Position numbers and translations under genes: made by a program. Positions 1-40,666 of a DNA stretch of 40,666 bases are shown here, piece by piece; within the stretch, counting starts at the first letter, position 1, and the number at the start of each line of letters is the position of its first letter. Source of the DNA: Oscillospiraceae bacterium (lineage in GTDB: Bacteria; Bacillota; Clostridia; Oscillospirales; Oscillospiraceae); NCBI GenBank assembly GCA_017506735.1, contig JAFVMW010000014.1, forward strand, positions 1-40,666, read 5' to 3'. The notes under the pieces are model-generated. The model was given only the letters and a program-made list of their open reading frames with translations. It searched no databases and was not told where the DNA came from.

Positions 1-14
1 AAAAAATTATGGAA

Positions 15-120
15 AAACACCCGAAGTCTTGACCTGACTTTGGGTGTTTCTGCTGAGTATGATGTTGTTTTCCCGGACTTTCCAGTCGTAAAAGTTCGGA
101 TTTCTCCGGGTCCGTTTTTT
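15..120. other. Intergenic hairpins at the left edge
   Basis: A 14-bp stem (15-28 with 36-49, one G-U pair, 7-nt loop) is followed by a short hairpin (97-101 with 110-114) ending in six T at 115-120. The second could be a factor-independent terminator of a plus-strand gene lying left of the window. The role of the first stem is unclear. No gene is visible in 1-254. Confidence 0.4.
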
Positions 121-254
121 GGCAAGTGGCAAAGTCCGGTTTTAGCACAAAGGCAAGAGGGGGGACAACTTAATACTTCTTAAGAATGGCCGGAACCTTG
201 CCAAACAGGTCTTTTTCCGCTATACTGTCAGAAAGAGAAAGGGGGCAATCCTCC

Positions 255-809
255 ATGGGTTATTTTGCAGTCATTGACACGGAAACCAACTGGGCCGATC
301 AGGTTATGACCATCGGCACCGTCATCGCCGACCGGGATACCTTCCGGCCACTGTGTGCCAGATATCACATTCTGCCCGACGAATGCGCCATCGGCGGAAT
401 GTACGAGGACGCTGTTCCCCTTCCCACCCCGGTGAAGCCCAGGGTCTGCACCCGGGCAGAGGCATTGGAAGATCTGAAAGCCTGGTTCCGCCAGTATCAG
501 GTGACGGACATTTTCGCCTACAACGCAAACTTTGACCGGAATCATCTGCCGGAGCTGAGGGGCTTTGTCTGGCATGACATCATGCGTCTGGCGGCCTACC
601 GGCAGCACAACCCCTGCATCCCCGGGGACGCGGACTGCTGCTCCACCGGACGGCTGAAACGGGGCTACGGTGTGGAGCCCATGCTCCGGCTTTTGTCCGG
701 AAACCGTACATACCGGGAAACCCACAACGCCTACTTCGACGCTGTGGAAGAATTGCAGATCATGGCGCTGCTCCGGCATCCGGTGGAGGCTTATCCGCCG
801 CTGAAATAA
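255..809 (+). CDS. DnaQ-like 3'-5' exonuclease (DEDDh family)
   Basis: A 184-residue protein that is essentially one RNase T/DnaQ-type exonuclease fold, hydrolysing DNA or RNA from the 3' end with two metal ions. Visible motifs are the ExoI motif DTET near residue 8, ExoII-like AYNANFDRNHL in the middle, and the ExoIII HNAYFDAVEE near the C-terminus, giving the DEDDh set. The start at 255 is chosen over an upstream in-frame ATG at 186 because AAAGGGGG lies about 9 nt before it and the first residues then begin the conserved strand MGYFAVIDTET. It is a single-gene unit ending in a bidirectional terminator shared with the convergent ABC exporter. The family is reliable; the substrate cannot be told from sequence. 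Confidence 0.85.
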   Translation: MGYFAVIDTETNWADQVMTIGTVIADRDTFRPLCARYHILPDECAIGGMYEDAVPLPTPVKPRVCTRAEALEDLKAWFRQYQVTDIFAYNANFDRNHLPELRGFVWHDIMRLAAYRQHNPCIPGDADCCSTGRLKRGYGVEPMLRLLSGNRTYRETHNAYFDAVEELQIMALLRHPVEAYPPLK

Positions 810-816
810 AGCCTTT

Positions 817-840
817 GGCCCGTCGGCAATCCGACGGGCC
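817..840. terminator. Bidirectional terminator between convergent genes
   Basis: Perfect 10-bp GC-rich stem GGCCCGTCGG/CCGACGGGCC with a CAAT loop, flanked by an AT-rich tail on both sides. It separates the exonuclease gene (plus) from the ABC exporter operon (minus). Confidence 0.8.
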
Positions 841-848
841 AATTTGTA

Positions 849-2657
849 TTATCCCAGAATCCGGGCAGTGGTTTCTTCCTCGTTCTGACGGGTGTAAAGC
901 TCGTAATAGTAGCCCCGGCGTTCCAGGAGCTGGGCATGGGTGCCCTGCTCCACAATTTTGCCGTCCCGGACGGCAAGGATCAGATCCGCGTTTCGGACGG
1001 TGGACAGCCGGTGGGCAATCATCAGACAGGTTCTGCCGGAGATCATCCGCTCCATGGCAGACTGGATCCGTGCCTCGGTCATGGTGTCGATGGAGGCGGT
1101 GGCTTCGTCCAGAATCAGAATTCTGGGATCTGCCAGAATGGCCCGTGCGAAGGAAATCAGCTGCTTTTCACCGGTGGACAGCAGATCGCCGCCCTCGCCA
1201 ACGTCGGTGTCCAGGCCCTTTTCCAGATGGGCGATTACATCTTCGGCAGACACCATCCGGATGGCCTCCATCAGCTGCTCGTCGCTTGCGTTGGGATTGC
1301 CCATGAGCAGGTTTTCCCGGACGGTGCCGGAGAACAGGTGGGGGGTCTGAAGCACATAGCCGATGGCACTGTGGAGCCAGAGCTGGGACCGCTCCCGGAC
1401 ATCCCGGCCGTCAATGAGAATCTGCCCCCGGGTGGGTTCATAGAACCGGCAGACAAGGTTCACCAGAGTGGATTTGCCCGCGCCGGTTTCGCCCACAATG
1501 GCCAGGTGGGTGCCGAAGGGGATCTTCAGGGAGAAGTGCTCCAGCACCGTTTCCTCACCGTCGGGGTAGCGGAAGGTTACATCCCGGAATTCGATGTCGC
1601 CGGACAGCTCCTCCCAGTTTTCCTGCTTTGGCTCGAAGGTGTCGCCGTAGCGTTCCACCACCTCCGGTGTGTCCACCACATCGGACTGGACTGCCAGCAG
1701 ATTGGTGAAGCGCTCGATGTTGACCTGGGTGGTGATCAGCTCGGACACCAGGTCCACCAGACCCCGGAGGGGCTCCATCATGCCCTGGGCGTAGGACATG
1801 AACACGGAGAAGGTGCCGATTTCCGTGGCGGCGATGTAGCCGCCCTTCCACAGAAGAATTGCCAGGGTCACTCCGGTGGCCATGCTCATGGTGCCGGAAA
1901 ACAGACCCCGGAGCCGGGCGGCCCGGACGGTGGTTTTCCGCATTTTGGCGGTATGGGACAGGAAACGGGATTCCATTTTCTCTTCAATGGACAGGGATTT
2001 GATGGTTTTGGCGCCCATGATGCCTTCGTTGAAATCGGAGGTGATCTGGGCGTTGATCTCCCGGATGTCCCGGTTCACACTCTCCAGCCGGTTCTGGAAC
2101 AGGCTGAACAGCAGGACAAACACCGGCATAACCATCAGCACCAGAACCGCAAGCCGCCAGTTCAGCACCAGCATCATCACCACCGCGCCCACCAAATAGG
2201 CTCCGCGCCAGATGAAATCCACCATAATCCAGCTCAGCAGCACGCCAATCCGGGAGGTATCGCTGATGAGCCGGGAATGGATGTAGCCCACGCTGTTCTG
2301 GTTGAAGTAGGAGAAGGACAGGGTTTGCAGATGACGGAAGCCGATCTGCCGCAGATCCCGGTTGACCCGCATTTCCACAACGGTGGCCACATAGCCGGAG
2401 GTAAAGTTGGAGCCTGCTGCAAAGACCAGGGTCAGCAGGTAGGCCCCGATGAACAGGCCCACCCCTTCCATGGTGCCCTCCGCCACAAAATGGTCCAGGG
2501 CATAGCGCTGGAACAGGGGCAGGACGATATCACCCACAGTACCCAGCAGGCCGAAGAAGAGCATGATGAGGATCAGCCTGGATACATTCTTCAGATAGGG
2601 CAGGATCAGGCCGATGCCGAAGAATTGCAGATGCTTGGTTCTCTTTTTCTGACTCAT
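849..2657 (-). CDS. Heterodimeric ABC exporter subunit, BmrD/YheH type
   Basis: 602-residue half-transporter: a six-helix exporter domain (about 1-320) fused to an ATPase domain (about 350-602). Walker A GETGAGKST is at 389-397, Q-loop Q437, Walker B ILILDE at 513-518 with catalytic Glu518, and the switch His at 549. The signature is degenerate (LSTGEKQ, 493-499, instead of LSGGQ). Its partner has the opposite pattern, a canonical LSGGQ but an Asp in place of the Walker B glutamate. This is the division expected for a heterodimer with one consensus and one degenerate ATP site. ATG overlaps the upstream stop by 4 bp, so the pair is translationally coupled. Likely a multidrug exporter; the substrate is unknown. 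Confidence 0.88.
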   Translation of the reverse strand: MSQKKRTKHLQFFGIGLILPYLKNVSRLILIMLFFGLLGTVGDIVLPLFQRYALDHFVAEGTMEGVGLFIGAYLLTLVFAAGSNFTSGYVATVVEMRVNRDLRQIGFRHLQTLSFSYFNQNSVGYIHSRLISDTSRIGVLLSWIMVDFIWRGAYLVGAVVMMLVLNWRLAVLVLMVMPVFVLLFSLFQNRLESVNRDIREINAQITSDFNEGIMGAKTIKSLSIEEKMESRFLSHTAKMRKTTVRAARLRGLFSGTMSMATGVTLAILLWKGGYIAATEIGTFSVFMSYAQGMMEPLRGLVDLVSELITTQVNIERFTNLLAVQSDVVDTPEVVERYGDTFEPKQENWEELSGDIEFRDVTFRYPDGEETVLEHFSLKIPFGTHLAIVGETGAGKSTLVNLVCRFYEPTRGQILIDGRDVRERSQLWLHSAIGYVLQTPHLFSGTVRENLLMGNPNASDEQLMEAIRMVSAEDVIAHLEKGLDTDVGEGGDLLSTGEKQLISFARAILADPRILILDEATASIDTMTEARIQSAMERMISGRTCLMIAHRLSTVRNADLILAVRDGKIVEQGTHAQLLERRGYYYELYTRQNEEETTARILG

Positions 2658-4480
2658 TCTGCCACCTCCTCACTGCCGTTCTGGGTCTGATAGATTTTCT
2701 GATAGATGCCGCCGGCTGTTTTCAGCGTTTCGTGGGTACCCTCCTCCACAATCCGGCCCCGGTCCAGAACGATGATCTTGTCCGCGGCGGCCAGGGTGGT
2801 GATCCGGTGGGAAATGAGGATTACAGTAGACCTGCCAAACCGTTCCTTCAAAGCCCTGCGAACCTTTGCATCGGTCTGGGTATCCACGGCGGACAGGGAA
2901 TCGTCAAAAATCATGATGGGCGCAGGAACCGCCAGCATCCGGGCAATGGCGGTGCGCTGCTTCTGTCCGCCGGACAGGGTCACGCCCCGTTCGCCCACCA
3001 TGGTTTCATAGCCGGAGGCAAAGGCCTGGATGGTCTCCTCCAGGCAGGCTGTCCGGGCCGCATCCCGGACAAGCTCCATATCCCCATCATTAGCCGCGAT
3101 GCCGATGTTTTCCGCAATGGTACCGGAGAACAGGTAGGGCTCCTGGAGCACCATGCCGATGTTCCGGCGCAGATGGGCGGTGCGGATGCGGCGGATGTCC
3201 CTGCCGCCGATGGTGATGGAGCCGCCTTCCGGAGACAGGGGGTACAGCTTGTCCAGCAGGAGCATCAGCGTGGACTTACCGCTGCCGGTGCCGCCAAGAA
3301 TGCCCAGGGTGGTACCGGCCTTCACGGTGAAGGACACATCATGGAGAATCTCCGGGGAATTGTCATAGCCGAAGGACACATGGTCGAAGCAGATGTCTCC
3401 GTCCATGGGAGCGTCCTCCGCCTCCGGGTCATCCTGCTCCACAGGAGAATTCATAATATAGAACACCCGGTCAATGGACACGCTGGCCTTGCTCAGCTCG
3501 GAAATCATCCGGCCCAGGGTTCGGATGGGCCAGGACATCTGGGCGTTGTAGGTGATGAAGGCCAGATAGGTGCCTGGGGTCATGGTACCCCGGATGCAGA
3601 ACAGGGCTCCGAATACCACCACAAGCATGATCTGAACACCGGACAGCAGATCCGACACGCTCCAGAATACGGACAGCTCCCGTCCCATATTCTCCCACAG
3701 CCTGGTATAGTGGTCATTCTGCGCATTGAACCGGCGGACCTCGCTGCGCTCCAGGCCAAAGGCCCGGACCACCCGGACACCGGTGAGATTCTCCTGGGCC
3801 ATGGCGGAGAGCTTGCCCTCGTTTTCGTCACATTCCTCGATGCCGTCATGAACCTTCTGGTGGAAGTAGAAGGAATAGCCGATGACCGCCGGGATGGGAA
3901 TCAGGGCAATCAGAGTCAGCACCGGATGCATGGACACCATGAAGCCCACAGACAGCACCAGCAGGATCACCACCCGGAAAATGCCGGTAAGCTGCTCGGA
4001 CAGGAAATTCTTCATGGTTTCAATGTCAGAGGTGCAGCGCTGGATGATGTCGCCGGTTTTGTTTTTCATGTGCCAGTCGTAATTCAGACGGGTCAGCCGG
4101 GAAAACAGGCTGTCACGCATGGTCTTGACCAGGGTTTCCGAGGCCCGGGTATTGAACACCCGGAAGGCGTACTGGGATGCCACCTGCACACCGGCCACCG
4201 CCATGACCCCAAGAGCCAGCACATACAAATGCTCCGCCAGCCACCCAAAGCCGCCGAGCTTCTCCACAGCCCCCAGAACCCAGGCAGGGAAATCCTCTTC
4301 TCCGCCGCCCATGACGCAGTCCACCGCCACACGGATGATCTGGGGCTGGAGCATATCCGCCAGGGCTGTCACGCAGGCCGCCAGCACCGCCGCGAGGAAA
4401 AACCGCTTGGAGCCATGGAGGAACCGGCCCAAAAGGGTCAGTTTTTCCCGGTTTTGGGTATTCATTTCCTTTGATTTCAT
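2654..4480 (-). CDS. Heterodimeric ABC exporter subunit, BmrC/YheI type
   Basis: 608-residue exporter half. The membrane domain covers about 25-330 and the ATPase about 362-608. Walker A GGTGSGKST is at 396-404, signature LSGGQ at 502-506, and Walker B IMIFDD at 522-527, where Asp527 replaces the catalytic glutamate. His558 is the switch residue. This is the degenerate-site subunit of BmrCD-like exporters and it is encoded first, as in Bacillus bmrC-bmrD. ATG at 4480 has a GAGAGGAGAG ribosome site. Upstream lie a promoter, a 22-codon leader ORF and a terminator, so expression is probably set by attenuation rather than by a repressor. Confidence 0.88.
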   Translation of the reverse strand: MKSKEMNTQNREKLTLLGRFLHGSKRFFLAAVLAACVTALADMLQPQIIRVAVDCVMGGGEEDFPAWVLGAVEKLGGFGWLAEHLYVLALGVMAVAGVQVASQYAFRVFNTRASETLVKTMRDSLFSRLTRLNYDWHMKNKTGDIIQRCTSDIETMKNFLSEQLTGIFRVVILLVLSVGFMVSMHPVLTLIALIPIPAVIGYSFYFHQKVHDGIEECDENEGKLSAMAQENLTGVRVVRAFGLERSEVRRFNAQNDHYTRLWENMGRELSVFWSVSDLLSGVQIMLVVVFGALFCIRGTMTPGTYLAFITYNAQMSWPIRTLGRMISELSKASVSIDRVFYIMNSPVEQDDPEAEDAPMDGDICFDHVSFGYDNSPEILHDVSFTVKAGTTLGILGGTGSGKSTLMLLLDKLYPLSPEGGSITIGGRDIRRIRTAHLRRNIGMVLQEPYLFSGTIAENIGIAANDGDMELVRDAARTACLEETIQAFASGYETMVGERGVTLSGGQKQRTAIARMLAVPAPIMIFDDSLSAVDTQTDAKVRRALKERFGRSTVILISHRITTLAAADKIIVLDRGRIVEEGTHETLKTAGGIYQKIYQTQNGSEEVAE

Positions 4481-4516
4481 ACATTCTCTCCTCTCTCATC
4501 GTAATAAACGCAAAAA

Positions 4517-4541
4517 GGGTGCAGACCGAAGATCTGCACCC
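4517..4541 (-). terminator. Attenuator terminator between leader peptide and ABC exporter genes
   Basis: Nine perfect base pairs (GGGTGCAGA/TCTGCACCC) with a 7-nt loop, followed on the minus strand by five T (4516-4512). It lies after the leader ORF stop (4565) and before the exporter start (4480), inside the transcript made from the promoter at 4669-4697, so transcription must read through it to express the exporter. Confidence 0.85.
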
Positions 4542-4564
4542 TCAATTACGTAAAATAACCGTAC

Positions 4565-4633
4565 TCAGCCCAATCCGGGCATAAAAGGAGCATCGCTTCG
4601 CATATTTCTGCCATTGCTGTTAAAGATCATCAT
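4565..4633 (-). CDS. 22-residue leader peptide of the ABC exporter operon
   Basis: A short ORF reading MMIFNSNGRN then MRSDAPFMPGLG and stop. It has one of the best ribosome sites in the window (AAAGGAGC at 4642-4649) and starts about 36 nt from the -10 box. The same eight bases are perfectly complementary to GCTCCTTT within codons 15-17 of the ORF (plus coordinates 4584-4591), so the ribosome site can be masked by its own coding region. Position, size and the terminator that follows match the BmrB leader of Bacillus bmrBCD, where ribosome stalling by antibiotics prevents termination. No sequence similarity to BmrB is claimed. Too short for ordinary gene callers. Confidence 0.72.
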   Translation of the reverse strand: MMIFNSNGRNMRSDAPFMPGLG

Positions 4634-4668
4634 GGAAGTCAGCTCCTTTCTTTCAAAATACTGACAGT

Positions 4669-4697
4669 ATCATAGCGCACTGCCTGTTTTTTGTCAA
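4669..4697 (-). promoter_or_regulatory. Promoter of leader peptide-ABC exporter operon
   Basis: Perfect -35 TTGACA (4697-4692) and -10 TATGAT (4674-4669) with an exact 17-bp spacer on the minus strand. Confidence 0.85.
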
Positions 4698-4753
4698 GTG
4701 CTATTCCGCAACTTCATTTGTGCAGATTTACGGATTTTTCTTATGGTTTCAGA

Positions 4754-4782
4754 TTGATATTCTTCTTTCCATTCGCTATAAT
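4754..4782 (+). promoter_or_regulatory. Promoter of aldehyde oxidoreductase operon
   Basis: TTGATA (4754-4759), 17-bp spacer, perfect TATAAT (4777-4782), followed by AAAGGAGGG and the ATG at 4805. Confidence 0.85.
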
Positions 4783-4804
4783 AGGAGCAAAGGAGGGATA
4801 TGCT

Positions 4805-6712
4805 ATGTCATCCATTTATGCAGGCTACATGGGAAAGGTCATCTGTGTTGATCTGACCACACAAGCCGTAGAAGAATACCCCTGGAATGATACCCAGCGG
4901 GAGCTGTACCTGGGCGGCAAGATCATGGCGGCCCGGATTCTGTGCGATCATCTGACCGGAAAGGAAACACCCTTTTCTGAGGAGAACTGGGTGGTGATCT
5001 CCACCGGTCCCCTCACCGGCACCGGCGCGCCCAGCTCTGCCCGGTTCAACATTTCCGCCCTGTCCCCCCAGACGGGCATCCTGGCCTCCTCCAACTGCGG
5101 CGGCAGCTTTGGCTTCCATCTGAAAAAGGCTGGCTATGACGCGCTGATTCTGAAGGGCAGATGCCCAGAGCACACCTGGCTGGAGATCAACGAGGATCAG
5201 TTCACCTTCCACAGCGCGGAGGAGCTTTGGGGAACCAAAACCTCCGAATGTCAGGAGATGCTCTCCCGGCTGACGGGGAAAAAGCGGTTCGGAAAGCTCT
5301 GCATCGGCCCTGCCGGTGAGAATCTTGTAAAGTACGCCGGTGTGGTGTCTGACGAGCGCGCCGCAGGCAGAACCGGCCTGGGCGCTGTGCTGGGCTGGAA
5401 GAATCTGAAGGCCATCACCGTCACAGGTTCCAAGACTGTTCCGGTATACAACAAGGAAAAGTCCCAGGCATGGATCAAAAAGTGGACCGAATACCTTCAG
5501 AAGCATCCCCTCACCGGCTCCCAGCTGCCCCGGATGGGCACTGCCGGTCTGGTCAGCTCCATGCAGATGCACGGTCTGCTGTCCACGAAGAACTATTCTG
5601 CCGGTCAGTTTGAGGACTTTGAACAGGTCAGCGGCGAGCGTCTGGCTGAGGAATTCAATATCACCAACAAGGGCTGTCTCACCTGTCCCATCCGGTGCGC
5701 CCGGTCTGTCCGGGTACAGGGCCAGGCCGTCAAGGGGCCGGAGCTGGAAACCCTGGGGCTGCTGGGCGGCAACATCTGCAATAACGATTTGCAGAAGATT
5801 CTGGATTGGAATTATGAGTTGGATGAGCTGGGCATGGACACCATCTCCACCGCCAACACCATCGCCTGGGCCATGGAGGCCAACGAGAAGGGGCTGTGGA
5901 ACTGCGGTCTGGAATTCGGAAAGACCGACAACCTGTCCCAGGTGTTTGAGGACATCGCCCATCGCAGAGGCATCGGCGACGAGCTGGCCGAGGGCAGCAG
6001 GCGGCTGTCAAAAAAGTACGGCGGTCAGGACTTCGCCATGCAGTCCAAGGGTCTGGAGCTGGCAGCCTATGAGCCAAGAAGGGCCGTTGGTCAGGGCCTG
6101 GGCTACGCCGTATCCAACCGGGGCGGCTGCCATCTGAACGGCGGCTACCTGGTGATTCTGGAGGGTCTGGGTCTGAACGTGGACACCCAGACGCCCAAGG
6201 CCAAGGCGGACTTCACCATGCTGTTCCAGGATCTGATGGAAACCATCTCCGCCTCCGGTCAGTGCCTGTTCACTTCCTATGCCTTCTTCCCCGCGTTCCT
6301 GCTGACAAAGCCCAACGGCGTCATTACCCAGACTGTCAACAAGGCGGCTACCCACATCGGCGGCGCTGTGCGGCTCATCAACAAATGCCCGAGAGTGGCC
6401 GCCCTGGACATTCCCGTGTTCCACCACACCAAAATGATCCGGCTGGCGACGGGTATGTACATGGATTTTGGCAAATACATCGCCATCGGCGAACGGGGCT
6501 ACACCATGGAGCGTCTGATCAATACCCGGTTCGGCATCACAGAAGCCAATGACAAGCTTCCCAGGCGGCTGACGGAGGTTCCCCAGAACCCGGCCGATCC
6601 CACCACCAAGGTTCCGCTGGAGCAGATGAAGCAGACCTACTATGCCGCCCGGGGCTGGGACAAAAACGGCATCCCCAAGGAAAGCACCCTGCGCCGTCTG
6701 AAAATCAAATGA
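4805..6712 (+). CDS. Aldehyde:ferredoxin oxidoreductase (tungsten AOR family)
   Basis: 635 residues, the usual AOR length. AORs interconvert aldehydes and carboxylic acids using a tungsten or molybdenum bis-pyranopterin and one [4Fe-4S] cluster, with ferredoxin as partner. Visible features: N-terminal pterin-binding segment with GGKIMAARIL (about 37) and GPLTGTGAPSSARFN (about 68), cluster ligands Cys291, Cys294 and Cys298 (CX2CX3C), the fourth ligand Cys487 in SGQC, and DTIST near 345. ATG 4805 is chosen because AGGAGG lies 8 nt upstream; the longer ORF from 4691 begins upstream of the promoter. It overlaps the MoaD-like gene by 4 bp. Physiological aldehyde unknown. Confidence 0.92.
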   Translation: MSSIYAGYMGKVICVDLTTQAVEEYPWNDTQRELYLGGKIMAARILCDHLTGKETPFSEENWVVISTGPLTGTGAPSSARFNISALSPQTGILASSNCGGSFGFHLKKAGYDALILKGRCPEHTWLEINEDQFTFHSAEELWGTKTSECQEMLSRLTGKKRFGKLCIGPAGENLVKYAGVVSDERAAGRTGLGAVLGWKNLKAITVTGSKTVPVYNKEKSQAWIKKWTEYLQKHPLTGSQLPRMGTAGLVSSMQMHGLLSTKNYSAGQFEDFEQVSGERLAEEFNITNKGCLTCPIRCARSVRVQGQAVKGPELETLGLLGGNICNNDLQKILDWNYELDELGMDTISTANTIAWAMEANEKGLWNCGLEFGKTDNLSQVFEDIAHRRGIGDELAEGSRRLSKKYGGQDFAMQSKGLELAAYEPRRAVGQGLGYAVSNRGGCHLNGGYLVILEGLGLNVDTQTPKAKADFTMLFQDLMETISASGQCLFTSYAFFPAFLLTKPNGVITQTVNKAATHIGGAVRLINKCPRVAALDIPVFHHTKMIRLATGMYMDFGKYIAIGERGYTMERLINTRFGITEANDKLPRRLTEVPQNPADPTTKVPLEQMKQTYYAARGWDKNGIPKESTLRRLKIK

Positions 6713-6939
6713 TTACGGTGAAGCTATACGGCCTGCTCCGGCTGGACTCCGGAATCAAAGAGCAAACCATGGAAGCGGAGTCCGTGAGGGCTGTTCTGGA
6801 GGGGCTGTCCCGGCTGGGCGTTGACCGGAAGGCTCTGTCCGGCTGTGTGATGATCGTCAACGGAACGCCCGGAACGAAACGAACGAAACTGAAGCCCGGC
6901 GATGTGGTGCAGCTTCTGCCCCCGGTAGCCGGTGGATAA
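6709..6939 (+). CDS. MoaD/ThiS-family sulfur carrier
   Basis: 76-residue beta-grasp protein ending in Gly-Gly, the tail that MoaD and ThiS use as a thiocarboxylate sulfur donor. The C-terminal LKPGDVVQLLPPVAGG fits MoaD, which donates sulfur to the molybdopterin dithiolene. Its start codon overlaps the AOR stop by 4 bp, so the two are made together. The context argues for a dedicated pterin carrier for this AOR rather than thiamine synthesis, but no activating E1 enzyme (MoeB/ThiF) is seen in the window. Confidence 0.85.
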   Translation: MITVKLYGLLRLDSGIKEQTMEAESVRAVLEGLSRLGVDRKALSGCVMIVNGTPGTKRTKLKPGDVVQLLPPVAGG

Positions 6940-6954
6940 AAGGAGGAAAACGAT

Positions 6955-8169
6955 ATGTCAATGTCCTATCAGCTGGAAGTATTATGGTGCCGCACCTTTC
7001 AGTCGGTGCTGAAAATCGGCAATTACTTCATGGGCTACCGGATGCCCCAATATCTGGAAGGCCCGGGCAAGATCCGGGAGCTGGGTGCTTTTCTGAAGGA
7101 AAAGAACATCAATGACATTCTGGTGGTCACCGGCTCCGGCATGATCCGCCGGGGACAGGTTCAGCCCATGCTGGACGGCTTTGAGGAGAATGGAATCCGC
7201 TACACCGTTCAGGCCTATGACACCACCGATCCCACCTCCGACGATGTGGAGGCCGGCTTCCAGACCTACGTGGAAAACGGCTGCAAGTCCATCGTGGCCC
7301 TGGGCGGCGGCAGCCGCATCGACTGCGCCAAGGGCATTGCCGCCAAGGTGGTTCATCCCAAAAAGAAGGTCAGCCAGCTTCAGGGCCTTTTGAAGGTTCA
7401 CTGGCCCATTCCGCCCTTTGTGGCCATCCCCACCACCGCCGGCGCAGGCTCCGAGACCACCGTGGCCGCGGTCATCACCGACTCTGCCACCCACCGGAAG
7501 GCCGCCATCAACGATCCCTTCCTGATCCCCAAGTACGCGGTTCTGGACCCGGAGCTGACCGTTGGCCTGCCTCCCTTCACCACTGCCACCACCGGCATGG
7601 ATGCCCTGGCCCATGCCGTGGAGGCCTACACCAACCATACTTACAACACAAGGCTTGAAAACCGGCTGGCAAAGGAAGCCGTGAAGCTGATCCACGACAA
7701 TATCCTGAAGGCCTACGAAAACGGCTCCGATCTGGAGGCCCGGCAGAATATGCAGCGGGGTGCCTTCTACGCAGGCCGTGCCTTCACCCGTGGCTGTGTG
7801 GGCTATGTCCACGCCATTGGTCATACCCTGGGCGGTCTGTATGGCGTGCCCCACGGCCTTGCCATGGCGGTGATTCTGCCCCATGTCATGCGTGACTTCG
7901 GCTCCGCCGCCCACAAGCGGCTGGCAGAGCTGGCCGACGTCTGCGGCATGGAAGGCCGGAACGAGGCGGAAAAGGCAAATGCCTTCATCCGCTGGATTGA
8001 GGAGACCAACGCCAAAATGGGCCTGCCCGACGGCTTTGACATGATCAAAAACGAGGACATCCCCCAGATGATCACCTGGGCAAAGAAGGAAGCCAATCCC
8101 CTGTACCCTGTGCCCGTGATCTGGTCGAGGCATGACTTCCTCCGGGTCATTGAGTCGATTCGGAAGTAA
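6955..8169 (+). CDS. Iron-containing alcohol dehydrogenase
   Basis: 404-residue group III (FucO/BDH-like) NAD(P)-dependent alcohol dehydrogenase. GGGSRIDCAKG (about 118) is the nucleotide loop, PTTAGAGSETT (about 159) the conserved glycine-rich segment, and the metal ligands are Asp216, His220, His286 and His300. The start at 6955 has AAAAGGAGG at good spacing and lies 15 nt after the MoaD-like gene, so it is the third gene of the AOR operon. With AOR it could link acid, aldehyde and alcohol pools: AOR at the aldehyde/acid step with ferredoxin, this enzyme at the alcohol/aldehyde step with NAD(P)H. Direction is not deducible. Confidence 0.9.
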   Translation: MSMSYQLEVLWCRTFQSVLKIGNYFMGYRMPQYLEGPGKIRELGAFLKEKNINDILVVTGSGMIRRGQVQPMLDGFEENGIRYTVQAYDTTDPTSDDVEAGFQTYVENGCKSIVALGGGSRIDCAKGIAAKVVHPKKKVSQLQGLLKVHWPIPPFVAIPTTAGAGSETTVAAVITDSATHRKAAINDPFLIPKYAVLDPELTVGLPPFTTATTGMDALAHAVEAYTNHTYNTRLENRLAKEAVKLIHDNILKAYENGSDLEARQNMQRGAFYAGRAFTRGCVGYVHAIGHTLGGLYGVPHGLAMAVILPHVMRDFGSAAHKRLAELADVCGMEGRNEAEKANAFIRWIEETNAKMGLPDGFDMIKNEDIPQMITWAKKEANPLYPVPVIWSRHDFLRVIESIRK

Positions 8170-8183
8170 CATAACACAACGAA

Positions 8184-8213
8184 AAGCGGCGGAGCCTTGT
8201 GGCTCCGCCGCTT
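8184..8213. terminator. Bidirectional terminator
   Basis: 13-bp perfect stem AAGCGGCGGAGCC/GGCTCCGCCGCTT with a TTGT loop between the convergent alcohol dehydrogenase and GH79-like genes. The minus strand continues into TTTTCG. Confidence 0.85.
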
Positions 8214-8230
8214 GGGATTTATGGAAGAAA

Positions 8231-9769
8231 TCAGACGACCAGGAAGGTGCAGGTCATGGGGGCCAGCTCCACCTTGCCGGCAGCGACAGGATCGCCGGAC
8301 AGGTCAGGCAGCTCCCAGTTCTCGCCCAGAACCAGGTCACGGCCGTTCAGGGTCATAACGGTGGCGCGCTTGAAGCCGTCCTTGCCGTTCAGAACCCAGA
8401 TCAGACCGTCGTTGGGGATGTCAACGGTGGTGGTCTCGGTCTCGGAGTTGTTGATGATCAGGTAGCACTTCTTGGAGGGGTCAGCCTTGTAGGACTGGAC
8501 GTAAACGTGTGCGCCCTCACGGATGGGCTCGCCGGAGGCGTAAACCTGAGTGCCCATCAGATCAATCCACAGCTTGACTGCGAAGTAGTTGGGCCGGGGA
8601 TCATGGACGAAGCGTGCCAGGTAAGCGTAGTCAGAAGCGGTCAGGGTGTTGTGGAAGATGACACCGCGGGTCAGAGCGGAGAAGCCGCCCAGCTCGTTCA
8701 GTGTGCGGAGAACATCCAGATAGGTGGAAGCCCAGGTGTCGCCGCCGCCGCCGGCATCGCCGGACTCGGTGACCCACATCTCGGTGCCGGGAGCGTACTT
8801 GTCACGGTAGGGGATGTAGGTACGGCAGAACTTGGGAGCGGTGTCCAGGTACTCCTCGCCGTTGGCCTCGCTGGGATCCCAGTGGCCGGCAGGCATGACA
8901 GAAGCCAGACGGTCGGACAGACCGTTGTAGTAGTGGTAGGAGAAAACGTCCACGGGGACAGTCAGGCCTTCGAACAGCTCATCGCAGGTGGCGCTGTGAC
9001 GGGCCAGCTGCTCCACGCCGCCGGTGCCGGCGTCTTCCTTGCCCATACGGCCGAAGGAAACGGGAGCGCCGCCGGTGTCGGAGGTGCCGACGTACAGACA
9101 CTCGGGATAGTTCTCCTTCAGCCACTTGGCGAACAGGTCAGCATCCCGGTGGTAATGCTTGGCGGTGTAGCCCTCGGGGAAGCCGGTGTCTTCCAGCATA
9201 TTGGGCTCGTTGGCGAACTCAGCAGCCTCGATGGGCACGCCGTAGGCCTTGGAGAAGGAGAACAGCTTTTCAGCCTCGGTGGAGGGCCAGGGCTCCTCGG
9301 CGGAGTGCAGGCCGGGGCAGTTGGCAACGGAAACCTTCAGCTTCAGGTTGCAGTCACGGACAAAGTCCAGAACGCCGATCCACTGCTCCTTGGTCAGCTT
9401 GTTCAGATAGCCCTCGGGAACGGTGTTGCCGGGGTACTCGCCGTCGAAGTCATAGTAGGTCTTGGTGGCCCAGGTACCGGAAACACGGCACCAGGTGGTG
9501 CCCAGATCACGGGTCAGCTTGCGCAGCTTCTCATTGTACAGGTCAATGGGAGGATACACCTGCATCAGGTCACGGTACATGGCGGCGATGCCGTCAGCGG
9601 AGGGACGGACGACGAAGGGCTCGGTGCCGGCAATCTGCTCGGGGGTATAGGCCTTCCAGAAGGTGCCGCCGGTAACTTCGGCGAACTCCACGTTGTAGGC
9701 AACCAGATAGGGGTTCTGCTCATGCAGAGCCTTCAGCTCGGCAGGGTTCAGTTTGACAAATTCAGCCAT
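8231..9769 (-). CDS. GH79/heparanase-like clan GH-A glycoside hydrolase
   Basis: 512 residues, no signal peptide, so cytoplasmic. The clan GH-A acid/base is visible as FANEPNM (Glu188) and the nucleophile as WVTESGDAGGGG (Glu335). The stretch after the nucleophile, Gly-rich and then DTWASTYLDVLRTLNELGG, resembles the heparanase/GH79 arrangement; a small beta-sandwich forms the C-terminus (about 405-512). GH79 enzymes cleave glucuronides or heparan-type chains, but other GH-A families (GH39, GH30) have similar motifs. ATG 9769 has AAGGAG just upstream. It is a single-gene unit with its own promoter. Acting inside the cell, it should process short imported glycosides. Confidence 0.72.
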   Translation of the reverse strand: MAEFVKLNPAELKALHEQNPYLVAYNVEFAEVTGGTFWKAYTPEQIAGTEPFVVRPSADGIAAMYRDLMQVYPPIDLYNEKLRKLTRDLGTTWCRVSGTWATKTYYDFDGEYPGNTVPEGYLNKLTKEQWIGVLDFVRDCNLKLKVSVANCPGLHSAEEPWPSTEAEKLFSFSKAYGVPIEAAEFANEPNMLEDTGFPEGYTAKHYHRDADLFAKWLKENYPECLYVGTSDTGGAPVSFGRMGKEDAGTGGVEQLARHSATCDELFEGLTVPVDVFSYHYYNGLSDRLASVMPAGHWDPSEANGEEYLDTAPKFCRTYIPYRDKYAPGTEMWVTESGDAGGGGDTWASTYLDVLRTLNELGGFSALTRGVIFHNTLTASDYAYLARFVHDPRPNYFAVKLWIDLMGTQVYASGEPIREGAHVYVQSYKADPSKKCYLIINNSETETTTVDIPNDGLIWVLNGKDGFKRATVMTLNGRDLVLGENWELPDLSGDPVAAGKVELAPMTCTFLVV

Positions 9770-9807
9770 TGAAATCTCTCCTTATTTTTTCCATGTTCCC
9801 ATGGTAT

Positions 9808-9841
9808 ATAACAGTGTTATTATAGTCTGTAATGGAGCGGA
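9808..9841 (-). promoter_or_regulatory. Promoter of the GH79-like gene with operator-like palindrome
   Basis: TATAAT (9824-9819) with a weak -35 TTGTGT (9847-9842 by a 17-bp spacer) on the minus strand. A 13-bp palindrome ATAACAGTGTTAT (9808-9820) overlaps the end of the -10 box, a plausible repressor site for a sugar-responsive gene. The operator role is inference. Confidence 0.5.
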
Positions 9842-9973
9842 ACACAAGGCTTTTCCCAGTATTTTCCATCATTTCCCTTCCAAAATTACCGGAAAAAGAT
9901 TGTGTATTCTGACAATTATCCCGGTGCTTTCCTCCCCTTCCAGAAATCTGTTCCCGTTTTTTTCCTGGGGAAA

Positions 9974-10002
9974 TTGCTTTTATCCCGGGTTTATTGTATA
10001 AT
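9974..10002 (+). promoter_or_regulatory. Promoter of the nrnA-nrnA-surE operon
   Basis: TTGCTT (9974-9979), 17-bp spacer, TG-TATAAT extended -10 (9997-10002), about 55 nt before the first gene. The rest of 9848-9973 holds no recognisable feature. Confidence 0.75.
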
Positions 10003-10057
10003 TACTTATCAAAGGAAGCATCCCCTTCCCCATCATTCACAGGAAAGAGGAATACCC

Positions 10058-11008
10058 ATGTTTGAAGCAATTTATCGTCAGATTCTGGCCCATGACACCC
10101 TGATTCTTCACCGGCACAGCCGTCCCGACGGCGATGCTCTGGGCAGTCAGATCGGCCTTAAAGCGATTCTGAAAGAGAATTTCCCGGAAAAGACCGTTTA
10201 CGCCGTGGGCGACGACGCTGGCTTTTACGCCTTCATGGAGGACACGGTGATGGATGTGATCCCGGACAGCGCCTACGAAAACGCGCTGGCGGTGATTCTG
10301 GACTGCGGCGCTCCGGCACTGATCAGCGACGAACGCTGCCGCCTGGCAAAATCCACCGTCCGCATCGACCATCATATATACTCCGGCCCCATTGCCCAGA
10401 CCGAGGTCATCGATACGAGCTTTGAAAGCTGCTGCGGCATGGTGACACAGTTTGCCCTGGAATCCGGACTCCGGGTTCCCCGGCTCGCCGCCAAAAGCCT
10501 GTTCACCGGTATGGTCACAGACTCCGGACGGTTCCGCTACGACTGCACCACCCCCCGGACCCTCCGTTTGGCAGCGTTCCTGCTGGAGCAGGGCATCGAT
10601 CTGAACGAAGTGTACCGGGATCTGTACGCCGATGATTTTGAAAGCAAGCTCCGCAAGGCGGAGTTCACCCTGAAAACCCGGTTCACTGCCAATCGGGTGG
10701 CCTATATCTACACCACCCGGGAGGAGCTGGCGGCTCTGGTGGCCCAGGGCATCGGCACCTTTACCGTTTCCCGGGGCATGGTCAACACCATGGCCGACAT
10801 CAAGGGAACGGAGATCTGGGCCAACTTTACGGAAACCGACCGGGGGGTTCTCTGCGAAATCCGCTCCGCCGGTGTGAACATCAATCCCATCGCTGTGAAG
10901 TACGGCGGCGGCGGTCATGCCAAGGCCAGCGGCGCAACGGTTGCTGACCGGGAAACTGCCATGGCCATGCTCCGGGATCTGGACCAACTGACAGGAGAAA
11001 AACGATGA
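10058..11008 (+). CDS. nrnA: DHH/DHHA1 phosphoesterase, NrnA-type (nanoRNase/pAp phosphatase)
   Basis: 316-residue cytoplasmic DHH-family enzyme. NrnA proteins degrade 2-5-nt RNAs to mononucleotides and dephosphorylate pAp. The DHH domain has HRHSRPDGDALGS (His20, Asp24, Asp26), VILDCG (Asp82) and the name-giving DHH at 104-106; the C-terminal DHHA1 domain carries YGGGGHAKASGA. All metal ligands are present. The start at 10058 follows AGGAAAGAGG. First gene of a three-gene operon in which each start overlaps the preceding stop by 4 bp. Exact substrate (nanoRNA, pAp, cyclic dinucleotide-derived pApA) is not resolvable by eye. Confidence 0.85.
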   Translation: MFEAIYRQILAHDTLILHRHSRPDGDALGSQIGLKAILKENFPEKTVYAVGDDAGFYAFMEDTVMDVIPDSAYENALAVILDCGAPALISDERCRLAKSTVRIDHHIYSGPIAQTEVIDTSFESCCGMVTQFALESGLRVPRLAAKSLFTGMVTDSGRFRYDCTTPRTLRLAAFLLEQGIDLNEVYRDLYADDFESKLRKAEFTLKTRFTANRVAYIYTTREELAALVAQGIGTFTVSRGMVNTMADIKGTEIWANFTETDRGVLCEIRSAGVNINPIAVKYGGGGHAKASGATVADRETAMAMLRDLDQLTGEKR

Positions 11009-11991
11009 ATCAGGAAATCAAAGAACTTATTTTCAATAAAATCGAAGCCGCCCCCCGGATCATGCTGTTCCGCCATGTCCGCAATGACGGCGACTGCGTA
11101 GGGGCCACCAAGGGTCTGAAGCGAATCCTCCAGCTCACCTGGCCGGAAAAGGAAATCTACCTCATTGATCACGAAACCGCCAAATATCTGGAATTCATGG
11201 GCCCCGAGGACGAGGAAGTGGCCGATGAGATCTACGAAAGCGCCCTGGGCATCGTGCTTGACACCGCCTCCGAGGCCCGGATCTCCAACAAAAAATACAC
11301 CCTGTGCCGGGATCTGATCAAGATCGACCACCACATTCCCCTGGAAAACTACGGCAGCACCCAATGGGTGGAGGAGGAGCGCTCCTCCTGCTGCGAAATG
11401 ATCGTGGACTTCTACAGCACCTTCCGGGACAAGCTGAAGATCGACTCGGAAGCGGCGGGGTATCTGTACACCGGCATGGTCACGGACTCCGGCCGGTTCA
11501 AGTATTCCGGCGTTTCCGGTGACACCCTGCGCAACGCCGCCGTTCTGCTGGATGTGGGCGTGGACACCGACACCCTGTTCGCCCGGCTTTATCTGGAGGC
11601 CTTTGAATATCTGAAATTCAAGGCCCACATCTACAACCGGATGCAGGTGACCCCCAACGGCGTGGCCTACATCTTTGTGGACAAGGCCATGCAGGAGGAG
11701 TTCAATCTTTCTCTGGAGCAGGCCAGCGCCATCATTGGCAATCTGGACTCCATCCGGGGCTGCATCAGCTGGATCGCCTTTATTGAGTCCGGCGATGCCC
11801 TGGGCTCCATCCGGGTCAGACTTCGCTCCAGATTTGTCCACATCAACTCCATCGCCGAGCGCTACCACGGCGGCGGTCATGCCTGCGCCAGCGGTGCTAC
11901 CGTATACAGCAGGGAGGAAATGGAAGCCCTCCTTGCCGACACCGATGCCCTTGTAAAGCAGTACAAGGAGACCCACGAGGGATGGCTATGA
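11005..11991 (+). CDS. Second DHH/DHHA1 phosphoesterase, NrnA-like paralogue
   Basis: 328 residues, same architecture as the upstream gene but clearly diverged. Motif I is FRHVRNDGDCVGA (His24, Asp28, Asp30), motif II IVLD (Asp86), the DHH triad at 108-110 and the DHHA1 glycine loop YHGGGHACASGA near 290, all intact. A tandem pair of non-identical NrnA-like enzymes suggests different substrates, for example oligonucleotides and pAp. Translationally coupled to both neighbours (ATGA overlaps). Probably not a degenerate copy, since every catalytic residue is kept. Confidence 0.85.
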   Translation: MNQEIKELIFNKIEAAPRIMLFRHVRNDGDCVGATKGLKRILQLTWPEKEIYLIDHETAKYLEFMGPEDEEVADEIYESALGIVLDTASEARISNKKYTLCRDLIKIDHHIPLENYGSTQWVEEERSSCCEMIVDFYSTFRDKLKIDSEAAGYLYTGMVTDSGRFKYSGVSGDTLRNAAVLLDVGVDTDTLFARLYLEAFEYLKFKAHIYNRMQVTPNGVAYIFVDKAMQEEFNLSLEQASAIIGNLDSIRGCISWIAFIESGDALGSIRVRLRSRFVHINSIAERYHGGGHACASGATVYSREEMEALLADTDALVKQYKETHEGWL

Positions 11992-12716
11992 GAATTCTGA
12001 TCGTAAACGACGATGGCGTGAATACAGCCCAGCTGCCCAATCTGATCCGCTGGTGCCGGAAGCTGGGCGAAGTGACTGCCGTTGCTCCCAAGTTTGAGCA
12101 GAGCGGCAAAAGCCACGGCATTGAGCTGCACCGGCCCATCGAGGCAAAGCAGGTGGCCCTTGCCCCGGATGTGACAGCCTGGGCCCTGGATTCCACTCCG
12201 GCCGACTGCGTCCGGTTCGGCGTTCTTGCCCTGAATCAGACCTATGATCTGGTGATCTCCGGCGTGAACAAGGGTCTGAATGTGGGTGTGGATATGATGT
12301 ACTCCGGCACCGTAGGGGCAGCCTGCGAGGCGGTGAACCTGGGGCTGAAGGCCATCGCCCTTTCCACCACTCCGGGGAACTATCCCAACGCCACCCGGGA
12401 GCTGGACCGGATCTTCGACTTCATCCGGGAGAATCACCTGCTGGAACGGCACAATCTGTACAACATCAACATTCCCACCGGGGAGCCCCAGGGCATCCGA
12501 TTTACCCGTATGGGCGGCCCCTACTACTCTGACCGGTTCGTCCCCATTGGCAGCGACCTGTACAATCCCGAGGGCTACACCATCTGGCGTGACAGCGGCG
12601 ACGACAATCTGGATACCGACGCCACACTCCGGGGAAAGTACATCACCATCACCCCTCTGACCGTGAACCGGACAGATAATGCCGTTTTTGAGGAACTGAC
12701 TAAAATGAATCCATAA
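11988..12716 (+). CDS. surE: 5'/3'-nucleotidase SurE
   Basis: 242-residue SurE acid phosphatase: metal-dependent removal of phosphate from nucleoside 5'- and 3'-monophosphates, and in some homologues short polyphosphate. MRILIVNDDG at the start gives the metal ligands Asp8 and Asp9, and GVNKGLNVGVDMMYSGTVG (about 87-105) is the second signature. The ATG at 11988 is preferred over 11982, since SurE normally begins MRIL and GAGGG is at usable spacing. The 4-bp overlap with the DHH gene couples their translation. In this operon it would complete oligonucleotide to mononucleotide to nucleoside conversion. Confidence 0.9.
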   Translation: MRILIVNDDGVNTAQLPNLIRWCRKLGEVTAVAPKFEQSGKSHGIELHRPIEAKQVALAPDVTAWALDSTPADCVRFGVLALNQTYDLVISGVNKGLNVGVDMMYSGTVGAACEAVNLGLKAIALSTTPGNYPNATRELDRIFDFIRENHLLERHNLYNINIPTGEPQGIRFTRMGGPYYSDRFVPIGSDLYNPEGYTIWRDSGDDNLDTDATLRGKYITITPLTVNRTDNAVFEELTKMNP

Positions 12717-12720
12717 AAAA

Positions 12721-12746
12721 TGACCGCACCCTTTCGGGTGCGGTCA
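12721..12746. terminator. Terminator of the nuclease-ABC operon, shared with surE
   Basis: 11-bp perfect stem TGACCGCACCC/GGGTGCGGTCA. On the minus strand it is followed by six T, so it is a strong terminator for the six-gene operon; the plus side lacks a T run and is weaker. Confidence 0.85.
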
Positions 12747-12764
12747 CATTACTTATGTAGGGAA

Positions 12765-14114
12765 TCAGCCAACCAGAGTGCAGCCCTGGTCGAACTCGAT
12801 GGTACCCTTGTAGTTCTTCAGGATACCGGTGACGGTGATGGTCTGACCCTCGGCAAGATCCTTGGCGCCCTCGCCGGACAGACGGTAGCACATGATGGGG
12901 TAGTTCTCCAGACCGGCAACCACGATGGTGACGGTGATGTTCTGGTAGTCCTCGCTCCAGGGAGTGTCCACAGCGACGATGGTGCCGGTGATGGTCTTGG
13001 CGGCCTCCTGAGCCTCGCCGTCCTGCAGCTTGTAGCCGGACAGAGCGTTCTTCACGGAGTGATATGCATCGTTGGGAACCAGGACGCAGCCTGCGTCGAA
13101 CTCAACCAGGCCCTTGTAGTTCTTGATGACACCGGCCACGGTGATGGTGTCGCCGACAGCGATGTCCTTGGCACCCTCGCCCTTCAGGCGGTAGCACTGG
13201 AACACCTTGCCGTCAAACTCCATGTTGACAGTGATGTTGCCGTACTCATCGGACCATGCGGTGGGGATCTCGGTGACAACGCCGGTCAGGACAGCGGGAT
13301 AGTCCATGGAAGCGCCCTCGCCCAGATCGTAGGCAGCCTTCAGCAGAGCCTTCTGATCCACGAACTCACCATAGCCGATAAGCACGCAGCCTGCGTCGAA
13401 CTCATAGGTGCCCTTGTAGTTCTTCAGAATACCCTCGACGGTGATCTGGTCGCCGACCTTCAGATCCTTGGCGCCCTCGCCCTTCAGACGGTAGCACTGG
13501 ATGGGCTGCTCTTCCTTGCCGGCAACGGTGATGGTGACGGTGATGTTCTGGTAGTCCTCGCTCCACTCGGTGTCGATGGAAGCCACGGTGCCGAACAGAC
13601 GGAAGGCATCCTCGGTGGACTGCTGATCCTCCAGGGCGTAGGCCATGTCAACGATCTCGGCGTAGGTCAGGCCGTCCACGTTCATGGCGGCAGGCAGGAT
13701 GTGGTTCCAGGACAGGGATTCGGTGTTGGTGCCGTCGGTCAGAGTAGCGGTCAGGACATAGGCAGTCTCAGCGGAAGCGTTCTCGTTGACATCCACAGTA
13801 ACCATGCCGTTCTCGTTGGGAACGATGGCAACCAGATCCTCAGCAACGTCAACTGTCCAGGTGATCTCGTACTTCTCCGCGCCCATGGGGACGACAGCGA
13901 TGACATCATAATCCTTGGCGGTGACTTCGGCGGCGTTCTTGTAGATGGTCTTGACATAGGCCACAGCGTCAGCCAGGCCGGAAACAGGTGCGGTGGTCTC
14001 CACGGGAGCCTCGGTGGTGGGAGGCACGGTGGTTTCGGGAGTTTCATTGGAGCAGCCTGCGAACATGGCAACGCACATTGCCAGCAGCAGTGCCCAGGCA
14101 GTAATCTTCTTCAT
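12765..14114 (-). CDS. Lipoprotein with Ig-like domain and three OB-fold repeats
   Basis: 449 residues. Signal peptide with lipobox FAGC (Cys21), then a Thr/Pro-rich linker (22-45), a beta-rich Ig-like domain (about 46-140), and three tandem repeats of about 75 residues at 172-246, 274-346 and 374-449. Each repeat runs from WSEDYQNITV-like text through a CYRLKGEGAKDL core to KNYKG.xEFD.GC, the pattern of extracytoplasmic OB-folds in bacterial nucleases such as YhcR. It has no visible catalytic site, so it is probably a surface binding protein. ATG has AAAGGAG and lies 13 nt after the SNase lipoprotein gene; last gene of the operon. Binding of nucleic acid is inference; OB-folds can also bind sugars or proteins. 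Confidence 0.75.
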   Translation of the reverse strand: MKKITAWALLLAMCVAMFAGCSNETPETTVPPTTEAPVETTAPVSGLADAVAYVKTIYKNAAEVTAKDYDVIAVVPMGAEKYEITWTVDVAEDLVAIVPNENGMVTVDVNENASAETAYVLTATLTDGTNTESLSWNHILPAAMNVDGLTYAEIVDMAYALEDQQSTEDAFRLFGTVASIDTEWSEDYQNITVTITVAGKEEQPIQCYRLKGEGAKDLKVGDQITVEGILKNYKGTYEFDAGCVLIGYGEFVDQKALLKAAYDLGEGASMDYPAVLTGVVTEIPTAWSDEYGNITVNMEFDGKVFQCYRLKGEGAKDIAVGDTITVAGVIKNYKGLVEFDAGCVLVPNDAYHSVKNALSGYKLQDGEAQEAAKTITGTIVAVDTPWSEDYQNITVTIVVAGLENYPIMCYRLSGEGAKDLAEGQTITVTGILKNYKGTIEFDQGCTLVG

Positions 14115-14127
14115 GGTTAGCTCCTTT

Positions 14128-15486
14128 TTACTTGATTGTAATGTTTTTCGCGGTAAAGACCTTGATCTGATAGTCCCCGTCGAAGAAATCGACGATGCCC
14201 TTCACATCAATGGTTTTGCCCAGATAGGCATCCGCGGTGATTCGGGTTCCGTTTTCATCCAGCAGCACAGCGGTGCGGACCGTGACGGTCACATCGCCGG
14301 AGCGGCAGAGCAGGGTCATGGCTCCGTTGGAGGAGGAATCCGGATTGTCGGTGGTATACACATCCACCACTTCCAGGTTTTCCATGGAAACGGTGGTACC
14401 CAGGGAAAGCGCTGCCCAGGAGGCAGTCAGCTCCCCTTCCCCGTTGGGCACAGTGACCTGGGACACAAACTCCCGGGCAGAAACCGGGGTGTATGCCGGG
14501 GCGTGGCCCTCGGAGATCTTCTGGATGTTGCCCGGGTCCTTGGGCTGCATCATCCGGTAGGTCAGATCGGAGACCTGCCAGGTGCCGCCGCCCTCGTAGA
14601 ACTGGACAGAGCCCACGATCCGGACTTCATTGCCCACGGTCAGCACATCCAGACCGGCGCCGGACAGGCCGTGGCCGTAGTAGATGTAGATGCCGTAGTA
14701 CATTCCGGTTTCCGGATCAAAGTCTTCCACATACACGCCCTGGGTGCCGCTGTTGGAGGTGATCACGCCATTGAAAGCCACTTTCATACCGCTGTAGCTT
14801 TCGATGTTGGTCCGCAGCTCCCGCAGGGTCAGCTCCACGGCGTCGCCGTAGTAGAAGTCCGGGTCGGGCTTCCCGGAATAAAGGTTCAGTTTCTCCCGCT
14901 TGGCCTGGTCGATGGCGGCCATACAGGTGCTGCCGTACTGATTGCCGGCGGCGCCGTTGGCGATGGCAAGGCCGTTTTGCAGGATCTCCACATTCAGGTT
15001 CCGGTATTCTTCCGTTTCTGCGGTCTTATACCAGACCCAGACCAGATACCGGTCGCCGGTGGAGTCGGGGTCCCAGGAGTCTGTCTCCGACTCGATGAGG
15101 ATGGAGGTGGCAGCACTGAGCTTTTCCCGGGTGAAATTGGAGGCGGCTTTGCCGTACTCCTCAATCTTGCCGGTGGATTCCGGGGTGTTCACCGCCAGGA
15201 ATCTTGCCTTCAGCACGCCGCCGGGCATCACATCCTCGGGGACATGGAAGTGGACGGTATCGCCGTCAATGAAGGTCTTGACAGTGACCTCCTGTTTGAC
15301 GGTGCCGTTGTTTCGCACCAGTCTTAAAAGACCGGCGTGATCCACAGATTCCTGGAGGACAGGCTCTGTGGGGGCGGAGGTGGGTACTGTGGTCTCCGCC
15401 GGGGGCACTGTGGGCGCAGAGGTCCCACAGGCCGTCAGCAGAAAAATCACAGTCAGAAGTGTAAGCAGTTTCCGGAAACTATCCAT
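14128..15486 (-). CDS. Surface lipoprotein nuclease: SNase domain plus two OB-folds
   Basis: 452 residues. Lipobox LTAC (Cys20), Thr/Pro linker, then a staphylococcal-nuclease domain (about 66-208). Landmarks: FIDGDT (Asp74 and Asp76 matching Ca ligands Asp19/21), RFLAVNTPES with catalytic Arg95 and Glu103, DRYLVWVW with catalytic Arg146, and LNVEILQNGLAIANG. Only the Asp40 position is changed, to Asn100. Two OB-like domains follow (about 232-313 and 364-450). The enzyme should be anchored outside the membrane and cut DNA and RNA. ATG 15486 is preferred to GTG 15513, which overlaps the binding-protein gene, because it starts the signal peptide. Mycoplasma MG186/MPN133 are SNase-like lipoproteins next to a Ugp-like transporter, the same association. 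Confidence 0.85.
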   Translation of the reverse strand: MDSFRKLLTLLTVIFLLTACGTSAPTVPPAETTVPTSAPTEPVLQESVDHAGLLRLVRNNGTVKQEVTVKTFIDGDTVHFHVPEDVMPGGVLKARFLAVNTPESTGKIEEYGKAASNFTREKLSAATSILIESETDSWDPDSTGDRYLVWVWYKTAETEEYRNLNVEILQNGLAIANGAAGNQYGSTCMAAIDQAKREKLNLYSGKPDPDFYYGDAVELTLRELRTNIESYSGMKVAFNGVITSNSGTQGVYVEDFDPETGMYYGIYIYYGHGLSGAGLDVLTVGNEVRIVGSVQFYEGGGTWQVSDLTYRMMQPKDPGNIQKISEGHAPAYTPVSAREFVSQVTVPNGEGELTASWAALSLGTTVSMENLEVVDVYTTDNPDSSSNGAMTLLCRSGDVTVTVRTAVLLDENGTRITADAYLGKTIDVKGIVDFFDGDYQIKVFTAKNITIK

Positions 15487-15494
15487 GAAACGGA

Positions 15495-16949
15495 TCAGCT
15501 TGCGTACTCGCACTCAGCCACAGCGTCCTCGAATGCCTCAGCGATCTGGGCATCGATGTTGTCGCCGGTGAGAGCCAGACACTTGGTCATCAGAGCGCCG
15601 ACCTGGTCACGGGCCTCAGAGGAGCCGTTGAAGGCAGGAGAGGTGTAGTATGCGTGCTCCTGCTCCAGGCAGATCTTGGCGGACAGAGCGGAAATGTAGT
15701 TGCCGCCGTCAGCGTTGGCGATGAACTCAGCGTAAACAGGGTTCTCAGCAACGGACTTGATGACGGGAACGTAGCCGGAAGCCATACCGAACTCAGCCTG
15801 GAAGTTGACGTTGGTGGTCAGGAACTTAACGAACAGCCAGGAAGCCACGACCTCCTGGGGGTTGGCCTTCTGGAAGATGCAGAGGCTGGGGCCCTGGGAG
15901 ATGACCTTGGCGTTGTTGGCGTCAACCTGGGGAATGGTGGAGATGCCCACCTCGAAGGGGTAGGAGCCGTCAGCATTGGCAGCAGGACGCTGGTAGGTGG
16001 CACCTGCGGAGGAGCCGATGGACATATAGGAGCGGACACCCTCCAGAGTGGTGAACAGGCCGGAGGTGTAGGCGCCGTACAGGGTCTGGGTGGTCAGATA
16101 GCCCTTCTGGTACCACTCGTTAAACTTCTTGACGAAAGCGTGGTTCTGCTCATTGTCGAACAGGAAGTGGTCGCCCTCAGCGCTGGTGTAGGGGGAGCCG
16201 TACTGCTCGCACATGGTGATGAACCAGTTGGACTCGGAGTCATAGCCCAGGGGGATGGAGTTGGGATCGATGGCCTTGATCTGAGCGCAGACAGCCTCCA
16301 GCTCGTCCCAGGTGGTGGGAACGGTCAGACCGTTGGCATCGAAGAAGGTCTTGTTGTAGTACAGAACCTCGGTGGACTTGGAAAGGGGCATGGTGTACAT
16401 CAGACCGTCACCGAACTCCCGGCCTTCGTTGTAGTAGCCCTCGATGAAATCAGCGACCTGCTCGTCGGTCAGGCCCAGGACCTCGGTGGTGCCGTCGGCA
16501 CGGGTGATCTCAACGTCGGACTCGATCAGGCTGTCCAGAGTGGTGACAGCCTTGGCCAGGTTGTACAGAGCAACGTGGTCGGGGTAGCAGTAAGCGATGT
16601 TGGGCTGGTTGCCAACGGTGATCTCGGTGGAGATCTGGTCGCGGCAGTCATCGTAGTTGCCCACGTTGGTGGACACCACGGTGATGTTGGGATAGAGCTT
16701 GTTGAACTCAGCGATATAGGTCTCCAGAACGGCGGCCAGATTTGCGCCCATGGTGTTGTAGAACACGATGGTCACTTCGCTGCCGTCGTAGCCACCCTCG
16801 GGAACGGTGAAGTTGCCCACGGGCTTGACGGTTTCACCGCCCTGCTGGGGAACAGAGGGAGCGGTGGTTTCGGGGGTTTCGCCGCCGCAGGCTGCCAGCA
16901 TGGTCATCAGCATGGCAACCAGAAGCAGTGTTGCTACGATTCTTTTCAT
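15495..16949 (-). CDS. ABC transporter extracellular solute-binding lipoprotein (family 1, UgpB-like)
   Basis: 484 residues: signal peptide with lipobox LAAC (Cys about 21), short linker, then a family 1 solute-binding fold with the usual opening EVTIVFYNTMGAN and later ISQGPSLCIFQKANP. Such proteins deliver sugars or glycerophosphoryl compounds to CUT1 transporters. Start 16949 is set by AAAGGAAA and the MKRIVATLLL signal peptide; the longer ORF runs back into the permease gene. It is followed after 8 nt by the SNase lipoprotein gene. The bound ligand is unknown; the neighbours suggest nucleotides or oligonucleotides, the family suggests sugars. Confidence 0.85.
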   Translation of the reverse strand: MKRIVATLLLVAMLMTMLAACGGETPETTAPSVPQQGGETVKPVGNFTVPEGGYDGSEVTIVFYNTMGANLAAVLETYIAEFNKLYPNITVVSTNVGNYDDCRDQISTEITVGNQPNIAYCYPDHVALYNLAKAVTTLDSLIESDVEITRADGTTEVLGLTDEQVADFIEGYYNEGREFGDGLMYTMPLSKSTEVLYYNKTFFDANGLTVPTTWDELEAVCAQIKAIDPNSIPLGYDSESNWFITMCEQYGSPYTSAEGDHFLFDNEQNHAFVKKFNEWYQKGYLTTQTLYGAYTSGLFTTLEGVRSYMSIGSSAGATYQRPAANADGSYPFEVGISTIPQVDANNAKVISQGPSLCIFQKANPQEVVASWLFVKFLTTNVNFQAEFGMASGYVPVIKSVAENPVYAEFIANADGGNYISALSAKICLEQEHAYYTSPAFNGSSEARDQVGALMTKCLALTGDNIDAQIAEAFEDAVAECEYAS

Positions 16950-16990
16950 TGTGATTTTTCCTTTCTTTCTGATTGGTTGATCTATTAAAG

Positions 16991-17005
16991 GACGGTTTTT
17001 CCGTC
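16991..17005. other. Intercistronic hairpin before the binding-protein gene
   Basis: GACGG/CCGTC with a 5-nt loop, just after the second permease stop and before the binding-protein gene. Small stems here often shield the mRNA so that the binding protein is made in excess. No T run, so not a terminator. Confidence 0.4.
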
Positions 17006-17007
17006 GA

Positions 17008-17895
17008 TTAACCCTTGATGCCGCTGCGGCTGACACCTGCCATGATATACTTGCGCAGGAATACGAAAACCAGGAACAGCGGAGCGGATACGATGGCAAC
17101 GGCCGCCATCTGGACGGGGTAGTTCACATCACCGGTGGTTTCGGTGAAGGCATTGCGCAGACCGTTGGTGATCATCCGGTGGGCTTCGTCGTTGGCCACC
17201 AGCCGGGGCCAGATATAGGAGTTCCACGCGCCCATCATCTTCAGAATGGTGATGGAGATCAGAGTGGGCAGGCTCAGAGGAACCATAACCTTCCACAGAT
17301 ATTTCAGATCAGAGGTGCCGTCCACCTTGGCGGCCAGATACAGCTCATTGGGGATCTGCATGAAGTTCTGGCGGAGCAGGTAGATATAGAACACACTGAC
17401 CAGGAAGGGAACGATCAGAACGGTGTAGGTGTTCATCCAGCCGAAGCTGGTGACGGTGGCGTAGTTGGTGATGGTGAACAGCTCGCCGGGGATCATCATG
17501 GTGGCAAGGAGCGCGCCGAACATGGCATCCCGGCCCTTGAACTCAAGCCTTGCAAAGGCGAAGGCAGACAGCACGGTGATCACCAGGCTCAGCAGGGTGG
17601 AAACCACACCCACGATCATGGTGTTGTAGAACAGTCTGCCCAGGGACGCGGTGGTGAATGCGTCGGCGTAGTTGGACAGCAGAATCTTTCTGGGCCAGAA
17701 GGTGGGCACGTTCAGGCGGTACTCTTCCAGAGATTTCAGGGAGGAAATGACCATCCAGTAGAAGGGGAACAGCACCACGGCTGCCATCAGAATCAGAAAT
17801 GCATAGGTAAAGCATTTCACACAGCCCCGGATGATACGGGAACGGGCGGAAACGATCTGCATATTCTGCTCCTGCATGATTTTGCGTTCAGACAT
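17008..17895 (-). CDS. ABC importer permease, CUT1 family (UgpE/MalG-like)
   Basis: 295 residues, six predicted membrane helices, first at about 25-48. The cytoplasmic EAA loop contacting the ATPase is visible as LAAKVDGTSDLKYLWKVMVP (about 195-215). The ATG at 17895 is used rather than GTG 17904 because GGGAGGTGG sits about 6 nt upstream. Third gene of the operon, 15 nt after the other permease. MalG-type permeases pair with a MalF-type partner, here the adjacent upstream gene. Confidence 0.88.
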   Translation of the reverse strand: MSERKIMQEQNMQIVSARSRIIRGCVKCFTYAFLILMAAVVLFPFYWMVISSLKSLEEYRLNVPTFWPRKILLSNYADAFTTASLGRLFYNTMIVGVVSTLLSLVITVLSAFAFARLEFKGRDAMFGALLATMMIPGELFTITNYATVTSFGWMNTYTVLIVPFLVSVFYIYLLRQNFMQIPNELYLAAKVDGTSDLKYLWKVMVPLSLPTLISITILKMMGAWNSYIWPRLVANDEAHRMITNGLRNAFTETTGDVNYPVQMAAVAIVSAPLFLVFVFLRKYIMAGVSRSGIKG

Positions 17896-17910
17896 TATTT
17901 CCACCTCCCA

Positions 17911-18855
17911 TCAGTAATGGACACGCTTCTTGCTGACCTGATTGTTGATCAGGGTGACCACAAGAATGATGCCGAAGAGGATCAGCGCGGCGGCCGAGGC
18001 TCTACCCTGGCTGTTGGTTTCCAGAGCGTCGTAGATGAAGCCCACCATGGTATTCAGACGGCCTGCGTCATCCGGGGGGCCCATGTTTTCGCCGAAGATA
18101 CCCACGATGCTGGTGTACTCCTTGAAGCCGCCGATGAAGCCGGTGATGATGACATAGGCCAGCATGGGAGAAAGCAGGGGCACGGTGATGTGGGTGAATA
18201 CCCGGCGGCGGGGGGTGCCGTCCACCTTGGCAGCGTCGTAATACTGCTTGTTGATGCTCTGCAGGCCGCCCAGCAGCACCAGAATCTTGAAGGGCAGAGC
18301 GTTCCAGACGATATAGACCACCATGACGAACATGTTGGCCTCATAGCTGGAGCCGTAATTGATCCAGTTGATATGCTTGCCGCCGAAGAAGCCGATGATA
18401 TTGTTGATGATACCTGCGGTGACGATCAGCTCATTCTCGGTGCCGTAGAAGGAACCGACGATGTTGAACATGGCGGCGAACACCATGCCGATGGCGATGG
18501 AGTTGGTCACATAGGGCAGGAAAAAGATGGTCTGCAGACCCTTCTGCAGGAATTTGATGGAATTCAGAGCCACCGCGACGAGCAGGGCCAGAAGGGTGGA
18601 GATGGGCACGGTAAGCACGCAGAGCAGGCAGGTGTTCTTCAGACACTGGACAAAGCGCTTGTACTGCACGACCTTGACAAAGTTGCCGAAGCCCAGCTCA
18701 AACTGCATTCCCGCGGCAGCCTTCAGGCCGCTGTAGTTCTCCAGTAATGCCATGCGGACGGTGTTGAAAATGGGCCAGACTGTAAAAATGAGCAGCAGCA
18801 CGATGGCAGGCGCCAGATACAGCCAGGCTTTCCATTGCTGTTTGCTGTCAACCAT
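17911..18855 (-). CDS. ABC importer permease, CUT1 family (UgpA/MalF-like)
   Basis: 314 residues, six membrane helices beginning at about 12. EAA loop YDAAKVDGTPRRRVFTHITV followed by PLLSP lies in the C-terminal third. ATG follows the ATPase stop by a single base, with GAGGTGA inside the end of the ATPase gene, so the two are co-translated. Forms the membrane channel with the next permease. Ligand unknown; sequence class is that of sugar and glycerol-3-phosphate importers. Confidence 0.88.
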   Translation of the reverse strand: MVDSKQQWKAWLYLAPAIVLLLIFTVWPIFNTVRMALLENYSGLKAAAGMQFELGFGNFVKVVQYKRFVQCLKNTCLLCVLTVPISTLLALLVAVALNSIKFLQKGLQTIFFLPYVTNSIAIGMVFAAMFNIVGSFYGTENELIVTAGIINNIIGFFGGKHINWINYGSSYEANMFVMVVYIVWNALPFKILVLLGGLQSINKQYYDAAKVDGTPRRRVFTHITVPLLSPMLAYVIITGFIGGFKEYTSIVGIFGENMGPPDDAGRLNTMVGFIYDALETNSQGRASAAALILFGIILVVTLINNQVSKKRVHY

Positions 18856-18856
18856 A

Positions 18857-19960
18857 TTACTTCACCTCAAAACGGATGCGCTCCTCGGTGTCCTTGTGGA
18901 ACAGGAAGAACTTGTGGGGCTTGATGCTGTAGCGAACCGTTCCGGAAGTCACATCCACTCTGTTGTCGGCGTTGATGATGGAACGGATGACGGGATTCAG
19001 GGAAGCAGGGTTGGTGGAGACGATGCTCACATCCCGGCCCATAACCTCCACGTTGGACAGCTTGCAGCTCAGGGGGCCGTTTTCATCCAGCACGAAGCCC
19101 TCGGGACGGATGCCGATGTAGACGGGCTGATCCGCCACGCCGGCCACTTCCAGCACGGCTTCCTGGCCGATATAGACCTTGCCGCCCCGGACGGTACCCT
19201 CCAGCACGTTGATGGGAGGGGTGCCCAGGAACTTGGCGACGAAGAGGTTGGCAGGATCGTCATAGACCTGCTGGGGCTGACCGATCTGCTGGACCACACC
19301 CAGCTTCATAACAACGATCAGGTCGGAGATGGACATGGCCTCTTCCTGGTCATGGGTGACGAACACGGTGGTGATGCCGGTTTCCTTCTGGATGCGGCGG
19401 ATCTCCTCACGGGTCTGCAATCTCAGACGGGCATCCAGATTGGACAGGGGCTCGTCCAGCAGCAGAACCCGGGGCATCTTCACCAGGGCCCGGGCGATGG
19501 CCACACGCTGCTGCTGACCGCCGGAAAGCTCGCTGGGCTTGCGCTCCATCAGCTCGTCGATCTGCACCAAGCGGGCGGCTTCCAGGGCACGCTTGTCCAT
19601 TTCTTCCTTGGACAGCTTGTCCGCGCCCTTCAGATTCTGCAGAGGGAACAGGATGTTCTGCTTCACAGTCATGTGGGGATACAGCGCGTAATTCTGGAAC
19701 ACCAGGCCAATGCCCCGGTTCTCGGTGGATACTTCCGTCACATCGTCCTCACCGAAGAAGATCTTGCCGGAGGTGGGCTTCTGCAGGCCGCTGATCATGT
19801 ACAGCGTGGTGCTCTTGCCGCAGCCGGAGGGGCCCAGAAGGCCGATGAGCTTGCCGTCAGGGATTTCAAAGGTGAAGTCGTTGACGGCGACTACCTCTTT
19901 CCCTGCCTTTTTGTCACGGCTGGGGAAGATTTTTGTCAGGTTTTGCAGGACTACTTTCAT
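18857..19960 (-). CDS. ABC importer ATPase, MalK/UgpC type
   Basis: 367 residues. Walker A GPSGCGKST (43-51), Q-loop Gln89, signature LSGGQ (145-149), Walker B with Asp169-Glu170, switch His203, then a C-terminal TOBE regulatory domain (about 235-367). All catalytic residues are present. First gene of the six-gene operon; ATG 19960 has GGAAGGG upstream. An operon led by its ATPase and followed by UgpA, UgpE and lipoprotein genes matches the Mycoplasma MG187-MG189 type cluster that neighbours an SNase lipoprotein. MalK-type ATPases can serve several CUT1 transporters, so it may be shared. Confidence 0.9.
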   Translation of the reverse strand: MKVVLQNLTKIFPSRDKKAGKEVVAVNDFTFEIPDGKLIGLLGPSGCGKSTTLYMISGLQKPTSGKIFFGEDDVTEVSTENRGIGLVFQNYALYPHMTVKQNILFPLQNLKGADKLSKEEMDKRALEAARLVQIDELMERKPSELSGGQQQRVAIARALVKMPRVLLLDEPLSNLDARLRLQTREEIRRIQKETGITTVFVTHDQEEAMSISDLIVVMKLGVVQQIGQPQQVYDDPANLFVAKFLGTPPINVLEGTVRGGKVYIGQEAVLEVAGVADQPVYIGIRPEGFVLDENGPLSCKLSNVEVMGRDVSIVSTNPASLNPVIRSIINADNRVDVTSGTVRYSIKPHKFFLFHKDTEERIRFEVK

Positions 19961-19995
19961 TCCGATTCCCTTCCTATCTGTTTCTTTTAATTATC

Positions 19996-20011
19996 AGTTC
20001 CAAAAAAGGAA
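19996..20011. promoter_or_regulatory. Operator-like inverted repeat upstream of the nuclease-ABC operon
   Basis: GTTCC-AAAAAA-GGAAC about 36 nt before the ATPase start. No promoter with good boxes and spacing was found on the minus strand here; GATAAT next to the repeat may be the -10. Weak evidence. Confidence 0.3.
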
Positions 20012-20030
20012 CAAAGGTTGACATTTTTAG

Positions 20031-20094
20031 GGAAGCTCTGATTCAATCGGCAAAAGATCCGTCAGCTGCCGCAGACGATTGATTCAGAGGTTCC
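20031..20094. mobile_element. 64-bp MITE-like element with TTAG target duplication
   Basis: Terminal inverted repeats of 19 bp (20031-20049 and 20076-20094) match at 17 positions, beginning GGAAGCTCTGATTCAATCG and GGAACCTCTGAATCAATCG. A 5-bp inner stem CGGCA/TGCCG (20048-20052, 20067-20071) continues the hairpin. The element is bounded exactly by TTAG on both sides (20027-20030 and 20095-20098), a 4-bp direct repeat fitting the YTAR target of IS5-group transposases. The right TTAG supplies the TAA stop of the RDD gene. No transposase is present in the window. Confidence 0.65.
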
Positions 20095-20856
20095 TTAGTA
20101 CTGTGCCCGTTGGGCACGGTCCGCCGCGAGCCGTTTCTGATACTCGATCAGATCCTCAGTGGTGCGGAAGATGGTCTGGCTGGCCATGTCCACCACGGCG
20201 GTGCCTGCCAGCAGGTCATGGATGGCGGCGCTGTTCCGGGTGAACAGCAGACAGGCGGTCTGGCCCAGGGCCAGCACCAGCAGGATCACCGATCCGGTCA
20301 TGCCCAGGGAGCCCCAGAACATCAGCAGGAACACATACACAGGAATCATGGTTTCCAGGGTGTATTTGCCCAGAATGGTACGGGTGAACAGCTGCATATT
20401 GTTCACCTTCACGCCGTCATTGCGCACCAGGCACATGCCGAAGATTTTTTTGCCCAGGGTCTGGCCGTTGCCCAGCCACAGGGGGATGAAAAACTCCCAG
20501 AGCAGCATCGCCGCCAGAATGCCCAGGGAAATGATCACCAGGGTCAGGCTCAGCATCATGTTATAAGCATACAGGGCTTCTTCATCCGCGATAAACGCGT
20601 CATAGGCATCATCATAGGCCTTCTGTTTTTCTTCCGGCATGGACTGATAGGTTTCATAGCTGATGTCCAGGGCAACACCGTACTGCTGCTCATACCGGGC
20701 CTGGGTCTGATCCAGGGTATCGCTGTAGCCGTCGTAGCCCAGCAGCCCCGACAGCAGAAAGCAGGCTCCGGCTGCCACAACACTCATCAGGATCAGGTCA
20801 AAAAGCCAGGCGGCAGCCCGTTTCCAGGGGCCGGCTTTTTGCAGGTCATGTATCAT
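20095..20856 (-). CDS. RDD-family membrane protein
   Basis: 253 residues. RDD proteins are small integral membrane proteins of mostly unknown function, some linked to ion transport. The first helix contains KRAAAWLFDLILMS, and GNGQTLGKKIFGMCLVRNDG is the second conserved RDD block; four hydrophobic segments are visible. A soluble loop of about 50 charged and Tyr-rich residues follows the first helix. ATG 20856 is preferred to 20862 or 20883 because GGAG is 8 nt upstream of it. The stop codon lies within the target duplication of the MITE-like element, so the C-terminus may have been altered by that insertion. Confidence 0.8.
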   Translation of the reverse strand: MIHDLQKAGPWKRAAAWLFDLILMSVVAAGACFLLSGLLGYDGYSDTLDQTQARYEQQYGVALDISYETYQSMPEEKQKAYDDAYDAFIADEEALYAYNMMLSLTLVIISLGILAAMLLWEFFIPLWLGNGQTLGKKIFGMCLVRNDGVKVNNMQLFTRTILGKYTLETMIPVYVFLLMFWGSLGMTGSVILLVLALGQTACLLFTRNSAAIHDLLAGTAVVDMASQTIFRTTEDLIEYQKRLAADRAQRAQY

Positions 20857-21008
20857 TCTCATCGCTCCAAACTGACATAGCATTAGAAATCATCTTATTT
20901 TACCACACTCCTTTTCTTTTTTCCACCCGGATTTGAAAAAAAATGAAATTTCTTTTGCATTTCCTAATGCAGGAAAGAGGAGCTGCCGCATTTGCAACAG
21001 CCCCTTGT

Positions 21009-22802
21009 TCATCGCCCGGACTGGGCGTCAATCTGTTCTTTCAGGTCGTTGAGATAGATCCAGCGTTCTGTCTTATGCTCCAGCTCCGCTTCCAGGGCTT
21101 CCAGCTCGGTCTGAAGCTCCTGCAGCCGGACATAATCGCTTCCGGCGGCGGACTGGGCAGCACGGTTTTCTTCGATTTTATTCTCCAGTGCGGCGATGTC
21201 ATCATCGATGGTGGCGTATTCCCGTTCTTCCTTGAAGGAGAATTTCAGTTTTTTCTCCTTCTGCCGGGGTTCCTGGCTGACCCTGGGCTTGACCGGACGG
21301 GCAGGCTGTTCCTCCTCCCGGCGTTTGGCATCATAGTCGCTCCAGTTGCCGGTGTAGACCTCCACCCTGCCGTCGCCCCGGACCTCCAGGATCTGGGTGG
21401 CCATCTTGTCCAGGAAGAACCGGTCGTGGGAAACCGTGACGATGGGGCCGGGGAAATCCTGGAGATAGTCCTCCAGAATGGACAGGGTCATCACATCCAG
21501 GTCGTTGGTGGGCTCGTCCAGCAGCAGCACATTGGGGGAGCTCATCAGCACCGACAGCAGGTACAGCCGCCGCCGTTCACCGCCGGAGAGCCGCCCGATG
21601 GGGACACTTTGCAGATCCGCCGGGAACAGGAACCGCTCCATCATCTGCTTGGCGGAGAAGGTGCCCTCAGCGGTTTTCACCTCCCGGGCGATCTCGTGGA
21701 TGAAATCATAGACCCTCTGACCCAGATCCAGCTCCCTGCCCTCCTGGGAGAAATGGCCGATCTTTACAGTGGTGCCCTGCTCGGCTTCGCCGGTATCGGG
21801 CATCAGCTCGCCGGCAAGCATATGCAGCAGGGTGGATTTTCCAGCGCCGTTGTGGCCTACGATGCCGATCCGGTCCTCCCGGAGCAGGCCCAGGGAAAAG
21901 TCCCGGATCACAGGTCTGCCGTCAAAGGACTTGCTGACGCTGCGCAATTCGATGATCTTCCGGCCCAGGCGGCTGGACGCGGCGGTGATCTGAACGTTGT
22001 CATCGTATTCCGGAGCGTCCCGGTTCAGAAGGGTTTCGTAGCGTTGAATCCGCTCCTTGGATTTGGTGGTGCGGGCCTTGCAGCCCCGCATGATCCATTC
22101 CCGTTCCACCCGGAGGATGGACTGGCGCTTGCGCTCGCTGGCCTCGGCCATCTCCTCCCGGAGGGCTTTCAGCTCCAGATACTTGGAGTAATTGGCTTCA
22201 AAATGGTACAGCTTTCCCCGGGACAATTCCGTGATGTGGTTCACCACCCGTTCCAGGAAATACCGGTCATGGGTCACCATCACCAGACCGCCCCGGAAGG
22301 CGCGGAGCCAGTCCTCCAGCCAGGCCACCATCCGGCTGTCCAGATGGTTGGTGGGCTCGTCCAGGATCAGCACATCCGCAGGCCGCACCAGGGCCGCCAC
22401 AAGCGCAACACGCTTGCGCTGACCGCCGGAGAGGGTGCCGATTTTCCGGGAGAAATCCGTAAAGCCCAGCCTGGTCAGCATGGACTTGGCTTCATACTCG
22501 TTCAGCTCCCGAAATTCCCGGGGGAAATGGAGGAATACCTGCTCCAGAATGGTGGCATCGTCCTCCATCTCCGGGTTCTGGGACAGAACGCTGATCTGGA
22601 TGTTGGGATTCCGGGTGATTTTGCCCCCGTCTGGCTCCACCAGACCGGACAGCACCTTCAGAAAGGTGGATTTTCCCGTTCCGTTGATGCCGATGACGCC
22701 GACCTTGTCCCCTTCCTTCAGGTAAAAATTCACGTCGGACAGCAGCTGACGGCTTCCGAAATTGATGGAGAGTTTCTCCGCGGACAGTAACATTTCGCTC
22801 AC
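21009..22802 (-). CDS. ABC-F ATPase, Uup-like
   Basis: 597 residues, two ABC domains and no membrane helices, the ABC-F class that acts on ribosomes (translation factors or antibiotic target protection). Domain 1 has GINGTGKST and LSGGQRKRVAL with LILDEPTNHLD; domain 2 has GHNGAGKST and LSGGERRRLYL with LLLDEPTNDLD. The tail from about 530 is a charged coiled coil with heptad Leu/Glu, typical of Uup. GTG 22802 or ATG 22793 are both possible starts. Single-gene unit, divergent from a TipAS-type MerR regulator. Resistance versus housekeeping cannot be decided. Confidence 0.87.
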   Translation of the reverse strand: MSEMLLSAEKLSINFGSRQLLSDVNFYLKEGDKVGVIGINGTGKSTFLKVLSGLVEPDGGKITRNPNIQISVLSQNPEMEDDATILEQVFLHFPREFRELNEYEAKSMLTRLGFTDFSRKIGTLSGGQRKRVALVAALVRPADVLILDEPTNHLDSRMVAWLEDWLRAFRGGLVMVTHDRYFLERVVNHITELSRGKLYHFEANYSKYLELKALREEMAEASERKRQSILRVEREWIMRGCKARTTKSKERIQRYETLLNRDAPEYDDNVQITAASSRLGRKIIELRSVSKSFDGRPVIRDFSLGLLREDRIGIVGHNGAGKSTLLHMLAGELMPDTGEAEQGTTVKIGHFSQEGRELDLGQRVYDFIHEIAREVKTAEGTFSAKQMMERFLFPADLQSVPIGRLSGGERRRLYLLSVLMSSPNVLLLDEPTNDLDVMTLSILEDYLQDFPGPIVTVSHDRFFLDKMATQILEVRGDGRVEVYTGNWSDYDAKRREEEQPARPVKPRVSQEPRQKEKKLKFSFKEEREYATIDDDIAALENKIEENRAAQSAAGSDYVRLQELQTELEALEAELEHKTERWIYLNDLKEQIDAQSGR

Positions 22803-22826
22803 ACTTTCTTTTCCATGATTGGGCCT

Positions 22827-22855
22827 ATTGTAACACGGCAGGTTCCCGGTGAAAA
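22827..22855 (-). promoter_or_regulatory. Probable promoter of the ABC-F gene
   Basis: TACAAT (22832-22827) with TTTTCA (22855-22850) and a 17-bp spacer on the minus strand. The -35 is weak (4 of 6). Confidence 0.5.
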
Positions 22856-22875
22856 GCTTTTTTTGAAAATAGCAC

Positions 22876-22906
22876 TTGACTCTTACCTTACGTCATGGAT
22901 TATACT
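22876..22906 (+). promoter_or_regulatory. MerR-type promoter with 19-bp spacer
   Basis: TTGACT (22876-22881) and TATACT (22901-22906) are separated by 19 bp, the long spacer that MerR-family activators correct by twisting DNA. An imperfect dyad with TGAC (22877-22880) and GTCA (22892-22895) arms fills the spacer. The regulator gene starts 24 nt downstream, so it is probably autoregulated. Confidence 0.8.
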
Positions 22907-22929
22907 GTATTCCGACGGGAGGAGATCAG

Positions 22930-23655
22930 ATGAAAACCGTAGCAGAAGTCAGCCGCATCAGCGGCATCAGTGTGCGCACACTACACCATTACGATACCAT
23001 CGGCCTGCTGCCCCCGGCCCGGGTCACGGAGGCAGGCTACCGGCTGTATGACGACAGGAGCCTGGAACGGCTGAACGCCATATTGCTGCTGAGAGAGCTT
23101 CGGTTCTCCTTAAAGCAGATCAAGGAGATCCTGGACAGTCCGGGCTTTGACCCCATCCAGGCCCTGGATGACCAGATCCGCCTGTTGGAGCTGGAGCGCA
23201 GCCGTCTGGACGAACTGATCTCCCATGCCCGTTCCATTCAGAAAAAAGGAGTGTTTACCATGAATTTCAAGCCCTACGACCGATCTCAACAGGAAGCCTG
23301 GGCCAAAGAAGCAAAGCAGCGCTGGGGAAAAACCGGTGCTTATCGGGAATTCGAGGAAAAAACCGCCGGTAAGTCTGATCGGCAGATGCAGGATGCCGGC
23401 GAGGGTCTGATGGCCATTTTCGGGGAATTCGGGCAAATTCGATCCACCGATCCGGCAGGGCAGGCTGCCCAGGCACTGGTGGCCAGGCTCCAGAATTACA
23501 TCACCGACCATTATTACACCTGCACCAGTCAGATCCTCCGTGGTCTGGGACAGATGTACATTGCCGGGGATTCCATGACCGACAACATCAACGCCGCCGG
23601 CGGCGAAGGCACGGCGGAGTTCGTCCACAGAGCCATCGAGGTGTTCTGCAAGTAA
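22930..23655 (+). CDS. MerR-family regulator with TipAS-like effector domain
   Basis: 241 residues. N-terminal MerR winged helix (1-70: VAEVSRISGISVRTLHHYD and IGLLPPARVTEAGYRLY), a dimerisation coiled coil (about 75-108), then a TipAS-like all-helical ligand domain (about 112-241) with YDRSQQEAWAKEAKQRWGKT. TipAS domains bind peptide antibiotics and similar molecules. ATG 22930 is chosen for GGGAGGAGA upstream. It lies alone, followed by its own terminator, with no downstream target gene. The divergent ABC-F gene 74 nt away is the only obvious local target. Activator of a drug-stress response is inference. Confidence 0.88.
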   Translation: MKTVAEVSRISGISVRTLHHYDTIGLLPPARVTEAGYRLYDDRSLERLNAILLLRELRFSLKQIKEILDSPGFDPIQALDDQIRLLELERSRLDELISHARSIQKKGVFTMNFKPYDRSQQEAWAKEAKQRWGKTGAYREFEEKTAGKSDRQMQDAGEGLMAIFGEFGQIRSTDPAGQAAQALVARLQNYITDHYYTCTSQILRGLGQMYIAGDSMTDNINAAGGEGTAEFVHRAIEVFCK

Positions 23656-23662
23656 TCACAGC

Positions 23663-23694
23663 AAAAAGGAACGTGCGTCCGCACGTTCCTTTTT
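23663..23694. terminator. Bidirectional terminator
   Basis: AAAAAGGAACGTGCG paired with CGCACGTTCCTTTTT, tight loop, T run on both strands, between the MerR gene and the convergent telA-like gene. Confidence 0.9.
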
Positions 23695-23701
23695 GATTTC
23701 C

Positions 23702-24811
23702 TTATCCTCTGCCTGCGCTGATCTGGAGCAGCTTCTGCTTCAGATCCTGTTCCAGCTTCAGCATTTCCTGCTCGGCGGCCAGGCGCTGGGTACGGCCTTC
23801 GGACTGGATCTTCATCACATCATCCAATGTGGCAATCAGCTCCGCGTTGGTGTGCTTCAGGGTTTCCAGATCCACGATGCCGCGCTCCGCTTCCTTCGCT
23901 GTTTCCACAGAGGCCATGCGCAGCTTCTGGGCGTTCTGCTTCAGCAGGGCGTTGGTGATGTCCGTCACCTGGCGCTGGGCCTGGGCGGCTTCCGTGGAAT
24001 GGGCGATGCCCAGAGCCAGAACCATCTGATTCTTCCACAGGGGGATGGTATTCATCAGGGTGGTCTGGATCTTCTCCACCATCACAGTATTGTTGTTCTG
24101 GATCATCCGGATCTGGGGGGCAGTCTGGATGGAGATGGCCCGGGTCAGCTCCAGATCATGGATCTTTTTCTCAAATCTGGCGCACTTTTCAGACAGGTCG
24201 TTGGCGGCCTGGGCATCCTCGGCGAGGCCGGTGCGCTGGGCGGTCTGCTGGAGTTCCAGAAGCTTGCCCTCCCGGACGGTCTGGAGCTTCTGCTTGCCGG
24301 CCAGGATATACATGGTCAGCTCCTTGAAATAGGCCAGGTTCTGGTCATACATCTGATCCAGCACAGCGGAATCCTTCAGCAGGCGAACCTGGTGCTTCTG
24401 CAGTGCGTCGCCGATCTTTGCCACATTGGTCTCTGCCTTGGCAAAGCGGTTTTTCATGGTTTCCAGCTTGTCTGCCTGCTTCTTGAAGAAGCCCAGGAAG
24501 CCCCGTTCCTCCTCCGCGTCAAAGCCGGACAGCTCTCCCACCACATCGGCGATCAGGCCGCCCACCTCGCCCAGATCCTGGGTGCGGACGTTTTCCAGGG
24601 CGGCATCAGAGAAATCCGCCATTTTCTTCTGGGTACCGGCGCCGTACTGGAGAATCTGATTGGTGTTCTCCACATCGATCTTGCCGGCAAATTCGGCAAC
24701 GATGGCCAGCTCCCGTTCACTCAGAGGCGGCGTTTCCACCGGGGGCTTGGGCTGTGCCACAGGGGCAGGGGTGGCTTCCAGTTCCGGTTCCAAGGTCAGT
24801 TCAAAATCCAT
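23702..24811 (-). CDS. TelA/YaaN-family protein (toxic anion resistance family)
   Basis: 369 residues, almost entirely alpha-helical, with the TelA pattern: a Pro/Glu-rich N-terminus, then long helices containing FKELTMYILAGKQKL and IQTTLMNTIPLWKNQM. TelA proteins were named for tellurite resistance; their biochemical role is unknown, and links to cell-envelope stress and lantibiotic tolerance have been reported. Last gene of a four-gene operon, directly after the XpaC-like gene as in Bacillus xpaC-yaaN. ATG 24811 has GGAGGG upstream. No membrane helix or catalytic motif is seen. Confidence 0.85.
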   Translation of the reverse strand: MDFELTLEPELEATPAPVAQPKPPVETPPLSERELAIVAEFAGKIDVENTNQILQYGAGTQKKMADFSDAALENVRTQDLGEVGGLIADVVGELSGFDAEEERGFLGFFKKQADKLETMKNRFAKAETNVAKIGDALQKHQVRLLKDSAVLDQMYDQNLAYFKELTMYILAGKQKLQTVREGKLLELQQTAQRTGLAEDAQAANDLSEKCARFEKKIHDLELTRAISIQTAPQIRMIQNNNTVMVEKIQTTLMNTIPLWKNQMVLALGIAHSTEAAQAQRQVTDITNALLKQNAQKLRMASVETAKEAERGIVDLETLKHTNAELIATLDDVMKIQSEGRTQRLAAEQEMLKLEQDLKQKLLQISAGRG

Positions 24812-24829
24812 ATTCTATCCCTCCATAAT

Positions 24830-25993
24830 TCAGCGTTTGTTCAGTCGGGTCAGCTCATCCTCGGTCAGACCCTCCTGGGCAAGCAAGGTGTTCAGTACGG
24901 AAATATCGCTGGACACATCCATGGCCGTGTCCTCAAAGATTTTGTCCAGCAGCTTTTCAAAGGCCAGGTTCAAGGTATCCAGGGTGGCTTCGATCTCCTG
25001 CTTGGAGGCCTGAATGTTCTGCCCCTGGACGGGCTGGGCATCCATGTCGGCGTAGGCGTTCAGCAGCTTCACCGTCATGGGCAGGTAATAGTCCATCAGC
25101 TTTTTCAGGTCGGGAATGATCTCCGGGTGGGTTTCCGCCCGGTCGAAGATCTTATCCACGATGGCCTCCATCCGGCTGATCTTGGCGGAGATCTCCTCCC
25201 CGGGAATCCGGTCATTGCACTGCCGGATCTGGGCCACGAAGGCATCCCCCCGGTCGATGACCTCCTGCACATGGGGCGCAGGGGCATTCTTCCGCTTCTG
25301 CTCCTGTTCTGCCACCTCCAGGCGCTTCCGCTCCTCCAATTTGAGCCGGCTCTGCTCAAAATAGCGGTAGGTTTCGTGGCTGGTGATGAACATGGTTTCT
25401 TCCTTGTTCAGATGGCCCTCCCGGAACAGGCCTGCGTTTGTCATGCGCAGCACCTCTTTGCGGACAAAATTCACGGTTTTTCCCACATTGCGGGCCAGGG
25501 TTTCCAGGGAAATGTGGGTTTTCTGGCCCAGCAGCTTCCGGTAGGCCTTGAACCGGCTGGCCCAGCCCACATTGGAGATGCCGTTTGCCAGCAGCACCGC
25601 GCCGCCGCAGGCGAAGCCCAGCGCAAGCCACAGGGCAGGTCCGCCGAAGCTCGGAATCAGCGACACGATGAAGGCTCCCACCGCGGCGCATTCCAGCAGG
25701 CCGCCGCCCACAATTTTCAGAATACCGCCCACAGTCTTTCCCGTGGCACTGCCGTAGAGCAGGGCGATTTCCTGCTTTGTCCGGGCAGCGGTATCGGCGC
25801 TTTTCCGGGGAGGCGCAGGCTTTGGCGGGGCGTTGGTTGTGACGGGCTGCTGGTTAAATTCATCCAGCACCGCCCCCACCGTCCTGGAGATGGTCTGGCT
25901 TAGTTTTCGAAAATCCCGGGAATTGACGGCACGATCCACAATGTCCTCAATGGATCTGCCCAGTTCATCCCAGTCCTGTTTGTTCTGTGCCAT
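24830..25993 (-). CDS. XpaC-like membrane protein
   Basis: 387 residues. Soluble N-terminus (1-85), two adjacent membrane helices (about 90-140, with GGPALWLALGFACGGAVLLANG), and a long helical cytoplasmic part with a charged coiled coil (about 200-240: LKLEERKRLEVAEQEQKRK). XpaC was named for hydrolysis of a chromogenic phosphate, but no phosphatase site is visible and the true role is unknown. It and TelA form a conserved pair, probably a membrane and cytosol complex. Start has AGAGGT upstream, 21 nt after the deformylase gene. Confidence 0.8.
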   Translation of the reverse strand: MAQNKQDWDELGRSIEDIVDRAVNSRDFRKLSQTISRTVGAVLDEFNQQPVTTNAPPKPAPPRKSADTAARTKQEIALLYGSATGKTVGGILKIVGGGLLECAAVGAFIVSLIPSFGGPALWLALGFACGGAVLLANGISNVGWASRFKAYRKLLGQKTHISLETLARNVGKTVNFVRKEVLRMTNAGLFREGHLNKEETMFITSHETYRYFEQSRLKLEERKRLEVAEQEQKRKNAPAPHVQEVIDRGDAFVAQIRQCNDRIPGEEISAKISRMEAIVDKIFDRAETHPEIIPDLKKLMDYYLPMTVKLLNAYADMDAQPVQGQNIQASKQEIEATLDTLNLAFEKLLDKIFEDTAMDVSSDISVLNTLLAQEGLTEDELTRLNKR

Positions 25994-26014
25994 AGTGTAC
26001 CTCTTTACAATTCC

Positions 26015-26428
26015 TCAGATCAGAATTCCATTGCAATGGTCGATCTCATGCTGGATGATTTGGGCCGTCCAGCCGGTGTAGGTTTTGAGCCGTGTTTTGA
26101 AGTCCCTGGTCTGGTACTCCACCTTGATTTTCCGGTAACGGGTGGTCTTTCTGGGGCCGCCCAGCAGTGACAGACACCCTTCCTCCGTTTCATAGGGCTC
26201 AGACTGCTTCACGATTCTGGGATTGAGCATCAGGGTGGGTGTGCCGTTATCATCAAAGACGATGATCCGTTTGGTGACACCGATCATATTGGCCGCCATG
26301 CCAACACAGGTCGCCCGGTGGGCGTTCAGGGTGTCCAGCAGATCCCGAGCCGTATCCAGATCCTCCGGAGTGGCCTCGGTGGATTTCCGGGCCAGAAACA
26401 GGGGATCGTGCATCAATTCTCTAACCAT
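26015..26428 (-). CDS. Peptide deformylase-like protein with altered motif I
   Basis: 137 residues, shorter than standard deformylases (about 165-185). Motif II EEGCLS (Cys85) and motif III QHEIDH (His127, Glu128, His131) give a full metal site. Motif I reads GMAANMIG (43-50), with Met48 where the conserved catalytic Gln of GLAAxQIG should be. Removal of N-formyl groups is therefore likely but not certain; this variant may be a recurring clostridial subgroup. ATG 26428 is used over GTG 26440 because GGAAAA is at proper spacing. Second gene of the operon, 18 nt after the Nudix gene. Confidence 0.78.
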   Translation of the reverse strand: MVRELMHDPLFLARKSTEATPEDLDTARDLLDTLNAHRATCVGMAANMIGVTKRIIVFDDNGTPTLMLNPRIVKQSEPYETEEGCLSLLGGPRKTTRYRKIKVEYQTRDFKTRLKTYTGWTAQIIQHEIDHCNGILI

Positions 26429-26446
26429 ATCTTTTTCCACGCTTTC

Positions 26447-26902
26447 TTACAGCAATTGTATCTGCCAGAGTCCGTTTTCTCTGTCGTACCAGAATTCGCT
26501 GAGGGCATCCTCATCAAAAACCCGGCGCATGGCGTCAAAATCCGGAACCCAGTCATAGCTTTCATAGTCCCCTTCCGGCATCCAGAACACCCGGCCCTCT
26601 GCCGAGGATCGGAGCGAACCGGAAAACCGGCTGGCGCGGTACAGAAATACGATGTACCGGCTTCCGTCATCCCGGAAGAATTCCTTGATGCCCCGGAGGC
26701 TGGGTGCGGAGATGGTCAGTCCCGTTTCCTCCCGGATTTCCCGGATCACGGAGGCCGTGACGCTCTCCCCCGGTTCCACATGACCGCCGGGGTAGGTCAT
26801 GCCGGACCATCCGGGACTCACTTTTTCCTGCACCAGCACATTGCCCTGACCGTCGAGGATCTGACACATATTGGTCAGCTCCACCCGTTCTGTTCTGTCC
26901 AT
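26447..26902 (-). CDS. Nudix hydrolase (MutT/8-oxo-dGTPase-like)
   Basis: 151 residues. The complete Nudix box GX5EX7REUXEEXGU is at 40-62 (GHVEPGE then REIREETGL), with all metal-binding glutamates. N-terminal ELTNMCQILDGQGNVLVQEK fits the 8-oxo-dGTP diphosphatase-like subgroup. Substrates of such proteins cannot be set from sequence. First gene of the operon Nudix-deformylase-XpaC-TelA; ATG 26902 has GGAGG 8 nt upstream and a good promoter. Nothing links its chemistry directly to the rest of the operon. Confidence 0.85.
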   Translation of the reverse strand: MDRTERVELTNMCQILDGQGNVLVQEKVSPGWSGMTYPGGHVEPGESVTASVIREIREETGLTISAPSLRGIKEFFRDDGSRYIVFLYRASRFSGSLRSSAEGRVFWMPEGDYESYDWVPDFDAMRRVFDEDALSEFWYDRENGLWQIQLL

Positions 26903-26928
26903 AAATCGTCCTCCAGATATATGGAATC

Positions 26929-26957
26929 ATTATAGCACAGCCCGTTCCGCTTTTCAA
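26929..26957 (-). promoter_or_regulatory. Promoter of the Nudix-def-xpaC-telA operon
   Basis: TTGAAA (26957-26952), 17-bp spacer, perfect TATAAT (26934-26929) on the minus strand. Confidence 0.8.
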
Positions 26958-27051
26958 CGGAATCCCGGATTCTTTGGAAATGTTACAATTCATCCACAAT
27001 TGAAGCATCCTCCCATGGTATACTTTCCTCAGAGAGAAGGAGGTGATGCCC

Positions 27052-27276
27052 GTGCTGGAGCTGATGATTCTGATCGCGTTCTGCGGATTCTTTTTCAAGG
27101 CGGTGGGTCTGGCCTTCCGGATGGCCTGGGGCATTGCGAAAATTGTCGCTTCCCTGCTGTTCGCTGTGGCCGTTCCCCTGTTCATCGGCTGTCTGATGTT
27201 CGCCGGAGGACTGCTGCTGCTGATTCCCCTGGTACTGGTGGCCATTGCCTTTGGCATTGTGAAGGCATTCTGTTAA
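27052..27276 (+). CDS. Small hydrophobic membrane protein (74 aa)
   Basis: Two long hydrophobic stretches (about 1-18 and 28-70, the second long enough for two helices) separated by a short GLAFRMAWGIAK segment, and no charged tail. I do not recognise the family. The evidence that it is real is the excellent ribosome site AAGGAGG at 27037-27043. This sits 8 nt before GTG 27052 and only 2 nt before ATG 27046, so the GTG is the likelier start. A TATACT -10-like box lies at 27019-27024 without a clear -35. Single gene between divergent and convergent neighbours. Confidence 0.6.
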   Translation: MLELMILIAFCGFFFKAVGLAFRMAWGIAKIVASLLFAVAVPLFIGCLMFAGGLLLLIPLVLVAIAFGIVKAFC

Positions 27277-27283
27277 GCAAACC

Positions 27284-27309
27284 GGGCGTGATGCATTTGC
27301 ACCACGCCC
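27284..27309. terminator. Hairpin between convergent small genes
   Basis: GGGCGTG (27284-27290) pairs with CACGCCC (27303-27309), with TGCA/TGCA inside the loop. No real T run, so termination is uncertain. Confidence 0.45.
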
Positions 27310-27320
27310 AAATCATTGGA

Positions 27321-27755
27321 TCAGATCCCCAATTCTGCCAGCAGCTTTTCAAGAAGCTGCCGGTCTGCTTTGTGATAGACCCGGCCATCCAGCCGGATAT
27401 TGGGACCTTTGCCGCACAGGCGCATACAGCCCCCCTGCCGAACCTCCAGCCGGGGACCCTGCCGGGTTTCGGCATACCGGAGCAGCTCTGCGTTTTTCCG
27501 TCCGCAGTTTTTGCCGCAGCAAAGCTCCAGAACGTGCCGGTCCGACAGCCGCAGGCTGGGGATGCGCCGGATCAGAGCCAGCAGGAAGCTTTCCTTCACG
27601 CCGTAGGCCTCCGCCGCGGCGGCAGGCACATGGGCAGGAATGACCCCGCCGTTTTCCTGCTGGGCTTCCCGGAGCAGGGCAACCAGGGCATTCTGATCCC
27701 CGGGGGCACCCTGTGATTTGTAATAGCCGATGGCTTCGTCAAGATCCCACGCCAT
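27321..27755 (-). CDS. NuoE-like [2Fe-2S] thioredoxin-fold ferredoxin, stand-alone
   Basis: 144 residues. N-terminal helical part (1-70) as in the 24-kDa NADH dehydrogenase/hydrogenase subunit, then a thioredoxin-like domain with the cluster ligands Cys79 (or 80), Cys84, Cys110 and Cys114, spaced CX4C and CX3C as in NuoE. Such subunits normally sit next to NuoF/HydB flavoproteins of hydrogenases, formate dehydrogenases or bifurcating complexes, but none is nearby, so it must pair with proteins encoded elsewhere. ATG 27755 has GGAGGG and its own strong promoter. Confidence 0.82.
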   Translation of the reverse strand: MAWDLDEAIGYYKSQGAPGDQNALVALLREAQQENGGVIPAHVPAAAAEAYGVKESFLLALIRRIPSLRLSDRHVLELCCGKNCGRKNAELLRYAETRQGPRLEVRQGGCMRLCGKGPNIRLDGRVYHKADRQLLEKLLAELGI

Positions 27756-27820
27756 AACAGTCCCTCCAGACCTTTTTTACAGACTGAGGCCCGTCTTTTC
27801 AGACTGGCCCCATCACTATC

Positions 27821-27849
27821 ATCATATCACAGCATTCTCGATACGTCAA
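27821..27849 (-). promoter_or_regulatory. Promoter of the NuoE-like gene
   Basis: TTGACG (27849-27844), 17-bp spacer, TATGAT (27826-27821) on the minus strand. The roughly 60-nt leader holds a GGCC-ended hairpin around a GAAA loop. Confidence 0.82.
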
Positions 27850-27883
27850 TCATTATTTGTTTACTATTCCCAACTTTTCTCGT

Positions 27884-27906
27884 TTTAACAAATCCATTTT
27901 GTTAAA
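27884..27906. promoter_or_regulatory. 23-bp palindrome between two divergent promoters
   Basis: TTTAACAAA-TCCAT-TTTGTTAAA, a perfect 9-bp inverted repeat, lies between the NuoE-like promoter (27821-27849) and the RNA promoter (27925-27953). A shared operator is a natural reading but unproven. Confidence 0.45.
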
Positions 27907-27924
27907 TTTGTACATTTTTCCGGG

Positions 27925-27953
27925 TTGCATTTTTTTCAAACCGGTGCTAAACT
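27925..27953 (+). promoter_or_regulatory. Promoter of the tandem-hairpin RNA
   Basis: TTGCAT (27925-27930), 17-bp spacer, TAAACT (27948-27953) on the plus strand. It opens a region of about 660 bp without a credible gene that ends in a strong terminator. Confidence 0.6.
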
Positions 27954-28118
27954 ATAGCCATAAAGGAGATACCCAAAAGGTAAATCCAAAAAGCTTAAAA
28001 GGATCTCATCCAGGAAAAGCAGGATCGCTGCTAACGTCAAAGAAGAAAATCAAAAACAACTGGAAAAGTAAATGAACCGGAGCAAGTGCAATGGGAAACT
28101 ACAGAATTACAGTTGAAA

Positions 28119-28334
28119 TGATCTGAAAAAGAAATCCATAAAAGAAGAAAACTTCAAAATAAAAGATTTCACAATAACAGATCAAAGCATCAGAAATGAT
28201 GGATCCGGAAAAGAAATCCGAAAAGAAGATAACCTTCACAATAAATGATTTCAGAATACAGATCAAGTGATCTGGTAAAAAGAAACCTGAAAAGAAGTAA
28301 CGCTTCTGAAAAAAGATTTCCAAATCACAGATCA
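28119..28334 (+). repeat. Three tandem nested-hairpin repeats (69-81 nt period)
   Basis: Each unit has the nested order TGATCTG - GAAATC - GAAG...CTTC - GATTTC - CAGATCA, in which every outer block is the reverse complement of its mate. Unit A: 28119-28125, 28131-28136, 28144-28147/28152-28155, 28165-28170, 28178-28184. Unit B: TGAT at 28197, 28213-28218, 28225-28228/28234-28237, 28247-28252, 28259-28265. Unit C: 28268-28274, 28282-28287 (GAAACC), 28294-28297/28303-28306, 28315-28320, 28328-28334. Between B and C the arms form a further palindrome, CAGATCA-AG-TGATCTG. The loops vary while the stems are kept. Confidence 0.7.
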
Positions 28335-28570
28335 GATTTTCCAAAAAGACGAAACGCTAAAAGCGAAAAGGCCATTCAGGGAGAGATACCAAAAAAGCGA
28401 AAGACAGACTTGATCAAAGAATCAGAAACATTCCCAAAGAAAATTGCCTCTGATATAAAAATGATGGATCGATTGACAGAAAAAAGGGAATGAAACAAGA
28501 TCAATGAAAGAAAGTCTGAATCTGTTGAAAGAGAGGTTAATCAAAGATGTTAGATATCAAGAATGAACAG

Positions 28571-28629
28571 AAGTGACCCTTGATTGGATTGGTTGCAAGC
28601 AGCAACAGTCAAGGGTCACTTCTTTTTTT
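28571..28629 (+). terminator. Terminator of the tandem-hairpin RNA
   Basis: 13-bp outer stem AAGTGACCCTTGA (28571-28583) with TCAAGGGTCACTT (28609-28621), inner stem GTTGC/GCAAC, then C and seven T. Confidence 0.9.
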
Positions 28630-28638
28630 GAATATCAT

Positions 28639-28658
28639 CGCCCGAAGGGGCGTTTTTT
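28639..28658 (+). terminator. Second, tandem terminator
   Basis: CGCCC-GAAG-GGGCG stem followed directly by six T, ten bases after the first T run. A double terminator insulates the downstream rraA-like gene, which has its own promoter. Confidence 0.8.
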
Positions 28659-28668
28659 ATTGTCTGCC

Positions 28669-28697
28669 TTGACTTCCGGGATGGGGAAAGGTAAGAT
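28669..28697 (+). promoter_or_regulatory. Promoter of the RraA-like gene
   Basis: TTGACT (28669-28674), 17-bp spacer, TAAGAT (28692-28697). Confidence 0.75.
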
Positions 28698-28729
28698 TAA
28701 ATTATCCAATCTTAGAAGGAGGTTTTCCC

Positions 28730-29461
28730 ATGACCACTCCCCTGACCCTGGAAGAAGAAATCGCCATTCTCAAGGAACTGGAGCAGTTCGACACCCCCAC
28801 CATCACCAATGTGGTTGCCACCTACCCCGGCAAAGCCACCTGCCTGAGCCTGTACCATCCCTGGGACACCAACTGGTACACCGACGATTCCCTCCGGGCC
28901 ATGTATCCGGAACTGGGCCCCAGATGCGGCTTTGCCGTCACCTGCACCTACGGCATTCCCGATCCCAATTTCAAGGGCGGTCCCACGGTGGGCGATGTTC
29001 TGGACGCCATTGACGCCTCCCCCAAGCCTGTGATCCTGCTGATCAAGCAGGATTACCCGGAGCAGTACAAGCGCAAGAACGGCCTCTGCGGCGGCAATAT
29101 GGCCACCGCCTTCCACTCCGCCGGTTGCACCGGCATCATCTCCGACGGCCCCTCCCGGGACATCGATGAAGTCCGGAGCATCGGCATTCAGTATATGCTC
29201 ACCGGCGCATCCCCCGGACACGGCCCCATGGGCGTGAAAGCTGTGAACACCCCCGTCCACATCTGCGGCATGGATGTGGCCCCCGGCGAGATCGTCCACA
29301 TGGACGAAAACGGCGCGGTGAAATTCCCCCGGCGCTATCTGAAGCAGGTACTAGAAAACTGCAAGGCCCTCAGCGCCGCCGAGGACAAGAAGATGAAAAT
29401 GCTGGCCTCCACCAGCGATGTGACACTGCTGAAGAAATATATGCAGGGCGTTTATGATTAA
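28730..29461 (+). CDS. RraA-family protein (HMG/CHA aldolase-like)
   Basis: 243 residues. The family core GGNMATAFHSAGCTGIISDG (121-140) followed by PSRDIDE gives the conserved active-site Gly-Asn, Asp139, Arg143 and Asp144. Relatives act as 4-hydroxy-4-methyl-2-oxoglutarate/oxaloacetate-type aldolases or decarboxylases; E. coli RraA instead inhibits RNase E. Arg-Asp retention favours a metal-dependent lyase. ATG 28730 follows AAGGAGG. Single gene with its own promoter and terminator. Natural substrate unknown. Confidence 0.82.
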   Translation: MTTPLTLEEEIAILKELEQFDTPTITNVVATYPGKATCLSLYHPWDTNWYTDDSLRAMYPELGPRCGFAVTCTYGIPDPNFKGGPTVGDVLDAIDASPKPVILLIKQDYPEQYKRKNGLCGGNMATAFHSAGCTGIISDGPSRDIDEVRSIGIQYMLTGASPGHGPMGVKAVNTPVHICGMDVAPGEIVHMDENGAVKFPRRYLKQVLENCKALSAAEDKKMKMLASTSDVTLLKKYMQGVYD

Positions 29462-29467
29462 AACGGC

Positions 29468-29495
29468 TCCGGGATGTCTTTTGGGACATCCCGGA
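29468..29495. terminator. Bidirectional terminator
   Basis: 11-bp perfect stem TCCGGGATGTC/GACATCCCGGA with a 6-nt loop, between the convergent rraA-like and GPH transporter genes. Confidence 0.85.
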
Positions 29496-29500
29496 TTATT

Positions 29501-30898
29501 TCAGCCCTCGTGGCGGCGCTTCAGCTCCGCCACATTTTCTTCCACCTGACGCTTATGCAGAGGATACCAGAACCACAGGATCAGCCCCAGCGCGCCGAAG
29601 CCCAGGGCAGGAAGCAGGGTGGCGATGTTATAGATGCCGTTGACCACTTCCGCGTCAAAGGCCGTTTCCTGGGAGTAGCCGATGAAGGTCAGCAGTCCCC
29701 CGGACAGGCCTGCCGCCGCTGCCTGGCCCAGCTTCCGGGCGAAGGAATACAGCGCGTACACACTGCCGTCCTCCCGGATGCCGCTGCGGACCTCAGAATC
29801 GTCGATCACATCCGTGACCAATGCCCAGGACACCATGCTGAATACCCCCAGCCCCAGCCAGTTCAGGGTATTCAGCGCCACATAGACCCACACATTCCGG
29901 GGCCGAAGGAGAAACAGGAGAAAGCACACGCCCGATGCCAACAGATTGGCCCCGGCGCTGACCTCCGCCTTTCCGAACCGGCTGGACAGAGGCCGGGCGA
30001 TGCCTGCCGCGATCAGCATGGCAATCAGCATGGTCACAGTGGAGGCCGACTGGGCTCCGGTGTTTCCGTAGAAATTGGGATAGACATAGTTCGCCATGGA
30101 CTGCATGGTGAGCTGGGCCAGGAGCATGACCACCGAGGCGGCGATCATGGAAATCAGCGCCCGGCTGCCCAGGGCGTCCCGAAGCATTGCCCCCACTCCC
30201 CGGGATGGGGCGGCCGCGGTTCTTTTGGGTCTGACCCGTTCCGTGGTCAAATAATAGCACAGCAGATAGCACACCACCGCCAGCACCGAAAACAGTCCTG
30301 CGATCCGGGTAAACCGGGGGCCATTCATCACCGTTTTACCATCCACCTGGTCGTAGGCAAACAGGGGCACGCCCGCGCCGATGACCAGCCCTGCCAGGGT
30401 GCCGCCCAGAGAGCGGTAGGTGGACAGGCTCTGCCGGTCTGCCGGCTCCGGGGAGATGGAGGAAGCCATGGAGCCGTAGGGAATATTGATGGCAGTATAG
30501 AAAAAAGACCCCCAGAGGATATAGGTCACTGCAAGCCACGCTGTCTTGAACAGTGTCCCCTGCCCTGCCAGGCCGCTCTGATAGATGAGAAAGGAGGACG
30601 CCGCCACCGGAATGCACATCCGGAGAATCCAGGGCTTGAATTTGCCTGCCGGTGTCTGACGGCTCCGGTCGCAGATCCGGCCCATGGTCACATCCGTGAA
30701 GGCATCCACAAACCGGGCCGCCATCATCACGATGCCCACCACACCGCCGGTGATGCCCATGACATCCGTATAGAACTTCAGCAAAAAGCTGGAGGACAAA
30801 ATAAACGTGAAATCATTTCCGAAATCCCCGAACAGATAGCCCAGCTTGTCCCGGATGCCAAAGGGACGGTGCCTGGGGTTCTGATATTCATGCTCCAA
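29501..30898 (-). CDS. GPH-family sugar:cation symporter (MelB/GusB-like)
   Basis: 465 residues, twelve predicted membrane helices. The family opening GIRDKLGYLFGDFGNDFTF (about 12-30) and the cytoplasmic loop ARFVDAFTDVTMGRICDRS are typical of glycoside-pentoside-hexuronide symporters, which import oligosaccharides or glucuronides with Na+ or H+. The best start is TTG at 30898: GGGAGG lies 8 nt upstream and no ATG fits the family N-terminus. It is divergent from a cytoplasmic GH2 glycosidase, so together they look like uptake plus hydrolysis of one glycoside. The sugar is unknown. Confidence 0.88.
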   Translation of the reverse strand: MEHEYQNPRHRPFGIRDKLGYLFGDFGNDFTFILSSSFLLKFYTDVMGITGGVVGIVMMAARFVDAFTDVTMGRICDRSRQTPAGKFKPWILRMCIPVAASSFLIYQSGLAGQGTLFKTAWLAVTYILWGSFFYTAINIPYGSMASSISPEPADRQSLSTYRSLGGTLAGLVIGAGVPLFAYDQVDGKTVMNGPRFTRIAGLFSVLAVVCYLLCYYLTTERVRPKRTAAAPSRGVGAMLRDALGSRALISMIAASVVMLLAQLTMQSMANYVYPNFYGNTGAQSASTVTMLIAMLIAAGIARPLSSRFGKAEVSAGANLLASGVCFLLFLLRPRNVWVYVALNTLNWLGLGVFSMVSWALVTDVIDDSEVRSGIREDGSVYALYSFARKLGQAAAAGLSGGLLTFIGYSQETAFDAEVVNGIYNIATLLPALGFGALGLILWFWYPLHKRQVEENVAELKRRHEG

Positions 30899-30950
30899 TG
30901 TAAAAACCTCCCAAATACCATTCCGGCAGCCCATCACACAAGGATTTTCA

Positions 30951-30979
30951 TTGACGGAACCCTCTGCTGCCGTTATAAT
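30951..30979 (+). promoter_or_regulatory. Promoter of the GH2 glycosidase gene
   Basis: TTGACG (30951-30956), 17-bp spacer, perfect TATAAT (30974-30979). The leader is about 70 nt. No clear minus-strand promoter for the divergent symporter was seen. Confidence 0.78.
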
Positions 30980-31053
30980 GGCTACTGAAACAGTTTGCTC
31001 CAAAAATACACTTTTTATGCAGCACTTTTTTACTTGATCGGAGGCTCTGAACT

Positions 31054-33315
31054 ATGCGTACAATCATCAATCTAAATGCCAACTGGCGCTTCACCAAGCA
31101 GGATTCCGACATCGACACCCTGCCCACACTGCCCACCAACATCTGGGAGCAGGTGGATCTGCCCCACACCTGGAATGCCGTTGACGGCATGGACGGCGGC
31201 AGCGACTATCACAGAGGAAGATGCTGGTATCTGTACAGACTCGTGAAGGCCGACCTGCCTCCGGCAGACCGGTACTATCTGGAGATCAACGGCGCCAACT
31301 CCTCCGCCGACGTTTATACAAACGGCCATCACCTGGCCCACCACGACGGCGGCTACTCCACCTGGCGTGTGGAGCTGACCGGCCATCTGTTGGATACCAC
31401 CGCGCTGATCATCGCCGTGGACAACTCCCCCAACGACACTGTTTATCCCCAGATCGCGGACTTCACCTTCTACGGCGGTCTTTATCGGAATGTGAATCTG
31501 ATTACCGTCAGCAATTCCCATTTTGAGCTGGTGAAGAACGGCACCCCCGGCATCCACGTGACCCCCGTGATGGAGGGCTCTGACGCAAAAACCCGTGTGG
31601 AAGTATTCCCTGCCGATGACGCTTCCCATACCTACCGCTACACCCTGTACAACCGGGAGGGCGCAGCCATTGCAAGCCACACCACTTCTGCCGCCAAGAT
31701 GGATTTCCGCATCAGGAACGCCCATCTGTGGAACGGCCGGAAGGACCCCTATCTGTACACCATGCAGGCAGAAATGCTGGATGGCGATACCGTTCTGGAC
31801 ACCGTGTCCACCCGGTTTGGCTGCCGGAGCTTCTCTGTGGACCCTGACCGGGGCTTTATCCTCAACGGGGAAGAATACCCCCTCCGGGGTGTTGCCCGGC
31901 ACCAGGATCGTTGGGGCTTTGGCAACGCGCTGCTGCCTGAGCATCACGCTGAGGACGTGGCGCTGATCTGTGAGATGGGCGCCACCACCATCCGGCTGGC
32001 CCACTATCAGCACGACCAGTATTTCTATGACCTGTGCGACGAAGCGGGCCTTGTGATCTGGGCAGAGATTCCCTACATTTCCCAGCATATGCCCACCGGA
32101 CGGGAAAACACCATTTCTCAGATGACCGAGCTGGTAACCCAGTGCTATAACCACCCCAGCATCTGTATGTGGGGCCTGTCCAACGAGATCACCATGAAGG
32201 GCGCGGAGGACCCCGATCTGCTGGAGAATCACCGGATTCTGAACAGCCTGGTTCACAAGCTGGACAAAACCAGACTGACCACCCTGGCGGCCCTGTCCAA
32301 CTGCCCCATGGACGCAAGCTATCTGAAGATTCCCAATCTGGTGAGCTACAACCACTACTTCGGCTGGTATGGCGGAGAAACCGACATGAACGGCCCCTGG
32401 TTCGACAAGTTCCACGCTGCCAATCCCACCATTCCCGTAGGCGTGTCCGAGTACGGCTGTGAGGCACTGAACTGGCACACATCCAATCCTGTCCAGGGCG
32501 ACTACACCGAGGAATACCAGGCCTACTACCACGAGGAGCTGATCAAGCAGCTGTACACCCGGAAGTTCATCTGGGCAACCCACTGCTGGAATATGTTCGA
32601 CTTCGGCGCGGACACCCGGAACGAGGGCGGCGAGAACGGTCAGAACCACAAAGGTCTTGTAACCATTGACCGGAAGTACAAGAAGGATGCCTTCTATGCC
32701 TACAAGGCATGGCTGTCCGACGAGCCCTTTGTCCACATCTGCGGCAAGCGGTATGTGGACCGGGTGGAGGATGTGACCCGTGTCACCGTTTACTCCAACC
32801 TGCCCGAGGTGGAGCTGTTCGCCAATGGCGAAAGTCTGGGCAGGAAGGCCGCGGAGGATCATTTCTTCTACTTTGATGTGCCCAACTCCGGCGAAACCAT
32901 TCTCAAGGCCGTGGCCGGGGAGTCCACGGATGAAAGCCGGATCGTAAAGGTGGACACCTTCAACGAAGCCTACCGGATGCAGGAAAAGGGCGCGATTCTG
33001 AACTGGTTCGACATTACCGCTCCCGAGGGCAGGCTGTCCCTGAACTCCAAGGTCAGCGAAGTCATGGCTACCTTCCGGGGCAAGCTGCTGTTCCTGGGCA
33101 TGATCCGGAAGTTCCTGCCCAAGGGCAAGACCGGAGAAAAGACTGCCATGGCAGGCTTTGAGATCACCCCTGAGCTGTTTGACATGGTGGGCGGCTTCAC
33201 CGTCATCCGTCTGATCAACATGGCCGGCGGTATGCTGGGCGTGGAGATGGATAAGGAAATGCTGCTGGAGTTGAACCGGAAGCTGAACAAAATCAACGCT
33301 CCCAGGAAGAAGTAA
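31054..33315 (+). CDS. GH2 glycoside hydrolase (beta-galactosidase/beta-glucuronidase type)
   Basis: 753 residues, no signal peptide. Jelly-roll sugar-binding domain (1-155), Ig-like domain (about 165-260), TIM barrel (about 265-555). The acid/base is Glu378 in WGLSNE and the nucleophile Glu466 in VSEYG. N-H-K at 531-533 resembles the N-x-K that binds the carboxylate in beta-glucuronidases but also occurs in galactosidases, so the substrate is open. After an Ig-like segment (about 565-650) comes an unusual C-terminal tail of about 100 residues, rich in Leu, Met and Gly (MVGGFTVIRLINMAGGMLGV), unlike classical LacZ. ATG follows GGAGG. Confidence 0.88.
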   Translation: MRTIINLNANWRFTKQDSDIDTLPTLPTNIWEQVDLPHTWNAVDGMDGGSDYHRGRCWYLYRLVKADLPPADRYYLEINGANSSADVYTNGHHLAHHDGGYSTWRVELTGHLLDTTALIIAVDNSPNDTVYPQIADFTFYGGLYRNVNLITVSNSHFELVKNGTPGIHVTPVMEGSDAKTRVEVFPADDASHTYRYTLYNREGAAIASHTTSAAKMDFRIRNAHLWNGRKDPYLYTMQAEMLDGDTVLDTVSTRFGCRSFSVDPDRGFILNGEEYPLRGVARHQDRWGFGNALLPEHHAEDVALICEMGATTIRLAHYQHDQYFYDLCDEAGLVIWAEIPYISQHMPTGRENTISQMTELVTQCYNHPSICMWGLSNEITMKGAEDPDLLENHRILNSLVHKLDKTRLTTLAALSNCPMDASYLKIPNLVSYNHYFGWYGGETDMNGPWFDKFHAANPTIPVGVSEYGCEALNWHTSNPVQGDYTEEYQAYYHEELIKQLYTRKFIWATHCWNMFDFGADTRNEGGENGQNHKGLVTIDRKYKKDAFYAYKAWLSDEPFVHICGKRYVDRVEDVTRVTVYSNLPEVELFANGESLGRKAAEDHFFYFDVPNSGETILKAVAGESTDESRIVKVDTFNEAYRMQEKGAILNWFDITAPEGRLSLNSKVSEVMATFRGKLLFLGMIRKFLPKGKTGEKTAMAGFEITPELFDMVGGFTVIRLINMAGGMLGVEMDKEMLLELNRKLNKINAPRKK

Positions 33316-33328
33316 AAAACCATAAAAT

Positions 33329-33359
33329 AATCACCGGAAGCGGTTTGCTTCCGGTGATC
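33329..33359. repeat. 31-bp direct repeat, copy 1 (terminator hairpin without T run)
   Basis: Identical to 33499-33529. It contains a 12-bp stem ATCACCGGAAGC/GCTTCCGGTGAT with loop GGTTT, directly after the GH2 gene, but lacks the following T run. Confidence 0.85.
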
Positions 33360-33381
33360 CAGACTGTCGATCAACCTGTTT

Positions 33382-33467
33382 GTAGGGGTCGGCCTCCTGG
33401 ACGACCCGTTCGGCAATCTCTGATTGCCGCTTACGTGGCACGGGACGTCGAGGACGCCGTCCCCTAC
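33382..33467. repeat. Palindromic intergenic repeat, copy 1
   Basis: 86 bp with 27-bp arms at 33382-33408 and 33441-33467, starting GTAGGGG and ending CCCCTAC. The arms pair except at arm positions 8, 13, 18 and 23, where identical bases face each other. An inner perfect hairpin CGGCAATC-TCT-GATTGCCG lies at 33411-33429. A partial second copy is at 40551-40666. Confidence 0.8.
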
Positions 33468-33498
33468 GATTCGTATTTCGGACCTTTTCTACACACTG

Positions 33499-33535
33499 AA
33501 TCACCGGAAGCGGTTTGCTTCCGGTGATCTTTTTT
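33499..33535. terminator. Terminator between GH2 and GDPD genes; 31-bp repeat copy 2
   Basis: Same 12-bp stem as at 33329-33359 (33500-33511 with 33517-33528), here followed by six T (33530-33535). It serves the plus-strand GH2 gene if transcription passes the palindromic repeat. Confidence 0.85.
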
Positions 33536-34331
33536 ACGGTTCGTAACGCTCAAAAATGGGAATCCAGCCCTCTTGCAGAGCGGCGGCGTGTTCCTCGGGG
33601 GTCCGCAGGGTCCAGGCCACACCCTGGATGCCCCAGAATTTCCGGCAGAGGAAATTGCTCAGATTCTTCCGGGTGCCGAAATCGTAGGCCACGAAATCCG
33701 GTCTGCACAGGAAGTTCTCCAGATGGTAGGAAAGCACCAGCTTCAGATACCAGGGCAGCTTGCTGCTCTTATAGTGGAAGCTGTTCTCCGCCAGCTGGCC
33801 CCGGAGGATCTCGGGCCGGTTTTTTTTCAGCCAGTACACACACCGGGGATCAAAGGATTCCATGCACCACAGGCCCTCATAGCCCTCCATGGCCTTACAG
33901 GCCGCTTCGCAGAGGGCAGCGGCATTTTCCTCGCACTTCAGCTCGATAATCAGAGGGGTCTTTCCTGCGAAGGTGTCCAGCACCTGGCGGAAGGTGGGGA
34001 TGCAGTCCTCCGTGCCCTGAAGGCGGTAGTTTGTCAGCTCGGCAGTGGTCAGATCCTCTACCCTGCCCTCCTGTCCGGTGACACGCTTCAGATTGGAGTC
34101 ATGGATCACCGCAAGGCCACCGTCGGCCAGAAGATGGACATCCAGCTCCGCGCCGTAGCCATGCTCCACCGCCGCCCGGAAGGCAGACAGGGAGTTTTCC
34201 GCCCTGCCATTGCCGTGGAGGCCCCGGTGGGCGTAGTTCCAGCCCCGGAATTTGGGAAGCTCGGGATGGCCCTTCCTGCCCCGGAGGGCAAGGACATACA
34301 ATGCGGCAAGAACGATCAGAATGATCCACAT
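33534..34331 (-). CDS. Glycerophosphodiester phosphodiesterase, membrane-anchored
   Basis: 265 residues. One N-terminal membrane helix (2-17), then a GDPD barrel with AHRGLHGN (His35, Arg36), AENSL (Glu45), AELDVHLLADGG (Glu62, Asp64) and HDSNLKR (His77), the full metal and acid-base set. These enzymes hydrolyse glycerophosphodiesters to glycerol-3-phosphate and an alcohol. ATG 34331 is chosen because it starts the helix, GAGGA precedes it, and it lies 10 nt after the MFS gene stop; the longer ORF start lies within that gene. Co-transcription with an MFS transporter suggests linked transport and hydrolysis. Confidence 0.88.
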   Translation of the reverse strand: MWIILIVLAALYVLALRGRKGHPELPKFRGWNYAHRGLHGNGRAENSLSAFRAAVEHGYGAELDVHLLADGGLAVIHDSNLKRVTGQEGRVEDLTTAELTNYRLQGTEDCIPTFRQVLDTFAGKTPLIIELKCEENAAALCEAACKAMEGYEGLWCMESFDPRCVYWLKKNRPEILRGQLAENSFHYKSSKLPWYLKLVLSYHLENFLCRPDFVAYDFGTRKNLSNFLCRKFWGIQGVAWTLRTPEEHAAALQEGWIPIFERYEP

Positions 34332-34341
34332 AGGCACATCC

Positions 34342-35661
34342 TCAGTCGTCCACGTCGAAGGCATCCAGGCCCTTCTTTGCTTCCACCTTGTTGTCACCGT
34401 GACGGACGAAGTTCATTGTGATGAAGGAAGCAAAGACGAAGACAGCGGCATAGGGGAACAGCGTCTTGTAGCCCACGTTCTCCAGCAGCCAGCCGGCCAC
34501 GATGGGGGTCATAATCTGGGCGGACATGGAGAAGGTATAGTACAGACCCGTGAACTTGCCCACCTCGCTGCCCTTGCACATCTCCACCACCATGGGCAGG
34601 CTGTTGACATTGATGGCGGCCCAGGCAAGGCCCACCAGCACGAACAGCACATACAGCACCGGGCTGAAGGAATTGGAGATCAGGGTATAGCCAAAGGCGG
34701 CAAAGAAGGAGCCGGACAGCAGCAGGGTGCCGAAGCAGATGGTCTTCCGGCGGCCCACTTTACTTGCGATGTTGCCCACGGGGATGTAGCTGACAATCGC
34801 GCCGGCGGTGGCGATGGTCAGGCAGGTATTGGCCTGGCCCAAGGTCATGCCCCAGGTATTCTGGGCATAGACGGAGAACCAGGTGGTGACGCCGTTGTAG
34901 CCGACGAACCACAGGGCGATGGACACCAGCAGGAAGGACAGGCTCTTCTTCACATCGGCAGGCAGAGCTTCGCCATTTTCGGTGGCCTCCACCAGATTGT
35001 CCTCGGGATGGGCATCCTCATAGCGCTTCTGCTCCTCCACCAGCTTGGGCTCGTTGACGCAGAACATGACGATGGCCAGAGCCAGCAGCATGATGCCGCC
35101 CACGATGGCAAACAGCGGCAGGTAGGACATATACACGCCGGGGGCAGAGGTATACAGGACAGAGCTGATCACCAGATAGATGATGCCGCCCACGGCGCCC
35201 ATCAGGTTGATGATGGCGTTGGCCTTGGAGCGCAGGGGCTTGGGGGTCACATCGGGCATCAGTGCCACGGCAGGAGAACGGTAGGTGCCCATGGAAATCA
35301 GCAGCAGACCCAGGCCGATGACAAAGGTAATGAGCTTCCAGCTTTCGGGCTGGGCATGATAGGAGTCGGTCAGCAGGGGCAGCGCCATCATCAGCGCCAC
35401 AGCAGCCAGGGTGCCGAAGAGGATGAAGGGACGGCGGCGGCCCAGACGGCTGGTGCACTTGTCCGACAGGCCGCCGAACAGGGGCAGCAGGAACAGGGCC
35501 AGCACATTGTCAGAGGCCATAATGACACCGGCTACGCTCTCACCGATGCCGAAGGTTTCGGTCAGGATCTTGGGCACCAGGTTGTCATACATCTGCCAGA
35601 ATGCACAGATGGACAGGAAGGCAAAGCCCACCAGAACCGTGCGCTTGGTGTTGAGTTTCAT
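34342..35661 (-). CDS. MFS transporter (SLC45-like)
   Basis: 439 residues, twelve predicted helices with a central hydrophilic loop (about 208-245: EEQKRYEDAHPEDNLVEATE). The MFS motif between helices 2 and 3 is visible as GGLSDKCTSRLGRRRPFIL (about 64-82), the form seen in sucrose/maltose-type SLC45 relatives. A second copy is VGRRKTICFG between helices 8 and 9. ATG 35661 has GGAGG upstream. First gene of an operon with GDPD. Substrate unknown; a glycoside or glycerophosphodiester is a guess from context. Confidence 0.83.
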   Translation of the reverse strand: MKLNTKRTVLVGFAFLSICAFWQMYDNLVPKILTETFGIGESVAGVIMASDNVLALFLLPLFGGLSDKCTSRLGRRRPFILFGTLAAVALMMALPLLTDSYHAQPESWKLITFVIGLGLLLISMGTYRSPAVALMPDVTPKPLRSKANAIINLMGAVGGIIYLVISSVLYTSAPGVYMSYLPLFAIVGGIMLLALAIVMFCVNEPKLVEEQKRYEDAHPEDNLVEATENGEALPADVKKSLSFLLVSIALWFVGYNGVTTWFSVYAQNTWGMTLGQANTCLTIATAGAIVSYIPVGNIASKVGRRKTICFGTLLLSGSFFAAFGYTLISNSFSPVLYVLFVLVGLAWAAINVNSLPMVVEMCKGSEVGKFTGLYYTFSMSAQIMTPIVAGWLLENVGYKTLFPYAAVFVFASFITMNFVRHGDNKVEAKKGLDAFDVDD

Positions 35662-35693
35662 GAGGATTCCTCCAAACGTATTTATTCCCTTTT

Positions 35694-35719
35694 ATTATAC
35701 CTTTTTCTGCCGGAAAGTC
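35694..35719 (-). promoter_or_regulatory. Promoter of the MFS-GDPD operon
   Basis: Perfect TATAAT (35699-35694) on the minus strand; best -35 is TGGACT at a 16-bp spacer (4 of 6 matches). Confidence 0.6.
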
Positions 35720-35734
35720 CAGAAAGATTTCCGC

Positions 35735-35763
35735 TTGAAACTGCCCATTTCTTCCGTTACAAT
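35735..35763 (+). promoter_or_regulatory. Promoter of the 2-hydroxyacid dehydrogenase gene
   Basis: TTGAAA (35735-35740), 17-bp spacer, TACAAT (35758-35763); back to back with the MFS promoter. Confidence 0.78.
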
Positions 35764-35795
35764 AAAAAGAAAAAACACCACAGGAGGTCGATTCC

Positions 35796-36758
35796 ATGAA
35801 GATCGTAAATCTGGACTGTCACGGTCTGAATCCCGGCGATCTGAGCTGGGAGCCCATTTCCAGCCTGGGGGAGCTGGTGCTGCATGATTACGTGGCGCCC
35901 ACCGAGGAGGAAGTCATCCGGCGCATCGGTGACGCGGACATTGTCATCGGCAACAAAACCACCATCTCCCGGCGGATTCTGGAAAGCTGCCCCAGTGTAA
36001 GGCTGGTGTGCGTCCTGTCCACAGGCTATAATGTGGTGGACACCGCCGCGGCGAAGGAGCTGGGGGTTCCGGTATGCAACGTTCCTGCCTACGGCACCCA
36101 GATGGTGGCCCAGTTTGCCATCGGCCTGCTGCTGGAGCTGTGCCATCACACCTGGCTCCACTCAGAATCAGTGAAGGCAGGTGACTGGGAGCGGTGTCCG
36201 GATTTCTGCTACTGGAAAACCCCCATCATCGAGCTGGCAGGCAAGACCATGGGCATCATCGGCTTCGGCCGGATCGGCACCGCCGTGGGACGGATCGCCA
36301 AGGCACTGGGAATGCGTGTGCTGGCCGCGGGCAGCCGCCCCACGGAGGAAGGAAAAACCATCGCCGAATATGTAAGCCTGGATACCCTTCTGGCCCAGGC
36401 CGATGTGATCAGCCTCCACTGTCCCCTGTTCCCGGAAACGGAAAAGCTGATCAACCGGGAATCCATCGCCAAAATGAAGGACGGCGTGATTCTCATCAAC
36501 AACAGCCGGGGCGGTCTGGTGGACGAACAGGCTCTTGCAGACGCGTTGAACAGCGGCAAAATCGCTGCCGCCGGTGTGGATGTGGTTTCCCAGGAGCCCA
36601 TTGTGGGCACCAATCCCCTGCTGGGCGCGAAAAACTGCATCATCACCCCACATATGTCCTGGGCAGCCACGGAATGCCGTGAGCGCATCCTCCAGATCAC
36701 CCGGGAAAATATTCTCGCTTTCCTCCAGGGCGAACCTCAGAACGTAGTAAACCCCTGA
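35796..36758 (+). CDS. D-2-hydroxyacid dehydrogenase (glycerate/hydroxypyruvate type)
   Basis: 320 residues. Catalytic domain at both ends with an inserted NAD-binding Rossmann domain (about 100-290): GFGRIG at 156-161, catalytic Arg238 in NNSRGGLVDE, Glu267 in SQEP and His286 in TPHMSWAA, the complete Arg-Glu-His set. The closest subgroup by eye is glycerate dehydrogenase/hydroxypyruvate reductase. ATG 35796 follows AGGAGG. Single gene. Substrate of this broad family cannot be fixed from sequence. Confidence 0.88.
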   Translation: MKIVNLDCHGLNPGDLSWEPISSLGELVLHDYVAPTEEEVIRRIGDADIVIGNKTTISRRILESCPSVRLVCVLSTGYNVVDTAAAKELGVPVCNVPAYGTQMVAQFAIGLLLELCHHTWLHSESVKAGDWERCPDFCYWKTPIIELAGKTMGIIGFGRIGTAVGRIAKALGMRVLAAGSRPTEEGKTIAEYVSLDTLLAQADVISLHCPLFPETEKLINRESIAKMKDGVILINNSRGGLVDEQALADALNSGKIAAAGVDVVSQEPIVGTNPLLGAKNCIITPHMSWAATECRERILQITRENILAFLQGEPQNVVNP

Positions 36759-36826
36759 CAGGGCTTGGATTATCGCAAATGATAAAAATGCAGAGAAACT
36801 ATGTTGATTTTCGTTTCGTTTGCCGA

Positions 36827-36855
36827 TTGCCATTTTTGAGGAAAGACAGTAAAAT
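36827..36855 (+). promoter_or_regulatory. Promoter of the PurF-like gene
   Basis: TTGCCA (36827-36832), 17-bp spacer, TAAAAT (36850-36855). The 55-nt leader is too short for a purine riboswitch and none of its motifs is present. Confidence 0.65.
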
Positions 36856-36910
36856 ATAGTTGTTCGATATTTCACATTGTTCCCTAATTTATTGTCAGGA
36901 GGCATAAAAA

Positions 36911-38335
36911 ATGGGTGGTTTTTTTGGCGCTATTGCCAATCGCGATATTTCTTATGATGTGTTCTTCGGTGTGGACTATCACTCCCATCTGGGCACCCGT
37001 CGGGCCGGTATGATCATTCATGATACATCCGACGGCTTCCAGCGGCAGATCCACAGCATCGAGAATACCCCTTTCCGTACCAAATTTGAAAAGGACCTGA
37101 GCAAATTCCACGGCAATATGGGCATCGGCTGCATTTCCGATACCGATCCCCAGCCTCTGCTGGTTCGTTCCCATCTGGGTCTGTATGCCATCTCCTTCGT
37201 TGGCATCATCAACAACTCTGAGGAGCTGGTGGAGCAGTATTTCTCTGACCACAGCCACCAGTTTACCGCCATGTCCTCCGGTAAGGTCAACTCCACGGAG
37301 CTACTGTCCGCGCTGATCAACCAGAAGGATGACATTGTTTCCGGCATTCTCCACGCCCAGGAACTGATCGACGGCTCCGCCACCATTCTGGTGATGACCA
37401 AGAACGAGCTGATCGCCGCCCGTGACAAGTTCGGCCGTCTTCCGGTTCTGGTCTGCAAGCATCACTCTGACGGCTACTGCGTCAGCTTCGAATCCTTCGC
37501 GGCGGAAAAGCTGGGCTATGAGCCCTGCTACGAGCTGGGCCCCAATGAGGTTGTCCGGGTCACTTCCCAGGGCGTTGACCAGCTCTCCCCTCCCGGTGAG
37601 CAGATGAAGATCTGCGCCTTCCTCTGGACCTACTACGGCTATCCCAACTCCAATTATGAGGGCCGGAACGTGGAGCTCATGCGTTACCGCAACGGCGCCA
37701 TCATGGCCCGGGATGATGCCAAGCGCGGCATCGCCCAGGATGTGGACTATGTCTGCGGCGTGCCCGATTCCGGCATTCCCCATGCCATTGGTTACGCCAA
37801 CGCAAGCCACAAGCACTTCGCCCGGCCCTACATCAAGTATACCCCCACCTGGCTTCGGAGCTTCACGCCCCCCAATCAGGAAATGCGCAATCAGGTTGCC
37901 AAGATGAAGCAGATCCCCGTGCCGGAGCTGATCAAGGATCAGAAGCTGCTTCTGGTGGATGACTCCATCGTCCGCGGCACCCAGCTTCAGGAAACGGTGG
38001 AGTTTCTCCGTTCCTGCGGTGCCCAGGCTGTCCATATGCGCTCTGCTTGTCCCCCCATCATGTATGGCTGCAAGTATCTGAATTTCTCCAGCTCCAAGTC
38101 CGAGATGGAGCTCATCGCACGCCGCACCATTCAGGAGCTGGAAGGCGACGAAGGCCAGAAGCATCTGGAAGAATACGCCAACGCCGACACCGAGCGCGGT
38201 CAGTGTATGCTCAAGACCATCTGCGATAAATTCGGTTTTGACTCTCTGGGCTATCAGAGCCTGGACGGTATGCTGGAAGCCATCGGCCTGGACCGGGATC
38301 AGGTCTGTACCTACTGCTGGAACGGCAGGGAGTAA
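36911..38335 (+). CDS. Amidophosphoribosyltransferase-like protein lacking the catalytic N-terminal Cys
   Basis: 474 residues with the two-domain plan of PurF: Ntn glutaminase-like domain (1-225) and phosphoribosyltransferase domain (about 245-400). The PRPP loop LLVDDSIVRGT (347-357) is intact. The four [4Fe-4S] ligands of Bacillus-type PurF can be assigned as Cys235, Cys380, Cys466 and Cys469. But the protein begins MGGFFGA, whereas active PurF exposes Cys at position 1 (CGVFG); the Cys is replaced by Gly, so glutamine hydrolysis should not work. AGGAGG at 36898-36903 fixes the start, and no upstream in-frame Cys exists. It may use ammonia, act as a regulator or have another role. Single gene, not in a pur cluster. 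Confidence 0.82.
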   Translation: MGGFFGAIANRDISYDVFFGVDYHSHLGTRRAGMIIHDTSDGFQRQIHSIENTPFRTKFEKDLSKFHGNMGIGCISDTDPQPLLVRSHLGLYAISFVGIINNSEELVEQYFSDHSHQFTAMSSGKVNSTELLSALINQKDDIVSGILHAQELIDGSATILVMTKNELIAARDKFGRLPVLVCKHHSDGYCVSFESFAAEKLGYEPCYELGPNEVVRVTSQGVDQLSPPGEQMKICAFLWTYYGYPNSNYEGRNVELMRYRNGAIMARDDAKRGIAQDVDYVCGVPDSGIPHAIGYANASHKHFARPYIKYTPTWLRSFTPPNQEMRNQVAKMKQIPVPELIKDQKLLLVDDSIVRGTQLQETVEFLRSCGAQAVHMRSACPPIMYGCKYLNFSSSKSEMELIARRTIQELEGDEGQKHLEEYANADTERGQCMLKTICDKFGFDSLGYQSLDGMLEAIGLDRDQVCTYCWNGRE

Positions 38336-38366
38336 GGCCAAGGCCAAACACAAAAGAAACGAAAAA

Positions 38367-38401
38367 CAGGACGCTTCATTGCCGAAGCGTCCTGCCTTTT
38401 T
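38367..38401. terminator. Bidirectional terminator
   Basis: 11-bp perfect stem CAGGACGCTTC/GAAGCGTCCTG, loop ATTGCC, T runs on both strands, between the PurF-like and nitroreductase genes. Confidence 0.88.
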
Positions 38402-38933
38402 ATCCCACGAACTTCACCAGCTCGTCCATGCTCCTGCGCTTTTTGGGGCGGAGCTTGTCCTCCGGGTGGGCGTAGCCCAGGGTGATCACCAGCCGGGTGG
38501 GGGTGTCGGTGCCGCAGAGGCTGCGTACCTTTTCATCGTCAAACCAGCCCAGAATGCAGGTGGACAGGCCCTGGGCGGCGGCCTCGGCGGTGAGATAGGC
38601 CGTCATGATGCCGATGTCCATGGAGCGGTAATCGTTCTGCTTCAGCTTAGCTCCCACTGCGGCGGATTTCACATAAGCGCCCTCGGATACCACGATCAGC
38701 ACAGGGGCCTGGACCGCGAATTTGTTCATGCCGCCCATGCCTCGGGTGGCAACAGCCACCTGCCGGGCGGTTTCTCCCGTACAGACCGTCAGATGCCAGG
38801 GCTGACCGTTACAGGCGGAGGGGGCCAGCCGGGCGGCTTCCAGCACCGCCTGGAGCTTTTCCGGTTCCACCGGCCGGGTTTCATCATAACGCCGGCAGCT
38901 CTGCCGGGCCTCCGCGATTTCCATAAAGTTCAT
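38400..38933 (-). CDS. Nitroreductase-family flavoprotein
   Basis: 177 residues. FMN-binding pattern of the family: ARQSCRRYDE near the N-terminus, LAPSACNGQPWHLTV (about 37-51), and LTAEAAAQGLSTCILGWFDD in the C-terminal half. Such proteins reduce nitro compounds, quinones or enones with NAD(P)H. ATG 38933 is preferred to 38939 because AAGGAG is 7 nt upstream. It follows the PPIase-lipid gene on the same strand but behind a terminator hairpin (38955-38984), so expression depends on read-through or an internal promoter. Confidence 0.85.
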   Translation of the reverse strand: MNFMEIAEARQSCRRYDETRPVEPEKLQAVLEAARLAPSACNGQPWHLTVCTGETARQVAVATRGMGGMNKFAVQAPVLIVVSEGAYVKSAAVGAKLKQNDYRSMDIGIMTAYLTAEAAAQGLSTCILGWFDDEKVRSLCGTDTPTRLVITLGYAHPEDKLRPKKRRSMDELVKFVG

Positions 38934-38954
38934 AGCCATGCTCCTTATTTCTGA

Positions 38955-38984
38955 AAAAGGCGTACCGCAGAGGGTACGCCTTTT
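38955..38984 (-). terminator. Terminator between the parvulin and nitroreductase genes
   Basis: 12-bp perfect stem AAAAGGCGTACC/GGTACGCCTTTT with a 6-nt loop and a T run on the minus strand. It ends only about 8 nt before the nitroreductase ribosome site. Confidence 0.85.
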
Positions 38985-38988
38985 GGGT

Positions 38989-40380
38989 TTAATTCTGGGA
39001 AGAGAAGTCCACAAAGCCCAGGGCGATGGATGCATAATCCACGGTCATGGGGTATTCCTCCAGGGCGTCGTAGACCACCTGGTCGGCCATTTCGCCCATC
39101 AGGTCGTTCCATGCGGTGTCGTACCAGGCCAGGCTGGAGTCCACGTAGTACATCACATGGTAGCCGTAGCTGGTCTTGACCAGGCCGGTATCGCCGGTGG
39201 CTCTGGTTTCATCGAAGCACCAATCCTCGAAGGGCTCCACCATCTGGCCCACATACACATCGGTGTACAGGCCGCCATTGTCCTTGGAGCCGGGGTCGGT
39301 GGAATACTGTCCTGCCAGGGCGGCAAACCGGTCCTCGGTCAGCTCGCCTGCCAGATACTCGTCCAGCACAGCCTGGGCAGCGGCACGGCAGGCCTCCCAC
39401 TCCTCCTCAGAGTAGACGGTCTGGCCATTCTCGCCGGCGGTGCCGCCGGTGGGCTGGAGCAGAATGTGGCGAACGTCCACCAGACGGGTTTCCTCGGTCA
39501 GGCCATTGGCTTCGTAATCCGCTCTGTGCTCGTTGAAGTAGGCAGCCACCTGATCCTCGGTCAGGACGATCTGCTCGGTCTGCTGACCGTAGTAGAGCAT
39601 GGCGGTGTAGTAGGTGCGCATAAACTCCACATAGGACTCCAGGTTCGCGCCGGGGCCGAAGTCGGCCTGGATCATCTCATTGGCATCAGCAAAGCCCATG
39701 GACAGGGCGCTCTCCAGCATGGAGCTGGGAACAGAAGCCAGCTCATCCCGGTAGGAAGCCTCCATCTCAAAGCCGTCGGCCTCTGCCTTGGCAGCCAGAG
39801 CGGCGTAGGAATGCCAGTCATTCAGGGCACCGTCCAGGAAATACTGCTGCCAGGTCCAGGAACCATCCAGGCTCAGCTGGGTATCCAGGGGGGAGGTCAC
39901 ATCCATGCCCAGGTAGGCAGCGTAGCTGCTGTAGGACTCCAGGAAGTTGTAGAAGCCCATCCAGTAATAAATCTGGAGGTCCGCGTTGCGCAGGCTCAGG
40001 TTGCCCACGGTGGCGATGACCTTATCTGCCTCGGCAGCCAGGGCTTCATCGGTGACGGTGTAGGAGCCCTTGCAGGTCACATCGTCGGGATTGCCGTCGG
40101 CAGGGATGGTGGCAACAGGGAGAATGGTTTCGGGGACATCAGAAGGCACGGTGGGATTGGCGGCGGGGACAGAAGGGTTGTTTGTCGGTTTCACAACAGA
40201 ACCCTCATTCAGGCCGCCCATGACCAGAGCCACAATCACAGCCAGAGCCACCACAGACAGAATCACCAGCAGGGCGATCTTGCCGCCGGAGAGCTTCTGC
40301 TTGCTTTCCACTTCAGCGCCGCAGCCGGGACAGGTCACAGCGCCTGCTTCCAGTTCTGCATTGCAGTATTTACATTTCAT
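38989..40380 (-). CDS. Membrane-anchored parvulin-type peptidyl-prolyl isomerase with zinc ribbon
   Basis: 463 residues. A cytoplasmic zinc ribbon (CKYC at 3-6 and CPGC at 17-20), one membrane helix (about 34-55), a Pro/Thr/Asn linker, a SurA/PrsA-like helical N-domain (about 105-310), and a PpiC parvulin domain (about 320-425) with VRHILLQP and FAALAGQYSTDPGSKDNGG. It should fold or guard exported proteins on the outer face of the membrane, like PrsA, though anchored by a helix rather than a lipid. ATG 40380 follows GAAAGAGG; an upstream in-frame ATG at 40404 would add 8 residues before the ribbon. Single gene with its own promoter. Confidence 0.85.
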   Translation of the reverse strand: MKCKYCNAELEAGAVTCPGCGAEVESKQKLSGGKIALLVILSVVALAVIVALVMGGLNEGSVVKPTNNPSVPAANPTVPSDVPETILPVATIPADGNPDDVTCKGSYTVTDEALAAEADKVIATVGNLSLRNADLQIYYWMGFYNFLESYSSYAAYLGMDVTSPLDTQLSLDGSWTWQQYFLDGALNDWHSYAALAAKAEADGFEMEASYRDELASVPSSMLESALSMGFADANEMIQADFGPGANLESYVEFMRTYYTAMLYYGQQTEQIVLTEDQVAAYFNEHRADYEANGLTEETRLVDVRHILLQPTGGTAGENGQTVYSEEEWEACRAAAQAVLDEYLAGELTEDRFAALAGQYSTDPGSKDNGGLYTDVYVGQMVEPFEDWCFDETRATGDTGLVKTSYGYHVMYYVDSSLAWYDTAWNDLMGEMADQVVYDALEEYPMTVDYASIALGFVDFSSQN

Positions 40381-40426
40381 GGTTTCATCCTCTTTCTCCG
40401 GCATCGCCGGAACGTAATACCAATTA

Positions 40427-40455
40427 AGTGTATCACGAACGGGCCATAATTACAA
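40427..40455 (-). promoter_or_regulatory. Promoter of the parvulin gene
   Basis: TTGTAA (40455-40450), 17-bp spacer, TACACT (40432-40427) on the minus strand. A short stem TCCGGC/GCCGGA lies in the leader at about 40398-40412. Confidence 0.6.
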
Positions 40456-40550
40456 GAACTGTTTCCTTTATTCAAAGATTATTTACGGGTTTCCGGTGAG
40501 GAAGCGGATGGGAGAATTGGAGTTTGTAGGGCAGTTTGGTATCACCCATT

Positions 40551-40666
40551 GTAGGGGTCGGTGTCCTCGACGACCCGTTCGGCAATCTCCGATTGCCGCC
40601 TCGTAACCACACCGTATTTCCCAAAATCCGCCCATCGAGGTCGGATTTTGGGTCGGGACGTCGAGG
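40551..40666. repeat. Palindromic intergenic repeat, copy 2 (cut by window end)
   Basis: Left arm 40551-40577 differs from copy 1 at three bases; inner hairpin CGGCAATC-TCC-GATTGCCG follows. The right arm begins at 40654 with the same CGGGACGTCGAGG and runs off the window. Compared with copy 1 it carries extra sequence of about 45 bp containing a perfect 11-bp hairpin CCCAAAATCCG/CGGATTTTGGG (40620-40630, 40642-40652). The stretch 40456-40550 shows no gene. Confidence 0.75.

Follow-up and report, generated by a model that had tools for sequence, protein, structure and literature searches.

A candidate nucleic-acid scavenging locus in an Oscillospiraceae bacterium: a CUT1-type importer operon with SNase and OB-fold lipoproteins facing an NrnA–NrnA–SurE operon

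Described SNase–ABC loci and layout of the Oscillospiraceae locus

The scavenging idea had already been published for the SNase–ABC operons of Mycoplasma, namely MAG_5030 (P80)–MAG_5040 (SNase)–MAG_5050-5070 and also Mhp379, MHO_0730, and Mpn133 (PMC3585158 and PMC9740415), and related loci had been described for Izemoplasmatales as 'DNA-degradation loci' with clustered extracellular nucleases, ABC transporters, and phosphohydrolases (PMC8289736, PMC8397711, and PMC10470597). According to the latter three sources, the H. nucleasis locus encoded NrnA and ABC transporters along with an extracellular RNase, and many of its genes were up-regulated with DNA plus RNA. In M. bovis, the recombinant products of the DHH genes Mbov_0328/0327 degraded nanoRNA, and the knock-out in cell culture was rescued by NMPs or nucleosides (PMC7373297).

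The window (the whole 40,666-nt stretch of DNA analyzed here) came from a draft genome, 81% complete. It carried a cassette with the gene order RDD–ATPase–two permeases–SBP (substrate-binding lipoprotein)–SNase lipoprotein–OB-fold lipoprotein, which faced an NrnA–NrnA–SurE operon (Table 1). The sequence-only reading had described a six-gene importer/nuclease operon converging on DHH–DHH–SurE; all nine genes were open and lay where claimed, and the six cassette members stood, but their count did not: the RDD-family membrane protein was a further member preceding the ATPase. The RDD gene was found 5′ of the ATPase gene in 26/33 loci of the SNase search (the other seven lay on contigs starting too late) and in 16/20 loci of the SBP search (two were cut off and two had no RDD gene). 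Pfam matches above curated cut-offs were obtained for DHH plus DHHA1 (twice), SurE, SNase, SBP_bac_8, BPD_transp_1 (twice), and ABC_tran; a CUT1-type importer set composed of UgpC/MalK-type ATPase, two BPD permeases, and an SBP_bac_1/8 protein was present in one operon.

Table 1. Features of the locus, with positions in the window
Feature	Position	Strand	Evidence
RDD-family membrane protein, first cassette gene	20095..20883	-	PF06271, 50.4 bits
Importer ATPase, UgpC/MalK-type	18857..19960	-	PF00005; best NCBIfam match UgpC, 343 bits, below its cut-off of 432
Permease, UgpA-type	17911..18855	-	PF00528
Permease, UgpE-type	17008..17904	-	PF00528
SBP, phosphodiester-type, proposed di/oligonucleotide binder	15495..16949	-	PF13416 (SBP_bac_8)
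SNase lipoprotein, C-terminal part OB-fold; start probably 15486	14128..15513	-	PF00565, 40.9 bits (cut-off 21)
Lipoprotein with three OB-fold repeats	12765..14114	-	PF01336, 33.5 bits (cut-off 27); three repeat units
Terminator-like hairpin, bidirectional, between the convergent operons and common to both	12720..12747	.	
NrnA1, DHH/DHHA1 phosphoesterase	10058..11008	+	PF01368 and PF02272
NrnA2, DHH/DHHA1 phosphoesterase, cassette-tied subfamily	11005..11991	+	PF01368 and PF02272; co-occurrence
SurE 5′/3′-nucleotidase	11982..12716	+	PF01975, 162 bits; TIGR00087, 157 bits (cut-off 135.1)

The cassette and the Mycoplasma operon (PMC3585158) shared adjoining genes for SBP lipoprotein, SNase, ATPase, and two permeases as well as the same proposed job, but the cassette was ATPase-first, with RDD and OB-repeat lipoproteins, further nucleases, NrnA–NrnA–SurE, and a PurL-like gene in the genome. 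Compared by published description, the Izemoplasmatales loci had multiple nucleases together with phosphate transporters and a lamin-tail protein, while the Clostridial cassette was a compact ordered operon. The claimed substrate use of the importer class would be new for Clostridia but not overall, the same idea having been published for Mycoplasma (PMC3585158); new here were (i) the Clostridial cassette, (ii) its NrnA link, and (iii) the dinucleotide reading.

Conservation of the cassette and its tie to NrnA–NrnA–SurE

Searches with the SBP alone (E<=1e-60) were applied to overlapping samples of 394 (order), 391 (class), and 60 genomes. The SBP was found in 17 other genomes of the order sample and three of the class sample, with SNase directly downstream in 20/20, and in 10 more genomes of the 60-genome sample, with SNase directly after it in 10/10. 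One condition that would have refuted the sequence-only reading, relatives mostly lacking the nuclease and OB genes, was thus not borne out: in all 30 further SBP genomes the operon included both SNase and a lipoprotein of OB type, although the OB match was weak in one genome. The reverse search by SNase gave an SBP gene directly upstream in 33/33 loci. The gene arrangement was not due to chance, because the order recurred in tens of loci. The phyletic counts here and below come largely from draft genomes and are not independent of phylogeny.

In all 63 loci tallied, the SNase gene followed the SBP gene of the importer operon, which, like the co-occurrence of NrnA2, argues against a primary role of the surface nucleases in defence or competition, where they would cut foreign DNA, biofilm, or host traps and the import of nutrients would come second; such a role, which would accord with the link of Mycoplasma surface nucleases to neutrophil trap degradation (PMC9740415), is quite improbable. 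Within the cassette or next to it, accessory proteins with nuclease domains were found among 75 loci: barnase-like proteins in eight, Endonuclease I in four, and an NS_2 protein on one contig (present twice among the 75). Among the 25 of 50 families listed for accessory proteins, there were nuclease domains and no glycosidase.

The DHH motif and the GGGH histidine were present in 30/30 NrnA1 proteins, and DHH was present in 33/33 NrnA2 proteins. Both DHH proteins scored below the NCBIfam NrnA equivalog cut-off of 350 bits (232 and 218 bits), and they are therefore termed NrnA-like, with a predicted nanoRNase activity; NrnA prefers RNA of 2–4 nt (PMC9757072). In the order sample, the NrnA2 subfamily was found at E<=1e-50 in 18/18 SBP genomes versus 3/376 others (Fisher 2e-28), these three having NrnA2 without the SBP, and within the genus it was found in 11/12 versus 0/25 genomes (E<=1e-40; 1.4e-8); the counts cover the order sample and the genus.

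The two operons were several kilobases apart or on different contigs in six genomes, and at least about 3 kb past the OB gene without the NrnA–NrnA–SurE trio was seen in 7/33 and 3/20 loci. Where order genomes had SBP and NrnA2 on different contigs, the cassette contig ended at the OB gene or within 2 kb after it in 6/7, so the two operons may adjoin in those genomes. Phyletic pattern links the NrnA/SurE operon to the cassette, and this extends to the six genomes where the two did not adjoin.

Relatives and ligand site of the binding lipoprotein

CUT1 importers usually carry sugars, and the best NCBIfam match of the SBP was a carbohydrate model, far below its cut-off (60 versus 299 bits); a weak P68 match (E 2.2e-4) was also obtained. 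The best solved relative was the 7C0F series (85 bits, E 2.9e-23), compared to 49 bits for UgpB as the next protein, and profile comparison gave 84.6 for this series and 62.4 for the next. Two of the genome's 11 other SBP_bac_8 matches, serving as controls, did not rank 7C0F first, and a sugar-type control SBP also matched it with 48.6 bits. The 7C0F–7C1B series is what we take to be the Thermus thermophilus U3G (dinucleotide) binding protein, and no paper tying 7C0F to that protein was found among the matches listed from the open-access literature.

In UgpB, phosphate is coordinated by Tyr64, Ser143, Ser266, and Tyr342 (Phaeobacter numbering), a two-Tyr, two-Ser set absent from glucose-binding proteins, while the glycerol hydroxyls are bound by Glu88 and Arg393 and the ligand site has a Trp188/Trp191 clamp (PMC12718374). 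The phosphate set was retained among 60 SBPs as Y99 (55/60, W in five), S192, S313, and Y393 (each 60/60), with S314 being S in 51/60 and T in 9/60, and UgpB Gly303 was kept as G353. Glu88 aligned with P123 (58/60) and Arg393 with F440 (60/60), and the clamp aligned with S240/F243, with W242 one column off and the first Trp not kept. By alignment, the SBP shared with UgpB of E. coli and Phaeobacter the fold family and a predicted phosphate site but not the full glycerol site, and it was not filed as UgpB proper.

In the alignment, the SBP and 7C0F agreed at the phosphate Tyr/Ser positions and at those of a Lys and a Gln-Gly pair. Putative ligand positions were taken as those at which deposited chains differ from 7C0F, presumed to be mutated ligand residues (at least four seen, in 5/10 chains): Thr corresponded to S313 with the hydroxyl kept, Asn to D124, and Tyr to L298, while a further 7C0F Tyr fell at SBP position 319, which was Y in the window and H in many orthologues. 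The presumed Thermus protein was the best solved relative, yet a distant one with some different lining residues.

These residues bear on three other ligands. A sugar ligand, with the nuclease sharing the operon merely for phosphate release or for clearing DNA off glycan, would suit the usual CUT1 substrate and the carbohydrate model, but it is improbable given the retained phosphate set, the nuclease in every further SBP genome, and the nuclease domains but no glycosidase among the 25 accessory families listed. Glycerophosphodiester uptake by a true Ugp system, with the nuclease linked through phosphate starvation, is very improbable: among named NCBIfam models, UgpC/A/E came closest to the ATPase and the permeases, and the phosphate set was common to the SBP and UgpB, but the glycerol Glu/Arg and the first clamp Trp were not kept.

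The third, uptake of mononucleotides or nucleosides freed outside, with NrnA serving general RNA turnover boosted by a nucleic-acid diet, is rather unlikely but weightier. A mononucleotide would also fit the phosphate residues; PMC3585158 names nucleotide precursors in the Mycoplasma model, and PMC12838404 reports the M. bovis Ugp/glycerol-type permease MBOVPG45_0748 as a nucleoside transporter. Against it, the domains listed for the scanned surface proteins (for the accessory ones, 25 of 50 families) included no 5′-nucleotidase, and the NrnA2 linkage appears tighter than general turnover needs. The genome also had two matches to the Bmp-type nucleoside-importer family, so an importer substrate other than free nucleosides is plausible. 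That the SBP ligand is a di/oligonucleotide rather than a mononucleotide or nucleoside is about as likely as not.

Surface lipoproteins and proposed pathway

Taking the S. aureus nuclease residues to be D21, R35, D40, T41, E43, and R87, the equivalents of D21, R35, T41, and E43 were D85, R104, T110, and E112 in 61/61 SNase lipoproteins, and the position of the Ca ligand D40 was N in 52/61 and D in 9/61. R155 was invariant (61/61); HMMER placed it three residues before R87, the equivalence being ambiguous by alignment. Of the proposed SNase–OB–OB architecture, SNase was confirmed as the sole domain seen by Pfam, the first OB-fold was supported by hhalign (89%, pairwise E 2e-6), and the second only weakly (52%), with the SNase domain itself as control giving 0.6%. 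The likely start of this protein is ATG 15486, preferred because GTG 15513 overlaps the SBP gene. The triple-OB lipoprotein did show three repeats of about 80 residues, besides its Pfam match. The lipobox Cys was kept as C29 in 61/61 SNase proteins and C21 in 58/60 SBPs, and that of the OB lipoprotein was read from the window translation.

In the proposed pathway, (i) at the cell surface, the lipid-anchored SNase would cut DNA and RNA, in some genomes with help from barnase-like or NS_2-type proteins or from Endonuclease I; (ii) the OB-fold repeats may capture the polymer and keep it close to the cell; (iii) the SBP would bind short cleavage products, most likely di- or short oligonucleotides, via its phosphodiester site, and the importer would bring them inside; and (iv) both NrnA enzymes would yield mononucleotides, from which SurE would strip phosphate. 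The claimed sequence of outside cutting, import, and inside breakdown gains support from the retained nuclease and OB genes, the phyletic tie of NrnA2, and the SBP phosphate site. Judged from sequence comparison, the conserved importer–SNase–OB operon with its co-occurring NrnA–NrnA–SurE operon very probably scavenges nucleic acids with import of cleavage products, and the full route from surface nuclease through import and NrnA to SurE is probable. More tentatively, with the chances a little short of even, this may be a dedicated dinucleotide/nano-oligonucleotide import system in Clostridia, whose CUT1-class SBP would recognize the phosphodiester of SNase end-products and feed a matched nanoRNase-like pair (one perhaps for ribo- and one for deoxyribo-dinucleotides) plus SurE.

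There are hardly any descriptions of bacteria importing dinucleotides or short oligonucleotides as food: among the matches listed from the open-access literature, the only characterized binding protein for such a ligand was the Thermus one, as cited in PMC12718374, and the passages on a 'putative oligonucleotide transporter' in a Listeria mutant list and on 'oligonucleotide transporters' in a metaproteome discussion gave no detail. Here a phosphate-site SBP and a surface nuclease form a strict genetic unit, and phyletic pattern links the SBP to nanoRNase-like enzymes as well, which reduces to a simple binding assay the question of where nuclease end-products go when a nucleoside importer is too small for them. 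The cassette is possibly a little-known way for gut Clostridia to feed on dinucleotides; if so, some of their 'sugar' importers would be re-labelled as nucleic-acid scavengers, and the published Mycoplasma operons would be joined to a wider theme.

Gene organization of the cassette and the facing operon

Two operons are described: the cassette RDD–ATPase–two permeases–binding lipoprotein (SBP)–SNase lipoprotein–OB lipoprotein, and the trio NrnA1–NrnA2–SurE. The sequence-only reading had claimed nine genes in two convergent operons, and this layout was borne out by the coordinates and a Pfam match for each of the nine; the cassette began with an additional gene, encoding an RDD membrane protein. 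The SNase lipoprotein was the sole PF00565 match found in the available assembly of the window's own genome (2.31 Mb, 117 contigs, 81% complete).

Coordinates of the cassette and trio genes in contig JAFVMW010000014.1
Gene product	Position	Strand	Remark
RDD membrane protein	20883-20095	-	first cassette gene
ATPase	19960-18857	-	Pfam match
Permease 1	18855-17911	-	Pfam match
Permease 2	17904-17008	-	Pfam match
SBP, binding lipoprotein	16949-15495	-	Pfam match
SNase lipoprotein	15513-14128	-	Pfam match
OB lipoprotein	14114-12765	-	Pfam match
NrnA1	10058-11008	+	Pfam match
NrnA2	11005-11991	+	Pfam match
SurE	11982-12716	+	Pfam match

A promoter scan gave 4 matches versus 4.7 by chance, i.e., no excess. 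In the gap separating RDD from ATPase, at 20029-20095, an imperfect inverted repeat (about 20 bases) was recognized by eye; it may represent a terminator or a mobile repeat, and thus the ATPase gene may have its own promoter. Elsewhere the window harbored (i) long ORFs with no Pfam match at E ≤ 0.001 at 20943-22787 (+), 6985-8172 (-), 8234-9769 (-), and 29474-30985 (+); (ii) two neighboring ABC_membrane plus ABC_tran proteins at 852-4480 (-); (iii) an aldehyde ferredoxin oxidoreductase at 4691-6709 (+); and (iv) a TelA plus PF10112 pair at 23705-25993 (-).

Conservation of the cassette and the variable slot after SNase

A contig scan with the SNase lipoprotein as the query recovered 33 loci, a ruminant or deer gut sample being named for 20 of them, and SBP lay directly 5′ of SNase in all 33. 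Since this search favors nuclease-bearing loci, a second one was made with SBP alone (E ≤ 1e-60), giving matches in 18/394 genomes of the order and 4/391 of the class (overlapping samples, own genome counted in both). SNase was located directly 3′ of SBP in 20/20 non-own loci thus found, even at SBP identities as low as 43% (locus L076) and 39% (locus L079), and was followed in each by an OB-type lipoprotein, weak in L079. A 60-genome sample of relatives added ten further SBP genomes, all with SNase in the operon (10/10); one genome, G892, displayed a cassette with two SBP copies (L158:3270-8966), the first followed by an OB lipoprotein and the second by SNase. Within the family the distribution was patchy, the SNase protein (E ≤ 0.001) being found in 4/150 genomes, own included and one of them a weak partial match. 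RDD preceded ATPase in 26/33 loci of the SNase search, the other seven being cut off, and in 16/20 of the SBP search, where two were cut off and two (L076 and L079, with the most distant SBPs) had no RDD match at 70 bits within about 5 kb upstream. Contigs of equal length with identical genes were treated as duplicates (L068 and L015, L075 and L031, and L154 and L014), and L003 was apparently part of L007; each was counted within its own set only.

The slot 3′ of SNase was variable in content. A Pfam scan (E ≤ 0.001) of 56 proteins from this slot, window included, yielded, among the matches listed (25 of 50 families), OB-fold PF01336 in 22, Endonuclease_1 in two, Endonuclea_NS_2 in one, and Ribonuclease PF00545 in four; for PF00545, the two proteins displayed individually scored under the cut-off. 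A homology search for extra nucleases, run on the ORFs from 75 retrieved loci, identified (i) barnase-like proteins in eight loci (L016, L019, L032, L036, L064, L066, L067, and L069); (ii) Endonuclease I in four, namely L009, where it forms a fusion with the OB lipoprotein, L073, where it lies next to SurE and is encoded on the opposite strand, and L077 and L079, where it is located 5′ of the operon; and (iii) NS_2 in L015 and L068, which were regarded as the same contig. None of the three was found in the window by this search. Four features were common to all eight barnase-like proteins: a Cys in the N-terminal part, one invariant Glu, the stretch TRGAARIVY, and the His in NHYNDF. Their eight PDB matches at E ≤ 1 were all named barnase or ribonuclease, the best having E 0.27 and two colinear segments, and the name was thus taken as suggestive only. 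Other accessory or neighboring proteins, which were not nucleic-acid enzymes or were of cytosolic types, included an FAD protein (L072), a GDSL protein (L024), and an RNase J-like protein (L021).

The binding protein and its phosphate site

The closest solved relatives of SBP were ten distinct chains of the 7C0F–7C19 series (best E 2.9e-23, 85 bits), with UgpB next at 49 bits; with a profile of 28 SBP orthologues, the 7C0F series stood at 84.6 versus 62.4. Two of the genome's 11 other SBP_bac_8 matches, used as controls, ranked maltose-binding protein and 4G68 first, respectively, the maltose-type control still matching 7C0F at 48.6 bits. We take the 7C0F–7C19 series to be the Thermus thermophilus uridylyl-3′-5′-phosphoguanosine (U3G) binding protein, reportedly the work of Chandravanshi et al. 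2021, a study cited in PMC12718374; our search of the open-access literature did not tie the series to the U3G-binding protein paper.

According to an excerpt of PMC12718374, two Tyr and two Ser hold the phosphate in UgpB and in GPC- and U3G-binding proteins but not in glucose-binding ones, and the glycerol of UgpB is held by Glu88, Arg393, Gly303, and two Trp. The UgpB residues were mapped on a MAFFT alignment and counted over 60 SBP sequences: the phosphate set was Y99 in 55 (W in 5), S192 in 60, S313 in 60, S314 in 51 (T in 9), and Y393 in 60. At the glycerol positions, Gly303 was kept (G353 in 60), and Glu88 and Arg393 were replaced by P123 (58) and F440 (60), respectively, and on these residues SBP was rejected as a UgpB. 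The invariant K191 and Q352 matched 7C0F but not UgpB. Positions at which the compared chains of the series differ from 7C0F mapped to D124, L298, S313, and 319 of SBP, and thus its pocket is probably not identical to that of 7C0F.

A second SBP with motifs resembling the phosphate set (KST, GST, and GYLP) was present in the own genome (G000:C15, L151:8045-9445); it was rejected as a paralogue of the cassette SBP, with only 23% identity and 4G68 as its best PDB relative. Behind its gene lies an ORF of 551 aa whose N terminus apparently includes a membrane segment.

Linkage to NrnA and relation to known systems

The full trio lay beside the cassette in 13/33 loci of the SNase search (two more partial) and 9/20 of the SBP search (one more partial), a recurrence that ruled out chance adjacency. 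Among the loci without it (18 and 10), about 3 kb or more was available beyond the OB gene in 7 and 3, and the rest were shorter or cut off, L079 being judged from an OB gene identified separately. Across the order sample the operons adjoined each other in the window and in 10 further genomes. In six (G435, G456, G445, G334, G306, and G465), with SBP and NrnA2 on different contigs, the cassette contig ended with the OB gene or ran no more than 2 kb past it, and these six were counted neither as adjacent nor as apart.

Within the genus (37 of the 60 relatives, own genome among them), SBP was found in 12 genomes; NrnA2-subfamily matches (E ≤ 1e-40) occurred in 11/12 of these versus 0/25 others (Fisher 1.4e-8, relatedness ignored), the lone exception being G892 (68% complete). 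Neither SBP nor NrnA2 was found at this threshold in the other 23 relatives, which lie outside the genus. In the order sample, NrnA2 at E ≤ 1e-50 was found in 18/18 SBP genomes versus 3/376 others (Fisher 2e-28, relatedness ignored), both searches being assumed to cover the same 394 genomes from equal numbers and, where listed, matching handles. The NrnA2 thresholds were our choice, weaker DHH candidates occurring in most genomes listed. The three others (G230, G425, and G472) carried NrnA2 without an SBP of the cassette family, and another importer may serve there.

Co-transfer of neighbors as the sole cause of this co-occurrence was weakened, because the operons were clearly apart in six genomes: G895 (trio on the cassette contig, about 9 kb 5′ of RDD), G902, G900, G910, and G916 of the genus sample, and G466 (trio absent from the 6.9 kb after the OB gene and present on another contig). 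The SBP–NrnA2 link was therefore more than adjacency in these six. In G911 the trio was codirectional with the cassette, about 2.8 kb upstream; in G901 the operons were probably adjacent across a contig break, since at the end of the trio contig (L117) an OB-type gene faced SurE.

SNase residues D85, R104, T110, E112, and R155 were conserved in 61/61 sequences. N109, at the position of the Staphylococcus aureus Ca ligand D40, was Asn in 52/61 and Asp in 9/61, and thus metal use or preference may differ. The NrnA-like proteins kept DHH and the GGGH histidine (30/30 and 33/33). The own genome also contained two Bmp-family matches and a PurL-like gene, which scored 271 bits and so fell short of the 525.75 cut-off. 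SNase products are 3′-phosphorylated mono- and dinucleotides, and SurE acts on 3′- and 5′-nucleotides; both fit the import of dinucleotides, with NrnA and SurE acting next. Bacillus subtilis NrnA acts on RNA of 2-4 nt from the 5′ end according to PMC9757072, or from both ends instead according to PMC5593865. The scavenging model of the sequence-only reading, in which nucleic acid would be cut at the surface and its short products captured, imported, and broken down, appeared supported and sharpened, each step resting on family membership and linkage.

No description of the Clostridial cassette was found in the open-access literature, judged by titles. Mycoplasma operon MAG_5030-5070, for which overlapping transcripts are reported, has the same core parts and proposed job (PMC3585158), and similar operons are named for other species (PMC9740415). 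In M. bovis, nucleoside transport is reported for one permease from a glycerol-type ABC operon (PMC12838404), and Izemoplasmatales carry DNA-degradation loci (PMC8289736, PMC8397711, and PMC10470597). In view of these known systems, the Clostridial cassette was regarded as a new variant. Its new features are an operon strictly kept in gut Clostridia, two NrnA-like proteins, further nucleases that have accrued to it, and an SBP with the phosphate site.
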